Assembly (NCBI RefSeq): GCF_030160295.1
Contig: NZ_BSOB01000006.1
Location: 1 to 64,000, forward strand
DNA: 64,000 nucleotides
Source: Dyella acidisoli
Lineage (GTDB): Bacteria; Pseudomonadota; Gammaproteobacteria; Xanthomonadales; Rhodanobacteraceae
Direction: 5' to 3'
This document shows positions 1 to 64,000 of the stretch, piece after piece. The position numbers and the translations under genes are program-made. The notes under the pieces are model-generated. The model was not told the DNA's origin. It did no database searches and worked only from the letters and a program-made list of their open reading frames with translations. Position 1 is the stretch's first letter; each line of letters opens with the position of its first letter.

Positions 1-289
1 CCGCAAGGCGCCCACACAAGTCACCTGCGCACACTGTCAAAGATCAATCACTTGCAACCTTCTCTTGAAGATCGCCCCGAAGCATTTCGTCCCGGGTGAG
101 CCGCCCATTCTACATCTCTTCACACTTCCGTCAACACCTAATTTCGAAAACGTTGACTGGAGTTTTTCAGGGAACCTCCGGGAAGGGCTATCTCGTCGGA
201 GGGGGTGAAATCATAGCGCCGGCTAACGATCCTGGGAAGGGGCACAAGCGCGCTCTGTGAAACTTTTTTGCAAACAACGGATGCCGACA
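1..289. other. Leading intergenic stretch, no gene recognised
   Basis: I find no convincing coding region here. A 66-codon frame on the minus strand (138-338) has no recognisable motif and runs through a terminator hairpin. The stretch may be a promoter or leader for something left of the window, or may hold an RNA that I cannot identify. Confidence 0.4.
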
Positions 290-339
290 GTAAAAACAGC
301 CTATGGCGGCGCCGGTCGCTGCGGGCCGGCGCCGCCATA
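290..339 (-). terminator. Intrinsic terminator after the rubredoxin/small-protein pair
   Basis: A perfect 14-bp GC-rich stem (302-315 pairing with 326-339, 10-nt loop) is followed, reading the minus strand, by a run of five U (complement of 292-296). It lies just downstream of the small minus-strand gene at 376-546 and fits the end of that transcript. Confidence 0.75.
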
Positions 340-375
340 TTAAGGTGATTTAGGCAATCAACGCCCGGATGAAGA

Positions 376-546
376 TCAGTTCGGCATCACCGGCGCACAG
401 CCAGGCGCCTCATTACTAGAAGGATTCGGGCGGAGTTGCCCGCCTTCGTGCGCTGGCACAAGGCCAACGCGGTAGGGAATCAGTGCCTCGGGGCGCATCT
501 TTTCCAGCGCGTCCCAGTCGTCTTCGAAGGGAATGAATTGCTGCAT
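376..546 (-). CDS. Small hypothetical protein (56 aa) downstream of rubredoxin
   Basis: An ATG start follows a GAGGAAC-type ribosome-binding site and opens a 56-residue acidic protein beginning MQQFIPFEDDWDALEKM. It has no signal peptide, membrane segment or cysteine pair. It lies 101 bases after the rubredoxin gene on the same strand and just before a strong terminator, so the two are probably co-transcribed. The function is unknown. I believe similar short ORFs with an FIPFEDDWDALE-like start occur in related genomes, but this is recollection and not a search. Confidence 0.6.
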   Translation of the reverse strand: MQQFIPFEDDWDALEKMRPEALIPYRVGLVPAHEGGQLRPNPSSNEAPGCAPVMPN

Positions 547-647
547 GGCCGTTCCTCGGGGAGGGGTTTCGCACGAGGAACATTCCAACAGGGGAAAAAG
601 CCGGCGCGCTGGCGAAATCGGGCGATTTGCAGGCAGCGTGCGGCGAA

Positions 648-842
648 TCAGTCGATTTCGACCATTTCGAAGTCGCTCTTGGTCGCGCCGCAATCCGGAC
701 ACGTCCAGGTATCGGGCACGTCTTCCCAGCGCGTACCGGGCTCCAGGCCCTCTTCCGGCAGCCCCGCAGCCTCGTCATAGATGAAGCCGCAGACCACGCA
801 CATCCATTTGCGCAGGGTGGTGTCGGTGGAAACTTGGTTCAT
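648..842 (-). CDS. Rubredoxin
   Basis: A 64-aa small iron protein. Two CxxCG knuckles (C15/C18 and C48/C51) bind one Fe(Cys)4 centre, and the conserved aromatic and proline positions ([23 protein letters not shown]) match rubredoxins. It is a cytoplasmic one-electron carrier for oxygenases or oxidative-stress enzymes; no dedicated reductase or alkane hydroxylase lies nearby, so the partner is unknown. Start is the ATG at 842, which gives the usual length; upstream in-frame extension has no family counterpart. It is divergent from hemL. Confidence 0.93.
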
Positions 843-1068
843 AAGGACTCGCTGGATCGAAGTGAATAGCACATTCTCGCAACTCCTTTGTCGATGCGAA
901 AGCGGCCACATCGGCCGTTGCGCCGATGTGATGACAGAAAGTCACAGTCGATCGTCATGGCTGGCAGATGCCGGCTATCGCCCGGACAATGGCGCATCCC
1001 CCTCAGGCAAGCCGCAACGATGTTGCCGCGAGCCCTCTCATCTTGAATCAAGCATCGAGCCATTGCCC

Positions 1069-2352
1069 ATGACCAACCATGAATTATTCGAACGCGCATT
1101 GAAGCTGCTGCCTGGCGGCGTGAATTCTCCGGTGCGCGCCTTCAAGTCCGTCGGCGGCGAACCCTTTTTCACCGCACGGGCCGACGGGGCTTATCTGTGG
1201 GATGTGGAAGGCAAGCGCTATATCGACTACGTCGGCTCCTGGGGGCCGATGATCGTGGGGCACAACCACCCCAAAGTGCGTGAAGCAGTGGAGCACGCGG
1301 TACGCGACGGCTTGTCCTTCGGCACGCCCTGCCCTGCTGAAGTGGTGATGGCGGAAACCATCACGCGCCTAGTGCCATCGGTAGAAATGGTGCGCATGGT
1401 CAATTCCGGTACTGAAGCCACGATGTCGGCCATCCGTCTTGCGCGCGGCGCTACCGGCCGCAGCAAGATCGTGAAATTCGAAGGCTGCTATCACGGTCAT
1501 GGCGACAGCTTCCTGGTGAAGGCTGGCTCCGGTGCACTGACCTTTGGTGTACCGACTTCGCCCGGCGTACCCGCGGCAAACGCCGATCTCACGCTCACCC
1601 TGCCCTACAACGATCTGGCAGCCGCGCAAACATTGTTTGCCAAACACGGTGACGAGATCGCTGGGCTGATCATCGAACCGGTCGCCGGCAACATGAATTG
1701 CATTCCGCCGCAGGAAGGCTATCTGCAGGCCTTGCGCGAACTATGCACGCAACACGGCGTACTGCTGATCTTCGACGAAGTCATGACTGGCTTCCGCGTC
1801 GCACTCGGCGGCGCGCAGGCACACTACGGTATAAAGCCCGATCTCAGCACCTTCGGCAAAATCATCGGCGGCGGCATGCCGGTGGGCGCCTACGGTGGAC
1901 GCAGCGAACTGATGGAACAGATTGCACCGGCTGGCCCGATCTACCAAGCTGGCACCTTGAGCGGAAACCCGGTCGCCATGGCTGCAGGCCTGGCCATGCT
2001 GGAGTTGATCCAGGCACCCGGTTTCTACGAAACACTGGCTGCACGCACGCGTCTGCTTACCGATGGACTGCAGGCCGTGGCCGATGGTGAAGGCGTCCCT
2101 TTCAGCACGAACCGGGTGGGCGGCATGTTCGGTCTGTTCTTCACGCATGAAAGAGTAAGCAGCTACGCGCAGGCCACGGCAGCGGATACGGCCATGTTCA
2201 ACCGCTTCTTCCGTGGCATGCTCGAACGCGGCGTATTCCTTGCACCCAGCGCTTTCGAAGCAGGCTTTCTCTCTTCCGCGCACACCGACGAAGACATCGC
2301 TGCAACACTGGATGCCGCACGCGCTGCGATGCGCGAGGCTCGAGCAGGCTGA
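1069..2352 (+). CDS. hemL: Glutamate-1-semialdehyde 2,1-aminomutase
   Basis: 427 aa, close to the E. coli enzyme (426). It is a PLP enzyme that converts glutamate-1-semialdehyde to 5-aminolevulinate, the last step of the C5 route to heme. Visible motifs are the N-terminal [13 protein letters not shown], the substrate-gate region, [10 protein letters not shown], and the PLP lysine K264 in [14 protein letters not shown]. The reading frame is open upstream to 781, but the family start [10 protein letters not shown] lies at 1069. The ion channel gene follows after 5 bases and may share the transcript. Confidence 0.96.
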
Positions 2353-2357
2353 CCGTC

Positions 2358-3224
2358 ATGCGCACGCGCTCGCCCTTCACCGATCAGTTCGGTCCCGCGC
2401 CGGGCAGCGCATGGCGGACGCGCTGGTTCCACATCATCTTCGGGCACGAAGATGCAGCGGGACGTCGCTTCGACGTACTGCTGATCATCGCCATCCTCGG
2501 CAGCATCACTGTGGCGGTGATGGATACCGTCGCATCGGCACACGCACGATACGGCGCGATCTTCTATGTATTCGAGTGGGCGTTCACGGTGGCTTTTACA
2601 CTCGAATACATCATGCGCATCGTGGTGGTCGATCGCCCGTGGCGTTACGTGCGCAGCTTCTTCGGCATGGTCGACCTGCTTGCCGTGCTGCCCACGTGGA
2701 TCAGCCTGATCGCGGTTGGCAGCCAATATCTGCTGGTGGTGCGTGCACTGCGTATTCTGCGCATCTTCCGCATTCTCAAGCTCACGCGTTACGTAGGCGA
2801 AGCAGATCTGCTGTGGCTCACACTGGTGCGCGCACGCCGCAAGGTACTGGTGTTCTTCTGCACCATTCTTACTCTGGTATTGATCTTTGGTGCATTGATG
2901 TACTTGATCGAAGGGCCAGAAGACGGCTTCACTTCGATCCCCACGTCGATGTATTGGGCCATCGTCACCATGACCACCGTCGGCTTCGGCGACATCACGC
3001 CGAAGACTGCGCTAGGCAAGATGGTTACATCACTGATCATCCTGATCGGTTACAGCATCATCGCCGTGCCCACCGGCATCTTTACCGCAGAGCTTGCCGC
3101 CAGCATGCGTGCAAGGCGCAAGTATCTGCCCTGCGCGCGGTGTGGTCAGGCAGAACACGAAAACGACGCCAGCTATTGCCGGGTGTGCGGGACCGAGCTA
3201 CCCGCAAAAGAAGATCAGCACTGA
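2358..3224 (+). CDS. Voltage-gated-type potassium channel with C-terminal zinc ribbon
   Basis: A 288-aa integral membrane protein of the six-helix ion transport family. It has hydrophobic segments S1-S3, an arginine-rich S4 around residues 129-145 (RALRILRIFRILKL), and a pore loop with the K+ selectivity signature TTVGFGD around residue 205, followed by the last helix. After the pore the tail carries two cysteine pairs, CARCG and CRVCG (about residues 257-278), forming a probable zinc ribbon, which is uncommon in bacterial Kv-type channels. It starts 5 bases after hemL and lacks a separate promoter signal that I can see. Confidence 0.88.
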   Translation: MRTRSPFTDQFGPAPGSAWRTRWFHIIFGHEDAAGRRFDVLLIIAILGSITVAVMDTVASAHARYGAIFYVFEWAFTVAFTLEYIMRIVVVDRPWRYVRSFFGMVDLLAVLPTWISLIAVGSQYLLVVRALRILRIFRILKLTRYVGEADLLWLTLVRARRKVLVFFCTILTLVLIFGALMYLIEGPEDGFTSIPTSMYWAIVTMTTVGFGDITPKTALGKMVTSLIILIGYSIIAVPTGIFTAELAASMRARRKYLPCARCGQAEHENDASYCRVCGTELPAKEDQH

Positions 3225-3236
3225 CGGCTCAATGCC

Positions 3237-3262
3237 GCCCTCCCCCGCATGCAGGGGAGGGG
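3237..3262. terminator. Palindrome between convergent genes, possible bidirectional terminator
   Basis: CCCTCCCC and GGGGAGGGG arms around a short loop lie between the converging channel and glyoxalase-fold genes. The same ccctcccc/ggggaggg theme recurs in many gaps of this window, so it may be a repeat co-opted as a terminator. No long U-tract follows. Confidence 0.4.
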
Positions 3263-3273
3263 AAATTTCGCGA

Positions 3274-3693
3274 TTACCAGCCACCCTCGTTCGGCATCGA
3301 CGCCCACGGTTCGCGCGGCGGCAGATGACCATCCTGCAGCAGTTCGATGGAAATCAGATCCGGCGAGCGCACAAATGCCATGTGACCGTCACGCGGCGGG
3401 CGACTGATGGTGTAGCCCAACGATTGCAGATGCTCGCAAACGGCATAAATGTCCTTCACCTCGAAGGCCAGATGGCCGAAGTTGCGTGCGGAGCCATAGT
3501 CCTCTTCCGAGCCCCAGTTGTAGGTCAGCTCGACTTCCGCTTCGGGATTTTCCGGCGCGGCGAGATACACCAGCGTGTACTTGCCTTGCGGCACGTCCAT
3601 GCGGCGCGTTTCTTTCAAACCAAGCCCTTCGCGGTAGAAACGAAGCGACGTATCGAGATCACGCACGCGAACCATGCTGTGCAGATATTTCAT
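3274..3693 (-). CDS. gloA: VOC-family protein, probable lactoylglutathione lyase (glyoxalase I)
   Basis: 139 aa, the length of bacterial glyoxalase I. It starts with the typical MKYLHSMVRVRDLDTSLRFY and contains GLKETRRMD, a GHLAFEV metal-ligand segment and a C-terminal ISIELLQ with the last metal-binding glutamate. The family isomerises the methylglyoxal-glutathione hemithioacetal to S-lactoylglutathione in the cytosol. The ATG at 3693 follows an AGGAG site; longer in-frame starts have none. Some VOC proteins have other substrates, so the name is probable and not certain. Confidence 0.82.
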   Translation of the reverse strand: MKYLHSMVRVRDLDTSLRFYREGLGLKETRRMDVPQGKYTLVYLAAPENPEAEVELTYNWGSEEDYGSARNFGHLAFEVKDIYAVCEHLQSLGYTISRPPRDGHMAFVRSPDLISIELLQDGHLPPREPWASMPNEGGW

Positions 3694-3718
3694 TGTGATG
3701 ACTCCTGAGTGGTAGACG

Positions 3719-4936
3719 TCATGCCTTCCCAACGAACGCGCGCAACGCGGCGAGCAGGCGAACCAGACCTTCCGACAAATCATCGTCGGAGATGTTCAAA
3801 GGTGGTACGAAGCGCAACACATCCGGCCCCGCCTGTAGCACTAGCAGGCCATGTGTCGCCGCCACGTCAAGCACCTCGCCCGCCTTGCCTCGATAGCCCT
3901 CAGCGAGCACTGCGCCAAGCATCAATCCGCGCCCGCGCACTTCGGAAAACATGCCAAGCTCCGCGCCAATCGATCCAAGCGTTTCGCGCAAGGCGGCAGA
4001 TTGACGATGCACATTGGCCAGCAGTTCTGGCGACGATAATTTGCGCAAAGCAACGCGCGCGACGGCTGCCGCCATGGGATTGCCACCAAAGGTAGTGCCA
4101 TGCGCACCAAACTGCATGATCTGCGCGACTTTCGGACCGGCAAGCATCGCACCGATCGGGAAACCGCAACCCAGCGCCTTGGCGAGCGTCACGATGTCCG
4201 GTGTCACACCATCCTGCACGTGTGCGAACAATGTGCCAGTGCGGCCCATGCCGCATTGAATTTCATCCAATACCAACAGTGCCTCGTGCGCGTCGCACAA
4301 CTCGCGCACGCGCTTGAGAAAATCGGGCGCTGCCGGCAATACGCCACCTTCGCCTTGCACGGGCTCCAGCATGACAGCAGCGACATCGCCGGCAGCGAAG
4401 GCAGCCTCCAACGCGGCGACGTCGTTGAAATCGAGATAACGGAAACCACCGGGCAACGGCTCGTAGCCTTCCTGGTATTTCGGCTGCGCGGTAGCCGTGA
4501 CTGTGGCCAAAGTACGGCCATGGAACGAACCGCGGAACGTGATGATCACGCGCCGCTCCGGCGGCCTATCTTGCGCCGCCGCCCATTTGCGCACCAGCTT
4601 GATCGCCGCCTCATTCGCTTCCGCGCCGGAATTGCACAGGAATACACGCTCGGCGAAACCAGAGGCTTCCACCAGTTCTTGCGCCAAATGCAGCGGCGGC
4701 TCGGTATAGAACACGTTGCTGCTGTGCCAAAGCTTGTGCGCCTGCGCGGTCAACGCGGCAATCAGATCCGGATCCTGATGACCCAGCGCATTCACAGCAA
4801 TGCCAGCGCCGAAATCGATGTAGTCGCGTTGCTCGGTATCCCACACGCGCGCGCCTTTGCCTCGATCGAGCACTAGCTCGCGCGGCTTGTAAACAGGTAA
4901 CCAATAACGCTTGCCGAGATCGACGAGGGACGACAC
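3719..4936 (-). CDS. argD: Acetylornithine/succinyldiaminopimelate-type aminotransferase
   Basis: 405-aa class III PLP aminotransferase. PLP lysine is K253 in TLAKALGCGFPIGAML; the FFCNSGAEANEAAIK-like segment reads VFLCNSGAEANEAAIK, and LVLDEIQCGMGRTG holds the cofactor aspartate. The family converts N-acetylglutamate semialdehyde to N-acetylornithine in arginine synthesis and often also serves lysine synthesis. It lies 25 bases upstream of the glyoxalase-fold gene on the same strand and is divergent from the fap-like operon. Ornithine or GABA aminotransferase would be the main alternative. Confidence 0.88.
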   Translation of the reverse strand: MSSLVDLGKRYWLPVYKPRELVLDRGKGARVWDTEQRDYIDFGAGIAVNALGHQDPDLIAALTAQAHKLWHSSNVFYTEPPLHLAQELVEASGFAERVFLCNSGAEANEAAIKLVRKWAAAQDRPPERRVIITFRGSFHGRTLATVTATAQPKYQEGYEPLPGGFRYLDFNDVAALEAAFAAGDVAAVMLEPVQGEGGVLPAAPDFLKRVRELCDAHEALLVLDEIQCGMGRTGTLFAHVQDGVTPDIVTLAKALGCGFPIGAMLAGPKVAQIMQFGAHGTTFGGNPMAAAVARVALRKLSSPELLANVHRQSAALRETLGSIGAELGMFSEVRGRGLMLGAVLAEGYRGKAGEVLDVAATHGLLVLQAGPDVLRFVPPLNISDDDLSEGLVRLLAALRAFVGKA

Positions 4937-5092
4937 CGAAGACTCCTATGGTGAACATGCGTGACCCCACGCGTGGCCGCGGCCACGCCACGTGGAAGAA
5001 ACGCAAAAAAAGGGGAACCCGCATCCTAGCCAGCAAGCGGCGCCCTGCCAACATACTCCGGCGTTGTTTACCGTGATGCGATGTGTATCAGA

Positions 5093-5165
5093 GGTGTTAC
5101 ACCTGCTGAAAAAGCGCTTGGCTACGCCATTCGCCGCAATACGGACCGCGAACGCGCTGTAACAC
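5093..5165 (+). promoter_or_regulatory. Candidate upstream activator sites for the sigma-54 promoter
   Basis: An 11-bp palindrome GGTGTTACACC (5093-5103) and a second TGTAACA core (5159-5165, the reverse complement of the TGTTACA in the first) lie about 150 and 80 bases before the -24/-12 element. Their spacing is near 63 bases, about six helical turns. Enhancer-binding proteins normally bind such inverted repeats 80-200 bases upstream. Assignment to the regulator encoded at 10708-12051 is inference. Confidence 0.4.
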
Positions 5166-5210
5166 TGCTGCACCGGCTAGCAAACCTCCAAACTACCGCC
5201 TCCGTTCGCC

Positions 5211-5235
5211 AAGCCTTCATTTTTCAAGGCTTTTT
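5211..5235 (+). terminator. Terminator-like hairpin just before the sigma-54 promoter
   Basis: AAGCCTT (5211-5217) pairs with AAGGCTT (5226-5232) across an 8-base loop, and five T follow at 5231-5235. The stem is short and AT-containing. No plus-strand gene lies upstream because argD runs the other way, so it would either insulate the operon or end a short intergenic transcript. Confidence 0.35.
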
Positions 5236-5240
5236 GCTGA

Positions 5241-5256
5241 TGGCACGGGACTTGCC
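5241..5256 (+). promoter_or_regulatory. Sigma-54 (-24/-12) promoter of the fap-like operon
   Basis: TGGCACGGGACTTGCC matches the RpoN consensus TGGCACG-N4-TTGC at every fixed position, with the required GG and GC dinucleotides 10 bases apart. Initiation would fall near 5267, giving a leader of about 26 bases that carries the GGAGGAGGAG ribosome-binding site of the first gene. A sigma-54 enhancer-binding protein is encoded at the other end of the operon. Confidence 0.85.
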
Positions 5257-5292
5257 CTTAGTCCAGCGAAGGGGACATTGGAGGAGGAGCCC

Positions 5293-5832
5293 ATGGACGC
5301 CATGCGTCAGCACCAGTTGAATCGTCATGCACACATCGTTGTTGCCATCACCGGCGGCTGGTTGATGGCGCTGATGCCCATGCTGGCCTCCGCCGATGGC
5401 GCTCGTGTCGCACAGAAAGCCAAACCGGGCGAAATAGTGGTGACTCGCAACGTGGCCACGCGCCCGGCTGATCGATCGCCCACCGCACCGGGCATGGCGC
5501 TGATGGTCAGCGCGTCACCCAATCCCCAACTCGTCAATGGACTCACCGGTGCTAGTGGCCCCGGCGAAATCAGCGATGCGGAAATCGCCAGCCTCAATGC
5601 TGGCCGCATCACCGCAAGCATGCCCGGACAAAACAGCATGCAGCACGCACTCAATACGGCGCTTGGCACGAACATCGGCGGCAACAGCGCCGGCGCTGCA
5701 AGCAGCAATGGGGTAAGCAATACCTTGAGCGCTCCCGCCGGCGGCGGCGCTGTGGTGGATGGCACACGCAACATCAGCGACCAGGTGAGCAATGCCCTCT
5801 CGCAGATTCCTGTATTGGGCGCGGGTCACTAA
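5293..5832 (+). CDS. Exported protein, first gene of fap-like operon (FapA position)
   Basis: 179 aa. The ATG at 5293 directly follows a strong GGAGGAGGAG site; an in-frame TTG at 5278 is unlikely. A hydrophobic segment (IVVAITGGWLMALMPMLASA) forms a signal peptide cleaved near residue 35, predicting a periplasmic protein. The mature part is low in aromatic residues and rich in Ala, Gly, Asn and Ser, with GEISDAEIASLNAGRI and a C-terminal NISDQVSNALSQIPVLGA. It lacks the GVNQASG-type amyloid repeat of the next two genes. By position it corresponds to FapA, a periplasmic chaperone-like factor in Pseudomonas; the sequence similarity I can judge is weak, so this is inference. Confidence 0.75.
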   Translation: MDAMRQHQLNRHAHIVVAITGGWLMALMPMLASADGARVAQKAKPGEIVVTRNVATRPADRSPTAPGMALMVSASPNPQLVNGLTGASGPGEISDAEIASLNAGRITASMPGQNSMQHALNTALGTNIGGNSAGAASSNGVSNTLSAPAGGGAVVDGTRNISDQVSNALSQIPVLGAGH

Positions 5833-5842
5833 GGGGCGCGTC

Positions 5843-6502
5843 ATGAAACGGATGTCTTATCACTTGATGTTGTGCGCAGTGGGTGTCTCGCTTGTTGCAC
5901 CCCTATCAACGTCCACCTTCGCACAAACAGCGAGCGGCGACGCCTACGCCGCGATGCTCAGCTATCTGGATTCCAACACCATCAACGGACACGTCGCGCA
6001 AGGTGCGCAAGGCATCAGCGCGGTGAACACCGCCGCAGGCGATGCCAATCTGCAGGCAAACATGCACGCGTTCGCGCTGGGTAGCCATACGCAGGCTCTG
6101 CTCCTGGCGCGGCAACACACCTACAGCGATGCAGCAGTGGATGCATCGCTCCATGCCAGCGCCACCATCGGCGGTAATGCCTATGACAACGGGCGCGGCA
6201 TTGCATCGATCAATCAGGCCAGCGGCAACGGCAACACCCAGCTCAACGGGGTTGTCGCGCAGCTGGCCAGCCAAGGCATACGCGAGGCGACGGACGGCAC
6301 CCTGTCGGCCACTGTCTCTGCGTCGGCAGGGGGGCAACCATCGTCGAACTCACATGCACAGGCTGGCGGCACACGGAACGTGGCAGTCGATCCGTCGGCA
6401 ATGGAAGGGTTCAACGGTGTGATGCAACTCAACCAGGTCGCGGGATCCGGCAACGCATCGGACAACGTGCTGTTGATGTCCGTACCGGCTTCCTCGCATT
6501 GA
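5843..6502 (+). CDS. fapB: FapB-like minor amyloid subunit with three imperfect repeats
   Basis: 219 aa with a signal peptide (cleavage after STSTFA, about residue 27). Three repeats begin near residues 54, 117 and 189: GISAVNTAAGDANLQAN, GIASINQASGNGNTQLN and GVMQLNQVAGSGNASDN. They share the G-x-N-(Q/T)-x-(A/S)-G-x-x-N-x-(Q)-x-N pattern of Pseudomonas FapB/FapC repeats and are separated by Ala/Ser/Thr-rich linkers of about 45-55 residues. It sits second in the operon, as fapB does. The likely role is nucleator or minor component of an extracellular fibre. The ATG at 5843 follows aaggggcgcg; the third repeat is the most diverged. Confidence 0.78.
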   Translation: MKRMSYHLMLCAVGVSLVAPLSTSTFAQTASGDAYAAMLSYLDSNTINGHVAQGAQGISAVNTAAGDANLQANMHAFALGSHTQALLLARQHTYSDAAVDASLHASATIGGNAYDNGRGIASINQASGNGNTQLNGVVAQLASQGIREATDGTLSATVSASAGGQPSSNSHAQAGGTRNVAVDPSAMEGFNGVMQLNQVAGSGNASDNVLLMSVPASSH

Positions 6503-6536
6503 TAACTCGCAACACCCGTCATTTAGAGAGGACATC

Positions 6537-7403
6537 ATGAAAGCAAATCTGAGAAGGACTTTGATCGCACTGACCGTGTTGAGCGTGTTCGGCGTAGCAC
6601 AGGCCTCCGCGCAAACCGTGTCGATCAGCAAGGATGTGTCGCTCGACTCGAGTATCGACGTCAGCGGCTATATTGACCTTGACGGCGCCATCAAGATCGA
6701 CGCCGCGGCCCTCGCCTTGTCGAGCGCCGCGCAAGCATCGCTCACCAATATCGTGATCAACAATGGTCAAGTGGCTAACAGCTCCACCATCACCGATAAC
6801 GTCGGTGCCGGCGCATCGGGCAACGTGGGCGTGAACCAGGCCTCCGGCGACTACAACGCGCAAGGCAACCAGGCCGCAGTGGCCTCCGCAGGATCCTCGG
6901 GCACTGCGGATGCTGGGTTCACCTTCAACTGCGAACACAGCGGTGGTTGCGGCGGCGGCGATCCTCAGTCGCAAGCCGGCAGCATGGCCGACGCCGAAAC
7001 CTTCGCCGTGCAATCGGGCATGGGTAATCTCACGTACAACTACGGCACCACCAACAGCGCCACCATCAGCGGTAGTGCCTTCAGCAATGTGTCTGGCAAC
7101 CTGGGCGTGAACCAAGCCTCCGGCGACAACAACGAGCAGCTCAACCAGCTCGCCGCCGCCAGTGCCCAGAACGTCAGCTACGCCGTGGCCACCTCGACGC
7201 TGGAGCAGGAATGGTCCGGCAATGGCGTCGACAACGAACCGGGCGCGCTGAACTGCGCTTATTACCTGCAGCCGACCACCAACACGACCACGCTGTCGGG
7301 CTCGGTGATTTCCAACGCCAGCGGCAACGTCGGCATCAACCAGGCTGCCGGTACCGGCAACATGCAGAGCAACAGCCTCGCCATGGGTGTCTCCAACCCG
7401 TAA
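6537..7403 (+). CDS. fapC: FapC-like major functional-amyloid subunit with three repeats
   Basis: 288 aa, signal peptide ending AQASA (about residue 25). Three well-conserved repeats begin at residues 95, 187 and 263: GNVGVNQASGDYNAQGNQ, GNLGVNQASGDNNEQLNQ and GNVGINQAAGTGNMQSNS, separated by linkers of roughly 69 and 53 residues. Each repeat is preceded by a similar strand-forming segment (NNGQVANSSTITDN, TTNSATISGSAF, TNTTTLSGSVI). This is the architecture of FapC, the main fibre protein of Pseudomonas functional amyloid. The linkers hold three cysteines (NCEHSGGC, LNCAYY), whereas I recall a C-terminal CxxC in Pseudomonas FapC. It begins 34 bases after the FapB-like gene with an AGAGAGGA site. 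Confidence 0.85.
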   Translation: MKANLRRTLIALTVLSVFGVAQASAQTVSISKDVSLDSSIDVSGYIDLDGAIKIDAAALALSSAAQASLTNIVINNGQVANSSTITDNVGAGASGNVGVNQASGDYNAQGNQAAVASAGSSGTADAGFTFNCEHSGGCGGGDPQSQAGSMADAETFAVQSGMGNLTYNYGTTNSATISGSAFSNVSGNLGVNQASGDNNEQLNQLAAASAQNVSYAVATSTLEQEWSGNGVDNEPGALNCAYYLQPTTNTTTLSGSVISNASGNVGINQAAGTGNMQSNSLAMGVSNP

Positions 7404-7452
7404 TGGCGTAGTGGAAGGAACGCGCCGTCGCAAGACGGCAATGAGGGCGGTA

Positions 7453-7515
7453 ACCCGGCGACATGCCGCCGGGCACCATGTGGAAGCCCCCGGCCCGTCC
7501 CCTGCGGGTCGGGGG
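7453..7515 (+). other. Intercistronic stem-loops between fapC-like and fapD-like genes
   Basis: Two hairpins occupy the 145-base gap: an imperfect CCCGGCG/GCCGCCGGG one (7453-7473) and an 11-bp GC stem (7487-7497 with 7505-7515, one G-T pair). Only a weak T-rich stretch (tcttccc) follows, so this is more likely a partial attenuator or RNA-stabilising 3' end than a full terminator. It would let the main subunit be made in excess over the protease and export genes. No new promoter is evident here. Confidence 0.5.
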
Positions 7516-7548
7516 TCTTCCCTTCGCAAGGACATGGAGAGCTAAGAA

Positions 7549-8253
7549 GTGCGATCTCTATTTTTGACGCTGCTGATTTCGCTGGCGTTGACCACCATGT
7601 GCGCACGCGCGCATGCCGGTGACGTGAGCTTCGCCGGTGTGCTGCCCAATGGCGCGCAGTACAACGCGCACGTGGCCAGCATGCAGGAGCTGCGTTTTGC
7701 GAACATCGTTCGGCAGCACACCGATTACAGCTGCGGCGCCGCAGCGCTCGCGACGATTCTTCGCTACGGCTATCACCTGGACGTCGATGAGACAGTCATC
7801 ATCGACGGTATGTTGGGGCTGTCTGATTCCGCCACGGTGAAGCAGCGTGGATTCTCCATGCTCGACATCAAGCACTACATAGAAGCGCTTGGTATGCGCG
7901 GCCGCGGCTACCGCGTCGACATCGCGCGCCTTCGCACACTGCGCGTACCTGCCATCGTATTGATGGATATACGCGGGTACCGGCATTTCGTGGTGCTCAA
8001 GCAGGTGCACGACGATCAGGTAGAGCTGGCCGACTCGATTCTCGGCAATCGCACCATGAAGCTCGACGATTTCATGAAGGCGTGGCCGTCGCATGTGTTG
8101 TTCGTGGTGATCGGCAGTGACTTTGATCGCCACACCGTGTTGCTGCAGCCTGTAAGCAAACCCAGCGCACGCAATCTGTTCGCCCGCCAAGGTGGCGCCA
8201 TTACCGACGCGGAATTACTCGATTTCGGCTTCACGCACGCCGATCTGTTCTGA
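7549..8253 (+). CDS. fapD: FapD-like C39-family cysteine peptidase
   Basis: 234 aa with a signal peptide (MRSLFLTLLISLALTTMCARAHA). A C39 papain-like domain follows: catalytic Cys62 in QHTDYSCGAAALATIL, His146 in GYRHFVVLK and Asp162 in ELADSILGN. In Pseudomonas, FapD is the fourth operon gene and is needed for processing or export of fibre subunits; the order is the same here. The start is GTG at 7549 after gctaagaa. There are no ABC transporter domains, unlike bacteriocin-exporting C39 proteins, which supports a Fap role. Confidence 0.87.
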   Translation: MRSLFLTLLISLALTTMCARAHAGDVSFAGVLPNGAQYNAHVASMQELRFANIVRQHTDYSCGAAALATILRYGYHLDVDETVIIDGMLGLSDSATVKQRGFSMLDIKHYIEALGMRGRGYRVDIARLRTLRVPAIVLMDIRGYRHFVVLKQVHDDQVELADSILGNRTMKLDDFMKAWPSHVLFVVIGSDFDRHTVLLQPVSKPSARNLFARQGGAITDAELLDFGFTHADLF

Positions 8254-8263
8254 GGGCTTTGCC

Positions 8264-9211
8264 ATGGATAAGCATTCACTCCTCCTCACCGCGCTGGCGC
8301 TGGCGATTGCCTGTCGTTGCGGCACCACGTTGGCCAGCGAGGCCGACGACCACCACGTAGGACCCGGTATTCATGAAGTGGCGGATCCGGAACTCGCCGA
8401 CATGCGCGGCCGCTACGTCGTCGGCGACAACACGGTGTTGTGGTTCGGTGTGGAGATGATTTCCACATGGCAGACCAACAATGGACAGACATTGCGCGGC
8501 ACGCTGACGCTGAGCATGGATTTCAGCAAGAACGCAAACCAGCCGCAGGTGACATTCGTACCGACTGTCACCATCACCACGATCGGCAGTGCCGCGCCAA
8601 CATCCACGGCATCCAACGTGAGCCGCAGCGTGCAGAGCGGCGGGCTAGCCAACGTCGGTGGCCTCGTACAGAGTGTGCAGATTGCCGGCGATCACAATGC
8701 GGCTGGCAACGTCACCAGCCTGAGCATCCAAAACAACAGCGGCGCACGCGCCTCCAACACGCTGAGTCTGGCGCCATCCAATAGCGCCGGCGCCACGTCA
8801 TCTTCCACCATCGCGGTTACGGGGCCGATGGTGAACGTCAGCGGCTCGACGACCAACCTCTCGCCTAGCAATCCGTCATCAAGCAATGTAAGCAACACGA
8901 ACACGGTCGCCACGACAACCACAGGAACCAGCATCGCCGATGGCCGCGCCGCAAGCGCCGGCAACGCATCGGTCTCGTCCACGTATTCGAACGACAGTGC
9001 ACAGGTCAACCTGTCCGTCGCCGACCAGGGTTCGGTGTCGCAATGGGTCAGTCAGGGAAGCCTTGGCCAGACCATCGCGTTGACTGCCGACAGCCAGATC
9101 GTGACCAACCAGATGATCGTGAGCATGGTGACGCAGTCCGTCAACGCAACCACCTCGCAGCTCGCGCACAACCTCGCGCAATCGCTCAATCTCAGTCATT
9201 CCAACCGCTGA
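8264..9211 (+). CDS. FapE-like exported Ser/Thr/Asn-rich protein
   Basis: 315 aa, signal peptide ending near TTLAS (residue 25). The first mature 60 residues look folded and contain DPELADMRGRYVVGDNTVLWFG and MISTWQTNNGQ. The remaining 230 are low-complexity Ser/Thr/Asn/Val sequence with a repeat-like IAGDHNAAGN and a C-terminal block rich in Gln, Ser and Val. It is fifth in the operon, the fapE position; FapE is a minor fibre-associated protein in Pseudomonas. I recall an RGRY-type motif in FapE-like proteins but cannot verify it. The ATG at 8264 lies 10 bases after the FapD-like stop with a weak ribosome-binding site, suggesting coupling. Confidence 0.72.
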   Translation: MDKHSLLLTALALAIACRCGTTLASEADDHHVGPGIHEVADPELADMRGRYVVGDNTVLWFGVEMISTWQTNNGQTLRGTLTLSMDFSKNANQPQVTFVPTVTITTIGSAAPTSTASNVSRSVQSGGLANVGGLVQSVQIAGDHNAAGNVTSLSIQNNSGARASNTLSLAPSNSAGATSSSTIAVTGPMVNVSGSTTNLSPSNPSSSNVSNTNTVATTTTGTSIADGRAASAGNASVSSTYSNDSAQVNLSVADQGSVSQWVSQGSLGQTIALTADSQIVTNQMIVSMVTQSVNATTSQLAHNLAQSLNLSHSNR

Positions 9212-9259
9212 GCGCGTCCTAGCCCAACGCTCTCACAACATGCAGGGGAGACTATCGCC

Positions 9260-10606
9260 ATGCGCAAGACCATTCTCGCCACTGCGGTGGCATGCAGCCT
9301 TATTGGCTTTTTTGGAAGCCTCAGCGTGTTCGCGGAGGGAGCACCCACCGCTCCTGCTCCGCCCGCCACTGCACAAGATCAGGCGGACGTGCAGGAGCTC
9401 GTTCGCCAATTGCAGATGCTGAAGGTGAACTACGCGCAAGAGGTACGCAAGCTGCGCGCGTTGGATATGCAGGTGCAGGCACTTCAAGCGCGCCTGACCG
9501 GCAAGACCTCGACGAATCCAATCCCGGCGGAAGTCGCCAGCGCAGAAGCCACTTCAGGCGCTGCCAGCACCGCGAACGCCGGCTCGGTGGAAAGCTCGCA
9601 GGCAGCATCCACCACGCAAAGTGTGCAAGCCAGTACATCCGCCCAGACACGCAGCGTGCAGGACGTGCTTGAGCAGCAACAAAACGCCGTCTTCAATCGC
9701 AAATTCACGTTCGAAAACGACGTCACCTACAACCATTACGACCGCGCCGAACTTACGCTCAACGGCTTCCTGGCACTGAACTCAATCTTCCTCGGTAACA
9801 TCGCACTGGATCGAGTGAACTCCAACTCACTGACGTACGACATGATCGGGCGTTACGCGATCACGCCACGATTGAGTGCCAATCTCGACATTCCTTATGT
9901 GGGGCGCAGTACCGACTACCAGCAAGGCGGCGCCGGCGGGTCAGCGGCTGCCATCGACGAGCACACGTCGACCGGCAAGGGATTGGGTGACGTGAATTTC
10001 TCCGTCAACTACAAAATCCTGACCGAAGCGCCTGGTCGGCCCGATACGGTGCTGACGCTGGGTGTTACCGCACCGACCGGTCGCGCACCTTACGGCATCA
10101 AGTGGGTAAACGTTGCGGCCAATTCGCAATACGAACAGTTCGCCGTGCCGACGCGGCAACCCACCGGCAACGGCTTATGGCAAGCCACACTCGGCTCGTC
10201 GTTCGTGAAGACGATGGATCCAGCCATCGTGTTCGGCAACGTCGGCTATATCCATTCCTTCGAGCGTAACTTCAAGGACATCGATACCGATCCGCAGATC
10301 AGCACGCCGGGCAGTGTGCGCCTGGCCGATGTGTTCTACTTCGGCGCGGGTTTGGCCTTCGCCTTCAACGAGCGCAGCAGCTTGAGCATGTCCTTCAGCG
10401 ATCGCATCAATGGCAAGGACTCGCTGCGCGCAAGTGGTGGCCCGTGGACCAAGATCATAGGCAGTCAGGCGAATGCAGCGACATTGAACTTTGGCTTTAC
10501 CTACGCACTCAATCCGCACACCACATTCGTGACCGTGCTCGGCATGGGTATGACGCCGGATGCGCCGAATTTCACCTTGACGTTCAAGGTGCCGTACATG
10601 TTCTGA
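9260..10606 (+). CDS. fapF: FapF-like outer-membrane amyloid export pore
   Basis: 448 aa. A signal peptide ends at LSVFA (residue 25). A heptad-rich coiled coil follows (about residues 40-78, VQELVRQLQMLKVNYAQEVRKL in part), then an Ala/Ser/Thr linker (about 82-130), a short amphipathic segment, and a C-terminal beta-barrel of about 300 residues with alternating strands (LSANLDIPYVG, ADVFYFGAGLAF) ending in KVPYMF with the C-terminal Phe typical of outer-membrane proteins. This coiled coil-plug-barrel order is that of FapF, the trimeric channel that exports FapC. It is the last gene of the operon, after an AGGGGAG site. Confidence 0.87.
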   Translation: MRKTILATAVACSLIGFFGSLSVFAEGAPTAPAPPATAQDQADVQELVRQLQMLKVNYAQEVRKLRALDMQVQALQARLTGKTSTNPIPAEVASAEATSGAASTANAGSVESSQAASTTQSVQASTSAQTRSVQDVLEQQQNAVFNRKFTFENDVTYNHYDRAELTLNGFLALNSIFLGNIALDRVNSNSLTYDMIGRYAITPRLSANLDIPYVGRSTDYQQGGAGGSAAAIDEHTSTGKGLGDVNFSVNYKILTEAPGRPDTVLTLGVTAPTGRAPYGIKWVNVAANSQYEQFAVPTRQPTGNGLWQATLGSSFVKTMDPAIVFGNVGYIHSFERNFKDIDTDPQISTPGSVRLADVFYFGAGLAFAFNERSSLSMSFSDRINGKDSLRASGGPWTKIIGSQANAATLNFGFTYALNPHTTFVTVLGMGMTPDAPNFTLTFKVPYMF

Positions 10607-10622
10607 CGTTTGATCGCCGTGT

Positions 10623-10692
10623 GGGCTGGGGTGCAAACCCCAGCATCGTGATCCACGTGTGCATGACCATGCTGGGGTTTGCACCCCAGCCT
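10623..10692. repeat. Inverted pair of a short palindromic repeat between convergent genes
   Basis: Two inverted copies (10623-10646 and 10669-10692) match at 23 of 24 positions around a 22-base loop. Each copy is itself palindromic (CTGGGGT/ACCCCAG). It lies between the convergent fapF-like gene and the enhancer-binding-protein gene and probably terminates both. Related single copies occur at 28482-28508 and 61340-61365. Confidence 0.7.
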
Positions 10693-10707
10693 ACGAAGCC
10701 GTACACG

Positions 10708-12051
10708 TCAGTGCTGGTCTTCCAGCACCAACTGATGCTTCTTGCACAAGCGATAGATGGTCACCCGCGACACTTTCAAGCGCCGCGCACATTCGCTGAT
10801 ATTGAAACGCGTCTCGCGCAGACAGGCCATCACCGCATCACGTTCGGCCGAGGTGCGCGTCAAGCCGAGACTGGAATGTCCCGCACGCGGCGCCACCACA
10901 TCCTCCAGATCCAGATCGGCGACGCTGATCTGTGCACCTTCCGCCACCACCGCCGCGCGCTGCACGCGATTAAGCAATTCGCGCACGTTGCCGGGCCATG
11001 AGAAATCGCGCAGCGCCTTGCGTGCCAGTGCGCTGAAGGTACGCGCGTGGCTGTCGTGCTGTTTGCGGAAACTGTCGAGGAAAATCTGTGCAAGTTGCAG
11101 CACGTCGTCGGCACGCTCGCGCAAGGCAGGCATGCGCAGGCGCAGGACGTTGAGGCGATAGTACAGATCTTCGCGGAAGCGGCCTTGCGCCACCGCTTTT
11201 TCAAGATCCACATGTGTGGCCGCCAGTACGCGCACATCGAGCTTGATCGACTGCGTGGAACCAACACGTTCCAGCGTACCTTCCTGTAATAGCCGCAGCA
11301 GGCTGATTTGCGCATCCGGTGGGAGATCGCCGACTTCGTCCAGGAAAACCGTTCCACCCGCTGCCGCTTCGAAATGACCGATGCGGCGCGCATTCGCGCC
11401 GGTGAATGAACCGCGCTCATGGCCGAACAATTCCGATTGCACGAGATTGGCGGGTAATGCGCCGCAGTTGATTGCAGCAAAGGGGTGATCCCGTCGCTGC
11501 GACAGCTTGTGCAGTGCACGCGCCGCAACTTCCTTGCCGGTACCTGTTTCGCCGGTGATCAGCACCGGCAGTTCCACGGGTGCATATTTGCGCAGGCTCG
11601 CCACCACCGCCATCATCGCCGGACTGTTGCCGGTAATGCCTGGCACATCGGCATGCGCGGCGACTGGCGGAGTGGCGTCACCTGCGAGCTTGCCGAGTGT
11701 TTCGACCAGCCGCTGCATGTCGACCGGTGCGGTGAAAAAGTCGATGCTGGCGCGAAGTACGCGCTCCACTTCCGGTGCCTGCACGGAGGTATCGGTGGAC
11801 AGCAACGCTAACCATGGGATGCGCGGATGATCCGCCATGAGTATGGCCATGCTGCGCAAGGTTTCGATGTCGGCATGTCGCACATCCGCCATCGCGACCA
11901 CTGTATCGCCTCGTCGGATACCTACCCCGCCTCCTGGTGCGCTCGCATCCGCTACACGCGTATGCCAACCTGCCTGTGCCAGCCGCGCTCTTTCAATGCT
12001 TGTCGGCTCCCCGAACCACACTAAACAGCGGATCCACGTATCGCTAACCAT
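10708..12051 (-). CDS. Sigma-54 enhancer-binding protein, probable activator of the fap-like operon
   Basis: 447 aa. An N-terminal domain of about 130 residues resembles a degenerate receiver without a clear phospho-acceptor aspartate. A central AAA+ domain follows (about 140-375): Walker A GETGTGKE with K173, the sigma-54 contact loop GSFTGA at 214-219 (a variant of GAFTGA), FLDEVGDLP Walker B and FREDLYYRLNVLRL. A Fis-type helix-turn-helix closes the protein (NISECARRLKVSRVTIYRL). The layout resembles VpsR-like regulators, but the near-intact contact loop predicts true RpoN dependence. It converges on the operon, whose promoter is of sigma-54 type. The ATG at 12051 follows a GGAGGG site. 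Confidence 0.88.
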   Translation of the reverse strand: MVSDTWIRCLVWFGEPTSIERARLAQAGWHTRVADASAPGGGVGIRRGDTVVAMADVRHADIETLRSMAILMADHPRIPWLALLSTDTSVQAPEVERVLRASIDFFTAPVDMQRLVETLGKLAGDATPPVAAHADVPGITGNSPAMMAVVASLRKYAPVELPVLITGETGTGKEVAARALHKLSQRRDHPFAAINCGALPANLVQSELFGHERGSFTGANARRIGHFEAAAGGTVFLDEVGDLPPDAQISLLRLLQEGTLERVGSTQSIKLDVRVLAATHVDLEKAVAQGRFREDLYYRLNVLRLRMPALRERADDVLQLAQIFLDSFRKQHDSHARTFSALARKALRDFSWPGNVRELLNRVQRAAVVAEGAQISVADLDLEDVVAPRAGHSSLGLTRTSAERDAVMACLRETRFNISECARRLKVSRVTIYRLCKKHQLVLEDQH

Positions 12052-12309
12052 CGCAACGCCTCCCTCCAGGATGGCTGGCCCACGGTCCCCGCTACATCCC
12101 GTAGCAGGAGTTCGCCCCCGCGCCCGTGGCCGGCCGGCACCAAAAACTCGGCACCATTCACGGAATATACACCCGAATTTCCCGGGTAATCACTTTTTAA
12201 CCAAGTAAAACCCTCCTGCTACCCCAGCAATTCGGAGCGGCGCAGATGCATAGCTTAAGCGCCGAATGACGGCGGCCTGATGACAACCTCAGGCATGCTC
12301 TTGAATAGG

Positions 12310-13128
12310 TCAGTTCAGGAACAGATCGGGTAGTAATGTCTCGCCGAGCTTATAAGCATAGGTGTCGAAATCGTGTATCCCCGCCTCACGCAAGACATCC
12401 TCGTCGATAGCAAAGCGCCCTGTGCATTGCCTCGACGGTTGTGTCAGCAGCGCGTGCGCTGCGTCCGCGACGATCTCGGGACGACGGCATTGTTCGGGTT
12501 TCACGCCATCGATCATGGCAATAGCTGCCGTGGCAATGACTGTACGTGGCCATAAAGCATTCACCGCGATGCCCAGCGGTGCCAATTCCGCACTCATGCC
12601 GAGCACGCACAAGCTCATGCCGTACTTGGCGATGGTGTAGGCCGTATGCGGCGCAAACCATTTCGGATCGAGATCTGGCGGGGGCGAGAGCATCAGCACA
12701 TGCGGATTGCTCGCCTTTTTCAAATACGGCAAGCATGCTTGCGTCACCATGAAAGTACCGCGCGTGTTCACCTGATGCATGAGGTCAAAACGCTTCATCG
12801 GCGTGCCTTCGGTACCGGCAAGCCAGATTGCACTGGCGTTGTTGATCACGATATCGATGCCGCCGAAACGTTCCACCGCCTGGGCGACCGCCGCGTGCAC
12901 CTCTTCTTCCTCGCGGATGTCGACTTTCAATGCAAGCGCCTTGCCACCCGCCGCTTCCACTTCGGCCGCTGCCGTATAAATAGTGCCGGGAAGCTTCGGA
13001 TTCGGCACGCCGCTCTTTGCAGCGATAACAACGTTGGCCCCGTCGCGTGCAGCGCGCACTGCAATGGCAAGGCCAATGCCGCGCGATGCGCCGGTAATGA
13101 ACAGCGTTTTTCCGGCAAGATTGCTCAT
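12310..13128 (-). CDS. SDR-family oxidoreductase
   Basis: 272-aa Rossmann-fold short-chain dehydrogenase. The cofactor motif is TGASRGIG (residues 12-19), followed by DIVINNASAIWL, a catalytic-site region with S-PPPDLDP and YTIAKYGMS (YxxxK). The extended insertion and overall length resemble the HSDL2-like subgroup of SDRs. The substrate is unknown. The start codon directly abuts the edge of a 164-bp palindrome, which supplies the CGGAG ribosome-binding site. The LON-domain gene lies upstream on the same strand. Confidence 0.85.
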   Translation of the reverse strand: MSNLAGKTLFITGASRGIGLAIAVRAARDGANVVIAAKSGVPNPKLPGTIYTAAAEVEAAGGKALALKVDIREEEEVHAAVAQAVERFGGIDIVINNASAIWLAGTEGTPMKRFDLMHQVNTRGTFMVTQACLPYLKKASNPHVLMLSPPPDLDPKWFAPHTAYTIAKYGMSLCVLGMSAELAPLGIAVNALWPRTVIATAAIAMIDGVKPEQCRRPEIVADAAHALLTQPSRQCTGRFAIDEDVLREAGIHDFDTYAYKLGETLLPDLFLN

Positions 13129-13292
13129 ATGGATGCTCCGATCAATTTTGCGTAGGTGTCACCGGCCCTGCCTGTCCGCAGGCCACAGGGGCGTTGGTGA
13201 AGGCAGACTGGCCGTCTGTCGAGCCGACGGACCGAAGGCATGCGGACAGACAGGGCCGGTGATGCCTGCGAAGAATTGATCGGAGCATCCAT
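13129..13292. repeat. 164-bp long imperfect palindrome
   Basis: The outer 52-base arms (13129-13180 and 13241-13292) are inverted copies matching at 46 positions, and the symmetry continues weakly inward to a CAGAC/GTCTG centre at 13204-13218. It lies between the LON-domain gene and the SDR gene, both on the minus strand, so the transcript would fold into one long hairpin. The outer edge ends exactly before the SDR start codon. There is no coding capacity and no transposase; it may be a miniature palindromic element. Confidence 0.85.
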
Positions 13293-13299
13293 AAAGTCC

Positions 13300-13911
13300 T
13301 CAGGCTTTCTGAAAGCGCGGCAGGATATCGCGCAAAGTGGTTAGACGCAGCAATGGATCGGTCATCTCCAGCAGCTGCTGTTGTTCCTCGCGAGCCAACG
13401 GCAGCAATTCCGCCAGCCGAAAGCCCAGCCAACCGGCATCGTCATAAGAGGAACGCGGTGCATGCCGCCAGTGCGGTCCCATCGTTTCAATCAAACGCTC
13501 AAGGATGGTCTGCAGCAAGGCGAATTCCACCGGCACCGCTTGCGGCGTTTCGTCCGGCCACAGTTGCACGTCACCTCGCAGCAAGCCGTCCGAGCGTGCA
13601 CGCGTGCGCAATACGCGAAAGCGGCTGCCACCTTCGGCGGCGATACCTAGCAATCCGTCCTCGCGATGACTGAAATCGACGATGTGTGCCAGCGTACCGA
13701 TAGCAGCAGGTCGGGCCGGCACACCCACTTCCGCGCCATCCAGAATGAGGCAGACGCCGAACGCCGTGCCACTGCGCGTGCATTCGCGCACCAGGTCCAG
13801 GTATCGCGGTTCGAAGATGCGCAACTGCAACTGTCCGCCCGGATAGAGCACGGTGCCGAGGGGAAACAAAGGCACATCTAGGAAGGGTGATTGGGCCGCC
13901 ATATCCGACAT
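13300..13911 (-). CDS. LON substrate-binding-domain protein
   Basis: 203 aa with the N-terminal domain of Lon protease alone: VPLFPLGTVLYPGGQLQLRIFEPRY, then GVCLI and GTLAHIVDF, and a helical C-terminal part (ERLIETMG, LLEMTDPLLRLTTLRDILP). There is no ATPase or protease domain. Stand-alone proteins of this type are widespread in proteobacteria, and their role is not settled. Start choice is uncertain: ATG at 13911 gives the usual length, 13902 is possible, and neither has a strong ribosome-binding site. It is divergent from the ABC exporter. Confidence 0.8.
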   Translation of the reverse strand: MSDMAAQSPFLDVPLFPLGTVLYPGGQLQLRIFEPRYLDLVRECTRSGTAFGVCLILDGAEVGVPARPAAIGTLAHIVDFSHREDGLLGIAAEGGSRFRVLRTRARSDGLLRGDVQLWPDETPQAVPVEFALLQTILERLIETMGPHWRHAPRSSYDDAGWLGFRLAELLPLAREEQQQLLEMTDPLLRLTTLRDILPRFQKA

Positions 13912-13979
13912 CTTATCTACTGGACGTTGCACATCGCACACGGCAGAGTGCATGAAGTCCTCGAAGGAAGCCTCTGCGG

Positions 13980-14915
13980 ATGTCCGGCACCCAATTGGCC
14001 AGTCCCATGCCCCCTGTTTTGTCACCCGCACCGCACCCGGATGCGCCACCGGCCCTGCAGGTCCGTGGCCTGGATAAATCCTTCAAGAAACGCCAGGTGC
14101 TCAACGCGCTGGACTGGAGTGTGCCCAGTGGTCGCGTGGTCGGCTTGCTCGGTCGCAACGGCGCAGGCAAGACCACATTGCTGCGCTGCCTGCTCGGTCT
14201 CTCGCCGATCGATGGCGGCCATATCGATCTGTTCGGCGAGCCGATGCTGGAACCGGGCGGAGAACGCATGCATCGCATCGGTTTCGTGCCGCAGACCTTC
14301 GATCTGTTTCCGTGGATGAAGGTGCGCGCCTATCTCGATTTCACGGCGGCGTTCTATGCACGCTGGAATCCCGAACTGGTCGAACGACTGCTGACGAACT
14401 GGGAGCTGGACGTCAAGCAGAAGATCGGCGAACTGTCGCAAGGCCAGCGCCAGAAGCTGGCGATCGTGCGCGCCATCGCGCCCGATCCGGATCTGCTGGT
14501 GCTGGACGAACCCGTCGCCAGCCTCGACCCGCAAGCGCGCCGCGCTTTCATGGGCGAGCTGTTGGCGCTGATGCGCGCACCCGGCAAGACCGTGATTTTC
14601 TCCACGCACATCACCGCCGATCTCGAACGCGCCGATGCAGATATCTCGTTACTGCGCGAAGGTCGCATTCAATTCACGCGGCCGCTAGCCGAATTGCGCG
14701 CGCGTATGAAACGTGTAGTGCTCACCCGCACAGAAGGATGGACGCAGGCACCCACCGTTGCAGGTGCTCTGAAATCCCAGGTGCAAGGCGAGCAGGCTGT
14801 GTTGCTGGTCGAAGATCCCGTGGTGGAAAGCCTGCATTCGCTGGCTGCAAACGAACATGCTCATCTGCAGATCGAAACTCCTACGCTGGAAGATCTGTTC
14901 GTGGAGTTGGCATGA
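13980..14915 (+). CDS. ABC transporter ATP-binding protein
   Basis: 311 aa. Walker A GRNGAGKT (about residues 58-65), Q-loop FVPQTF, signature LSQGQ, Walker B LLVLDEPVASLD and H-loop STH. An extra C-terminal segment of about 90 residues (GWTQAPTVAGAL onward) is typical of drug- or lipid-type ABC-2 exporters. The proline-rich N-terminal 25 residues may not be translated if initiation is at the ATG at 14010. The permease gene overlaps its stop by 4 bases, so the two form one transporter; the substrate is unknown. Confidence 0.87.
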   Translation: MSGTQLASPMPPVLSPAPHPDAPPALQVRGLDKSFKKRQVLNALDWSVPSGRVVGLLGRNGAGKTTLLRCLLGLSPIDGGHIDLFGEPMLEPGGERMHRIGFVPQTFDLFPWMKVRAYLDFTAAFYARWNPELVERLLTNWELDVKQKIGELSQGQRQKLAIVRAIAPDPDLLVLDEPVASLDPQARRAFMGELLALMRAPGKTVIFSTHITADLERADADISLLREGRIQFTRPLAELRARMKRVVLTRTEGWTQAPTVAGALKSQVQGEQAVLLVEDPVVESLHSLAANEHAHLQIETPTLEDLFVELA

Positions 14916-16327
14916 GCGTCGCCTGGCAACTTTGGCTGCAATTGTTCAGACGCACACCGTTGCTGGTAGTGCTGGCCAATCTATTGCGTGCTGGGGCACT
15001 GTATTTCGCAGTGCAATGGCTACGTGGCGACGACGAAGATGTGATGATGGCCGCCACGCTGTTCGGTGTGGCAACGTGGATGTGGCACACCGGCCAGGGC
15101 TACAACCTGCGCGGCGTTTGCGTGCCCGAAAGCTTTCTGATGCCGCGTTTTCGCCGCCGGCTATTGGAATATGGCGCCATCGACATCGCATCGTGGGTAC
15201 TGCTGCCGCTGCTCGTCGCCGTCTTTGGCGGAGTACCGCATTTGCTGCTGGTCGCGTGCGGCCTCTTGGTCGTCGCCGCACTCGGAGTCACCATGGGCTG
15301 CAACCCGCGCAGCGGCATGCTGCTGTGGCCTATCTTCATCGTCCTGGGTTGGATGCCCTCGCTCGTCTCCACTTTTCTGAAAGAAGCGCTGCGTTCGCCA
15401 TTCACGCCGTGGCTGCTGGTGGCGATCGCGGCCTTGCTGCTGCGATTTAGCGTTGCACCGCTGCTGCGCATCGAAGATCGCGAAACAGAAACCTCGCCGC
15501 TGGAAAGCACCAGCCTCGGCCGCACACAAGCACGCAACGCGCCGGGCGAGCCGCGGCGCATGGGTATGTTCGGCAGACGTATCGCCGCGCTGTATGACCG
15601 TTTATCTCAGCGTGCACTACAGCGCGCACTTGCCGCCTATGCGCGCCATCCCACGTTGCAGCGACGCATGCTCCTGGTACGCAGGCTGCTGCTGCCGCAC
15701 GACAATCCCGAAGCGATTGCTTTGCGTATTGCCTTGGTCGCGGTGATCGTCTTCTTCTATTTCTTCGTATTGATGCATCGCCAGCATTTCCAGCCGGTGG
15801 CGGTCGGCGCGTACGCCATCATGCTCAGCATCTCGCGCTTTCCGCAGTTGAACGTCGGCATGGTACGCATGCGACCGAACATGGCGGATTTGTATCTCAC
15901 GCTTGCGCCCGAAACACGCGCCGAATATCAGCAAATCATCTCGGACGCGTTGCTCGTGCTGGTGCCGATCAGCGTGCTGACCGCGTTGACGTATACCGCG
16001 TTCGGTGCCGTGCTGGTGCATGCGCCAGATCCGCTGCACATGCTGTTCGTGGCGGCGGTGGTATCGCTGGCGGCCAGCCTGGCGGCGCTCGCCGTGCACC
16101 TGATCGGCCCGGAAGGCGCGACCGGCCGCACCATCGTCAACCTGGTGGTGGTGTTCGGCACGATGGCTGTGTACTGGGGCGGTTATTGGCTGGTAGGCGC
16201 GGCCGGCTATGCGTTCGGCGGCGGATTGCTTGCGCTGGTTGCGCTGGGTTTTGGCGTGGGTGTGTGGTTTGCCGCGCAGCGTGAATATGTGTCGCGTGCG
16301 CCGCGGTTCGATGCACCCATTGCGTAA
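14912..16327 (+). CDS. ABC transporter membrane protein (partner of the preceding ATPase)
   Basis: 471-aa polytopic membrane protein with about ten hydrophobic segments in two blocks (residues 20-185 and 270-455), separated by a charged cytoplasmic stretch (about 190-265). ATGA overlap with the ATPase gene implies translational coupling. It lacks the periplasmic domain of MacB- or FtsX-type permeases. I do not recognise a named family; the substrate cannot be inferred from the neighbours. Confidence 0.8.
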   Translation: MSVAWQLWLQLFRRTPLLVVLANLLRAGALYFAVQWLRGDDEDVMMAATLFGVATWMWHTGQGYNLRGVCVPESFLMPRFRRRLLEYGAIDIASWVLLPLLVAVFGGVPHLLLVACGLLVVAALGVTMGCNPRSGMLLWPIFIVLGWMPSLVSTFLKEALRSPFTPWLLVAIAALLLRFSVAPLLRIEDRETETSPLESTSLGRTQARNAPGEPRRMGMFGRRIAALYDRLSQRALQRALAAYARHPTLQRRMLLVRRLLLPHDNPEAIALRIALVAVIVFFYFFVLMHRQHFQPVAVGAYAIMLSISRFPQLNVGMVRMRPNMADLYLTLAPETRAEYQQIISDALLVLVPISVLTALTYTAFGAVLVHAPDPLHMLFVAAVVSLAASLAALAVHLIGPEGATGRTIVNLVVVFGTMAVYWGGYWLVGAAGYAFGGGLLALVALGFGVGVWFAAQREYVSRAPRFDAPIA

Positions 16328-16329
16328 CA

Positions 16330-16411
16330 AGGTTGGGTTAGCGCAGCGTAACCCAACAAAACCTCATCGAAGCGATCAGCATTGTTGGGTTAGGCTGCGC
16401 TAACCCAACCT
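16330..16411. repeat. REP-like inverted pair (gttgggtta type)
   Basis: Two 30-base copies, 16330-16359 and 16382-16411, are inverted and match at 29 positions. Each contains GTTGGGTTAG and its complement, so the unit is itself palindromic. It lies between convergent genes and touches the mpl stop codon. It probably works as a bidirectional terminator; the type looks like a dispersed REP element. Confidence 0.75.
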
Positions 16412-17765
16412 ATAGAGTGAGTGCTTCGACGAAACGGCGCGGTGCATTCTCGAAGCCGCCGTTGGACATGAATACCACGTGGTCGCCTGCACGCGTTTGA
16501 GCTTTCAGCGCAGCAAGCAGTTCGTCGACGGTTGGCGCCGTGCTGGCGCGACCGTGCAAGGCATCGGTCACGCGCCGGGCATCCCACGGCAACTCAGGGC
16601 GATGCAGGAACACCACCGCATCCGCATCACTCAGTGATGGTGCAAGCGCTTCGGCGTGGGCACCCAGACGCATGGAATTCGAGCGTGGTTCCAGCGCAAC
16701 CAGAATGCGCGCTTGACCCACCTTCGCACGCAGGCCTGCCAGCGTGGTGGCAATGGCGGTGGGGTGATGGGCGAAATCGTCGTAGACGCGTACGCCATCC
16801 ACTTCGCCTACCACCTCCATGCGGCGCTTTACGCTTTCGAACGTGGCGAAGGCCGGAAGCAAAGCGCGCGGATCGGCACCCGCTGCAGCCGCAGCCGCCA
16901 ACGCAGCCAACGCATTCATCACGCTGTGATCGCCAAGCAACGACCACTTGACCTCGCCGATCACTTCACCCTTGTACTGCACGGCAAAGTGCGAGCCGTC
17001 CGCCGCGATCAGCGCAGCCTGCCAATCGCCTTTGCCAATGCCGAAGGTTTCCACCGGTGTCCAGCAACCCATCGCCAGCACCTCGGCCAGATACGCATCA
17101 TGCGCGTTGACGATCAGCCGGCCATTGCCGGGCACGGTGCGCACCAGATGATGAAACTGGCGCTGGATTGCCGCGACGTCAGGAAAGATATCTGCGTGGT
17201 CGTATTCAAGATTGTTGAGGATGGCGATGCGCGGCCGGTAATGCACGAACTTGGAGCGCTTGTCGAAAAACGCGCTGTCATATTCGTCCGCTTCGATCAC
17301 GAAATGCTTGCCCTGCCCCAGCCTCGCGGAAATACCGAAGTTACCGGGCACGCCGCCGATCAGGAAACCTGGTGCAAGCCCTGCACCATCGAGCAGATGC
17401 GCAAGCAGACTGGTGGTCGTGGTCTTGCCGTGCGTACCGGCTACGGCCAACACTTCGCGCTCAGCCAGCAAACGCTCACCCAGCCACTGCGGGCCGGAGA
17501 CATAGCGCAGCCGCTGATCGAGCATGTATTCGACGGCTGGATTGCCACGCGTCATCGCATTGCCGACGACAACCAGGTCAGGTGCAGGCTGCAGATGTTC
17601 GACTTTGTAGCCTTGCATCAGCGCGATGCCGAGTGCTTCAAGCTGCGTGCTCATTGGCGGGTAGACGTTGGCATCGGAGCCTTCCACCGTTTCGCCAAGT
17701 TCGCGCGCCAAGGCGGCGACGCCGCCCATGAAGGTGCCGCAGATACCTAGGATGTGCAGACGCAT
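16410..17765 (-). CDS. mpl: UDP-N-acetylmuramate:L-alanyl-gamma-D-glutamyl-meso-DAP ligase
   Basis: 451 aa (E. coli Mpl has 457). It begins MRLHILGICGTFMGGVA and has the Mur-ligase ATP loop VAGTHGKTTTTSLL (about residue 110), the EADEYDSAFFDKRSK motif and YDDFAHHPTAI. In the cytosol it joins the recycled tripeptide to UDP-MurNAc during murein recycling. An in-frame GTG at 17792 is possible, but the family start is the ATG at 17765. Downstream it ends inside a REP-like pair; upstream lies a repeat-filled gap before adk. Confidence 0.94.
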   Translation of the reverse strand: MRLHILGICGTFMGGVAALARELGETVEGSDANVYPPMSTQLEALGIALMQGYKVEHLQPAPDLVVVGNAMTRGNPAVEYMLDQRLRYVSGPQWLGERLLAEREVLAVAGTHGKTTTTSLLAHLLDGAGLAPGFLIGGVPGNFGISARLGQGKHFVIEADEYDSAFFDKRSKFVHYRPRIAILNNLEYDHADIFPDVAAIQRQFHHLVRTVPGNGRLIVNAHDAYLAEVLAMGCWTPVETFGIGKGDWQAALIAADGSHFAVQYKGEVIGEVKWSLLGDHSVMNALAALAAAAAAGADPRALLPAFATFESVKRRMEVVGEVDGVRVYDDFAHHPTAIATTLAGLRAKVGQARILVALEPRSNSMRLGAHAEALAPSLSDADAVVFLHRPELPWDARRVTDALHGRASTAPTVDELLAALKAQTRAGDHVVFMSNGGFENAPRRFVEALTL

Positions 17766-17844
17766 GCGGTGTCCGTGTAGTTCAGGCTCCACCGAGGGAG
17801 CGCAGGAATCTCGGTGCTGTCGTAGCGACCGATTCTCGCCTGGA

Positions 17845-17924
17845 CGTCATTCCCGCGAAAGCGGGAATCCATCTTCGCTTTTCGCATCAGAGCAACATGG
17901 ATTCCCGCTTTCGCGGGAATGACG
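17845..17924. repeat. 80-bp composite palindromic element, copy 1
   Basis: Inverted 28-base arms (17845-17872 and 17897-17924), each itself a hairpin ATTCCCGC-gaaa-GCGGGAAT, flank a 24-base spacer. The same arrangement with a similar spacer recurs at 27476-27554, so the whole element is repeated and not only its arms. The core resembles the dRS3-like attccc/gggaat repeats of many proteobacteria. Confidence 0.8.
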
Positions 17925-17977
17925 GCGAGGAGTAGGCAAGCATCATGGTGAGACGTGCGGCCTATTACCTCAAAGGA

Positions 17978-18562
17978 TTAGCCGTTCGCCGCCGCCGTCT
18001 CGTTGGCAAGCGCACGCTTGACGCGTGCAGTGACTTCGTCTAGCTCGCCTACGCCATCCACCACCTGCAGCTTGCCGCGGCGCGCATAGAAATCGGCCAC
18101 TGGCGCGGTCTGTTCGGCATAAACCTTCAAACGATCACGTACTACAACCGGATCGTCATCCTTGCGGTGCTCGGCGGCAAAACGGATTTCACAGCGCTTG
18201 ATGATCACCTCACTCGCCACTTCCAGTTTCACCACGGCGTCCAGCGGCTGGCCGATCTTGGTGAGCAGGTGATCGAGTGCATCGGCCTGTGCGAGGTTGC
18301 GCGGATAACCATCCAGGATGAAGCCGGAGTTAGCGTCGGGTTCGGCCAGTCGCTCTTCCAGCATGCCGAGCAGGATGTCGTCGGACACCAGCTGGCCGGC
18401 ATCCATCACGGCTTTGGCTTTCATGCCGAGCGGCGTCCCCGCTTTCACCGCGGCGCGCAGCATGTCGCCGGTGGAAATGTGCGGCACACCGAGATCGGCC
18501 TTCAGCCGGGCTGCCTGGGTACCCTTGCCCGAGCCGGGCGCGCCAAGGAGGACAAGTCGCAT
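17978..18562 (-). CDS. adk: Adenylate kinase (short form)
   Basis: 194 aa. P-loop GAPGSGKGT (residues 7-15), HISTGDMLR, the GFILDGYPRN motif with the NMP-binding arginine, and DD-PVVVRDRLKVY. The long LID insertion is absent, as in the roughly 190-residue Xanthomonas-type enzyme. It interconverts AMP, ADP and ATP in the cytosol. It is divergent from the PPi-phosphofructokinase gene with a 195-base shared promoter gap. Confidence 0.95.
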   Translation of the reverse strand: MRLVLLGAPGSGKGTQAARLKADLGVPHISTGDMLRAAVKAGTPLGMKAKAVMDAGQLVSDDILLGMLEERLAEPDANSGFILDGYPRNLAQADALDHLLTKIGQPLDAVVKLEVASEVIIKRCEIRFAAEHRKDDDPVVVRDRLKVYAEQTAPVADFYARRGKLQVVDGVGELDEVTARVKRALANETAAANG

Positions 18563-18757
18563 AGAACTCCACAGATCCTTACGTTCTGCCGCACACTGCG
18601 GCAGTTACCAAGGATTCCTTAGATGAATGCCGATCAAGGTAACGTCTGCGGGGGGTGCCGTCAAACGACGAACGCCTCGAATTCACGCCAACTGCTTGAT
18701 AAATATGTGATCCGTGACTGAAGTCGATTTGTCACACAATTCTATGGAGAGCGCCCC

Positions 18758-20029
18758 ATGAAGTCGAAAGCCCGTTCCGCTACTGGCCGCCTGCTATATG
18801 CCCAGTCCGGTGGCGTTACCGCCGTGATCAATGCCACTGCCGCAGGCGTGATCCAGACCGCCCGTGCGCATCGCGTTCCGGTGTATGCGGCACGCAACGG
18901 CATCTTGGGTGCGCTACGCGAAGAGCTGATCGACACCACTAAGGAATCCGCCGCGGCCATCGCCGCACTCAGGCATACGCCAGGAGGCGCTTTCGGGTCC
19001 TGTCGGTACAAATTGAAATCCCTGGACGCCAATCGCGCTGAGTACGAGCGGTTGATCGAAGTGTTTCGCGCGCATGACATTCGCTGGTTCCTCTACAACG
19101 GCGGCAATGATTCGGCCGACACGGCACTGAAGATTTCTCAGCTCGGCAAAGCGATGGATTACGACATCCGTTGCATAGGCGTACCCAAGACGGTGGACAA
19201 CGATCTCGCCGTCACCGATTGCTGCCCAGGTTTCGGCTCGGTGGCGAAATACACCGCCGTGTCCACGCTGGAAGCGAGCCTGGATGTCGCCTCGATGGCC
19301 GACACCTCCACCAAGGTGTTCATCCTGGAAGTGATGGGCCGCCACGCGGGCTGGATCGCCGCCTCATCGGGTCTTGCCGGCGAAGGGCCGGATGCGCCGC
19401 CGCATATCATCCTGTTCCCCGAGCGCGTGTTCGACGAAGCCGCTTTCCTCGAGAAAGTGAAGGCCACGGTCGAGCGCGTGGGCTGGTGCACGGTGGTTGC
19501 ATCGGAGGGCATCAAGAATGCCGAGGGCCAATTCCTGGCCGAAGCGGGTACCCGTGATGCGTTTGGTCACACTCAGCTCGGCGGCGTCGCGCCTGTGTTG
19601 GCCGCGCTGGTCAAGGAGAAGCTCGGCTACAAATATCACTGGGCCCTGCCCGATTACCTGCAGCGTTCGGCTCGCCATATGGCCTCCAAGACCGATGCTG
19701 ATCAGGCTTACGCCGTCGGCAAGGCTGCGGTGGATTACGCACTGGCCGAGATGAACGCCGTGATGCCGGTGATCGTGCGTACCTCCGATGCACCGTATCG
19801 CTGGAAGCTGGAGCCTGCTTCGCTGGAGAAGATCGCCAATCACGAGAAGAAAATGCCGGCGAGTTTTCTTACGCGTGATGGTTTTGGCATCACACCCGCT
19901 GCACGGCGTTACCTGTCGCCGCTGATCCGCGGCGAAATGCCGCCCCCCTATGGGCGAGAGGGTTTGCCGAAGTATGTGCAAATGAAAAATATGGCGGTGG
20001 CGAAGAAGTTGGAGCCGTTTGCGCGCTAA
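18758..20029 (+). CDS. pfp: Pyrophosphate-dependent 6-phosphofructokinase
   Basis: 423 aa. The phosphofructokinase fold shows YAQSGGVTAVINATAAG, GGND at 115-118 where ATP enzymes have GGDG, and PKTVDND (143-149) with the lysine that marks PPi users. EVMGRHAGWIA contacts fructose-6-phosphate. The enzyme reversibly phosphorylates fructose-6-phosphate with PPi and can run toward gluconeogenesis. The ATG at 18758 follows GGAGAGCG. A membrane pyrophosphatase gene lies next on the same strand. Confidence 0.92.
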   Translation: MKSKARSATGRLLYAQSGGVTAVINATAAGVIQTARAHRVPVYAARNGILGALREELIDTTKESAAAIAALRHTPGGAFGSCRYKLKSLDANRAEYERLIEVFRAHDIRWFLYNGGNDSADTALKISQLGKAMDYDIRCIGVPKTVDNDLAVTDCCPGFGSVAKYTAVSTLEASLDVASMADTSTKVFILEVMGRHAGWIAASSGLAGEGPDAPPHIILFPERVFDEAAFLEKVKATVERVGWCTVVASEGIKNAEGQFLAEAGTRDAFGHTQLGGVAPVLAALVKEKLGYKYHWALPDYLQRSARHMASKTDADQAYAVGKAAVDYALAEMNAVMPVIVRTSDAPYRWKLEPASLEKIANHEKKMPASFLTRDGFGITPAARRYLSPLIRGEMPPPYGREGLPKYVQMKNMAVAKKLEPFAR

Positions 20030-20031
20030 GC

Positions 20032-20160
20032 CCCTCTCCCACCGGGAGAGGGGTTGGGGTGAGGGTGCGATCGGCGCGCGATGATAAAACTCGCACAAGA
20101 CTTCATCATCACGCTTCGCCCGAACCCTCCCCCCGTCCCCTCTCCCGTTGGGAGAGGAGA
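20032..20160. repeat. Pair of ctctccc/gggagag palindromic repeats
   Basis: Two imperfect inverted copies of a CCCCTCTCCC-loop-GGGAGAGGGG unit with a GTTGGGGTGAGGG tail (20032-20066 and about 20126-20160) lie in the 244-base gap before hppA. The first is placed to terminate the phosphofructokinase transcript. Confidence 0.6.
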
Positions 20161-20273
20161 GCAAAAGCAACAAAGGCTGCGGCAACGCACAACAATTCAT
20201 CACACATGCTCTGCCTATACTCGCCCGGACCCGTTCCATCCTGGACGGCGACACAACTCGAGGGGAGTAACCG

Positions 20274-22301
20274 ATGCTGCAGCAGTATGGCTTGTGGATC
20301 GCGTTGGCTTGCGCGGTCGTGGCGATTTTGTACGGGGCATTTTCGGTACGTTGGGTACTGGCGAAATCGCCGGGCAACGAACGTATGCAGGAGATTGCCT
20401 CGGCTATCCAGGAAGGCGCGCGCGCCTACCTCAACCGCCAGTACCGCACGATCGCGCTTGTGGGCGTGGTGCTGCTGGTAGTCATCGGTTTTGCCCTGGA
20501 TTGGGGCACGGCGATTGGCTTTGCGATTGGTGCGGTGCTGTCCGGAGCCACCGGCTACATCGGCATGAACGTGTCGGTGCGCGCCAATGTACGCACTGCT
20601 GAAGCGGCACGCAACGGACTCGCTTCCGCGTTGAATGTGGCGTTCCGTGGCGGCGCGATCACCGGCATGCTGGTAGTGGGCCTGGCCCTGCTCGGCGTCG
20701 CCGGCTATTTCGCGGTACTCACGCATATGGGCTACGACAACGATCGCGCCTTGCACGCGATGGTAGGGTTGGCGTTCGGGTCGTCGCTGATTTCGATCTT
20801 CGCCCGTCTGGGCGGCGGCATCTTCACCAAGGGCGCGGACGTGGGTGCGGACCTGGTCGGCAAGGTGGAAGCCGGCATTCCGGAAGATGATCCGCGCAAT
20901 CCCGCCGTTATCGCCGACAACGTAGGCGATAACGTGGGCGACTGCGCCGGCATGGCCGCTGACTTGTTCGAGACGTACGCGGTGACGCTGATCGCCAGCA
21001 TGCTGCTCGGCGGTGTGCTTGGCGAGCAAGCAGGTGTGAACGCGGTGTTGTATCCACTGCTGCTCGGTGGTGCGTCGATCATCGCTTCGGTGATCGGCAC
21101 CTTCTTCGTACGTGCACGCGCCGGCGCGAAGATCATGAGCGCGCTATATATGGGCGTGATGGTATCCGCGGTACTGGCAGCGATTGCATTCTGGCCCATC
21201 ACCCAGTCACTGATGGCCGATGCCACGCTTGGCGTTACTCGCTTGTATGGCAGTGCGTTGATCGGCCTGGTGTTGACCGGCGTGATCGTGGTGATCACTG
21301 AGTATTACACCGCTACCGAATATGCGCCGGTGCGGCACGTGGCGAAGTCGTCCACCACGGGGCACGCCACTAACATCATCGCGGGCCTCGGCGTGTCGAT
21401 GAAATCCACCACGCTGCCGGTACTGGCGGTGTGCGCGGCGATCTGGGGCGCTTACGCGTTGGCCGGTCTATACGGCATCGCCGTCGCGGCCACCGCGATG
21501 CTGTCGATGACCGGTATGGTGGTCGCACTCGATGCGTACGGCCCGATCACCGACAACGCCGGCGGCATCGCCGAAATGGCCGACCTGCCACCGGATGTAC
21601 GCGGTGTCACTGATCCGCTCGATGCGGTCGGCAACACCACCAAGGCCGTCACCAAGGGTTATGCGATCGGCTCGGCCGGCCTGGCTGCGCTGGTGCTGTT
21701 CGCCGATTACACGCACCGCTTGTCGCTGGATCACGCAGGCACGATCTACACCTTCGATCTTTCCGACCACCGCGTGATCGTGGGCCTGCTGATCGGCGGC
21801 CTGATCCCGTACCTGTTCGGCGCGATGGCGATGGAAGCGGTGGGCCGCGCCGCCGGCGCCGTGGTGGAAGAAGTGCGCCGTCAGTTCCGCGAGATCGCTG
21901 GCATCATGGAAGGCACTACCAAGCCGGACTATTCGCGCGCGGTGGATATGCTGACCAAGTCGGCGATCCACGAAATGCTGATTCCCTCGCTACTGCCGGT
22001 GCTGGTGCCGATCATCGTCGGCTTCACGCTCGGTCCCGTCGCGCTTGGCGGCTTGCTGATCGGCACCATCGTCACCGGCCTGTTCGTGGCGATCTCGATG
22101 ACCACCGGCGGCGGTGCGTGGGACAACGCGAAGAAGTACATCGAAGATGGCAACTTCGGCGGCAAAGGCTCGGATGCGCACAAGGCTGCAGTAACCGGTG
22201 ACACCGTTGGCGATCCGTACAAGGACACAGCAGGCCCCGCGGTGAATCCGCTGATCAAGATCATCAACATCGTGGCGTTGCTGCTGATTCCCTTGCTGTA
22301 A
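20274..22301 (+). CDS. hppA: Membrane-bound proton-pumping pyrophosphatase
   Basis: 675 aa, about 16 membrane helices. Catalytic motifs are [39 protein letters not shown] and the C-terminal [15 protein letters not shown]-type loop. [10 protein letters not shown] carries lysine 457 at the position where K+-dependent enzymes have alanine, predicting a K+-independent H+ pump. It hydrolyses PPi and pumps protons to the periplasm. The start follows CGAGGGGAG. Co-location with PPi-phosphofructokinase suggests joint use of PPi. Confidence 0.95.
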
Positions 22302-22352
22302 TCACTATTGCGAATGGCGCCCTCCCCTGTTTACAGGGGAGGGCTGCACATA

Positions 22353-23522
22353 TCAGCGACCATCCGGCACAGCCAAGAACGCCGCACTCGCATTGGTTGC
22401 CGCATTCAACAATGTCTGCCCTGTGATCTCGCCCGCATCATTGATGTCATTCGCAAACACCAATCGATGGGTGTAACCGGGCGCAACCAACTTATTGAGA
22501 TCGACAATGCTGCCATCCTGCCGCCACAGTACGGCGCGGCATATGCTGCCGCATGATTGACCAACGACCAAACCTTGGTCATTGATACCCAACGCCTGGC
22601 TGGTGCTGTCGCCAGACAACGTACCCAGATCACGCATGCCCGTGGCAGCCGTCCAGATAAAGGCGTGCTCGTGAAGCCCTGCCGGGCTCGAACCACCTGG
22701 CACATTCGCAAAACCCACCACGACGCCGAACTCGTTGATGGCCATCGGCGTATTCCACGCCGCTACGCCAAGATTGCCCAGATCCGTAGCGTGATGGTTT
22801 TGCCACAGCACCGCATGGATGGCCGAATAACGCCCGACCGCCTGATCACACAGCCCGGAAATGCCGACGATCTGGCCGCGATCATTGACGGCTGTCGCTG
22901 CACCTGAAGTATCGTTGCCGATCAGCGGCAGGGCCTGGATGTCATCGTCGTCCGGCCCCCATACCACCGGCTTGAACTGCAACACCTGTTTGGACGCTGG
23001 ATCGCAGGTCGGGTCGTGCACAGTGTTTTCCGCCCAACCGACGATCTGGCCGAGATTGTTCGCACCAGCTGCAAAACCATTGTTGCCGCCCAGCGTAGGC
23101 AAAGCATGCATATGTCCCCACCGCCACACGAAGCCGCGGCAGACGTGGCCCGTAGCGGTGGGAAAGAAAGCCAAGTAGCAGCTCCAATTTTCGCCAAGCG
23201 GATCGAGCTGCGCCGTTTCCGCGATGCCAACCAGCACGCCATAGTCATTTTTCACCGGCCAGGTAATGGCGCTGTTGGGGCCACCCAATGTGCCGAGATC
23301 GAACGCCGCGCCATTGAGCCAGAGCGCCGCGTGCATGCTTTGATCGCCTGGCAGATTGGCGTACCCGCTCACCAGGCCTGGTTGGTTGATGCTGATGCCT
23401 GCGCTGGATGTGCCACCCAACGAACCTAGATTGCGAACTTGATACCTACCGGCCGCCGCTGCTGGCGTTGACACTGCCATCACACACAAAGCCGCCACCA
23501 ACACGCTCGTAGTCCGACGCAT
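22353..23522 (-). CDS. Secreted HAF-repeat protein
   Basis: 389 aa with an N-terminal signal peptide ending TPAAAA (about residue 24). At least six repeats of about 45-55 residues carry the pattern (L)GxLGGxxSxAxxIN-xGxVVG...HAxLW, for example NLGSLGGTSSAGISIN and DLGTLSGDSTSQALGIN, the HAF family. Paired cysteines (SCYLAFF, HVCRG, TCDPASK, SICRA) suggest disulfides in the exported state. The biological role of HAF proteins is unknown. The ATG at 23522 follows AAGGAG. It is divergent from the first MocR-like regulator gene. Confidence 0.83.
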   Translation of the reverse strand: MRRTTSVLVAALCVMAVSTPAAAAGRYQVRNLGSLGGTSSAGISINQPGLVSGYANLPGDQSMHAALWLNGAAFDLGTLGGPNSAITWPVKNDYGVLVGIAETAQLDPLGENWSCYLAFFPTATGHVCRGFVWRWGHMHALPTLGGNNGFAAGANNLGQIVGWAENTVHDPTCDPASKQVLQFKPVVWGPDDDDIQALPLIGNDTSGAATAVNDRGQIVGISGLCDQAVGRYSAIHAVLWQNHHATDLGNLGVAAWNTPMAINEFGVVVGFANVPGGSSPAGLHEHAFIWTAATGMRDLGTLSGDSTSQALGINDQGLVVGQSCGSICRAVLWRQDGSIVDLNKLVAPGYTHRLVFANDINDAGEITGQTLLNAATNASAAFLAVPDGR

Positions 23523-23659
23523 GGGATGCTCCTTTCTTCACGTTTTAGAGGCTGGAATCAGCCGTGGGGACGAACGGCCCAAGCGTGGCTCACCCGGCGA
23601 CCGGCCAAAAGCGCCACTTTTGCGATGCCGGCTAGTCCGGTCCGCGCTATAGTCGGGCC

Positions 23660-25189
23660 ATGCGTCGCTGGGCTCTCACCATTGCGCTCGATCCGCAACG
23701 CGAACTGCCGATTTTTCTGCAGCTCGCGCACGCGATTGCCGGCGATATTCGCCGCGGCCGACTGAAACCCGGCGAGCCGCTGCCTAGCACACGCGAACTG
23801 GCCGAGCAGCTTCACCTGAATCGCAATACCGTCGTCGCCGGTTACGAAGAACTCGCTGCGGAAGGATTGGTGCAGACGCGCATGGGTGGCGGCACCTTCG
23901 TAACACCGTCATTGCCATCGCAGGCCCGCGTCGAGCCGTCGGCGCAAGACGCACCGACCTTCCCGCTCGCCGAAACTATCCATGCTGTACCCGCGGTCAA
24001 AGTGCCGCCGCCCGGCACCTTGATGATCGCGCACAGCTTGCCGGACACGCGGCTATTCCCAGCCGAAGCATTCGCGCGTGCATTTCGTCGCGCCATCGTG
24101 CAACGCGGCCGATCGTTGATCGGTTATGCGGAGCCCTGCGGTCATCCGCGCTTGCGTGAAGAGCTTGCAAAGATGCTGCGCAGTACGCGCGCCCTGCCCG
24201 CCACCGCCGACTGTTTGATGGTGACGCGCAGCCTCGAACAAGGCATCGATCTCGTTGCGCGCATGCTGCTCAAGCCTGGTGATGTGGTTGCGGTGGAAAG
24301 CTTCGGCTACCCACCTGCTTGGAGCGTGCTTCGCCTGGCTGGCGCGCAATTGATGCCGCTGCCGGTTGATGATGACGGCTTGGATGTTGACGCGCTTGAG
24401 GAAGCATTGAAACATCAGCGCATCCGCGCTGTGTTTCTCACACCGCATCATCAATTCCCAACCACGTGTGTGATGTCATCCGCGCGTCGCGAACGGCTTG
24501 CGGCGCTGGCTTCGTCGCATCACTTCGCCATCATCGAAGACGACTACGATCACGAACTCCACTACGCCGGCAAGCCGATCCTACCTATCGCCGCGGGGCC
24601 GGATCGCGCCAACGTCATCTACATCGGCTCGCTTTCCAACTTGCTTGCGCCAGGCATCAGCACCGGCTTCATTCACGCATCGCCGGCAATGTTCGGTCAT
24701 CTTGCAGGCTTGCGCGCAGCCAGTGATCCACGCACTGACGTGGCGATGGAATGTGCTGTCGCTGAGCTGTTCGAAGATGACGAACTATTGCGTCACATGC
24801 GCCGCATGCGGCGTACCTACGCAACACGCCGTGACGCTCTGGCGGAAGCATTGCGGTGCCATCTCGGTGGCGCCCTGCACTTTCGCATTCCCGATGGCGG
24901 CATGGGCTTATGGGCGCGCGTGGACGATGCCATCGATGTGGATCGCTGGAGCGCAGAAGGCGAACGCGAAGGCGTGCAATTCTTCGGCGCGAAACGCTAC
25001 GACTTCCACCAGCGCGAACAGCCGTATCTGCGTCTGGGCTTCAGCTATCTCGACGAAGCCGAATTGGATGAAGCCGTGCAGCGCATGGCGCGGGCACTCG
25101 CACGAATGCACATCCATCAACGAACCAAGCCATCCCGAAGGGCATCAGTAGCCACGATCGGACACGGCCACGCGCCGGCGCACACCTGA
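23660..25189 (+). CDS. MocR-like GntR/aminotransferase-fold regulator lacking the PLP lysine
   Basis: 509 aa. An N-terminal GntR winged helix (about residues 15-80; PLPSTRELAEQLHLNRNTVVAGYEEL) is followed by a fold-type I aminotransferase domain. The YxGTFSKxLxPxLRLGY motif that holds the PLP lysine reads YIGSLSNLLAPGISTGF here: residue 327 is Asn, and the adjacent arginine is also gone. Other parts (EDDYDHELHY, LTPHHQFP) remain. It may act without PLP or sense another ligand. It has a very short leader and is divergent from the HAF gene. C-terminal residues after about 485 are basic and probably unstructured. Confidence 0.85.
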   Translation: MRRWALTIALDPQRELPIFLQLAHAIAGDIRRGRLKPGEPLPSTRELAEQLHLNRNTVVAGYEELAAEGLVQTRMGGGTFVTPSLPSQARVEPSAQDAPTFPLAETIHAVPAVKVPPPGTLMIAHSLPDTRLFPAEAFARAFRRAIVQRGRSLIGYAEPCGHPRLREELAKMLRSTRALPATADCLMVTRSLEQGIDLVARMLLKPGDVVAVESFGYPPAWSVLRLAGAQLMPLPVDDDGLDVDALEEALKHQRIRAVFLTPHHQFPTTCVMSSARRERLAALASSHHFAIIEDDYDHELHYAGKPILPIAAGPDRANVIYIGSLSNLLAPGISTGFIHASPAMFGHLAGLRAASDPRTDVAMECAVAELFEDDELLRHMRRMRRTYATRRDALAEALRCHLGGALHFRIPDGGMGLWARVDDAIDVDRWSAEGEREGVQFFGAKRYDFHQREQPYLRLGFSYLDEAELDEAVQRMARALARMHIHQRTKPSRRASVATIGHGHAPAHT

Positions 25190-25277
25190 CTTTCACCACT
25201 GGTGTTTTCCATACGAACGTGCATGCTGAAGACCCTGCGCGGGGACCCGCCTTGCGCCTCTACCACGGAGCGGAAGC

Positions 25278-27404
25278 ATGAGCTTGAAGGCACCGATACA
25301 GCTGGCTCTGGCACTGGCCGTCATAATGGGCGGCATGACCCAAGCCCATGACACCTTGACCCCCAGCGCAACTGCAAACGCCGACGATCCCTACCTCTGG
25401 CTGGAAGACATCCACGGCGCGCGTCCGATGGACTGGGTGAATGCCCAGAACACCATCACCGAAAAGCAGTACGCCAGCAGTCCCGAATTTACGCACACAC
25501 GCGACCGCATTCTGGAAGTGCTCGATTCCGACGCACGCATTCCGTACGTGGAGCGTCGCGGCGACTATCTCTTCAACTTCTGGCAAGACAAGGCGCATCC
25601 GCGCGGCCTCTGGCGTCGTACCACGCTGGAGGAATACCGCAAGTCGGAGCCCAAGTGGGAAGTACTGCTGGATATCGATGCGCTCAACAAGGCCGAGGGC
25701 AAGCGCTGGGTATTCAAGGGTAGCGACTGCCTGAAACCCGATTACAAGCGTTGCCTGCTGAACCTCTCGCCCGACGGCGGCGATGCGGTGGAAGTTCGCG
25801 AATTCGATATCCCAAGCAAATCGTTCGTGAAGGACGGCTTTGTGTTGCCGGCGGCCAAGACGCAAGTCGGCTGGATCGATGAGAACCGCATCTACGTCGG
25901 TACGGATTTCGGTCCGGGCTCGATGACCACCTCAAGCTACCCACGCATTGCCAAAGTGTGGGCACGCGGCACGCCGCTCAGCGCTGCCACCACCGTGTAC
26001 GAAGGCAAGATGACCGATCTTGCGGTGAGTGCGTCCCATGACCGCACGCCAGGTTTCGAGCGCGATTTCGTCAACGTCGCCCACGATTTTTTCCACAGCG
26101 ATATGTATCAGCTCAAGGACGGCAAGCTGATTCACCTCGACGTGCCTGAAGATGCAGCTAACGTGGACGCGCATCGCGAATGGTTGCTGGTGCAACTGCG
26201 CAGCGCATGGACGGTGGGTGGCGTCACGTATCCGTCGGGCGCATTGATCGCCATGAAATACGACGACTTCATCGCCGGCAAGCGCAACTTCACCACCTTG
26301 TTTGCGCCGAATGAGCACACGGCGTTGTCCAGCTACGCGTGGACAAGGCACCACCTCATCCTCGACGTTATGGAAGATGTGAAGAGCCGTCTCGATGTGC
26401 TGACACCCAAGGACAATGGCAGCTGGGCACGCGAGGATATGCCTGGCGCACCGAAGTTCAGCACCGTATCGGTGATCGATACCGATCCGGATCACAGCGA
26501 CGAATACTGGCTGAGCGTGACCGGCTTCCTTTCACCTTCGTCACTGGATCGTGGCGTGCTGGGCGAAGGCAAGGCAGAACTGATCAAGCACAGCCCTGCG
26601 TTCTTCGATGCATCCAAGTTCGAAGTGAGCCAGCACTTCGTCGCATCCAAGGACGGCACGCAGGTGCCGTACTTCGAAATCGCACCGAAGAACATCAAGC
26701 TCGATGGCAGCAACCGCACCCTGCTGTATGGCTATGGCGGTTTTGAAATATCGCTGCAGCCGTTCTACAGCGGCAGCATCGGCCGTGCCTGGCTGGAGCG
26801 CGGAGGTGTGTACGTCATCGCCAATATCCGCGGGGGTGGCGAATACGGTCCGCGCTGGCATCAGGCTGCGCTGCAGGCGAATCGTCCACGTGCCTACGAA
26901 GATTTCTCGGCGGTAGCAAGCGATCTGATCAAGCGCGGCGTAACGTCGCCCAAGCACCTGGGCGCCGAGGGTGGCAGCAACGGCGGCCTGCTGATGGGCA
27001 ATATGCTCACGCTGTATCCGCAATTGTTCGGTGCGATCGCCTGCGAAGTGCCACTGCTGGACATGAAGCGTTACGTGCATCTTTCTGCCGGCACGTCATG
27101 GATCGCTGAGTATGGCAATCCGGACGACCCCAAGCAGTGGGACTTCATCAAAACGTTCTCGCCTTATCAGAACGTAAAATCCGATACGACCTATCCCGCC
27201 GTGTTGTTCTACACAGCAACCAGCGACGATCGCGTCGGCCCGGTGCAAGCGCGCAAGATGGCCGCGAAGATGCAAGGCATGGGCTACAAGGACGTTTGGT
27301 TCTACGAGAACACGGAAGGCGGTCATGGCGCCGGTGCCGACAACAAGCAGTCGGCGCATATGCATGCGTTGGCGTATGAGTTTTTGTGGGATAGGTTGAA
27401 GTAA
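25278..27404 (+). CDS. Prolyl oligopeptidase family (S9A) serine peptidase
   Basis: 708 aa. A signal peptide (MSLKAPIQLALALAVIMGGMTQA) directs it to the periplasm. A beta-propeller region (about 35-440) precedes an alpha/beta hydrolase domain with Ser567 in GAEGGSNGGLLMG, Asp651 in TSDDRVGP and His683 in EGGHGAG. It cleaves short peptides, classically after proline. The ATG at 25278 follows GGAGCGG. It stands alone between two regulator regions; whether the upstream MocR-like regulator controls it is unknown. Confidence 0.92.
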   Translation: MSLKAPIQLALALAVIMGGMTQAHDTLTPSATANADDPYLWLEDIHGARPMDWVNAQNTITEKQYASSPEFTHTRDRILEVLDSDARIPYVERRGDYLFNFWQDKAHPRGLWRRTTLEEYRKSEPKWEVLLDIDALNKAEGKRWVFKGSDCLKPDYKRCLLNLSPDGGDAVEVREFDIPSKSFVKDGFVLPAAKTQVGWIDENRIYVGTDFGPGSMTTSSYPRIAKVWARGTPLSAATTVYEGKMTDLAVSASHDRTPGFERDFVNVAHDFFHSDMYQLKDGKLIHLDVPEDAANVDAHREWLLVQLRSAWTVGGVTYPSGALIAMKYDDFIAGKRNFTTLFAPNEHTALSSYAWTRHHLILDVMEDVKSRLDVLTPKDNGSWAREDMPGAPKFSTVSVIDTDPDHSDEYWLSVTGFLSPSSLDRGVLGEGKAELIKHSPAFFDASKFEVSQHFVASKDGTQVPYFEIAPKNIKLDGSNRTLLYGYGGFEISLQPFYSGSIGRAWLERGGVYVIANIRGGGEYGPRWHQAALQANRPRAYEDFSAVASDLIKRGVTSPKHLGAEGGSNGGLLMGNMLTLYPQLFGAIACEVPLLDMKRYVHLSAGTSWIAEYGNPDDPKQWDFIKTFSPYQNVKSDTTYPAVLFYTATSDDRVGPVQARKMAAKMQGMGYKDVWFYENTEGGHGAGADNKQSAHMHALAYEFLWDRLK

Positions 27405-27475
27405 GGCGCACCGCTCAACGCTCTCTCCTCTCAGGGGAGAGCGTTGCCATAAAAGTCCCATTCTTGCTTTATGGC

Positions 27476-27554
27476 CGTCGTTCCCGCGAAAGCGGGAATC
27501 CATTTTCGCTCTCACATCAGGGCTAGATGGATTCCCGCTTTCGCGGGAATGACG
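27476..27554. repeat. 80-bp composite palindromic element, copy 2
   Basis: Inverted arms at 27476-27503 and 27527-27554 have the same sequence as the arms at 17845-17924 except one base, with a spacer that also resembles the first copy (ttcgct...catcag). It lies between the S9 peptidase and oxygenase genes, about 70 bases before the oxygenase start. Confidence 0.8.
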
Positions 27555-27625
27555 GCGGTGAGGGGAGCCAGCAGTGCCGCAAGAATGCCTCTCTCCGCGT
27601 TCTCATAACGGCTAAAATCGCCCGC

Positions 27626-28477
27626 ATGAAATCGCAACTCCCCATACGTCCTGAACTCCGCGACTGGATTCTCACCACTACACGTGCTGGCCACAGCGTC
27701 GACACCGTGCTGAAGATGATGCAGGAAACCGGCTACGACCCACGACAGAGTCGCAGTATCGTCGCCACCGTCCTGAACATGCCAATCTCGGCGCTGGATG
27801 CACATTCTCAGTCACCGAAGAGCCAGGGGCGCCGCACACAGCATCCTGAAGCACCGCAGATGGTGATCGACGGGCGCACCATCCACGTCGGATTGAGCAT
27901 GGAATCTCCCACGCTGCGGGTACTCAACGACTTTCTTTCAGCCGAGGAATGTGCGGCGCTGATCGAACAAGCCACACCACGACTGCAACGCGCCAAAACC
28001 GTCGATAGCTCTGGCAAGCAGCAAATCGATGCACGCCGCACCAGCGAGGGCATGTTTTTCACGGTCGGTGAAACGCCGTTGATCAAGCGCATCGAACAGC
28101 GCATCGCCACGATGCTCAGCATTCCTGTCGATCACGGCGAAGGCCTGCAGGTGCTGCACTACCTGCCAGATCAACAATACGAACCGCACTACGACTGGTT
28201 TAATCCAGAGCAACCCGGCTTCGCCGCCATCACTGCCAAGGGCGGCCAACGCATCGCGAGCCTGGTGATGTATCTCAACACGCCGGAGGCCGGCGGCGGA
28301 ACGGCATTTCCGGAAGTTGGCGTTACGGTGACGGCGCTGTTGGGTTCAGCCGTCTATTTCGCTTACGACACTGGTGATACGGCGTCGCTGCATGCCGGCT
28401 TGCCGGTGCAGAAGGGCGAAAAGTGGATTGCCACGAAGTGGCTACGCGAGCGGCCGTTTCAAAAAGCTTCGCGCTGA
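27626..28477 (+). CDS. 2-oxoglutarate/Fe(II) dioxygenase, prolyl-4-hydroxylase type
   Basis: 283 aa. A helical N-terminal segment (about 1-80) of unclear role is followed by the P4H catalytic domain (about 95-278). Iron ligands are H188 and D190 (EPHYDWF) and H256 (SLHAGLPVQ), and K266 binds the 2-oxoglutarate carboxylate, ten residues after the last histidine as in the family. The substrate is unknown; bacterial homologues hydroxylate proline in proteins or peptides. The frame is open upstream into the repeat, but the ATG at 27626 is the first plausible start. Confidence 0.88.
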   Translation: MKSQLPIRPELRDWILTTTRAGHSVDTVLKMMQETGYDPRQSRSIVATVLNMPISALDAHSQSPKSQGRRTQHPEAPQMVIDGRTIHVGLSMESPTLRVLNDFLSAEECAALIEQATPRLQRAKTVDSSGKQQIDARRTSEGMFFTVGETPLIKRIEQRIATMLSIPVDHGEGLQVLHYLPDQQYEPHYDWFNPEQPGFAAITAKGGQRIASLVMYLNTPEAGGGTAFPEVGVTVTALLGSAVYFAYDTGDTASLHAGLPVQKGEKWIATKWLRERPFQKASR

Positions 28478-28481
28478 ATCC

Positions 28482-28508
28482 GTAGGTTGGGGTGCAAACC
28501 CCAACATC
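28482..28508. repeat. Short palindromic repeat (ggttggggtgcaaacccc type)
   Basis: GTTGGGGT-gca-AACCCCAAC forms a compact hairpin directly after the oxygenase stop codon. It belongs to the same family as the pair at 10623-10692 and the copy at 61340-61365. A terminator role between the convergent genes is plausible. Confidence 0.6.
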
Positions 28509-28531
28509 GCCATATTCGTGAGCACGCCACC

Positions 28532-29020
28532 CTACAAAGCCCGTCTCGCGCTCAAGGCAATAGCCAGCCCAATAATCACGTGCACCACGATGCTGCTGAT
28601 GATCCAACTCATCACCACCGGTGCTTTTGGCACAGCAGACAACGGCACCACGATCAAATTCATCACGATGAAGAGCAGCGCACCGTAAAGCGCACCATAC
28701 AGCCATGGCCGTTGCGTGAGCACTACGAGCCTGCCGGCAGCCACGTAATACACACCGACCATCGCCGCCATCATGGCGTAATGAAGCAACACGCCCAGCG
28801 CCGCCGTGCTGCCGCCGCCCACGAACGCGTGCTTGCCCAGCAAGCCCGAGGCAATGTTCTGCGCGATGCGTGCGGGCGGCACGCCAAACTTTGAATACCA
28901 ATAGGTGCAGGCGAACAGCAAGTCCGCCGTGGCCAGCATCAACATAACTACTGCTGCGGAAATCACAACACCTTGGCCACGCAAATCCTGAGGCGCGCCG
29001 GAATCAACAGGTACGGACAT
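28532..29020 (-). CDS. Small integral membrane protein
   Basis: 162 aa with four predicted helices (about residues 20-40, 70-95, 105-130, 135-155) and short loops; a conserved-looking FGVPPARIAQNIASGLLG segment follows the first helix. I do not recognise its function. The start is the ATG at 29020; a GTG nine bases upstream is also in frame and no strong ribosome-binding site decides between them. It is divergent from the second MocR-like regulator across a gap of 393 bases that holds the long palindrome. Confidence 0.65.
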   Translation of the reverse strand: MSVPVDSGAPQDLRGQGVVISAAVVMLMLATADLLFACTYWYSKFGVPPARIAQNIASGLLGKHAFVGGGSTAALGVLLHYAMMAAMVGVYYVAAGRLVVLTQRPWLYGALYGALLFIVMNLIVVPLSAVPKAPVVMSWIISSIVVHVIIGLAIALSARRAL

Positions 29021-29255
29021 GGTTTTCACTCGGTCAAGAAAAGTCCCGCGGAGCAGTCGTGGAAGAGGGAGACTGCCCCGCGGGTGTGGGAAACGAGGGA
29101 GACGTCGTCGCCGCTGGGTTCGTCTGCCTGGGGAGGTGCCGACGATAAAGTTTTGTTAGCGAGCCCTGCGACGAGTTGAGACTAGGCAGGTCGGCACATT
29201 CCCTCCATAGCCAATTACCCGTATTTTCTTAGAGCCACTTCAGTATCTCAGCGCG

Positions 29256-29366
29256 GTTCGCTTAGCCCCTGAATGATCGCCAGGTGATTGTGCGCGTCTT
29301 GACCAGACTGGGTGTCTGGTCAAGACGCGCGCGGGCGCACCGCGATCACTCAGGGGCTAAGCGGAC
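29256..29366. promoter_or_regulatory. 111-bp two-part palindrome upstream of MocR-like gene
   Basis: Outer arms 29256-29280 and 29342-29366 are inverted and match at 23 of 25 positions. Inner arms 29292-29308 and 29314-29330 match at all 17, with GTCTTGACCAGAC as core. An asymmetric region separates the two. It ends 47 bases before the regulator's GTG start, so it could be a (self-)operator, a cruciform, or a leader hairpin. The rest of the 29021-29413 gap holds no gene that I can support. Confidence 0.75.
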
Positions 29367-29413
29367 TGCGGGGAGATATTGAGGGGCTCTTGACGCCATT
29401 GGGAGGGCACGGC

Positions 29414-30847
29414 GTGTATCTACAACTCGACGGGCGTGGGCCGCTCTACGACCAGCTAACGCGAGCGTTGAAAGCATCCATTCTTGATGGCCGCATCGCT
29501 GCCGGTACGCAGTTGCCGCCTACGCGCGAACTGGCACAGGAACTGGAGATTTCACGCACCACGGTGCTGGCCGCCTATGAGCAGTTGCGCGCCGAAGGCT
29601 TCATCGATGGCCGCGTGGGATCGGGCAGTTTCGTCAGCCAGCTGCAAACCAGGCCGATGCCACATCATGGCAGCACCGCCATTGACGCACCCTCCCGCTA
29701 TGCGGAACGGGCTCGCGAGGTGCGCAATTGGGATATCCCGCGCTTGCATCGCGGCCTGCGCTACAACCTGGAATATGGCTATCCGATGATCAATCCCACG
29801 CTCAACAATGCGTGGGGTCGGGAACTCGCTCGCGCGGCAGCCTATACACAGCTCAACGCCATCGAAGTGGCTGGGCTGGGTGTATTGCGCAAACAGACTT
29901 GCGATTACCTTGCGCGCCGTCGTGGCATACAAGCACAACCGGACGACGTGCTGATCGTCAGCGGTACGCAACAGGCGATCAACCTGACCGCTCGCGTGCT
30001 GGTGAATGAAGGCGATAGCGTGGTGTTGGAGGAACCGCATTATTTTCTGGCGCATCAGGCACTGGTCGCGCACGGTGCCGAACTGGTCGCAGTGCGCACG
30101 GACGACCATGGATTGGTCTGTGACGAACTTCCGGCGCAAGCGCCGCGCATGATTTACGTAACGCCTTCGCATCATTTCCCCTCCGGCGCCGTGCTCTCCA
30201 TGCAGCGCCGGCTCGATCTTTTGCATTACGCCGAACAGCATCAATGCTGGATCCTGGAAGATGACTACGACGGCGAATTCCGCTACGACGCACATCCGCT
30301 TGCGGCGTTGCGCTCACTCGACGAACAGGATCGCGTGATCTACGTGGGCACCTTCTCCAAGGTGATGTTCGGAGGCTTGCGCCTGGCTTACATGGTGATA
30401 CCCGCCGCACTGCGCGCGGATTTTCTCAATGCGAAATACCTCGGCGACATGGCCTGCCCGGTGATTGAGCAGGCCGCCTTGGCTCGGTTCATGGAAGACG
30501 GCGGCTTTGAGCGTCATCTACGCATGTCGCGCAAAGAGCTGAAGGCGCGCCGCGAAGCACTGGTTGCAGGGCTGAAGGAGCACGCGCACGACCGCATCGA
30601 GATCACCGATACGCCAGCCGGCATGCATCTGGTGGTGTGGCTACGTGGCTACGACGTGCCACGCCGCGAAGCGCTGGTCGACTACGCCCACGAGCGTGGC
30701 CTGGGTCTTCATCCAATGAGCCCGCTGTATTTGCACGCACCGGAGCGCCAGGGACTGCTGCTGGGTTACTGCGGTCACTCGGTAAACGAGATACGGGAGG
30801 CCATGCGGCTGTTCGGGCAGTGTCTGGATCATATGGAATGCCCATAA
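29414..30847 (+). CDS. MocR/PdxR-like GntR-aminotransferase regulator
   Basis: 477 aa. The GTG at 29414 follows a GGAGGG site at good spacing and gives the standard opening MYLQLDGRGPLYDQLTRAL. A GntR winged helix (about 8-75; LPPTRELAQELEISRTTVL) joins an aminotransferase-like domain. PLP lysine K316 is present in YVGTFSKVMFGGLRLAY, along with EDDYDGEFRY and TPSHHFPSGAVLS. The family controls genes of vitamin B6, GABA or amino-acid metabolism in response to PLP adducts; the target here is unknown. The longer frame from 29312 would translate half of the palindrome and is unlikely. Confidence 0.87.
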   Translation: MYLQLDGRGPLYDQLTRALKASILDGRIAAGTQLPPTRELAQELEISRTTVLAAYEQLRAEGFIDGRVGSGSFVSQLQTRPMPHHGSTAIDAPSRYAERAREVRNWDIPRLHRGLRYNLEYGYPMINPTLNNAWGRELARAAAYTQLNAIEVAGLGVLRKQTCDYLARRRGIQAQPDDVLIVSGTQQAINLTARVLVNEGDSVVLEEPHYFLAHQALVAHGAELVAVRTDDHGLVCDELPAQAPRMIYVTPSHHFPSGAVLSMQRRLDLLHYAEQHQCWILEDDYDGEFRYDAHPLAALRSLDEQDRVIYVGTFSKVMFGGLRLAYMVIPAALRADFLNAKYLGDMACPVIEQAALARFMEDGGFERHLRMSRKELKARREALVAGLKEHAHDRIEITDTPAGMHLVVWLRGYDVPRREALVDYAHERGLGLHPMSPLYLHAPERQGLLLGYCGHSVNEIREAMRLFGQCLDHMECP

Positions 30848-31082
30848 ATACGCGCGCCCACCGCTTGCCTTGATCTCCCCCTCCCCTGCCCGGGCAGGGG
30901 AGGGCCGGGGTGGGGTTGCTTGGGCTTGCCACGTGATGGAATCCACCGCGAGATTGCTTCATCTCCCTCACTACACGTAGGAGAGGGGCATTCGGCTCCC
31001 GGGCTCGCTGGTGCACCGCGACAAGCTTTGCCTTATGCTGAGCGGCTTTCCCCGCTTTGGCTAAAGAAGTAAGGAGTGCCCC

Positions 31083-31616
31083 ATGGGCCTGGATATGGTT
31101 AGCGCTGGCCGCGACGTGCCGAATGAGATCAACGTCGTCATCGAGATTCCCAAGGATGCGGAACCGGTTAAATACGAGGTGGACAAGGAAAGCGGCGCGA
31201 TTTTCGTGGATCGCATTCTCTCCACCCCGATGCGCTACCCCTGCAACTACGGCTACGTGCCCGGCACCCTGGGCGGTGACGGCGACCCGCTGGATGCGCT
31301 GGTGATCCTGCCGCTGCCGCTGGTACCGGGCTCGGTGATCCGCTGCCATCCGGTCGGCATGCTGAAGATGACCGACGAAGCCGGCAGCGACGAAAAGCTG
31401 GTGGTGATTCCCTCGCCGAAGATCTTTCCTGGCTACGCACACATCAATGACATCAAAGGCGTGTCGAGCCACTGGCTGGAGCGCATCGGCCACTTCTTCG
31501 AGCACTACAAGGATCTGGAGAAGGGCAAGTGGGTGAAGGTGGAAGGCTGGGTCGGCGCTGATGAAGCCAAGGCCGAGATTCTTGCTGGCGTGCAACGCAG
31601 TAAGGGCAAGGCGTAA
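31083..31616 (+). CDS. ppa: Inorganic pyrophosphatase (soluble, family I)
   Basis: 177 aa. The signature DGDPLDALVILP, with the metal-binding aspartates, is preceded by YPCNYGYVPGTLGGDGDP; EIPKDAEPVKYEVDKESG and KGKWVKVEGW are also conserved. It hydrolyses PPi in the cytosol to drive biosynthesis. The start follows AAGGAG. Together with PPi-phosphofructokinase and the H+-pyrophosphatase it is the third PPi-using enzyme in this window. Confidence 0.96.
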   Translation: MGLDMVSAGRDVPNEINVVIEIPKDAEPVKYEVDKESGAIFVDRILSTPMRYPCNYGYVPGTLGGDGDPLDALVILPLPLVPGSVIRCHPVGMLKMTDEAGSDEKLVVIPSPKIFPGYAHINDIKGVSSHWLERIGHFFEHYKDLEKGKWVKVEGWVGADEAKAEILAGVQRSKGKA

Positions 31617-31626
31617 TCCCGGAAAG

Positions 31627-31661
31627 AAGAGCGCGACGCCATTTCGCGACGCGCTCTTTTT
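31627..31661. terminator. Bidirectional terminator between ppa and the adhesin gene
   Basis: AAGAGCGCG (31627-31635) pairs with CGCGCTCTT (31650-31658), followed by TTTTT on the plus strand and flanked by an A-rich stretch that gives a weaker U-run on the minus strand. It lies between convergent genes. Confidence 0.8.
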
Positions 31662-31673
31662 CAGGCTTCTCGT

Positions 31674-34600
31674 TTAGTCCCCGAGTATGACGCCTACACC
31701 AACGCGGAAGATCGGCGAATCACCTTTCGCCGCCGACACGCCCGCATTGATGTTTACACGGCCGTTCTTGCTCCAACGCGAAATCGCTATGCCCACCGCG
31801 CTTTCGCTACGGTAGGTTGCGGCACCCGCGCTCAACGCCACCTTGCCCGGCACATACGGCATGTTGTTGACCAGCGCCGCTGACGAGGCGATACCACGAT
31901 TAGCCTGCCGCTGGTTGCGATTGATCAACTGCTGCAGATCGTCGATCTTCTGTCCGGTCCAGTCCTGCAGGTTTTGCAACTGTCCGACATTGACGGCATC
32001 CGTCGCCTGCGAGCCGGCCGCGACATTGGTGATCTGACGTTCTGCCCCCTCTGTGCCCACCGAAACGGTATTGGCACGATCAGCAACTGAACCAGCACCC
32101 AGCGCCACCGCATTGGTGGCCGAGGATGACACCGTGGCTCCCTGGCCGATCGCCGTGCCCGATGCCGCGCTCACGCTGCTGTTGGCGCCGATGGCAGCGG
32201 CATTGCTTGCGCCGGCTTCCACTGTACTGTTTGCGCCCACCGCTACGCTGTTGTCCGCCCCGACCATGGCATTACCACCGATCGCAGTGTCGTTGGCGCC
32301 AGCGGCGTACGAATCGTTGCCGACTGCCAGACCATTGGTACCAAGAGCCTTCGCATTTTGACCGACAGCTGAGGCGTTATCGCCCGTTGCGGCCGAGTTG
32401 TAACCCAGTGCGACGCCGGGCGAGTTGCCTGCATTGGCCTTGTCGTTGTTTCCACTGCCGCCAGTGCCATCCAGGTAAGGTGGCGTGCGATCTTCATTCT
32501 CGAGAACGGTAACCCGCGTATCCAGACCATTGATCTGGAACTGCAAGTTACTTTGCAGATCGGTGAGCTGGCCGACGTTGACCGCATCGTAAGTGCTCAC
32601 TCCGTTGGCGACGTTATGAATCGCAACAGGTACCGACGCACCCATGCCGCCCAACGTGATCGAGCTGTGGCTGGGGTCATCGTATTTCACGGCCAGTGCA
32701 TCGATTTCACCGACATCGCCGGCAAGATCCTTTAGCTGGCTAAGATTCACGGCATCATCGTCTTGCGTGCCAGCTGCCACACCGCGAATCTGACGGTCAC
32801 CGTCGGTACCGTTGATCGTCACCAGCGCGCCGCCACTGCCAGCCGCCACCGTCACGGGTGCACTGGCGTCGGCCTGTTGCACCAAACCGGCATGACCGAT
32901 CAGCAGATCGTTGATGTTGCCAGTATTGCTAGCCACCTGTTGGTTGGTAGCAAACAACTGGCTGCCGTTGATCGCGTCGTGGCTGGTGACCGACAGTTCG
33001 CCATCGGCAATATTGCGCAGCGCTACGGGCGCCGTTGCGCCGGCACCGCCCAGCGTTACCGAGGTCTTGCTGCCATCGTCATATTTGACTGCAGAAGTGT
33101 CGATGATGCCGACTTGGTCCGAGAGGTCGTTGAGCTGGCCGACATTGACGGCGTCGTCATCCGCCGTGCCCGCCGCCACGCCCTTGAGTTGTCGGTTGCC
33201 GCTTACGCCAGCGATGTTCACCGAAGCACCGCCGCTCTGGGCAGCTACCGTCACCGCTGCGTTAGTGTCGGCTTGTTGCACTAGGCCGGCATGACCGATC
33301 AACAGATCGTTGATGTCGCCTTCATTGATCGTGACGCGACCATCAAGCTGGGTGATGTTCTGTGCATTGGTCGCTACGTTCTGGTTAGTGGCGAACAACT
33401 GGCTACCATTGATCGCGTCGTGACTGATGGCCGACAGTCCGCCGTCGGCAATGTTGCGCAACGCTACGGGCGACGTTGCGCCGACGCCGCCCAGCGTTAC
33501 CGAGATCTTGCTTCCATCGTCATATTTGACTGCGGAAATGTCGATGATGCCGACTTGGTCCGAGAGGTCGTTGAGCTGGCCGACATTGACGGCGTCGTCA
33601 TCCGCCGTACCCGCCGCCACGCCCTTGAGTTGTCGGTTGCCGCTTACGCCAGCGATGTTCACAACAGTGCCACCGTTGCTGGCCGCCACCGTGATCGGCG
33701 CCGTTGCATTGGCTTGCTGCACCAAGCCCGCCGCTCCAACCAAAAGGTTGTTGATGTTGGTGGTGTTGCCCGCGATATTGGCCGTGTTCGTGGTCACTTG
33801 CTGGTTCGTCGTATTCAACTGCGAACCATTCACCGCATCGGTGCTGGTATTCGAAAGTGCGCCATTGGCTACGCCGGTGATTTGTCGGTTGCCGACAGCA
33901 CCGGCCACGTTCACCAAGGTTCCGCCATTGCCTGCAGCTACTGTAATCGGTGCGGTGGCATTAGCTTGCTGCACCAGGCCCGCTGTTCCAACCAACAGGT
34001 TGTTGATATTGGCGGTGTTGCCTGCGATGTTGGTCGTGTTCGTACCCACTTGCTGGTTCGTGACATTCAACCCTGTATCCAGCGCAGTGAGCGCAGCACC
34101 AACATTAGTTTGCGTGCCACCTTGTACATTGTAGGTTGGACCAGTGACAGCACCCGTCGTCGAGTTGATCGACGCACCGCCGCCCAGGGCACTCACCACT
34201 GGCGAGAACTGGCTGACATTGACTGCGTCATTGGCTTGCGTACCGGCACCCACGTTGACGATCTGGCGAGTGAATGCCGAACCGCTGACATCGCTACCCA
34301 CTGACACCGTGCTGTTGCGGTCGGCTACGGAGCCTTGCCCAAGCGCCACCGCATTTTGAACACTCGCTGCGACAGATGCATTTGCTCCTAAGGCGACCGC
34401 GTCTTCCCCGGCAGCGTTGGCTAGAAAGCCCAATCCGGTTGCATAAGCTCCGCTTGCTGAAGTCTGATCGCCCACGGCCAATGCTGCGATAGCTGTTGCG
34501 TTTGATAGATAACCAATTGCCGTTGCGACGGTGCCATTCGCGTTGGCCGCACTGCCAATGGCCAGGGAGCCAAGTCCAGTTGCACTCGCATTCGCAGAAG

Positions 34601-34952
34601 CGACTCCTTGATTCACCTTCACATAGGCATCGTCGAGCGCGGCCAGCGTACCAATGCCACCGTTAGCGCTACCAAGCACACCCATCCCACGGGATGTTTT
34701 AATAGTGCCAGCATTGGCTACACATATACCGTCGATACTCACCGTGCCCCATTGCTGCTCCGGCGTGATGCATGAGGCAGTGGTATCGGCAGCGTACGCT
34801 GCGCCAAGTGGGATAAATGAGGTGAGCGCGATAGCCACAGCACAGGTCAGTGCGTTGCGGCCGTCTTTCTTTTTGCAGCCCCTGGTCAATTCTGACGTCA
34901 CTGCCCATTTGCCAACACCAGCGTCCCAGACCACCCGATAAATCTTATTCAC
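31674..34952 (-). CDS. Trimeric autotransporter adhesin (YadA-like)
   Basis: 1092 aa. The GTG at 34952 follows AAGGAG and opens an ESPR extended signal peptide (MNKIYRVVWDAGVGKWAV), cleaved after AAYA. A first YadA-type head (about residues 110-220; AIGSAANANG, AVGDQTSASG) is followed by a long stalk with repeated DAVNGSQL/NVGQL neck motifs and near-duplicate blocks. Next come a second head (VALGYNSAATG, AVGQNAKALG), a coiled coil (LQNLQDWTGQKIDDLQQLI) and the YadA membrane anchor over the last 75 residues. It would form a trimeric outer-membrane fibre for adhesion. It ends ...VGVILGD, without the usual terminal aromatic residue. Confidence 0.92.
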   Translation of the reverse strand: MNKIYRVVWDAGVGKWAVTSELTRGCKKKDGRNALTCAVAIALTSFIPLGAAYAADTTASCITPEQQWGTVSIDGICVANAGTIKTSRGMGVLGSANGGIGTLAALDDAYVKVNQGVASANASATGLGSLAIGSAANANGTVATAIGYLSNATAIAALAVGDQTSASGAYATGLGFLANAAGEDAVALGANASVAASVQNAVALGQGSVADRNSTVSVGSDVSGSAFTRQIVNVGAGTQANDAVNVSQFSPVVSALGGGASINSTTGAVTGPTYNVQGGTQTNVGAALTALDTGLNVTNQQVGTNTTNIAGNTANINNLLVGTAGLVQQANATAPITVAAGNGGTLVNVAGAVGNRQITGVANGALSNTSTDAVNGSQLNTTNQQVTTNTANIAGNTTNINNLLVGAAGLVQQANATAPITVAASNGGTVVNIAGVSGNRQLKGVAAGTADDDAVNVGQLNDLSDQVGIIDISAVKYDDGSKISVTLGGVGATSPVALRNIADGGLSAISHDAINGSQLFATNQNVATNAQNITQLDGRVTINEGDINDLLIGHAGLVQQADTNAAVTVAAQSGGASVNIAGVSGNRQLKGVAAGTADDDAVNVGQLNDLSDQVGIIDTSAVKYDDGSKTSVTLGGAGATAPVALRNIADGELSVTSHDAINGSQLFATNQQVASNTGNINDLLIGHAGLVQQADASAPVTVAAGSGGALVTINGTDGDRQIRGVAAGTQDDDAVNLSQLKDLAGDVGEIDALAVKYDDPSHSSITLGGMGASVPVAIHNVANGVSTYDAVNVGQLTDLQSNLQFQINGLDTRVTVLENEDRTPPYLDGTGGSGNNDKANAGNSPGVALGYNSAATGDNASAVGQNAKALGTNGLAVGNDSYAAGANDTAIGGNAMVGADNSVAVGANSTVEAGASNAAAIGANSSVSAASGTAIGQGATVSSSATNAVALGAGSVADRANTVSVGTEGAERQITNVAAGSQATDAVNVGQLQNLQDWTGQKIDDLQQLINRNQRQANRGIASSAALVNNMPYVPGKVALSAGAATYRSESAVGIAISRWSKNGRVNINAGVSAAKGDSPIFRVGVGVILGD

Positions 34953-35411
34953 CTGATCATCTCCTTGAAATGAAACTACTCCGCCGGAACAAATTGCCTC
35001 TAAATTGCCTCTAAAAGTGGAGTCCTTTGGACGTAACGTCCCGACCCACTGCAAACGCCTAAGTGGGCATGCATTCTTGTCGAATGCCTCAACGAGCACA
35101 GACGCATCTGCCTGCTGCTTTTGTTCCGGCAATGCAAGCGAAAAACATAGAGGGTGATTCAACCAATGAACATCGGTCGAAGCTGATACGTCAGCAGTCC
35201 TTGAACGCTGCGTTTTTCGGATAAATCTGTATTTCGTTTATCGTGCATGGCACGACGGTTACGCAGGAGAACGCAACTAAGAACTCAAAGTGGCTGCGAC
35301 ATCTGATGTAACGATGTTATGTCTTTACTGACTTGGCCACTCATTTCGGCAAAGACGCCATGGCAGTGCATTGCTTCGTGATCTTTCGAACGATCGACTG
35401 GCAGACGGCTT
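34953..35411. promoter_or_regulatory. Upstream region of the adhesin gene, with 11-bp direct repeats
   Basis: The 459-base gap holds no gene that I can support; a frame continuing the adhesin upstream to 35162 lacks any adhesin feature. About 40 bases before the start codon, AAATTGCCTCT occurs twice in tandem (34991-35001 and 35002-35012), a candidate regulator site on the leader or promoter. The far part is AT-richer than its surroundings (about 35210-35340), as expected of a promoter zone. Confidence 0.4.
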
Positions 35412-36341
35412 CTACGCTTCCGTCATGTCCCCTCCACGCTCCCACGGTGGTTGAGTACCAAACTGCTCCGCCAGAAAATCCACGAATGCCCGTACCCGCA
35501 ACGGCACCAGCCGGCGCTGCGGCATCACCGCATAAATGCCGGTATCGGCGATCGCATACTCCGGCAAAACCACTTTCAAGCGCCCGGCACGCAAATCCTC
35601 GCAAACGTGCCAGGTGGAGTGCTGCGCAATACCCAGCCCGGCCAGCGCCGCATCGCGTAGCAGTTCGCCGAGCGTGGATTCCAGGCGTCCATTTACGCGT
35701 GCCGTGTGTACTGCGCCTTGCGCATCGTGCAGACGCCAGATGTCCTGGCGACCGTTGCTGCCCACCAGCATCAGACATTCATGTCGGGCAAGATCAACCG
35801 GTGTTTTCGGCATGCCAAAACGGCGCAGGTAATCTGGCGAGGCGCATAACACGCGCCGGTTGAGCGCCAGCTTGCGCGCCACCAGTCGCGAGTCGTGCAA
35901 GGCACCGATGCGAATGGCCAGATCGAAACCGGCGCTAATCAGATCCTGCAACTCATCAGTAAGCTGCACGCTCAGGCGCACGCGCGGATAGCGAGCCATG
36001 AAGGCCGGCAGCAGCGGAGAGACGTATTGACGTCCAAACGACGCGGATGCAGTCACGCGCAAGGTACCGACTACGTCGGCCGCGCCCTGGCGCAAACCTG
36101 AAGTCAGCGCCTCCAGATCTTCCACCAAAGTGCGCCCCTGCTCAGCCAGGGCCAGGCCCTCCGGTGTGGGATGCAGGCGGCGAGTCGTTCGGTGCAGCAG
36201 TCGCACGCCCAGATGTTGCTCCAGGCGCTTCAAGCGTTGGCTGGCGACAGCCACGGAAAGATCGAGGCTGCGCGCCGCGCCGCTGATCGAGCCTTGGTCC
36301 AGTACACGCAGGAACAGGATGAGGTCGCCGACACGGTCCAT
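35412..36341 (-). CDS. LysR-family transcriptional regulator
   Basis: 309 aa. An N-terminal winged helix (about 1-60; SISGAARSLDLSVAVASQRLKRLEQHLGVRLLHRTTRR) is followed by a substrate-binding domain (about 90-295). It resembles the large subgroup that controls neighbouring efflux pumps and oxidoreductases. It is divergent from the MFS gene across 100 bases that hold a palindrome, so it probably regulates that gene, itself, or both. The ATG at 36341 fits the family start; upstream frame extension runs antisense into the MFS leader. Confidence 0.9.
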   Translation of the reverse strand: MDRVGDLILFLRVLDQGSISGAARSLDLSVAVASQRLKRLEQHLGVRLLHRTTRRLHPTPEGLALAEQGRTLVEDLEALTSGLRQGAADVVGTLRVTASASFGRQYVSPLLPAFMARYPRVRLSVQLTDELQDLISAGFDLAIRIGALHDSRLVARKLALNRRVLCASPDYLRRFGMPKTPVDLARHECLMLVGSNGRQDIWRLHDAQGAVHTARVNGRLESTLGELLRDAALAGLGIAQHSTWHVCEDLRAGRLKVVLPEYAIADTGIYAVMPQRRLVPLRVRAFVDFLAEQFGTQPPWERGGDMTEA

Positions 36342-36361
36342 TTTCAATACTTTATTGAAAG
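36342..36361. promoter_or_regulatory. Palindromic LysR-type operator candidate
   Basis: TTTCAATACTTTATTGAAA is a near-perfect inverted repeat (TTCAATA/TATTGAA) immediately before the LysR start codon, in the shared gap with the MFS gene. LysR proteins often bind such AT-rich dyads in divergent promoters. Overlap with the lysR start would suit autorepression. Confidence 0.5.
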
Positions 36362-36441
36362 TGATTCGCCATCTTGGCGGTTTTTGCAGAGGATGCAAGC
36401 GCCTACGCTGGGGCTTATCGATTTCTAACGGAGCCCTTCGC

Positions 36442-37653
36442 ATGGCCGCCTCCCCTTCCCGTTCCATGCCGGTAGCGCTGTACGCGCTGGCCGCCGGGGC
36501 CTTCGGCATCGGCACGACCGAGTTCGTGATCATGGGTTTGTTGATCCAGGTGGCGGCGGACCTGAAAGTCACCATCGCCACCGCTGGCCTGTTGATCTCC
36601 GGCTACGCGCTAGGCGTGTTCGTGGGTGCGCCCGTGCTGACCGTCGCCACCAGTCGCATGCCACGCAAGGCTGTGCTCATTGGGCTGATGGCGATCTTCA
36701 CCCTCGGCAATCTGTGCTGTGCGATGGCATCGAATTACGCAGTACTGCTACTAGCCCGCGTGATCACGTCGCTGGCACATGGCACTTTCTTCGGAGTGGG
36801 TTCGGTCGTAGCAACCAGCTTGGTGTCGACGGATCGCCGCGCATCGGCCATCTCGATCATGTTCACCGGTCTTACCATTGCCACCCTGCTCGGCGTGCCG
36901 GCTGGTGCGTGGCTTGGCCTGCACTTCGGCTGGCGCTCAACGTTCTGGGCCGTGGCCGCGATCGGCGTGATAGCGATGCTGATCATCGCCACCTTGGTGC
37001 CCAATCATCACGAGCATGGCAAAAGCATCGCCGTGCGTGACGAATTACGTGCCATCGGCAATCCTTCCGTGCTGCTCGGCTTGCTGATGACGGTGCTTGG
37101 CTTTGCCGGCGTGTTCACCGTGTTCACTTACATCCAGCCGATCCTGACGGAAGTAACCGGCTTTGCGCAGACCGCGGTGTCGCCCATTTTGCTGGTATTC
37201 GGCGTCGGATTGATTGCCGGCAACCTGCTCGGCGGCAAGCTGGCTGATCGCCATTTGACGAGCACGCTACTGCTGACACTGGTCGCGTTGATCGTGGTGC
37301 TCGGCGTTATGACCTTTGCGCTGCATAGCAAAGTGCTGGCGGTGTTGTTTGTTGGTCTGCTTGGCATCGCCGCATTTGCAACCGTACCACCGCTGCAACT
37401 ATGGGTGCTGCATAAAGCTGATGACGCGAAAAGTCTCGCTTCGAGCTTGAACATCGGCGCATTCAATCTCGGCAACGCACTCGGTGCGTGGCTCGGCGGC
37501 GTAGTGGTAGCGCGCGGCCCCGGACTTGGTGCGCTCACCTGGGTCGCCGCGTTGGTCACCTTGTCGGGTCTGCTCGTCGCGCTGTGGGCAAGGCAACGCG
37601 AAGCCATGCTTCCCCAACTGCCTGCTGTCGCTTGTTCGAGCAGCGGCTCGTAA
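36442..37653 (+). CDS. MFS efflux transporter (AraJ/YdhP-like)
   Basis: 403 aa, twelve predicted helices. It opens MPVALYALAAGAFGIGTTEFVIMGLL, the hallmark of the AraJ/YdhP/PbuE-type drug-proton antiporters, and has the loop 2-3 motif TSRMPRKAVLIGLM and GLTIATLLGVPAGAWLG in helix 5. It exports a small molecule or drug by proton exchange; the substrate is unknown. The ATG at 36442 follows AACGGAG. An aldo-keto reductase and a quinone reductase-like gene follow on the same strand. Confidence 0.9.
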   Translation: MAASPSRSMPVALYALAAGAFGIGTTEFVIMGLLIQVAADLKVTIATAGLLISGYALGVFVGAPVLTVATSRMPRKAVLIGLMAIFTLGNLCCAMASNYAVLLLARVITSLAHGTFFGVGSVVATSLVSTDRRASAISIMFTGLTIATLLGVPAGAWLGLHFGWRSTFWAVAAIGVIAMLIIATLVPNHHEHGKSIAVRDELRAIGNPSVLLGLLMTVLGFAGVFTVFTYIQPILTEVTGFAQTAVSPILLVFGVGLIAGNLLGGKLADRHLTSTLLLTLVALIVVLGVMTFALHSKVLAVLFVGLLGIAAFATVPPLQLWVLHKADDAKSLASSLNIGAFNLGNALGAWLGGVVVARGPGLGALTWVAALVTLSGLLVALWARQREAMLPQLPAVACSSSGS

Positions 37654-37697
37654 TCACGGCACGCATCCCTCTCTCTTTTTCACAGAAAGGAACGATC

Positions 37698-38738
37698 GTG
37701 GATTATCGATTTCTCGGTGCATCCGGTTTCAAAGTACCCGTACTCGGCTTCGGCGCGGGAACGTTCGGCGGGAAAGGACCGCTGTTCAGCGCCTGGGGCA
37801 ACACCGATGCGGCACAAGCACGTCGCCTGCTCGACATCTGCCTGGAAGCCGGTGTGAATCTGTTCGACACCGCGGACGTCTATTCGGATGGCGCATCGGA
37901 AAGCATTCTCGGCGAAGCGCTGAAAGGCCGCCGGGATCAAGCGATCATCTCCACCAAACTCACGCTGCGTGCAGGCGAAGGCCCGAACGAGGTGGGTGCA
38001 TCGCGCCATCATCTAGTCACTGGTGTCGAGCGCGCGCTCAAGCGTCTCAATACCGATTACATCGATCTCTTGCAGCTGCATCACTTCGACGCCATGACGC
38101 CGGTGGAAAGCGTGATGCGCACCCTCGACGACTTGGTGCGTGACGGCAAGGTGCGCTATCTCGGTGCGTCGAATTTCTCCGGCTGGCAGCTGATGAAATC
38201 GCAGGCCGTCGCCGATCGCTACGGCTACACCCGCTTCGTTGCCAACCAGACGTACTATTCGCTGATCGGCCGCGATTACGAGTGGGAACTGATGCCGCTA
38301 GGTCTGGACCAGGGCGTTGGCGCAGTGGTGTGGAGCCCGCTTGGCTGGGGCCGCCTCACCGGCAAGATTCGTCGCGGCCAGCCGCTGCCGGAAGGAAGCC
38401 GCCTGCACGAAACAGCCGGTTTCGCGCCACCGGTGGACGAAGAGCGGCTCTATCGCGTAATCGATGTACTGGATGACATCGCCGTGGAAACCGGCAAGAC
38501 AGTGCCGCAGATCGCGCTGAATTGGCTGCTGCAGCGCCCCACTGTTTCCAGCATCCTGTTTGGTGCGCGCAACGAAGAACAACTGCGGCAAAACCTGGGC
38601 GCAATCGGCTGGACGCTAACGCATGAGCAGATCACGCGACTGGATACTGCCAGTGCCGTCACACCGCCTTATCCCTATTACCCGTGTTGGAATGGGCAAT
38701 TTACCGAGCGCAATCCGCCGGCCATTCAGATCGCATGA
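37698..38738 (+). CDS. Aldo/keto reductase
   Basis: 346 aa. TIM-barrel AKR signatures: DTADVYSDGASESILGEAL, the active-site lysine in ISTKLTLR, LLQLHHFD, and GKVRYLGASNFSGWQL, with SILFGARNEEQL for NADPH binding. The GTG at 37698 follows AAAGGAACG and matches the family opening MDYRFLGASGFKVPVLGFG. It reduces aldehydes or ketones in the cytosol. It lies 44 bases after the MFS gene and before a quinone reductase-like gene, probably in one operon. Confidence 0.92.
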   Translation: MDYRFLGASGFKVPVLGFGAGTFGGKGPLFSAWGNTDAAQARRLLDICLEAGVNLFDTADVYSDGASESILGEALKGRRDQAIISTKLTLRAGEGPNEVGASRHHLVTGVERALKRLNTDYIDLLQLHHFDAMTPVESVMRTLDDLVRDGKVRYLGASNFSGWQLMKSQAVADRYGYTRFVANQTYYSLIGRDYEWELMPLGLDQGVGAVVWSPLGWGRLTGKIRRGQPLPEGSRLHETAGFAPPVDEERLYRVIDVLDDIAVETGKTVPQIALNWLLQRPTVSSILFGARNEEQLRQNLGAIGWTLTHEQITRLDTASAVTPPYPYYPCWNGQFTERNPPAIQIA

Positions 38739-38760
38739 CTTGCCAATGAGAAACCACACG

Positions 38761-39777
38761 ATGAAAGCTGTCGCCCTCACCCGTTATCTGCCCATCGACG
38801 ATCCGCAATCGCTGATCGATGTGGAACTATCCAAGCCGGACATCGGCACAAACGACCTGCTTGTGCGCGTGGAAGCCGTGTCCGTCAATCCGGTCGATAC
38901 CAAAGTCCGTTCGCCTAAGCCGCACGTGGAAACGCAACCGCGCGTACTCGGATACGACGCTGCGGGTACGGTAGAAGCGGTCGGCGCTGACGTGATCGGC
39001 TTCAAACCCGGTGATGAGGTTTATTACGCGGGCGACATCACTCGACCAGGCAGCAATGCGCAGTATCAGGCTGTGGACGCACGACTGGTTGCGCATCGTC
39101 CGCGCCGCTTGGACGCCGCCGCAGCCGCAGCTTTGCCGTTGGTCACCATCACCGCGTGGGAACTGCTGTTCCAGCGCATGCCTTACTCATGCGAACACGG
39201 CGGTGAGGGCAAGACACTGCTGGTGATCGCCGGCGCAGGTGGTGTGGGCTCGATCGCGATCCAGCTCGCACGTCGCGCGGGTTTCACCGTGATCGCCACC
39301 GCATCACGTCCGGAAACACAGGCATGGTGCCGCGCAATGGGGGCGCAGCATGTGATCGATCATCGTCAACCGCTCACGGAGCAGCTGAAGGCGCTAGGCT
39401 TCAACGAAGTCGATGCCGCCATCAACCTGGCCGATACGGCACGTTACTGGACCGACCTTGGCGAATTACTCGCACCGCAAGGGCACGTCGGCCTGATCGT
39501 GGAACCGACGATGCCGTTGAACATGGGTGATCCTTACAAAGCCAAATGCATCGGCATTCATTGGGAAATGATGTTCGCGCGGCCGCGCTTCAAAACAGCC
39601 GACATGGCTGAGCAAGGACGCATCCTGGCACGCGTGGCGGCGTTGATGGATGAAGGCGAACTGCGCGGCATCCATCGCGAAACGCTGAGCCCGATCAATG
39701 CAGAGAATTTGCGCGAAGCGCATCGACGGTTGGAGTCGGGCAGCACGATCGGCAAGCTGGTGCTGTCCGGCTGGTAA
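38761..39777 (+). CDS. Zinc-type alcohol dehydrogenase-like / quinone oxidoreductase (MDR family)
   Basis: 338 aa. The N-terminal GroES-like domain (VSVNPVDTKVR, LGYDAAGTVEAVG) and Rossmann domain with AGAGGVGSIAIQLARR belong to medium-chain reductases of the zinc-less quinone oxidoreductase branch; the usual catalytic-zinc ligands are absent. It would reduce quinones or enals with NADPH. The ATG at 38761 gives the family start MKAVALTRYLPI; an ATG at 38746 is also in frame. It lies 22 bases after the aldo-keto reductase gene. Confidence 0.88.
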   Translation: MKAVALTRYLPIDDPQSLIDVELSKPDIGTNDLLVRVEAVSVNPVDTKVRSPKPHVETQPRVLGYDAAGTVEAVGADVIGFKPGDEVYYAGDITRPGSNAQYQAVDARLVAHRPRRLDAAAAAALPLVTITAWELLFQRMPYSCEHGGEGKTLLVIAGAGGVGSIAIQLARRAGFTVIATASRPETQAWCRAMGAQHVIDHRQPLTEQLKALGFNEVDAAINLADTARYWTDLGELLAPQGHVGLIVEPTMPLNMGDPYKAKCIGIHWEMMFARPRFKTADMAEQGRILARVAALMDEGELRGIHRETLSPINAENLREAHRRLESGSTIGKLVLSGW

Positions 39778-39790
39778 CTCATCACCCCGC

Positions 39791-40180
39791 TCAGGGAAGT
39801 GTGTAATCGAAGATGTAGTAGTGGCTACCATCTTCGATCTTGATCTGCATCGATCCACTCAAGCCAGTCAAAGCATCCGTTCCTGAATCCGGCACCACCG
39901 TCACCGACAACTGCGGCGAGCCACGATCCATCACGCCGCAGTGCTGCAGGACGAAGCTGCCACGCTTGCCGTGCAGCGTGCCGGTCACGCGCTCAATGGC
40001 CACGTAGCCGGCTGATCCCTGCACCTGGCCCATCGCCGACAACATTTCGCCAAGGCTGGTGGCTTCCAGGTCACCATGGAATTGCTTTTCGATTGTCATC
40101 CGCCCCAAACTGGCTTGCTCGATGCCGGGCGCCGGCGGTTGTGGTGCGAGTTTCACCTCGAAAGACCCGTTTGCTTGCAT
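39791..40180 (-). CDS. DUF3224-like protein
   Basis: 129 aa. It opens MQANGSFEVKLAPQPP and contains LGRMTIEKQFHGDLEATSLGEML, GTLHGKRGSFVLQHCG and a C-terminal GDG-like HYYIFDYTLP, matching the single-domain DUF3224 family (avidin-like fold by my recollection). Function unknown. Longer starts reach 40231 or beyond but overlap the AraC promoter region. It converges on the quinone reductase-like gene and is divergent from the AraC gene. Confidence 0.78.
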   Translation of the reverse strand: MQANGSFEVKLAPQPPAPGIEQASLGRMTIEKQFHGDLEATSLGEMLSAMGQVQGSAGYVAIERVTGTLHGKRGSFVLQHCGVMDRGSPQLSVTVVPDSGTDALTGLSGSMQIKIEDGSHYYIFDYTLP

Positions 40181-40273
40181 GACATGTCCCGATTCGCTTT
40201 CCTGTTGCGACATTAGTACAACGGCAGCCATGACGATTGGAAAAACGCGACATCCCGTCCAGGTGGAAAAGCC

Positions 40274-41095
40274 ATGACCATCGATTTGGGCAAGCCTCGC
40301 GGCATCTTGCACCCGCAGCTGGCACACGGCGAATTTCAGCATGACCGCCGCGCGCCATCGCCTGTTCTTGCGGAAGTCGTGGAGCATTACTGGCACGTAG
40401 CATGGGATTTGCGCGGACTTCCGGCTCAGCAACAGGAAACGCTGCCCCACCCAAACGTGCATTTCGTGGTCGAACCGGCGTTGACTGGCATTTATGGCGT
40501 ACACACCGGCCGCTTCACTCGATTGCTTGAAGGGAAAAGCCAGGTATTTGGCATCAAGTTCAAACCCGGCGGCTTCTTTCCGTTTTACGGTGCACCGGTT
40601 TCGGAGCTGCAGAATCGCTCACTCGATCCACGCCGCATCTTTGGCGACGATGCGGCACGCTTCGAATCAGAGGTATGCGCCAGCGCGGATATCGATGCGA
40701 TGGTGCTGGCCGCGGAGCAATTGCTGTTGGCGCATGTTCCTGCCGTGGACGCGAACGTCACGCACGTCAGCGAGCTTGTCGCTGGTATTGCTGCGGACCG
40801 CAGCCTGACCTCGGTCGATGCATTGAGCCAGCAATGCCAACTCACCAAGCGTGCGTTGCAAAGGTTGTTCAACCGGTACGTCGGCGTCAGCCCAAAATGG
40901 GTGATCAACCGCTACCGGATGCATGAAGCCATTGCGCAACTGCAAGCAGGCGGACCCGTCATATGGGCTGATCTGGCGCTGGCACTCGGCTATTTCGATC
41001 AAGCTCATTTCATCCGTGATTTTCGGAAACTGGTGGGGCGCTCGCCCACTGAATACGCACGTGCGGAAAGCCATTCTGACCCATCATGCAGGTGA
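40274..41095 (+). CDS. AraC-family transcriptional regulator
   Basis: 273 aa. The N-terminal domain (LAEVVEHYWHVAWDL, PHPNVHFVVEP, GIKFKPGGFFPF) is the DUF6597-like sensor, and a C-terminal AraC double helix-turn-helix follows (about 165-260; DALSQQCQLTKRALQRLFNRYVGVSPKWV and LALALGYFDQAHFIRDFRKLVGRSP). The ATG at 40274 follows AGGTGG. The SRPBCC gene starts 5 bases after its stop, so the two are co-transcribed; AraC-SRPBCC pairs are common but the ligand is unknown. Confidence 0.9.
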   Translation: MTIDLGKPRGILHPQLAHGEFQHDRRAPSPVLAEVVEHYWHVAWDLRGLPAQQQETLPHPNVHFVVEPALTGIYGVHTGRFTRLLEGKSQVFGIKFKPGGFFPFYGAPVSELQNRSLDPRRIFGDDAARFESEVCASADIDAMVLAAEQLLLAHVPAVDANVTHVSELVAGIAADRSLTSVDALSQQCQLTKRALQRLFNRYVGVSPKWVINRYRMHEAIAQLQAGGPVIWADLALALGYFDQAHFIRDFRKLVGRSPTEYARAESHSDPSCR

Positions 41096-41100
41096 TCCTC

Positions 41101-41628
41101 ATGACCGACTACGGCGTTGTCACCGAACCCACTTCAATCCGCTTCGAACGCCTGCTGCCAGGCCCCATCACACGTATTTGGAGCTACCTCACCGATTCGG
41201 AAAAACGCGGGCAATGGTTTTCCTCCGGGCCGATCGAACCGAAGGTCGGCGGAAAAGCCGAGCATGTGTTCAACAACGGCAAACTGTCGAAACACGACGA
41301 CCCGCCGCCCGAGAAATACGCGGATCACGCTGGCGAAGTGCGTTCGGAAGGGCGTGTGCTCACCTATGATCCGCCATACGCCCTGGCGTATACCTTCGGC
41401 GGCGACATGGAGGTGCGTTTTGAACTCACCTCACAGGGTGACAAAGTGCTGCTGGTGCTCACGCACACACGGCTCACTTCTTACGACATGCTGACCAGGA
41501 TCGCCGGCGGCTGGCATACGCATCTGGACATACTGGCCGATCGTCTCAGCGGGCGTGAACCGCCGGCATTCTGGAAAACGCATGCACGAATGGAGGCGGA
41601 ATATCAGGCCAGGATTCCACGAGCTTAA
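41101..41628 (+). CDS. SRPBCC (AHSA1-like) domain protein
   Basis: 175 aa. A helix-grip fold protein: SIRFERLLPGPITRIWSYLTD, KRGQWFSSG and PPYALAYTFG, with a C-terminal helix containing GGWHTHLDILADRL. The family binds hydrophobic ligands or acts as a chaperone cofactor; bacterial members are often partnered with an ArsR or AraC regulator, as here. The second of two in-frame ATGs is preferred because AGGTGAT precedes it; the first at 41086 overlaps the AraC stop. Confidence 0.85.
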   Translation: MTDYGVVTEPTSIRFERLLPGPITRIWSYLTDSEKRGQWFSSGPIEPKVGGKAEHVFNNGKLSKHDDPPPEKYADHAGEVRSEGRVLTYDPPYALAYTFGGDMEVRFELTSQGDKVLLVLTHTRLTSYDMLTRIAGGWHTHLDILADRLSGREPPAFWKTHARMEAEYQARIPRA

Positions 41629-41708
41629 GCTTTTAAACCCGTTTTTTTATGGGATTTATACGGCAGACCGCAAATGCCATATCGCAACTTTATGCACGGA
41701 GCCAGAGA

Positions 41709-41927
41709 ATGCCGGACATGAAGATTCCAACGTCACGCACAGCGCCCATGACGCGAATGAAACGGGGCTTTGGCCAGATCGTTCTGGCCTTGCTTTTCCT
41801 GTTCTCGGTTTTCCAGTTAACGCATCTGCCGGTGATGGCGAACCACGGACTGACGGATATGTGGCGGGCGCTGGCGGTGGGATCGCTGTTCTTGTTCTTC
41901 TGCGTGCCAGGCTCGAATCGCCAGTGA
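41709..41927 (+). CDS. Small membrane protein, hypothetical
   Basis: 72 aa with two hydrophobic segments (GFGQIVLALLFLFSVFQL and ALAVGSLFLFFCVPG). An ATG at 41709 follows GAGCCAGAGA; another at 41649 would add 20 polar residues. Nothing identifies its function. It lies 80 bases after the SRPBCC gene in the same direction. Confidence 0.5.
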   Translation: MPDMKIPTSRTAPMTRMKRGFGQIVLALLFLFSVFQLTHLPVMANHGLTDMWRALAVGSLFLFFCVPGSNRQ

Positions 41928-42008
41928 GACGATCCTGAAGCTTCCCCGGACTTGATCCCGGGGAAACGCCACGGCAAGACTTCCCCATCTACGGGGGAAA
42001 TCCAGGCA

Positions 42009-44108
<2,100 letters not shown>

Positions 44109-44169
44109 CCTAACAACAACCCCGCTATTTGACCATGAAGCGGGGTGATAAACGAGTGCAGATGCCGAT

Positions 44170-44826
44170 TCAGTGCTGCGACGGCGCGTAAGCGCGCAGG
44201 AACATCGTGACGCTGGCGCGGGCGTTTTCCTCGATTTCTTTGGCATAGGCCTGCGCGCAATCCACGCAACCGAACATATGTCGCATCATCATGTCGCCCT
44301 TGATCAGCGAGATGAACTGGATGGCCGCACGAGGCACATCAGCAATATCGAGCATGCCCGCATCAGTCGCTTGCTGCAGCAGACGCTCCAGCAGGGCCTT
44401 TGAACGCATCGGGCCTTCTTCCCACATCAGCTTGCCGTAGCGGGGGTTGCCCTGACGGCAGTCGCTGAGGATGGCGCGGAATGTGCCCACGGTTTCCGGA
44501 TTGCAATCCAGATGCGCGTGGGTCTGGGCGATGCGATGGAGGATGTCGCCGATATCGGCACTGGGATCGAACTGGTAGGTCTCTTCGGGCAACAGGTCCT
44601 GGATGCGTGCGCGGATGACCTCGCGGAACAGGTTGTCCTTATCGCCAAAGTGACTATAGACCGTGAGCTTGGATACGCCCGCCTCCGCGGCGATGGCATC
44701 CATGCTGGTACCGGCAAAGGCGTTGCGTATGAACAGAGCCTTGGCAGCGTCGAGGATGGCCGCGCGCTTTTCCATGTCCTTAGGGCGGCCTGGCCCATGC
44801 GGCTTGGTCAGCGGGATCGAGTTCAT
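44170..44826 (-). CDS. TetR-family transcriptional regulator
   Basis: 218 aa. An N-terminal helix-turn-helix (about 22-68; ILDAAKALFIRNAFAGTSMDAIAAEAGVSKLTVYSHFGDKDNLF in part) is followed by an AefR-like ligand domain ending YAPSQH. The ATG at 44826 follows GAAGGTG. No obvious target operon is divergent from it; the small Trp-rich gene on the other side is the nearest candidate, and TolC lies 1.3 kb away. Confidence 0.9.
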   Translation of the reverse strand: MNSIPLTKPHGPGRPKDMEKRAAILDAAKALFIRNAFAGTSMDAIAAEAGVSKLTVYSHFGDKDNLFREVIRARIQDLLPEETYQFDPSADIGDILHRIAQTHAHLDCNPETVGTFRAILSDCRQGNPRYGKLMWEEGPMRSKALLERLLQQATDAGMLDIADVPRAAIQFISLIKGDMMMRHMFGCVDCAQAYAKEIEENARASVTMFLRAYAPSQH

Positions 44827-44932
44827 GGATGCACCTTCACAAATCAAAAAACCCAATTTATTATACGGGTCGGTTTACTTATTTTCTGAATGATACCGAA
44901 TATTTCGGCCAATGTGCGCAACTACCCCAGAA

Positions 44933-45241
44933 ATGGCGCTCAGCCCTCCCTACCGCAAGGCCCAACGCCTGCTGTCGGAATGGCTGGAAGCGGGCCGGAC
45001 AGCGCGCAGACAGGTGTTTGCGATCCGGACCGTCATTCCGACTCTGGATGCCAATGACAAGCATCGTCTATGCCGCTGGCTGGCCTGGTGGTGCGTGGCG
45101 GCCGGAGAAAGGGGTGAATGGTTGCTTGGGCGCATCAAACGACTGGATGCAGCACTGGGCATAAGCACCGAAATGGCGCTCGCGCACTTGCCTGTTGGGG
45201 TAGGTCTGAGCACCGTTCGCGATCATCGGAAAAGCGCGTAA
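44933..45241 (+). CDS. Hypothetical Trp-rich small protein
   Basis: 102 aa with five Trp clustered in two stretches (LLSEWLEAG, RWLAWWCVAAGERGEWLLG). Third codon positions are GC-rich, as in real genes of this window, but no clear ribosome-binding site precedes either possible start (44912 or 44933). It lies in the 577-base gap between TetR and the methyltransferase gene. I do not recognise a family; it may be spurious. Confidence 0.4.
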   Translation: MALSPPYRKAQRLLSEWLEAGRTARRQVFAIRTVIPTLDANDKHRLCRWLAWWCVAAGERGEWLLGRIKRLDAALGISTEMALAHLPVGVGLSTVRDHRKSA

Positions 45242-45403
45242 ATGTCCGCGGACACAGGACATTGCATGACTTACGTCAGGTCATCGCGATGACTTCCGGC
45301 ACTTCGTGCAAAGCATGTCGCACCGCAACCTTACCATTGTCGAAACAGGGTCTAAACGCTTATCCTTTTTGACCTTTTTTCGATCCACACAGGCTTGTTT
45401 TCC

Positions 45404-46063
45404 ATGGCGATGAACTTCGATCAGGCGCGTCAAAACATGGTTGAGAACCAGGTGCGCCCCTGGGAGGTGCTGGATGGTCGCGTACTTGACGTGCTGCGTC
45501 ACGTTCGCCGCGAGGATTTCGTCCCGTCCGCTCATCGCCAACTGGCCTTTGCTGATCTGAACCTGCCGCTCGGGCACGGCGAAATGATGATGAAGCCGGT
45601 GCTGGAAGGCCGCGTGCTGCAGGCACTGGAGCTGAAACCCGAAGACAGCGTGCTGGAAATCGGCACCGGCTCGGGCTTTCTCACCGCCTGCCTGGCCAAT
45701 CTCGCCGCGCAGGTCACCAGCGTGGACGTCCATGAGGACTTCACCGCGACCGCAGGCGAGCGCCTCAAGGCTGCCGGCATTGCCAACGTACAGCTCGTGA
45801 CGGGTGAGGCCGTGAACAGCTGGCAGCCGCAGGGCACGTTTGATGCTGTGGTTGTCACTGGCGCCGTCTACCGTATCCCCGATCGTTTCCTCGGCTGGCT
45901 CAAACCCGGCGGCCGGTTGCTCGCCATCCGTGGAGAGTCGCCGGTGCAGCAGGTAGTGGTGTTCACGCACGAAGGCAACGGCCGTTACCGCGAGGAAAGC
46001 TTGTTCGAGACGGATCTTCCCTATCTCGCGCACGCCGAACCTCCTCGCCGTTTCGTTTTTTGA
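45404..46063 (+). CDS. Protein-L-isoaspartate O-methyltransferase family protein
   Basis: 219 aa. Class I SAM methyltransferase with VLEIGTGSGFLTACLANLA (motif I, about residue 80), the PCMT-type N-terminus MNFDQARQNMVENQVRPW and REDFVPSAHRQLAFAD. Proteins of this branch sit directly upstream of tolC in Xanthomonadales and may act on another substrate than isoaspartate. The start is ATG at 45404, with 45410 also possible. tolC begins 29 bases after its stop, suggesting an operon. Confidence 0.85.
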   Translation: MAMNFDQARQNMVENQVRPWEVLDGRVLDVLRHVRREDFVPSAHRQLAFADLNLPLGHGEMMMKPVLEGRVLQALELKPEDSVLEIGTGSGFLTACLANLAAQVTSVDVHEDFTATAGERLKAAGIANVQLVTGEAVNSWQPQGTFDAVVVTGAVYRIPDRFLGWLKPGGRLLAIRGESPVQQVVVFTHEGNGRYREESLFETDLPYLAHAEPPRRFVF

Positions 46064-46092
46064 CCCCGATTTTCGAACCTACGAGGCAAACC

Positions 46093-47427
46093 ATGCGCTT
46101 GAAGCTTCTGACCCTTGCCCTGTCCCTGGCCGCAGTCTCCCTGCCCAGCTATGGCGAGGATTTGCTGGATGCATACCGTCAGGCGCGTGCAAACGATCCT
46201 GTGCTGGCACAGGCTGACGCTACTCGTCTTGCCGTCCACGAAGGTGTTCCGCAGGCGCGCGCGCTGTTGCTGCCGCAGATCAATGGCGGCATGAGTCTGC
46301 AGCAGACAAGCAGTACCGGCTACAACGCCGACCTCCACCGCGACCCAGGTCATGAGCGTACGCGCTCAATCTCGGCCAGCGTGGACCAGACCATCCTCAA
46401 CCTGTCCGACATTGCGAACCTGCAAGCTGCGCATTCGACCTCAGATTCACAGGAAAAAACCTATGAGGCCGCTGCGCAGGAATTATTCGTGCGCGTGGCC
46501 AGCGCCTACTTCACGGTGCTGAATGACGAAGAGCAGGTCGCCGTTGCGAAAGCAAACGAAGAAGCCTTTCGCGTTACCTACGACCAGGCAGAACAGCAAT
46601 ACAAGGTTGGCATTGCCGCCATCACCAACCTCTATCAGTCCAAGTCGTTATACGAAGCCGCCAAGGCGAACACCGTCACTATTGAGAACACGCTGGCCAA
46701 CGATCGCCAGGCGCTGAGCGTTATCACCGGCAAGCCGGTAGGTGATCTGAAGAAGCTGCGTCCTGACTTGCCGATGGATCCACCAGCGCCGGCCGATCCG
46801 CAGAACTGGGTGGACAGCGCCATGAAGAACAACCCCACCCTGGCCGCCGCACAACTCTCCGTGGATGCCGCGGAGCATTCCATCAACGCGGCGCGTGCCG
46901 GTCATTTGCCCACCATCAGTGCCAGCCTTACCCGCGCCAAGAGCACTGCGTGGCTGGAAAACGGCAGCGCCAACCAGATCGGCGCAACCGGCAACGGCCG
47001 CTGGGGCAACACCATCGGCTTGACGCTGTCGGTGCCAATTTTCTCTGGTGGCCTCACACAGTCGAAGGTGCGCCAGTCGATCGATCAGCGCGACGAAGCG
47101 CAGGATTCGCTGGAACTGACCCGTCGCCAGGTCACGCAGAACACGCTGAACTACTACAACTCGGTGATCGCTGGCATCAGCGAAGTGGAATCCGGTAAGG
47201 CAGCCGTGGAATCCGCACAGAAAGCCGTGGACGCCACCAAGGCCGGCTTCCAGGTGGGTACGCAGATCATCCTGGACGTGCTGACCTCCATTCAGACGCT
47301 GACCTCCGCACAAAGCACCTACTCCACCGCGCGCCATCAGCTAGTGCTCAATCGCCTGCTGCTGAAGCAATCGTCCGGCACCATCGGCTACGATGATATG
47401 GAGTACGTCAACTCACTGTTGCAGTGA
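46093..47427 (+). CDS. tolC: TolC-family outer-membrane efflux channel
   Basis: 444 aa with a signal peptide ending LPSYG (about residue 20). Two homologous halves each give a beta-barrel strand pair and long helices: DLLDAYRQARANDPVL and LRLLTP-like repeats such as WVDSAMKNNPTLAAAQ; the second barrel strand block is GNTIGLTLSVPIFSGG. It forms the trimeric exit duct for drug efflux and type I secretion. A clear terminator follows. It is probably co-transcribed with the methyltransferase gene. Confidence 0.93.
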   Translation: MRLKLLTLALSLAAVSLPSYGEDLLDAYRQARANDPVLAQADATRLAVHEGVPQARALLLPQINGGMSLQQTSSTGYNADLHRDPGHERTRSISASVDQTILNLSDIANLQAAHSTSDSQEKTYEAAAQELFVRVASAYFTVLNDEEQVAVAKANEEAFRVTYDQAEQQYKVGIAAITNLYQSKSLYEAAKANTVTIENTLANDRQALSVITGKPVGDLKKLRPDLPMDPPAPADPQNWVDSAMKNNPTLAAAQLSVDAAEHSINAARAGHLPTISASLTRAKSTAWLENGSANQIGATGNGRWGNTIGLTLSVPIFSGGLTQSKVRQSIDQRDEAQDSLELTRRQVTQNTLNYYNSVIAGISEVESGKAAVESAQKAVDATKAGFQVGTQIILDVLTSIQTLTSAQSTYSTARHQLVLNRLLLKQSSGTIGYDDMEYVNSLLQ

Positions 47428-47448
47428 TCGATGGTATCGATAGCAAAG

Positions 47449-47474
47449 AAGGCCAGGATTTCCTGGCCTTTTTT
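47449..47474 (+). terminator. Intrinsic terminator of tolC
   Basis: AAGGCCAGG (47449-47457) pairs with CCTGGCCTT (47462-47470) across four bases, followed by a T-run (TTTTTT). It lies 22 bases after the tolC stop. Confidence 0.9.
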
Positions 47475-47540
47475 ATGGCTCGAAGATTGGCAACGCATCC
47501 AATGCACTACCAACCCACCCGAAGAAAAAATCTGCGTGCG

Positions 47541-48806
47541 TTACTCCTGCAACATCCGATCAATCAACCGCATCACCCGCTCCACAGCGCCGCGTTCGCT
47601 ATCGAACACCACACGTGCCTGACATCCCATCTGCTTGCAGCTCGCTTCGTCCTGCAGCAGATCGAGCACTTCGGCACCCAACGCTTCGCTTTCCAGCACA
47701 CGCTTCGCGCCGCCGCCGCGAATGAGCGTCAAGGTGATTTCCTCGAAATTGAAGGTATGCGGCCCTACCAGCACAGGCCGAGATAGCGCCGCCGGCTCAA
47801 GCACATTGTGGCCACCGATCGGCACCAGGCTGCCGCCCACGAAGGCCACATCGGACGCTGCAAAGAACTGCATCAGCTCGCCCATCGTGTCGATCAGAAA
47901 AACCTGATGCGACTCACCCGGCACACGATCGGCGCTGCGCACGGCCATGGTGAAGCCCAGGCTGCGGACCGAATGTTCGACCAATCGAAAGCGCTCGGGA
48001 TGGCGTGGCGCGATCAGCAACAAGGCATCCGGGAGCCGCTTGAGCACTTCCAGGTGCGCTTCCAGCACCGCCAGCTCCTCGCCTTCATGCGTACTGGCGG
48101 CAATCCATACCGGCCGCAAGCGACCCCACTGTTGACGGAACGCCTCGCCAGCTTCCTGCGCACCTTCCGGTATGGGCATATCGAATTTCAGGTTGCCGCT
48201 GACGGTGACCAGTGCCGGATCGGCACCCAGCAACCGATAGCGCGCCGCGTCGGTGCGCGACTGCGCCGAAATATGCCGCACGCCACGCAACGCCGAGCGC
48301 AATAGTGCGCGCATCGGCGCATAACCACGCAGCGAGCGTCCGGACAGGCGTGCATTGACGATCATCAGCGGAATACCGCGCCGGTAACAGCCGAAATACA
48401 AGTTCGGCCATATTTCTGTCTCCACGATCAGCGCCAGGCGAGGCCGTACCTGTTTCAAGAAACGATGCACGGAAAATGGCAAGTCGTATGGCAGATACAC
48501 ATGAAACACGCTGTCGCCAAACAACTGTTGCACGCGCGCCGAACCGGTCGGCGTGACGGTGGTAACCACCAGCGGCGCATTCGGATAGTCATCGCGCAGC
48601 GCCTTGATCAGCGGCTCCGCCGCGTTCACCTCGCCCACCGATACCGCGTGCACCCAGATGCTGCCGCGCAGATCCGGTGCCTTGAAGATCCCGAAACGCT
48701 CCGGCCAGCGCTGGTGATAGTTGCCGTAACGCATCCCACGCGTCAGCAACCGCAGTACAAGCACCGGCGTGGCGAGGTACATCAGGAGGGTATAGAGATA
48801 GCGCAA
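47541..48806 (-). CDS. waaA: 3-deoxy-D-manno-octulosonic acid transferase
   Basis: 421 aa (E. coli WaaA 425). The start is TTG at 48806, which aligns with the family opening (RYLYTLLMYLATPVLVLRL); ggaatcgacg precedes it. A membrane-anchoring first helix is followed by the GT-B fold with HAVSVGEVNAAEPLI, IVETEIWPNLYFGC and VGGSLVPIGGHNVLEPAAL. It adds Kdo to lipid A at the inner membrane. It is divergent from the lipid A acyltransferase gene. Confidence 0.93.
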   Translation of the reverse strand: MRYLYTLLMYLATPVLVLRLLTRGMRYGNYHQRWPERFGIFKAPDLRGSIWVHAVSVGEVNAAEPLIKALRDDYPNAPLVVTTVTPTGSARVQQLFGDSVFHVYLPYDLPFSVHRFLKQVRPRLALIVETEIWPNLYFGCYRRGIPLMIVNARLSGRSLRGYAPMRALLRSALRGVRHISAQSRTDAARYRLLGADPALVTVSGNLKFDMPIPEGAQEAGEAFRQQWGRLRPVWIAASTHEGEELAVLEAHLEVLKRLPDALLLIAPRHPERFRLVEHSVRSLGFTMAVRSADRVPGESHQVFLIDTMGELMQFFAASDVAFVGGSLVPIGGHNVLEPAALSRPVLVGPHTFNFEEITLTLIRGGGAKRVLESEALGAEVLDLLQDEASCKQMGCQARVVFDSERGAVERVMRLIDRMLQE

Positions 48807-48902
48807 CGTCGATTCCTGTCCGGAACGCGGAAGTATACGGGGCACAACGCCCCCCTCCCCAAAGAGGAGGGAACCGACGCGTGTGCCGCTACAATGACCC
48901 GA

Positions 48903-49829
48903 ATGCCCGGAACACCTTATCCCCCTTTCACCCGCTCCCTGCTCGCACCACGCCTCTGGCCCGCCTGGGTCGGCGTGGGTGTGATGAAGCTCGTCGCCAT
49001 GTTGCCGTTCCCGGTGTTGATGGGCATTGGGCGTGCGCTGGGCTGGATGATCGAGCGCTTTCCCTCGCCCCGGCGCAAGGTGGCGGCCACCAATGTCGCG
49101 TTGTGCTTTCCGGAGCTGGATGCAAAGGCGCAGGCGGCGCTGGTAGATGCCCATCTGCGCGACATCGGCTTGATGCTGATCGAATTCGCCCTGGGCTGGA
49201 TGGGCTCGGATCGCGCCATCCGAAAAATACCGGTCACCATCGAAGGACTGGAACATCTCGAAGCCGCGCACGCCGACGGGCGTGGTGTGCTCCTGGTCGG
49301 CGGACATTTCTCGCATCTGGAACTGTGCGCGCGATTGGTTTCGCAGCGCATCCGCATTGCCGGCATGTACCGGCGCATGGACAACGCCGCGTTCGAATGG
49401 ACTGTGCTACGCGCACGCCTGGGCTACGCGCGCGCCATGTTCGACAAGGACGACATCCGCGGCACAGTGAAATACCTGCGTAGCGGCGGCACGTTGTGGT
49501 ACGCGCCCGACCAGGACATGCGCAGCAAGGACAACGCCTTCGTGCCGTTCTTCGGCGTAATTGCCGCCACCATCACTGGCACCCACCATCTCGCGCGCCT
49601 GTCCCGTTCCGTTGTCGTGCCGTTCTTCCACCGCCGACTGCCGGGTAGCCAGGGCTATGTCTTGCGCCTGGGCGCGCCGCTGGAAAACATGCCCAGCGCA
49701 GATGCAGAGGCCGATACCGCACGCGTCAATCACTGCATCGAAGACATGGTGCGAGAAGCGCCAGAGCAGTATCTGTGGGTGCACAAGCGCTTCAAGACAC
49801 GTCCCGAAGGCGCCCCCCCGATCTACTGA
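48903..49829 (+). CDS. Lipid A biosynthesis late acyltransferase (LpxL/LpxM-like)
   Basis: 308 aa. One N-terminal membrane segment and the acyltransferase motif GGHFSHLELCARL (H-x4-E) are followed by LWYAPDQDMRSKDNAFVPFFG and VVPFFHRRLPG. The family transfers a secondary acyl chain from acyl-ACP to Kdo-lipid A, matching the adjacent waaA. An ATG at 48894 is also in frame. It lies head-to-head with waaA and 68 bases upstream of the polysaccharide deacetylase gene. Confidence 0.9.
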   Translation: MPGTPYPPFTRSLLAPRLWPAWVGVGVMKLVAMLPFPVLMGIGRALGWMIERFPSPRRKVAATNVALCFPELDAKAQAALVDAHLRDIGLMLIEFALGWMGSDRAIRKIPVTIEGLEHLEAAHADGRGVLLVGGHFSHLELCARLVSQRIRIAGMYRRMDNAAFEWTVLRARLGYARAMFDKDDIRGTVKYLRSGGTLWYAPDQDMRSKDNAFVPFFGVIAATITGTHHLARLSRSVVVPFFHRRLPGSQGYVLRLGAPLENMPSADAEADTARVNHCIEDMVREAPEQYLWVHKRFKTRPEGAPPIY

Positions 49830-49897
49830 CAGGCCTGCGCCAACCTACGGGGGCCGTCCAATGCGACAATGGCGCGAGCCTATGCTTCACCGAGCCC

Positions 49898-50647
49898 ATG
49901 TCCGCCTATCCCATCTTCATGTACCACAACGTTGCCCAGGCACCGCGCGACCTTAAGCGCTGGCGCAGCCTGTACGTGAGTCCGGGCGCGTTCGCGCGGC
50001 AGATGTGGTTGCTCAAGCGACTCGGCTACACCGGCCTTTCGATGTCCGACGCGATGCCGTATCTGCGTGGCGACAAACAAGGCCGCATCGCGGTGATCAC
50101 GCTGGACGACGGTTACGTCGACAATCTCGAATCCGCGTTGCCGGCACTGCAGCGCTATGGCTTTACTGCCACGTGCTACGTAGTGAGCGGCAGCATCGGC
50201 CGCTACAACAACTGGGATGCAGAAAAACTCGGCATCCAAAAGCCCTTGATGACACCGGCACAATTGCGCACGTGGCACGAGGGCGGCATGGAGATCGGTG
50301 CACACACGCGCAGCCATCCGCATCTCACCCAGTGCAGCGATGCGCAGCTGCACCACGAGATCGCCGGCAGCAAGGCCGATCTGGAAGATGTGCTTGGCGC
50401 ACCCATCACGCAATTTTGCTATCCCTATGGCGACATGGACGATCGCGTGGCCGAGGTCACGCGCGCATCGGGTTATGACGCCGCCACCACAACTCAACGC
50501 GGACGCGCAACCACCGGCATGAACCTGTGGCGCCTGCCGCGCGTACAAGTTGCGCGCCATCATGTGCTGCCGCAATTTGCCATGCGCGCATTCACCCAAT
50601 ACGAAGACAAGCGCGGCCAAAACGGGCACTCGAGCGACTACGCATGA
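49898..50647 (+). CDS. Polysaccharide deacetylase family protein
   Basis: 249 aa, NodB-homology domain. FMYHNVA at the start, the metal triad TLDDGYVDN and HTRSHPHLT, then CYPYGDMDDRVAEV. It would remove acetyl groups from a surface sugar. No signal peptide is evident, so it may act on a lipid-linked or cytoplasmic-side precursor. It overlaps the next glycosyltransferase gene by 4 bases (ATGA) and belongs to the LPS/surface-glycan set. Confidence 0.87.
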   Translation: MSAYPIFMYHNVAQAPRDLKRWRSLYVSPGAFARQMWLLKRLGYTGLSMSDAMPYLRGDKQGRIAVITLDDGYVDNLESALPALQRYGFTATCYVVSGSIGRYNNWDAEKLGIQKPLMTPAQLRTWHEGGMEIGAHTRSHPHLTQCSDAQLHHEIAGSKADLEDVLGAPITQFCYPYGDMDDRVAEVTRASGYDAATTTQRGRATTGMNLWRLPRVQVARHHVLPQFAMRAFTQYEDKRGQNGHSSDYA

Positions 50648-51720
50648 AATTTCTTTTCGTCGGCACCAATCCGGAAAACACCGGAGCGGCCACGCACTTC
50701 GTGGCGCTCGCGCAGGCGATGGTGGAAGCAGGTCATCAGGTCAGTGCCGTGGTGTACCCGAACGGCTTGATCGCCAACGCGCTGGCCAAATCCGGCGTGA
50801 AGCTCTATCTCGCGAAATTCCGCAACGTGTTCGACTTGCGCGGCTATTTCGCCACGTTCAAGGCCGCACGCGATCTGCAACCGGACTGGCTGGTGGGCAA
50901 CTTCGGCAAGGAATACTGGCCGCTGATCCTGATGAGCCGCTTGCTGAGCGTGCCCGTAGCACTGTTCCGTCATCGCACACCGCCGATGGGAAAGGTGTCG
51001 GGTTATTTGGTTCCGCGTCTTGCACAACGGTTCTTCGCTGTTTCCGCCCACGCACGGCAGGCGTATCTTGGACGCGGCGTGCCACCGCAGCTGGTGCGCG
51101 TGCTGTACAACCCGGTGAACATGGAGTGGTGCAAGCCTGACGCGCAGCGTCGCAGCGAAATCCTGCACCAACTTGGCATTCCACAGGACGCGATCGTGCT
51201 CGGCTACTTTGGCCGCATCCATCACAGCAAGGGCATTTTTAGTTTGCTGGAAGCACTCGATGGCGCGATGGGACAGGAGTCGCGCCTGCATTGCTTATGG
51301 CTCGGCCACGGCCCAGACACGCAACAACTCGGTGAGCGCATCGAAGCCGGTACCTTTGCGCACCGTCACCACATGCTCGGCTGGATCGACGACGTGCACC
51401 CGTACTACAGCGCGATCTCGATGCTGGCTTTTCCCTCCATCGCGACAGAGACCTTCGGCCGCGTGTCGGTGGAAGCGCAGGCAGCCTGCGCGCCGGTGCT
51501 GGGCAGCAATATCGGCGGCGTACCCGAAACACTCTCTCCCAACGTTACGGGCCTGCTGTTGCCACCCGGCAATGCGGGGGCGTGGCGCAACGCCATCCTC
51601 AAACTATGCGAGCCGGAAGTGCGTGAACCGATGGGCGTTGCGGCGCGCGATTTTATTGATCGGCATTTCAGCACGCGCGTGATTGCGGATGAGTTTGTGC
51701 GTATTTTGAGTGATGGCTAG
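50644..51720 (+). CDS. Glycosyltransferase, GT4 family
   Basis: 358 aa, GT-B fold. The N-terminal half opens MKFLFVGTNPENTGAATHFVALA; the C-terminal donor-binding half has VLGYFGRIHHSKGIFSLLEAL and the E-x7-E motif in TETFGRVSVEAQAACAPVLG. It adds a sugar to a surface glycan; acceptor and donor unknown. ATGA overlap with the deacetylase gene implies coupling. It converges on the GT2 gene across a repeat-rich gap. Confidence 0.88.
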   Translation: MKFLFVGTNPENTGAATHFVALAQAMVEAGHQVSAVVYPNGLIANALAKSGVKLYLAKFRNVFDLRGYFATFKAARDLQPDWLVGNFGKEYWPLILMSRLLSVPVALFRHRTPPMGKVSGYLVPRLAQRFFAVSAHARQAYLGRGVPPQLVRVLYNPVNMEWCKPDAQRRSEILHQLGIPQDAIVLGYFGRIHHSKGIFSLLEALDGAMGQESRLHCLWLGHGPDTQQLGERIEAGTFAHRHHMLGWIDDVHPYYSAISMLAFPSIATETFGRVSVEAQAACAPVLGSNIGGVPETLSPNVTGLLLPPGNAGAWRNAILKLCEPEVREPMGVAARDFIDRHFSTRVIADEFVRILSDG

Positions 51721-51726
51721 CACGCC

Positions 51727-51866
51727 CTGCTCCCTCTCCCCTCCGGGGAGAGGGTTGGGGTGAGGGGTCAACCCCACGACTAACTTGTATTCGAAGCACG
51801 CGCTGACGTGAGATGGCGGCAAGGGTGCCCCCTCACCTCAATCCTCTCCCCGATGGGGAGAGGAAG
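51727..51866. repeat. Inverted pair of ctctccc/gggagag repeats
   Basis: Copy one at about 51727-51768 (CTCCCTCTCCCCTCCGGGGAGAGGG-type hairpin with a gttggggtgagggg tail) and copy two at about 51829-51866 in inverse orientation lie between convergent glycosyltransferase genes. The second runs into the 3' end of the GT2 gene, which explains its odd C-terminal RRSASSPHRGED. Confidence 0.65.
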
Positions 51867-52623
51867 CAGAGCGTCTAGCTCTGCGTGCTTCGTGCAACTT
51901 CGCGTACTTGAGAAATACATAAAACGCACCGAGCATGCTCGCGATAAACCCCGCCCACCCACTCAAGAAATACCGCTTCAACACAAACTGCCGCAGAAAG
52001 AACAACGGCGGATAGATCACCATGCGCACGCCGGTAAAGCGCTGCCCACGTCGCAATTTGTGCGCCACCATCCCGCTGCTGTAGCGATTGATCTTCTCCA
52101 CACGCGTAGCGATATCGCCGTCGCCATTGTTGACGAAGTCGGCGCCCCATAGCGTCTTTACCGGGCCACGCACTTCTACTGCGGAATGCACTTCGACATC
52201 GTTCATGCCGCCATGCTTGCGGTTGAACAGGCGAAGATGGCCGTTGCGATGGCTCAAGCGATGCTGCACGGTCCAGAACATGCGCTCGCGGCGCGGCAAC
52301 CGAAAACCGGCATGCCGGGGATCGTCCAGCGCGCGTTCGATGATGGCACGCGTGCCGGGCGAAAGGATTTCATCCGCGTCCAGATTCAGGACCCAATCGT
52401 TGCGCGCCAACTCATACGCGCGCTGCTTCTGCGGGCCGTAGTCGTCGAACGGATGCACTTCCACCCGCGCGCCATGCATGCGTGCAATCGCCACGGTGCT
52501 ATCGGTGGAGCCGGAATCAAGCACGACAATTTCATCGGCCCAATCCACCTCGCGCAGGCAGGCATCCAGCGTGTCGGCGTTGTTATAGGTGATCAGCACC
52601 ACCGAAAGCGGCTCACGCACCAT
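51838..52623 (-). CDS. Glycosyltransferase family 2 (WaaE/KdtX-like)
   Basis: 261 aa, GT-A fold. LSVVLITYNNADTLDACL, DEIVVLDSGSTDSTV and the metal-binding LNLDADEILSP are followed by the WaaE-type RKHGGMNDVEVHSAV and two C-terminal membrane segments (FFLRQFVLKRYFLSGWAGF). Likely a glucosyltransferase for the LPS core. It overlaps the O-antigen ligase gene by 11 bases. Its extreme C-terminus is encoded by a dispersed repeat. Confidence 0.88.
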   Translation of the reverse strand: MVREPLSVVLITYNNADTLDACLREVDWADEIVVLDSGSTDSTVAIARMHGARVEVHPFDDYGPQKQRAYELARNDWVLNLDADEILSPGTRAIIERALDDPRHAGFRLPRRERMFWTVQHRLSHRNGHLRLFNRKHGGMNDVEVHSAVEVRGPVKTLWGADFVNNGDGDIATRVEKINRYSSGMVAHKLRRGQRFTGVRMVIYPPLFFLRQFVLKRYFLSGWAGFIASMLGAFYVFLKYAKLHEARRARRSASSPHRGED

Positions 52624-53872
52624 CGTGCTCTACCCTCGTAACTGCAAACAGCACTGCACACCATAGCCCCAGCAGCCAGGCGAACAACAGCCCCCACCAT
52701 GCGGAATAGAAGGCCAAATGCGAATTGAACGGAAACAGCATCGCAGCCAATGACACCGTGACCGGAAAGGCCACCGCACGACCGATGTCGCCAGCATGTC
52801 GCCACGTGCGGAAAGCGATCGCGACACCGATCAGCCATAACAGCGCACCCACAACACCCGTTTCGGTCAGGACTTCCATCATCAGCTGATGTGCATGGCA
52901 AGCGCCCATGCCATCACCGCAATTCTCCGCCACCATAAAGTGATCGTTCGCGGGTGCGTAGTGCGGATATGCGTAGCGGAATCCACGCACGCCTACGCCC
53001 AGGAATGGATGCGCTTCGATCATGCGCAAACCGGTGTGCCAGATATCGATACGTCCGGTCGTCGCTTCGTTGATGGATTGCTCGCTGCCGCTCAAGACCA
53101 TCAGGGTGCGCTGCATTCGCGTCTCGAAACGCGTGGACGTCTTCCAGGCAATACCACCCGCGATCGCCAGCACTACCGCAGCTGCCGCGCAGACGGCAGC
53201 AAAGCGCGCGAACGAGCCGGCTTCGCGCCATAGGAATACCAACGTCACTAATCCAAATGCGATCCATGCAGAACGCGATCCGCTCAGCATCACCGGCCCG
53301 AGCAACAGCACGAAACCGACGATCAGCCCACGCAAGCCCCAGCGCTTCCGCGCCGACCACAGCGCGAATGGCGACAACACCGCCAGTGTGGGCCCCAGCT
53401 TGGGATCATCCGCACCGAATATGCCTGAAATGCGTTCCGGTTCGGCATGCCCGCGCAAACTCCAGCCGGTAAGCATCTGCATCCATGCATCCAGCACCCA
53501 GAAGGCAATCACCACGGCAACGGCGAAATAGAACCCGTGTACGCGCTGTTCACCACGCAACACATGGCAGGCATAAAGCCCCAGAGGTAGATAACGCAGC
53601 AAAGCCAGCACTGTTCCCCAGCTTTTACCGGGAGCCACGGCCACAAACGAAGACAGCAAAGCGGCACCGATATAGCACGCCAGCAACGCCAACAGCAGGC
53701 GCGCGGAAGGCTGTTTCAATTCCGCCGCAATACCACGTCGCCACGCGATCGCCAGGCTGATCAGGCACAGCAAGGTACCTAGTTCGGCGCTGCGCCCGAA
53801 CGGCAGCAACGCGGCCACCAGCCACAATGGCAGCAAAGGCGAACGTAGAAGGCTTTTCAGGGAGAAGTGCAT
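52613..53872 (-). CDS. O-antigen ligase family protein
   Basis: 419 aa, about twelve membrane helices and a periplasmic loop near residues 280-330 (GLRMIEAHPFLGVGVRGFRYAYPHY, CHAHQLMMEVLTETG), characteristic of the Wzy_C/WaaL family. The family joins O-antigen from its lipid carrier to the lipid A-core. The conserved LSGSRSAWIAF segment is present. It lies downstream of a GT4 gene and overlaps the GT2 gene, so the three form one minus-strand LPS operon. Confidence 0.9.
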   Translation of the reverse strand: MHFSLKSLLRSPLLPLWLVAALLPFGRSAELGTLLCLISLAIAWRRGIAAELKQPSARLLLALLACYIGAALLSSFVAVAPGKSWGTVLALLRYLPLGLYACHVLRGEQRVHGFYFAVAVVIAFWVLDAWMQMLTGWSLRGHAEPERISGIFGADDPKLGPTLAVLSPFALWSARKRWGLRGLIVGFVLLLGPVMLSGSRSAWIAFGLVTLVFLWREAGSFARFAAVCAAAAVVLAIAGGIAWKTSTRFETRMQRTLMVLSGSEQSINEATTGRIDIWHTGLRMIEAHPFLGVGVRGFRYAYPHYAPANDHFMVAENCGDGMGACHAHQLMMEVLTETGVVGALLWLIGVAIAFRTWRHAGDIGRAVAFPVTVSLAAMLFPFNSHLAFYSAWWGLLFAWLLGLWCAVLFAVTRVEHDGA

Positions 53873-53909
53873 GCCGGATCCGAAACGACCATCCGGGCAT
53901 TGTAAGAGC

Positions 53910-55034
53910 CTAGGCCGCCACTTCCTCGTACAACGCCAGCGAGGCGTGCTGCATATCGATCAGGCGATAACGCTGCAGGGGCGAAATGGGCGGTGCCACG
54001 CGCAACAGTTCTGCTGCGCGTTCAACCAAACGCTCGCGGTCGCCGGGGGGCACACGGCCAGCCGGATAGAGTTCGGCCAGCAGCTCGCCCACACCACCGT
54101 GGGCATAGCCGAGCACCGGGCGGCACAACGCCAGCGCTTCCACCACGGTGCGCCCGAAAGCTTCGGGCTTGTTCGATAGCTGCAGTATCAGGGAGGACAT
54201 GGCGTAGATGTCGCGCACGTCTTCACGCGGCGCCGTCATGACCACTTGGTTGGTCACGCCGCGGCCCTTGATCAATTCCTTCAGCTCTTGCGCATAGGCT
54301 TCGCGACCTTGCTCGATCACGCCGAGCAGCAGCAAGCGTGTATCGATACCGCGCTGCTTGAGTTCGGCCACCAGCTCGATGGCGTCGTGATGGCCTTTCA
54401 GGCGCGTGCCGCGACCAGGCAAGGTCAGCAGGGGCGCGCCAGCGAGGTTGGGAAATTCGTTGAAGAACGCTCGCTGCCAGCTTTCGTCCGGGCGGTGCCC
54501 GTACGGGAACTTGTCCGGATCGATGCCGCGCGGAACGATACGAATACGGGTGATATCCAGCTTGCGGTAATGGCTGATGAGGTAATCACGCACCGTCTGC
54601 GAAACGACCACGATGCGCTCGCCGCGCAGCATGATGGCGCTGTAGCGGCCCGGCGAATTGAGGCCGTGCACGGTGGTAATGAAATGGGGGCGGCGCGACA
54701 TGCCCTTGAGTGCCCACCAACCCAGCCAGGCTGGTAGTCGCGAGCGCACGTGGAGGATGTCCGGTTTCAGTTCGCGCAGGAGGCGTCGCAACCGTCCCAG
54801 CCGACCCAGGGTAAGCAAGGACTTGCGGCCGATGTCCAGCGTGATGTGCTCGCTGCCCTCGGCTTCGAGCTGCCCGACCAGCCGGCCGCCGGCGGAGATG
54901 ACGATCGAACGATGTCCGGCCTGCACCAACGCCTGCCCCACTTCCAGCACAGAGCGCTCCGCGCCACCCGATTGCAGCGCGGGGATAAGCTGCACAACGG
55001 TCAGCGTTCTGGCCGGTGTGGCGGCGACGGACAT
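53910..55034 (-). CDS. Glycosyltransferase, GT4 family (LPS core type)
   Basis: 374 aa. The N-terminal LIPALQSGGAERSVLEVGQAL and C-terminal donor site with LTLPGRGTRLKGHHDAIELV and the E-x7-E motif PEAFGRTVVEALALCRPVLG are typical of GT4 enzymes acting in LPS core assembly. The ATG at 55034 follows GAGGGAATC; a start at 55058 has no such site. It is first in the minus-strand LPS operon with the ligase and GT2 genes. Confidence 0.9.
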   Translation of the reverse strand: MSVAATPARTLTVVQLIPALQSGGAERSVLEVGQALVQAGHRSIVISAGGRLVGQLEAEGSEHITLDIGRKSLLTLGRLGRLRRLLRELKPDILHVRSRLPAWLGWWALKGMSRRPHFITTVHGLNSPGRYSAIMLRGERIVVVSQTVRDYLISHYRKLDITRIRIVPRGIDPDKFPYGHRPDESWQRAFFNEFPNLAGAPLLTLPGRGTRLKGHHDAIELVAELKQRGIDTRLLLLGVIEQGREAYAQELKELIKGRGVTNQVVMTAPREDVRDIYAMSSLILQLSNKPEAFGRTVVEALALCRPVLGYAHGGVGELLAELYPAGRVPPGDRERLVERAAELLRVAPPISPLQRYRLIDMQHASLALYEEVAA

Positions 55035-55121
55035 GATTCCCTCATTCGCGACTCTCATCCATAAAACCCAAGCACCAATCGTGCCGTATGGCGCGGTTTA
55101 TGCACTGGGTAAGGGCTGTGT

Positions 55122-55328
55122 TCAGTCGCGCAGGACGTAATGCGCGCCGCAGTAAGGACATACGGATTCACCGCCGTCGTCCACGATGGGCAAATAGACC
55201 TTCGGATGGGAGTTCCACAGCGCCATGCCGGGCATCGGACACGACAACGGCAGGTCCGAACGCGTCACTTCATAACGATTTTCGGCATTCGCCAGGATAG
55301 GCGTGACGGCGGCAGAGGAACCCGACAT
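55122..55328 (-). CDS. Zinc-finger domain protein (zf-CHCC type)
   Basis: 68 aa. A C-terminal VCPYCGAHYVL preceded by LSCPMPGMALWNSHPKVYLP matches the small zf-CHCC family related to the NDUFS6 subunit. Bacterial members are cytoplasmic and of unknown role. It is on the minus strand upstream of the LPS operon, separated by 87 bases. Confidence 0.85.
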   Translation of the reverse strand: MSGSSAAVTPILANAENRYEVTRSDLPLSCPMPGMALWNSHPKVYLPIVDDGGESVCPYCGAHYVLRD

Positions 55329-55423
55329 GGGATGTTGCTCCGGGGTAAGACGTTGGGACCGGCAATGTTAGCAGGCCCAAGTTCGCTCGATATAGCGATC
55401 TTCTCCCTCACGCCTGCTTTCGC

Positions 55424-55527
55424 CCCTCCCCCTGCCTGCAGGAGGAGGTTGGAAGGGGTGAACACTTACGGGAAAGTTTGAGGCAAGTACTCACCCCACC
55501 CCAACCCTCCCCTGCAAGCAGGGGAGG
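55424..55527. repeat. Pair of cctcccc-type palindromic repeats
   Basis: Two related units (cccctccccctgcctgcaggaggagg near 55424-55450 and caaccctcccctgcaagcaggggagg near 55501-55527) lie in the 216-base gap between two minus-strand genes. They belong to the dispersed ctcccctgc/gcaggggag family seen in several gaps of the window and may end the YceI transcript. Confidence 0.5.
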
Positions 55528-55544
55528 CAGAAAAAAGCTGCGAT

Positions 55545-56132
55545 TTACTGCCCAGCCTTCGGCACCGAGCCTTCGGTGGTGATGTTGATCTGGATCTCGT
55601 CGCTCACCTTCGGCACATACGCGCCCAGGCCGAAATCCGAACGCTTGATCGTGCCGGTGGCGTTGAAGCCGATCGCTTGCTGGCCGGTCATCGGGTGCGG
55701 GCCGACATTGTTGAGGGTGGCATTGAGCACCACCTGCTTGGTCACGCCGTGCACGGTGAGGTCGCCCGTCACCTTGTAGTGCTTGTTGCCAGCCGGCTGC
55801 ACGCTGGTGCTCTTGAAGGTGACGGTCGGGAATTTGTCGGCATCAAAGAAATCCGGCTCCTTCAGGTGCTTGTCGAGCGCCGGCACGTGCGTATCAAGGT
55901 TGCTCAGCGGCAGGGTCACTTCCACCGAAGCCTTGGACGGATCCTTTTCGTCGAATACCAGCGTGCCATCGCCGAGGCCGATGTCAGCGGTGGGATGGGA
56001 GAAACCGAAGTGGCTCCAGCTGAACAGCACCATGGTGTGGCCCGGATCGAGCTTGTAGGTCACCGGGGCTGCCTGGGCCGAGAACGCCGCGCCGAGCAAA
56101 CCGGCCAGCAACACGTAGCGAAGGTTACGCAT
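55545..56132 (-). CDS. YceI family periplasmic protein
   Basis: 195 aa with a signal peptide (MRNLRYVLLAGLLGAAFSAQA). The YceI lipocalin-like domain follows: YKLDPGHTMVLFSWSHFGFS, VEVTLPLSNLDTHVPALDKHLK, LTVHGVTKQVVLNA and SDFGLGAYVPKVSDEIQI. The family binds isoprenoid lipids in the periplasm. The ATG at 56132 follows GGAG. Confidence 0.92.
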   Translation of the reverse strand: MRNLRYVLLAGLLGAAFSAQAAPVTYKLDPGHTMVLFSWSHFGFSHPTADIGLGDGTLVFDEKDPSKASVEVTLPLSNLDTHVPALDKHLKEPDFFDADKFPTVTFKSTSVQPAGNKHYKVTGDLTVHGVTKQVVLNATLNNVGPHPMTGQQAIGFNATGTIKRSDFGLGAYVPKVSDEIQINITTEGSVPKAGQ

Positions 56133-56239
56133 GAAAAAATCTCCTGCCTTCATCGAGTGGATAGGTAAAAATCACTTTCGTTTGGAACAACAGGATCGTC
56201 TTCGGAGCATAGTCCCAAGGCCGAACCTTCAGAAAAGGC

Positions 56240-56833
56240 TTATTCGACGCGACATACCTCATCGAACGAGAAGCGCGGGCTGCGTGGGAACAGATCACGA
56301 CTGGCGTCGCCGTAGCCGATGTTGATCAAAAAGTTCGACTTGATCGTGGTACCGGCAAAGAACGCCTGATCCACGCCAGCATTGTTGAAGCCGGACATCG
56401 GCCCGCAATCCAGGCCCAATGCGCGCGCCGCGATGATCACGTAAGCGCCTTGCAGCGTCGCGTTGCGGAACGCCGTGGTGTCGATATGCGGCTGATTGCC
56501 AACGAACCAGCTGCGCGCATCGGCGTGCGGGAACAGCTTCGGCAGGTATTCGTAGAAAGCGTGATCAGTCGCCACGATCGCCGTGACTGGCGCCGCCATG
56601 GTCTTGGCGCGATTGCCTTCGGAGAGAAACGGCTCGAGCTTTTGCTTGGCCACGGCGGATTTTACGAACACCAGGCGCATGGGCGAGGAATTGGCGCTGG
56701 TCGGGCCGAACTTCGCCAGTTCGTACAGCGCATGCAATTGCTCGTCGGTCACTTCCTTCGGCAGGAAGGCGTTGTAAGTACGGGCGGTACGGAACAGCTG
56801 GTCCAGCGCTACGTCGGCAAGCTTCTCGCTCAT
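56240..56833 (-). CDS. Nitroreductase family protein (RutE-like malonic semialdehyde reductase)
   Basis: 197 aa, flavin-binding. [59 protein letters not shown] and [13 protein letters not shown] match RutE/YdfG-type NADPH enzymes that reduce malonic semialdehyde in pyrimidine breakdown. No rut operon surrounds it, so it may serve general detoxification. The ATG at 56833 follows AGAGGATA. It is divergent from the ELM1 gene. Confidence 0.88.
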
Positions 56834-56913
56834 GGGTATCCTCTGCATGACGAAACAAACGTAGAGTGTAAGCGCAAGCCGGACCGACCAGCGGCGAACG
56901 AGGCGAACGTACT

Positions 56914-57921
56914 GTGCACGATCCGGCGACAATCGACCCTTCCGGGCATGAACCTGCGCACAGCTTGCGTGGCGAATGCTGGGCCATCACCGACGCATCC
57001 GCCGGCAACCAGCGCCAAGCGCTGGCACTGGCCGAACGCATGGGTATGCCGGTGCGGCATCTGGTGTTGTCACTGCGTGCGCCATGGTCATGGCTGTCGC
57101 CTCGGATGACTTTAGGTGGCCGGCTTGCCCTGCCCGCTTCGCAGCGCAACGCTTTTGCACCGCCATGGCCCAGCATCGCCATCGGTTGCGGACGCAGCGC
57201 AGCCGTGCTGACCCGCATGCTGCGCACTTTGACGGACGGCTATTGCCATACCGTGCAGATCCTCGATCCCCGCATTGACCCCGAACACTGGACCACCGTC
57301 ATCGCTCCCCGCCATGACGGTCTCATCGGCGCCAACGTGTTGAACCCGCTGGGATCGTTGAACCCGATCGATGATGCATGGCTGGCCGATGGCCGTGAGG
57401 CGAGTCCCGCCTTGGGCGACCTGCCGCGCCCACGCGTGGGCGTACTGCTTGGCGGTCCGCGCACAGGCATCCGCATGGATGCGGATTACGCACAACATCT
57501 CGCCCAACACTTGATCGCACGCCAGCGCCGCGAAGGCGGCAGCCTGTTGGTGCTGACTTCACGCCGCACGCCCGATGCGGTGAAGGACGTCATGCGCAAA
57601 ACCATGCACGGTATTCCTGGCTTGCTCTGGACGGGTCCCGACGACGGCAACAATCCTTATCCTGCCGTACTTGGTTGGGCCGATCGCCTGGTAGTAACGC
57701 CCGATTCGGTGAACATGCTCAGTGAAGCGTGCGCGGTGGGATGCGCTGTGCATACGTTTGTGCTTGGAGAGTTGCCGGCGAAACTCGCGCGATTTCATAG
57801 CAGCTTGCGCGAGGCTGGCTTGTTGCACGATATCGATGACAACGCACCAGCGAAGCAAACGCCGTTGCGCGAGACCGAAGCCATCGCCGAAACATTACGC
57901 AAGCGCCTGCTTGCCGCCTAG
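56914..57921 (+). CDS. ELM1-family (GtrOC-like) protein
   Basis: 335 aa. The fold resembles GT-B glycosyltransferases: [75 protein letters not shown]. The family is named after a plant mitochondrial fission factor and is common in proteobacteria near LPS genes; its role is not proven. It starts at GTG 56914, 80 bases from the divergent nitroreductase gene, and converges on glnE. Confidence 0.85.
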
Positions 57922-57951
57922 AGAACTATATGGCTGCGCGGAACGCCCGCT

Positions 57952-57967
57952 CCCCTGCTTGCAGGGG
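57952..57967. terminator. Short hairpin between ELM1-family gene and glnE
   Basis: CCCCTGC-TT-GCAGGGG is a perfect 7-bp stem with a 2-base loop 31 bases after the ELM1-family stop, in the gap before the convergent glnE. No T-run follows, so terminator activity is uncertain. Confidence 0.4.
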
Positions 57968-58036
57968 AAGGTGCTTGTTCAAGGACTTGCTTTGTCTTTG
58001 CACAAAATTGGGTAGATACGCACACCTGCGACACCA

Positions 58037-60889
58037 TCAGAAATCGAATCCCAACGCGTGCGTCACCACCATGACCTCGCTGCACAGCTCCTCCAACTCC
58101 TCATCGCGCGGCGCGATGCGTGAGCGCAAGTCCAATGTGCAGAACAAAGCACGTCGCAACAATTCGGCATGCGCGCGCGTAAGGCAATTCGCCTGCGCGG
58201 TATCGAGCAAGCCTGCGTTACGGCAAAGCTCGATCAAACCCGAATTCGCCGTGGTCGACAGCAGATCCGACGATTGTGCCGCATGTGCCAGCACCAATCC
58301 CTGCAATGCGAATTCGATATCAAGCAAGCCACCATGGGCTTGCTTGATATCGATCTGCTCAGCATCGGAGCGGTCGCGTTCCGCGCGCCAACGCCGCCGC
58401 ATGTTGCCGACTTCCGTGATCACTGCGGCACGATCGCGTGGCACGGCGAGCGTGCGCCGCCGCACCTCGATGAGTTCGGCGTTCAATGCAGCATCACCCG
58501 CGACCGGCCACGCACGCAGCAGCGCCTGATGCTCCCAGGTCCAGGCGCGGCTCTCCTGATACGCGACGAAGGCTTCCAGGCTGCCGACCAGCAAACCCTT
58601 GGAGCCATCCGGCCGCAAGCGCGTATCCACCTCATACAAGCGACCCGCGCGCGTGAGCACGGTCAGCCAATTCATCACGCGCTGCGTCAGGCGCTGATAC
58701 CAGCGTGAACCTTCCAGCGGACGCGGACCATCGCTCATCGCTTGCGCGCGCTGGCCGTCGAACACGAACACCAGATCGAGGTCGGAGGCGAACCCCAGTT
58801 CTGCGCCACCCAAGCTGCCGTAACCGAGGATCGAAAACCCCGAACCTTCGCCCGGCAATCGTCCATGCACGGCAATCACTTCGCGCTCGGCCAGCGCGGC
58901 GATGGCATTGACCACCGATTCCGCCAGCGCCGCTAATCGGCGCGCCGTCGCCACCGCATCCACACGCCCGTCGTTGAACGCCAGCCCCAGGCGAAACGCG
59001 ATGCTCGATTTGAACTCGTTGATACGCTCCAGCTCCGCTTCTGCCTCCCGTTCTTCCAAAGTCGTGAGCACATGCGCGATCTCCGCGCTGATATCCGCAC
59101 GCTTGAGCGGCAGCTGATCGATACGCGGATCGAGCACGTCGTCGAGCAACAAAGGTTGGGCGATCACGCGCTCAGCCAGAAACGCGCTGTCGGCAAATAA
59201 CTGCGCCAGACGCTTGCGCGCCGAAGGCTGCTCTTCCAGTAGCGCAAGATAGGAAGGACGGCGCGCCACCGTCTGCACCAGCCTGCACAAACGCAGCAGG
59301 CACGGCACCGGTGCGGCAGTATCGCGCGCGACCGCCAGCAATTGCGGCATCAGATGATCAAGTTGCTCGCGCGCACGCGCTGACATGGTGCGCAACTGCG
59401 AAGCCTGCGGCAACTTCAGCAAAACGTCTGCCGCTTCCGCACCAGGCGAAAAACCGGAAGCCTCCAGCAAAGAAGCATCGAGCGATTCGTCGCACGCGCG
59501 CTTCCACAAGACAGCATCCGCTGCCGGCACGCTGGCCTTGGCGCCACCTTCAGGCATCAGCATGGCTTCGAACTCGTTGGCGACGATGTCGCGATGCTTC
59601 GCCAGTTCCTCGGCCAGCGGCTCCCAGGCTGGATAATCCAGCGCGAGCGCCAACCGCTCACGTGTGAGCTCGTCCTCCGGCAAATCGTGTGTCTGCGCAT
59701 CGCGCATCATCTGCACGCGGTTTTCCAGCCGGCGCAGGAACACATAGGCTTGGCGTAAAGCACGCGCACGGGAAGCTGGAATATGCCCACGCGCCTCGCA
59801 CGCGGTAAGTGCCGGCAGCAGGCCGCGCACACGCAGACTGGGCTCGCGACCACCGCGGATCAGTTGCACCAGCTGCACGACGAATTCGATCTCGCGGATG
59901 CCACCAGGACCGAGCTTCAGGTTGTCGGCCAGATCCTTGCGCGCCACTTCCGCGTCGATCAGTGCCTTCATTTCGCGCAGTCCCGCGAACGCGGTGTAGT
60001 CGAGATATTTGCGATAGACGAACGGCCGGAGCATTTCCTGCAATTGCTTGCCCGCGCTGCGATCACCCGCCACCGTGCGCGCCTTGATCCACGCATAGCG
60101 TTCCCAGTCGCGCCCTTCACGCTGGTAGTACTGCTCCATCGCGCTGAACGGCAAAGCCAGCCGTCCGGCATTGCCGAACGGACGCAAGCGCAAATCCACG
60201 CGTGCGCAGATGCCATCCGTGGTTGGCTCGTGCAGCAGGCGAACCAGCTGGCGTCCCATGCGCACGAAGTATTCGCTGTTGTCCAGCACGCGCGCACCGT
60301 CGCTCTCGCCGCCCTGCGGATAAGCCAGCACCAAATCGATGTCGGAAGAAAAATTCAGCTCGCTGCCGCCAAGCTTGCCAAAACCGATCACTATCAAGCG
60401 TTGCAGCACGCCATCCACATCGCGCGCATGGCCATAGCGCAAGGCCAAGTTGCGCTCTGACCATTCGAGCGCGGCGCCAAGCAAGGCTTCGTAGAGCACG
60501 CTGGTGGCGGAAAGCGTTTCGGGCAGATCGTCCAGGCCGTTGACGTCGCGAAACACCAGCCGCAAGGCCTCGGCATGGCGGAAGCGACGCAGCGCCGCCA
60601 TGCAAGCCGCTTCATCGGTATCAAGCTTCAAGGCGTCGATGCGCGCCGAAGCATCGGCACTGGCACGCAATCGTTCCAGACCCTGCGGCGCGAGCAACTG
60701 CGGCTGGCTGCGCCACGCTTCGAAGGCGAAGTCGCTGGCCAACAAGGTGCGGCGTATGCGCTCGGCCACGCCGGCATCGTCGTGCAGAGGCACGCCCGCA
60801 GCACGGCAACGCGCGACCAATTGCGCGTAACGATCGTCGATCAGGGCCCGCAGCGCGGACGATTCAGTGGGAGGAGGAATGACAGCCAT
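58037..60889 (-). CDS. glnE: Bifunctional glutamine synthetase adenylyltransferase/deadenylase
   Basis: 950 aa (E. coli 946). Two nucleotidyltransferase domains are visible: an N-terminal deadenylase with GKLGGSELNFSSDIDL (about residue 155) and a C-terminal adenylyltransferase with GYGSLGGAELGFASDLDLVF (about 695), separated by helical regulatory regions. It modifies glutamine synthetase in response to PII and glutamine. The ATG at 60889 matches the family start; ribosome-binding site weak. Upstream is a divergent peptidoglycan-binding-domain gene. Confidence 0.94.
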   Translation of the reverse strand: MAVIPPPTESSALRALIDDRYAQLVARCRAAGVPLHDDAGVAERIRRTLLASDFAFEAWRSQPQLLAPQGLERLRASADASARIDALKLDTDEAACMAALRRFRHAEALRLVFRDVNGLDDLPETLSATSVLYEALLGAALEWSERNLALRYGHARDVDGVLQRLIVIGFGKLGGSELNFSSDIDLVLAYPQGGESDGARVLDNSEYFVRMGRQLVRLLHEPTTDGICARVDLRLRPFGNAGRLALPFSAMEQYYQREGRDWERYAWIKARTVAGDRSAGKQLQEMLRPFVYRKYLDYTAFAGLREMKALIDAEVARKDLADNLKLGPGGIREIEFVVQLVQLIRGGREPSLRVRGLLPALTACEARGHIPASRARALRQAYVFLRRLENRVQMMRDAQTHDLPEDELTRERLALALDYPAWEPLAEELAKHRDIVANEFEAMLMPEGGAKASVPAADAVLWKRACDESLDASLLEASGFSPGAEAADVLLKLPQASQLRTMSARAREQLDHLMPQLLAVARDTAAPVPCLLRLCRLVQTVARRPSYLALLEEQPSARKRLAQLFADSAFLAERVIAQPLLLDDVLDPRIDQLPLKRADISAEIAHVLTTLEEREAEAELERINEFKSSIAFRLGLAFNDGRVDAVATARRLAALAESVVNAIAALAEREVIAVHGRLPGEGSGFSILGYGSLGGAELGFASDLDLVFVFDGQRAQAMSDGPRPLEGSRWYQRLTQRVMNWLTVLTRAGRLYEVDTRLRPDGSKGLLVGSLEAFVAYQESRAWTWEHQALLRAWPVAGDAALNAELIEVRRRTLAVPRDRAAVITEVGNMRRRWRAERDRSDAEQIDIKQAHGGLLDIEFALQGLVLAHAAQSSDLLSTTANSGLIELCRNAGLLDTAQANCLTRAHAELLRRALFCTLDLRSRIAPRDEELEELCSEVMVVTHALGFDF

Positions 60890-61033
60890 GCGGCCATTAT
60901 GAGCCCTACACGTTGCATGACAGAACCGTCTTGCGCGCCCTGAGCTTTCATCCTTGACCGCCATCACCCGACAGCGGCCCGCCGGATGCCTGCTGCAGCC
61001 TTATCGCGACGCGCTAACAAGGAGGATCGACAG

Positions 61034-61324
61034 ATGACGGCGACGCCACACGACGAGGCATCAACGGCCGCCACCACTCTTCAATACGACGCACAAGGCG
61101 AGGCCGTATTGGAACTGCAGCAACAACTGCGCGAACTCGACTACCGGGACATGGCTGGGCTGATAAGGGCCGATGGCCATTTCGGCGACCGCACTCGGCG
61201 CGCCGTGGAGGCCTTCCAATACGACTATGGCCTTACCGTGGATGGCATTGCGGGACCGAAGACATGGCGTGCGCTACGGCACGCACTTCGGCATTCCTCG
61301 CAAGCCCGATCTTCGAGTGAGTAG
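61034..61324 (+). CDS. Peptidoglycan-binding-domain protein without signal peptide
   Basis: 96 aa: a single PG_binding_1 domain (VLELQQQLRELDYRDM...GHFGDRTRRAVEAFQYDYGLTVDGIAGPKTWRAL) with a short polar N-terminus. There is no signal peptide or membrane helix, so it would be cytoplasmic unless exported by another route. The ATG at 61034 follows AAGGAGGATCG, a strong site. Such stand-alone domains occur in phage lysins and effectors; no such context is present here. Confidence 0.8.
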   Translation: MTATPHDEASTAATTLQYDAQGEAVLELQQQLRELDYRDMAGLIRADGHFGDRTRRAVEAFQYDYGLTVDGIAGPKTWRALRHALRHSSQARSSSE

Positions 61325-61339
61325 GCTTGGATGTTTTGC

Positions 61340-61365
61340 AGGCTGGGGTTCGCACCCCAACCTAT
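61340..61365. repeat. Short palindromic repeat (ggttggggtgcgaacccc type)
   Basis: GGCTGGGGTTCGCACCCCAACC is a hairpin-forming member of the family also at 10623-10692 and 28482-28508. It lies between convergent genes and could terminate both. Confidence 0.6.
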
Positions 61366-61384
61366 GACTGCCATCCTGGCTTGC

Positions 61385-62530
61385 TTAAGCTTCAACCCGC
61401 CGCCAGGGTCCTACCGCGACAGGAAAACTCGCGTGAGGCGGATGCAGGGTTGCGCGCGCCAGCACACGGCCCTCCCGATCACTGGCAAAGACCGACAACG
61501 CCTGAAAATGGACGCCGATAACATCGTCGGCCGGACCATGATGCCGTGCCCAATCGCGCTCGCTCCATTCCGCTTCGATCGGCTCGTCCATGCTCTCCAC
61601 GAGCAAACTCGCACGCACGGTGCCGGCCACGTGCCGCAGATTGAGCAGCTTCGCCTTCAGACCATCGCCCGGCAACGAGGTGAGCACGATGTCTTCGGGA
61701 CGCACGTGCACGGTGACTTCGTGCGCATCATTCCCTGCAAAATTTTCGATGCGCCACACGTGGCCGAACAGATGCAATTGCTGCCCCTTTACCTCACCAG
61801 GCAACGATTGGCCGCGCGCAATGAAGCGTGACGCAAATGGCGTAGCAGGCTGGCGATAGATCTGCTCCGGCGTGCCGATCTGTTCAATGCGACCGCGATT
61901 CATCAGCACCACACGATCGGCCATTTCCAATGCCTCATCTTGATCGTGCGTGACGAACAAGCTGGTGATGCCGAACGAACGATGGAACTCGCGCAGCCAG
62001 CCGCGCAGATTTACGCGCACCTGCGCATCAAGTGCACCAAACGGTTCATCCAGTAGCAGCAGACGCGGCTCGATCGCCAGCGCGCGCGCCAAAGCAACAC
62101 GCTGGCGCTGGCCGCCGGAAAGCTGCGCAGGATAGCGGTGTGCGAAACCTTCTAGCTCTACCTTGCGCAGCAGATTCTCGACGCTTGCCTTGATAGCCGA
62201 GGTCTTGGGCCGCAAACGCCATGGACGAACGCGCAAGCCGAAAGCCACGTTTTGCGCCACCGTCATGTGCGGAAACAGCGCGTAGTGCTGGAACACCAGA
62301 CCCACACCGCGGCGCCGGGCGTCCAGTGCGAGCAGATCCTGGCCATCGCGCAGCACGCTGCCGGCATCCGGTTGATCGAGTCCGGCAAGAATGCGCAGCA
62401 GGCTCGTTTTTCCCGAGCCCGACGGACCGAGCACGGCAACAAATTCGCCGTCACCGATAGTCAGGCTGACGTCGTCGAGGGCGATGAACCCATCGAACTG
62501 GCGACGCAGGCGGGAAATCTCGATAGCCAT
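61385..62530 (-). CDS. cysA: Sulfate/thiosulfate ABC transporter ATP-binding protein
   Basis: 381 aa. Walker A GPSGSGKTS (about residue 35), Q-loop LVFQHYALFPHM, signature LSGGQRQRVALARALA and Walker B LLLLDEPFGALD, followed by a C-terminal regulatory TOBE-like domain (HVRPEDIVLT). It energises uptake of sulfate or thiosulfate with the two permeases encoded upstream on this strand. The ATG at 62530 gives the canonical MAIEISRLRRQF. It ends within 20 bases of the short palindromic repeat. Confidence 0.95.
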   Translation of the reverse strand: MAIEISRLRRQFDGFIALDDVSLTIGDGEFVAVLGPSGSGKTSLLRILAGLDQPDAGSVLRDGQDLLALDARRRGVGLVFQHYALFPHMTVAQNVAFGLRVRPWRLRPKTSAIKASVENLLRKVELEGFAHRYPAQLSGGQRQRVALARALAIEPRLLLLDEPFGALDAQVRVNLRGWLREFHRSFGITSLFVTHDQDEALEMADRVVLMNRGRIEQIGTPEQIYRQPATPFASRFIARGQSLPGEVKGQQLHLFGHVWRIENFAGNDAHEVTVHVRPEDIVLTSLPGDGLKAKLLNLRHVAGTVRASLLVESMDEPIEAEWSERDWARHHGPADDVIGVHFQALSVFASDREGRVLARATLHPPHASFPVAVGPWRRVEA

Positions 62531-62544
62531 CCGGTCAAAGATCC

Positions 62545-63402
62545 TCAAGTGTTGGCATTCAACTCGCCGCCGTGCCGCCACTCCACGAAACGCTTGATAC
62601 CAAGCGTGAGGACAGTAAGCAGGGCAAGCAGTGAAGCCACTGCAAAAGCGGCGGAAAAATTTTCTTGGTACAGCTGATCCACCTGCAGCGGCAGCGTATT
62701 GGTGATGCCGCGCAGGTGGCCCGAAACCACATAGACCGCACCAAACTCGCCCATGGCTCGCGCATTGCATAACAGGACGCCATACAACAGCGCCCAGCGC
62801 ACGCGCGGCAGGGTGACGCGGAAGAAGATCTGCCATCCGCCGGCGCCCAGCGTCAGCGCTGCTTCTTCCTGTTCCGAACCCTGCGCCTGCATCAACGGAA
62901 TCAGCTCGCGCGCCACGAATGGCAGCGTCACCAGCACCGTTGCCAACACCAAACCAGGCAAGGCAAAGATCACCTGCACGTTATGTGCTTCCAGCCACGA
63001 ACCCAGCCAGCCGTCTTTTCCGTAGACCAGGATCAGCATCATGCCGGCGACCACCGGCGAGATCGAAAACGGCAGATCGATCAGTGCTGCAAGCAACGAC
63101 TTGCCACGAAACTCGAAGTGCGTCATCGACCAGGCAGCGGCCAGGCCGAAGACCATGTTCAAGGGCACGGCAATGGCGGCAACGGTCAAGGTCAGGCGTA
63201 CGGCGGCGAGCGTATCCGGCTGGCGGATTGCATCCAGATAGAACGCCACACCCTGCCGGAACGCTTCGGCGAAAATCGCCAGCAACGGCAACACCAGCAA
63301 CCAACCCAGTACAGCGAGCGCGGCGAGCACCAGCACAACGCGCGCCACTCGCATGGACCATGTAGGCCGGCCCATCGACACCACGGCAGCGACGGCGGCC
63401 AT
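62545..63402 (-). CDS. cysW: Sulfate ABC transporter permease subunit CysW
   Basis: 285 aa, six helices. The permease coupling motif EEAALTLGAGGWQIFFRVTLP (EAA loop) and MGEFGAVYVVSGHLRG are CysW signatures. It forms the inner-membrane channel with CysT. Its ATG overlaps the cysT stop by one base (TGATG), and cysA begins 14 bases after its stop, so cysT-cysW-cysA is one operon. Start choice: ATG 63402; a second ATG lies at 63375 (MGRPTW). Confidence 0.94.
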   Translation of the reverse strand: MAAVAAVVSMGRPTWSMRVARVVLVLAALAVLGWLLVLPLLAIFAEAFRQGVAFYLDAIRQPDTLAAVRLTLTVAAIAVPLNMVFGLAAAWSMTHFEFRGKSLLAALIDLPFSISPVVAGMMLILVYGKDGWLGSWLEAHNVQVIFALPGLVLATVLVTLPFVARELIPLMQAQGSEQEEAALTLGAGGWQIFFRVTLPRVRWALLYGVLLCNARAMGEFGAVYVVSGHLRGITNTLPLQVDQLYQENFSAAFAVASLLALLTVLTLGIKRFVEWRHGGELNANT

Positions 63403-64000
63403 CAGCGCACCACCGCCCAACGACGAGTCCAGCGATTTAGCCAGGCCATCGCGACAAGCAACAACAACGAGGCACCCAGCATCACTGCTCCCAGCGCAGC
63501 CGCGCCGCGATAGTCGTACTGCGAATCGATTTTCTGCACGATCAGATAAGGCGCGATCTCCGTGCGGAACAAGCGGTTGCCAGCGATGAAGATCACCGAG
63601 CCGTATTCGCCGATCGCGCGCGCCAGCGCCAGCGCGTATCCGGTCAGCAGCGTCGGCAGCAGCAACGGCAACACCACACGGAAGAAACGTTGCACAGACG
63701 AAGCGCCAAGCGTATAGGCTGCTTCCTCCAGATCGCTTTCCATGCTTTCAAGCACTGGTTGCAGCGTGCGCACGACGAACGGCAGACCAACGAACACCAT
63801 CGCCAGCAGCACACCCAGCCGCGTGTAGGCCACTTGGATGCCGAGCGGTGCCAGGCGGCTACCTATCCAGCCATTCGGCGCATACAACGCCGTCAACGAA
63901 ATGCCGGCGACAGCCGTGGGTAACGCAAACGGCAGATCGACCAGCGCATCGCACACGCGACGGAACGCAAAGCGATAACGCACCAGCACCCACGCCACCA
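63402..64000 (-). CDS. cysT: Sulfate ABC transporter permease subunit CysT (5' end outside window)
   Basis: About 199 residues are visible from within the protein to the stop; the start lies beyond the window edge. DLPFALPTAVAGISLTALY, the EAA loop EEAAYTLGASSVQRFFRVVLP and IGEYGSVIFIAGN identify the CysT/CysU subunit. It pairs with CysW in the sulfate importer; a binding protein gene (cysP or sbp) probably lies just outside. Confidence 0.93.
   Translation of the reverse strand, partial: VAWVLVRYRFAFRRVCDALVDLPFALPTAVAGISLTALYAPNGWIGSRLAPLGIQVAYTRLGVLLAMVFVGLPFVVRTLQPVLESMESDLEEAAYTLGASSVQRFFRVVLPLLLPTLLTGYALALARAIGEYGSVIFIAGNRLFRTEIAPYLIVQKIDSQYDYRGAAALGAVMLGASLLLLVAMAWLNRWTRRWAVVR

Follow-up and report, generated by a model that had tools for sequence, protein, structure and literature searches.

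The window analysed here, a 64,000-nucleotide stretch of Dyella acidisoli DNA (contig NZ_BSOB01000006.1), very probably carries a Fap functional-amyloid module with a sigma-54 promoter, a linked activator and a FapD peptidase predicted to recognise FapE; its presumed product is an amyloid fibre. As a system the gene set is known, and the locus adds another fap operon to those on record, though it is complete and firmly anchored. It comes from a group of soil-dwelling Xanthomonadales, has a switch gene of its own alongside, and would specify a fibre of the kind that glues biofilms.

A complete fap operon in Dyella

The full fapABCDEF operon occupies positions 5293-10606 on the + strand, with its genes in fapA-to-fapF order:

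5293-5832, + strand: fapA, 179 aa, exported protein in the chaperone position (NCBIfam chaperone_FapA, E=8.3e-8 over residues 26-146)
5843-6502, + strand: fapB, 219 aa, predicted minor fibre subunit (NCBIfam FapB, E=6.1e-24), repeats near residues 58, 120 and 193
6537-7403, + strand: fapC, 288 aa, predicted major fibre subunit (NCBIfam FapC, E=6.3e-29), repeats near residues 96, 188 and 264
7549-8253, + strand: fapD, 234 aa, GTG start, predicted periplasmic C39 cysteine peptidase (NCBIfam FapD, E=3.2e-76; Pfam C39, E=2.7e-23)
8264-9211, + strand: fapE, 315 aa, exported accessory or minor fibre protein (NCBIfam FapE, E=2.8e-25)
9260-10606, + strand: fapF, 448 aa, predicted outer-membrane amyloid secretion pore with Phe at its end (NCBIfam FapF, E=4.5e-116)

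A first-pass annotation, made from the DNA letters, had proposed this gene order and named profile similarity to FapB, FapC, FapD and FapF as a check on it. The gene positions and a search of the window proteins with the NCBIfam Fap profiles, in which all six matched in order, bear the order out, and the similarity is clear. Both FapA and FapE are present by profile, the FapA match being weak. All six scores lie below the curated NCBIfam equivalog cut-offs, and the window proteins are therefore divergent members of the Fap families; these cut-offs serve for naming and may be fitted to a narrower group, the one for FapF being passed by none of 197 genomes of the family. The annotation had also suggested a distinct lineage. 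The divergence holds, but the branch is that of the Xanthomonadales fap genes already named in 2013, when fap was reported in Rhodanobacter and Stenotrophomonas (PMC3792158).

FapB and FapC each contain three imperfect N/Q/G-type Fap repeats, as had been described. In a sequence search, the solved FapC fibres 9nqd and 9u4u matched the window FapC (E 2.9e-14 and 4.6e-14). The AlphaFold2 model of FapC was poor (pLDDT 47.6) and was not relied on; its sole two PDB fold matches at E<=10 were the two solved FapC fibres (E 0.084 and 0.4). By analogy with Pseudomonas, we infer that FapC forms an amyloid fibre in this organism. For the pore, sequence comparison aligned the solved FapF chains 5o65-5o68 with the window FapF through its last residue (E about 1e-87), in agreement with the FapF-like pore ending in Phe that had been annotated. 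The annotated architecture was a coiled coil plus a barrel; the barrel part is upheld by the match to solved FapF, and the coiled coil found a weak profile match (CCDC53, E 0.54). The proposed FapD triad, C62/H146/D162, is intact and invariant in a 56-row FapD alignment, in which the oxyanion residue Q56 is nearly invariant. In a fold search, the FapD model (pLDDT 85.9) matched the PCAT1, ComA and LahT peptidases.

Dyella accounts for six of the seven named loci closest to this one. The first pass had named dispersal of the genes in close relatives as evidence against its reading; they are not dispersed: 25 of the 38 fap loci of the family keep the block between argD and an SDR gene, as in the window. 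Within the fetched stretch, an activator gene accompanies fap at 33 of the 38 loci of the family, at 69 of 79 in the named set and at 15 of 16 in the class-level set, where a contig end cuts one locus; the gene lies downstream and convergent at 28 of 38 and 62 of 79; the three sets overlap in part and share species, and related species are not independent. This companionship of fap and activator across 33/38, 69/79 and 15/16 loci is new here. In one genome (L045) the complete module, with its activator, is present as two tandem copies. The activator is absent at L065 and L067, each fetched with about 5 kb of flank on both sides, and at L173, which is also without FapA-C matches. Plasmid records were found to hold fap in Aeromonas and related five-gene systems, described below, in Cupriavidus and Vibrio.

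A sigma-54 promoter and a linked activator

The annotation had placed a sigma-54 promoter before the operon and an RpoN-type activator gene at its end, and both are present:

5084-5101: candidate activator site 1, TGTATCA-N4-TGTTACA, with TGTTACA at 5095-5101, about 147 bp upstream of the -24 GG
5158-5164: candidate activator site 2, TGTAACA, about 84 bp upstream of the -24 GG
5241-5256, + strand: predicted sigma-54 (-24/-12) promoter, TGGCACGGGACTTGCC, consensus TGGCACG-N4-TTGC, before fapA
10708-12051, - strand: gene in the brfA position, 447 aa sigma-54 enhancer-binding protein with a VpsR-type N-domain, an AAA+ domain and a Fis HTH

The window has a single exact match to TGGCACGN4TTGC, at 5241-5255, against 0.15 expected, and 12 of 100 shuffles have one. 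When 2000 pieces of 186 nt were drawn at random from the window, 8 had an 11/11 match and 64 a match of 9/11 or better. Directly upstream of the first fap gene, a match of 9/11 or better was found at 91 of 106 loci; the 15 upstream regions in which it was absent are all from distant loci but one. Redundancy in this set of 106 was reduced by sequence identity over the 60 bp preceding the first gene; a locus was excluded if its upstream sequence was too short or it lacked a FapA/FapB hit. The Dyella genome encodes RpoN.

TGTWACA occurs twice in the whole window, with 2.9 copies expected, and both copies lie in the fap upstream region. The candidate sites are retained in most rows of a 10-row promoter alignment from the same genus, and TGTWACA was found in 66 of the 106 fap upstream regions, against a shuffle mean of 2; the other 40 have none. 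We treat the copies as candidate binding sites of the activator. An inverted repeat at 5211-5232 (AAGCCTT-N8-AAGGCTT) was set aside, as nine other promoters of the genus, compared by eye, do not retain it as a perfect repeat.

The activator gene lies downstream of fapF and is convergent with the operon. Its product matched PF20161 (5.7e-10), PF00158 (1.5e-69) and HTH_8 (3.8e-8), contains GETGTGKE at residue 167 and GSFTGA at 214, and matched the VpsR structure 7v2b over its N-domain (E=4.6e-6). It is the single VpsR-domain protein found in the genome. Six of eight distant fap-linked activators tested, Aeromonas included, also have a VpsR domain. In a tree of non-Pseudomonas activators (88 of 111 rows kept once near-copies were removed), the fap-linked rows form no single clean clade, with 3 changes; a fourth other activator of the own genome (L191) had no open frame in the fetched stretch.

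For fap, the combination of promoter and linked activator is already known from Pseudomonas fluorescens PF07, in which a sigma-54 promoter is accompanied by brfA in the same place and orientation and removal of brfA lowers fap (PMC9207406); BrfA of PF07 is described as c-di-GMP-responsive, with c-di-GMP binding reported (PMC13101488). The putative relation of the window activator to BrfA rests on position, domains and the tree of non-Pseudomonas rows. Among open-licence papers, we found no printed account of BrfA outside Pseudomonas.

A leader motif in FapE and a sister system

C39 peptidases recognise leaders of the consensus L(-12)xxxE(-8)L(-7)xxxxG(-2)G(-1) (PMC6959990). Described leaders end in GG, GA or GS, and the peptidase cleft is described as very narrow where the cut is made (PMC6363468, PMC6959990). 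The window FapE contains a motif that equals this consensus except at -1, [ILV]xDxELxxMRG[RK][YF]. The two elements of interest are:

8378-8416, + strand: FapE leader motif, VADPELADMRGR followed by Y, residues 39-51 (positions -12 to +1), the predicted FapD recognition site
8194-8250, + strand: C-terminal tail found in FapD only, GAITDAELLDFGFTHADLF, conserved in 119 FapD rows and absent in 20 sister-system peptidases

Of 111 FapE reads, 108 contain the core [LM]..[MIL]RG[RK][YFW]; no FapA, FapB, FapC, FapD or FapF protein examined does. In the 108 matched reads, position -12 is I/L/V in 107, -8 is E in 90, -7 is L in 99 and M in 9, and -4 is M in 101, I in 4 and L in 3, while positions -7 and -4 and the G at -2 belong to the search pattern itself. 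Position -1 is R in 102 and K in 6, with Met in a distant read (L169), in place of the Gly/Ala/Ser of described C39 leaders. The set comprised 95 + 16 reads, 106 of them distinct by their last 120 residues; duplicates between the collections were removed only when the chosen start was ATG. Hits under 60 bits were excluded, namely L166 (IRGKF, which fits the motif) and L169 (IRGMY, which does not), and L165 and L167 had no FapE read. Of the three misses, two come from one genome (L043 and L095) and reflect the choice of start, and the third (L174) has a stop inside the hit. When reads were extended to the full frame, the motif was present in 96 of 97 distinct sequences, L043/L095 included, and we withdrew the idea that FapE is broken in that genome. 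A search of open-licence papers found no printed description of the FapE site.

The same genome encodes a sister five-gene system (L032) with a C39 peptidase and a FapF-like pore, which has no FapB/C match and scores far below the fap operon (FapF 148 bits, FapD 141 bits). Its FapE-like and Gly-rich proteins matched no NCBIfam model. We examined this lower-scoring FapF group in 20 loci plus the window's own. Two secreted proteins of the sister system have GG leaders, and its FapE-like proteins have Gly at -1, forming a canonical GG, in 20 of the 20 that have this region. An hhalign comparison of FapE with the sister protein placed MRGR/Y on xRGG/F, the slash marking the predicted cut (probability 94.7, E 6e-8). 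Co-located fapD-fapF pairs in other phyla were noted previously (PMC6173800).

A comparison with the 20 sister peptidases, aimed at a pocket that could accept Arg, found sequence columns specific to FapD. The FapD tail shows a pattern resembling the leader in 108 of 119 rows, and in 97 of 108 when only distinct sequences are counted. The boldest extension of our reading would be that this tail (ITDAELxDF) mimics the leader helix and serves as a decoy built into the enzyme. Docking of the tail in the enzyme's own groove finds no support in the AlphaFold2 model, where residues 222-234 have pLDDT under 50 and are not docked.

Alternative explanations

FapD and FapF belong to wider families (PMC3792158), and a sister C39/FapF system without FapB/C exists in this very genome, so the locus might be a secretion system of the Fil type, or another that combines C39 with a FapF-like pore, resembling Fap but with a product other than Fap amyloid. 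The profile scores make this extremely improbable, and we rejected a Fil or generic C39/FapF identity on them: FapF scores 388 bits against 57 for FilC and FapD 255 against 110 for FilB, the FapA, FapB, FapC and FapE profiles match too, and L032 scores far lower. It is also improbable, if less so, that the neighbouring activator serves other genes and stands beside fap for historical reasons. Fap-linked activators are variously placed, downstream and convergent or upstream, and the three loci without one would fit such a history; against it, adjacency recurs across families and orders, tandem duplication has copied the activator along with the operon, the promoter and TGTWACA sites accompany fap, and fap falls when brfA is removed in P. 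fluorescens (PMC9207406).

The role of the FapE leader is less settled. Arg or Lys at -1 in all 108 matched reads fits the narrow C39 cleft poorly (PMC6959990), and FapD may only dock at the leader, or cut elsewhere. Some C39-like domains do no more than tether their substrates, and Pseudomonas FapF has GG/GA motifs ahead of its barrel (PMC5557850, PMC5135000); FapF has likewise been proposed as a FapD target (PMC5557850). It is thus a serious possibility, though one we hold to be somewhat doubtful, that the leader is an uncut docking or retention signal at which FapD acts as a chaperone, cutting FapF or nothing. This sits poorly with the invariant catalytic residues of FapD, with the cleavable GG at the same place in the sister protein and with the first 160 residues of the window FapF, which hold two GA pairs and no GG. 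Moreover, C38A in FapD abolishes FapC secretion in an E. coli assay, and in Pseudomonas sp. UK4 complete N-terminal processing was seen in FapE only, its N-terminus being missing in mass spectra (PMC5557850). FapE is probably a FapD substrate, judging from reads that all come from outside Pseudomonas. The fuller proposal we regard as evenly balanced: that FapD is a periplasmic leader peptidase with FapE as its dedicated substrate, so that Fap secretion is gated by the loss of a bacteriocin-type leader from a protein exported through Sec, with the sister Gly at -1 replaced by Arg/Lys.

Proposed mechanism and significance

By analogy with the Pseudomonas systems studied, rising c-di-GMP would lead the activator to bind upstream and open the RpoN promoter. 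Sec would export all six Fap proteins, and FapD would act in the periplasm on a precursor. We propose that FapD recognises FapE through a bacteriocin-type leader that closely follows the signal peptide, [ILV](-12)xDxE(-8)L(-7)xxM(-4)RG(-2)[RK](-1), with predicted cleavage before the conserved Tyr/Phe. A FapF trimer would then serve as the exit for FapB, FapC and FapE, and the imperfect repeats of FapC would stack into a surface amyloid that holds the biofilm together.

The substrate of FapD was called unclear in 2017 and, a year later, still awaited determination (2018); it would now gain a precise, testable site in FapE, of which the sister system has the canonical version. If this is true, the sister system shows that leader-gated secretion across the outer membrane forms a wider class. 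Fap is paired with a VpsR-domain sigma-54 activator well beyond Pseudomonas, and a candidate site accompanies the pairing, which suggests that c-di-GMP control may be old and not a Pseudomonas habit.

Comparison with known systems

The window shares with the Pseudomonas fapABCDEF operons (UK4, PAO1) the gene order, the six families, three repeats in FapB and FapC, the C39 triad and the FapF barrel up to the last Phe. It differs in its sub-equivalog scores and in a FapA of weak similarity. Like the V. cholerae regulator VpsR, the window activator has a VpsR-type N-domain and an AAA+ domain (match over activator residues 24-382). VpsR itself departs from the GSFTGA and Walker motifs of sigma-54 activators, whereas the window activator retains them. 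The window FapC lacks CxxC, whereas Pseudomonas FapC is said to have it (PMC5135000).

With BrfA of P. fluorescens PF07, the activator has in common a reversed, adjoining gene downstream of fapF, a sigma-54-type Fis-family architecture and a -24/-12 promoter before fapA. The text citing Guo 2024 speaks of a spread across Pseudomonas, whereas here the arrangement is found in Xanthomonadales, Aeromonas and other groups. L032 and its relatives resemble fap in having a C39 peptidase, a FapE homologue and a FapF-like pore in the same order, and differ in their Gly-rich and small secreted proteins and canonical GG leaders. Finally, FapD resembles the C39 double-glycine leader peptidases PCAT1, ComA and LahT in its model, and the FapE leader fits their consensus at -12, -8, -7, -4 and -2. 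Unlike them, FapD is stand-alone, with an N-terminal signal-like sequence and an extra conserved C-terminal tail, and the FapE leader has Arg/Lys at -1.

Identity and conservation of the fap operon

The locus comprises six fap genes and a convergent activator gene:

5293-10606, + strand: fapA, fapB, fapC, fapD, fapE and fapF, in that order
10708-12051, - strand: sigma-54 enhancer-binding protein gene, convergent with fapF

In a profile search of the window proteins, NCBIfam Fap models matched all six products in gene order (FapA, E 8.3e-8; FapB, 6.1e-24; FapC, 6.3e-29; FapD, 3.2e-76; FapE, 2.8e-25; FapF, 4.5e-116), bearing out the fapABCDEF order proposed in the first-pass annotation. These matches, including FapB, FapC, FapD and FapF, lie below the curated equivalog cut-offs, which none of the six window proteins reached; the FapF cut-off was reached in none of the 197 genomes searched in the family. 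By sequence comparison, the window FapC matched solved FapC fibres (9nqd, E 2.9e-14; 9u4u, E 4.6e-14), and FapF aligned with solved FapF up to the final residue. As annotated, FapB and FapC carry three repeats apiece, and the C39 triad of FapD (C62, H146 and D162) is invariant in a 56-row alignment. The predicted FapD model was good (pLDDT 85.9), with the PCAT1, ComA and LahT peptidases as fold matches. The FapC model was poor (pLDDT 47.6), and its only two matches to PDB folds at E up to 10 were both FapC fibres (E 0.084 and 0.4). FapE holds a single Fap-repeat-like stretch at about residues 126-150 (window 8639-8713), GGLANVGGLVQSVQIAGDHNAAGN, whose G, Q and N columns are invariant or near-invariant across FapE.

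Judged by sequence, the locus is a real, complete and conserved fap operon of a known kind, with an activator gene in the position of brfA, the sigma-54 activator gene beside fap in Pseudomonas fluorescens PF07. Relatives keep the block: among 38 fap loci of the family, 25 share the window's flanking genes, argD-like on one side and an SDR gene on the other. Among named genomes, the closest seven FapD genes (L091-L097) comprise six labelled Dyella and one from a MAG labelled Eremiobacteraeota, and one genome (locus L045, about 3718-18350) carries the entire fapABCDEF and activator module twice in tandem, the second copy with a 10/11 sigma-54 match. The mostly Dyella neighbours, the shared flanks and the tandem copy that includes the activator speak for an old, vertically kept module. 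At L171, a distant fap locus, a FapC-type gene precedes a FapB-type gene, judged by best profile match.

Promoter and adjacent activator

Both regulatory elements of the first-pass annotation, a sigma-54 promoter ahead of the operon and an RpoN enhancer-binding protein gene at its end, were present. At 5241 stands the promoter TGGCACGGGACTTGCC; no other exact consensus match occurs in the window, where 0.15 would be expected. Of 106 loci, 91 have a match of at least 9/11 shortly before their first fap gene; among random window pieces of equal size, 64 of 2000 contain one as good. TGTWACA is found within 250 bp before the promoter in 66 of 106 loci, whereas 200 shuffles gave 2 on average and at most 7. 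The window as a whole has just two copies, at 5095 and 5158, and these are candidate activator sites at a distance from the promoter usual for such sites. An inverted repeat, AAGCCTT-N8-AAGGCTT (5211-5232), lies directly upstream of the -24 element; judged by eye, nine other promoters from the genus do not preserve it in perfect form.

The activator carries Walker and GSFTGA motifs and a VpsR-type N-domain, the sole one found in the genome, which also has an rpoN gene. Such an activator accompanies fap in 33/38 family, 69/79 named-genome and 15/16 class-level loci (sets that overlap in part), and is downstream and reversed in 28/38 and 62/79 of the first two. Several activator-less loci sit at contig ends; L065, L067 and L173 are not so placed. 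The VpsR domain was found in six of eight distant fap-linked activators tested, Aeromonas included. In an 88-row tree, fap-linked activators clustered, yet formed no clean clade. At the contig start of L071, a weaker-group FapF-like gene adjoins a BrfA-type activator; FapB, FapC and FapD matches were absent within this 9-kb stretch.

A proposed C39-like leader in FapE

A 2017 study termed the target of FapD unclear and stated that Fap proteins lack canonical C39 sequences (PMC5557850). Soon after its apparent signal peptide, the window FapE reads VADPELADMRGRY, and the core [LM]..[MIL]RG[RK][YFW] was present in 108 of 111 FapE reads. Two misses, L043 and L095, come from a single genome, where the chosen start truncated the read and the full frame contains the motif; the third, L174, has a stop within its hit. 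Counting from the proposed cut before Tyr/Phe (+1), the 108 matched reads have I, L or V at -12 in 107 cases, Glu at -8 in 90, and at -1 Arg in 102 and Lys in 6. L169, a distant read that does not belong to this set, carries IRGMY, with Met at -1. The motif also occurs in Aeromonas FapE, LADGELAHLRGRY, and was absent from all examined FapA (79), FapB (96), FapC (96), FapD (103) and FapF (97).

A published consensus for C39 leaders, L(-12)xxxE(-8)L(-7)xxxxG(-2)G(-1), also assigns a specificity role to the residue at -4 (PMC6959990); compared with it, the FapE motif therefore agrees everywhere but at -1. Mass spectra found the N-terminus lost by FapE alone among Fap proteins, and FapD C38A abolished FapC secretion in E. 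coli (PMC5557850). We favour the reading that FapD cuts FapE after the Arg or Lys, and give it roughly an even chance; its main rival is that FapD docks on the FapE leader without cutting it.

A conserved C-terminal tail is confined to FapD, and its sequence ITDAELLDF is similar to IPDAELNLM, the leader helix of FapE. That the tail is a decoy of the leader is speculation, because in the FapD model it is not docked and has a pLDDT below 50; the likeness of the two helix starts may be chance.

A sister five-gene system

A second, weaker FapF match in the same genome lies on another contig (L032, 9701-14065), with genes for a Gly/Ser/Ala-rich protein, a small protein, a C39 peptidase, a FapE-like protein (LDAVRGGF) and a FapF-like pore. 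Neither the Gly-rich nor the FapE-like protein matched Pfam or NCBIfam models at E up to 1. Matches to all five genes were present in 20 of 21 such loci examined; all five are found in Cupriavidus metallidurans, and some of them on a Vibrio plasmid. All 20 FapE-like proteins that contain the region have a leader that ends in GG and carries Leu at -7; the same is true of the small protein in 19/20, the Dyella acidisoli copy having GS. Profile comparison placed FapE MRGR/Y on sister RGG/F (slash, proposed cut; probability 94.7, E 6e-8). At L072 and L074, a different enhancer-binding protein gene adjoins the sister system; its product groups in the tree, on long branches, with a further Dyella acidisoli activator and not with fap-linked ones.

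Comparison with known systems

Fap relatives named in 2013 include Rhodanobacter and Stenotrophomonas (Dueholm 2013, PMC3792158), and a 2018 review on P. aeruginosa states that regulatory proteins are not encoded by the fap operon (PMC6173800). In P. fluorescens PF07, a -24/-12 promoter of fapA was mapped by 5'-RACE, and removal of the adjacent reversed gene brfA lowers fap expression (Guo 2022, PMC9207406). The window repeats this arrangement, whose extent outside Pseudomonas we did not find in print in the open-licence literature.

By the sister leader counts and the profile alignment, sister peptidases adjoin two proteins with standard leaders, and FapE is the homologue that has Arg or Lys at -1. 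The locus is of value for the FapE site and this sister system, since they open the question of the FapD target to direct tests.
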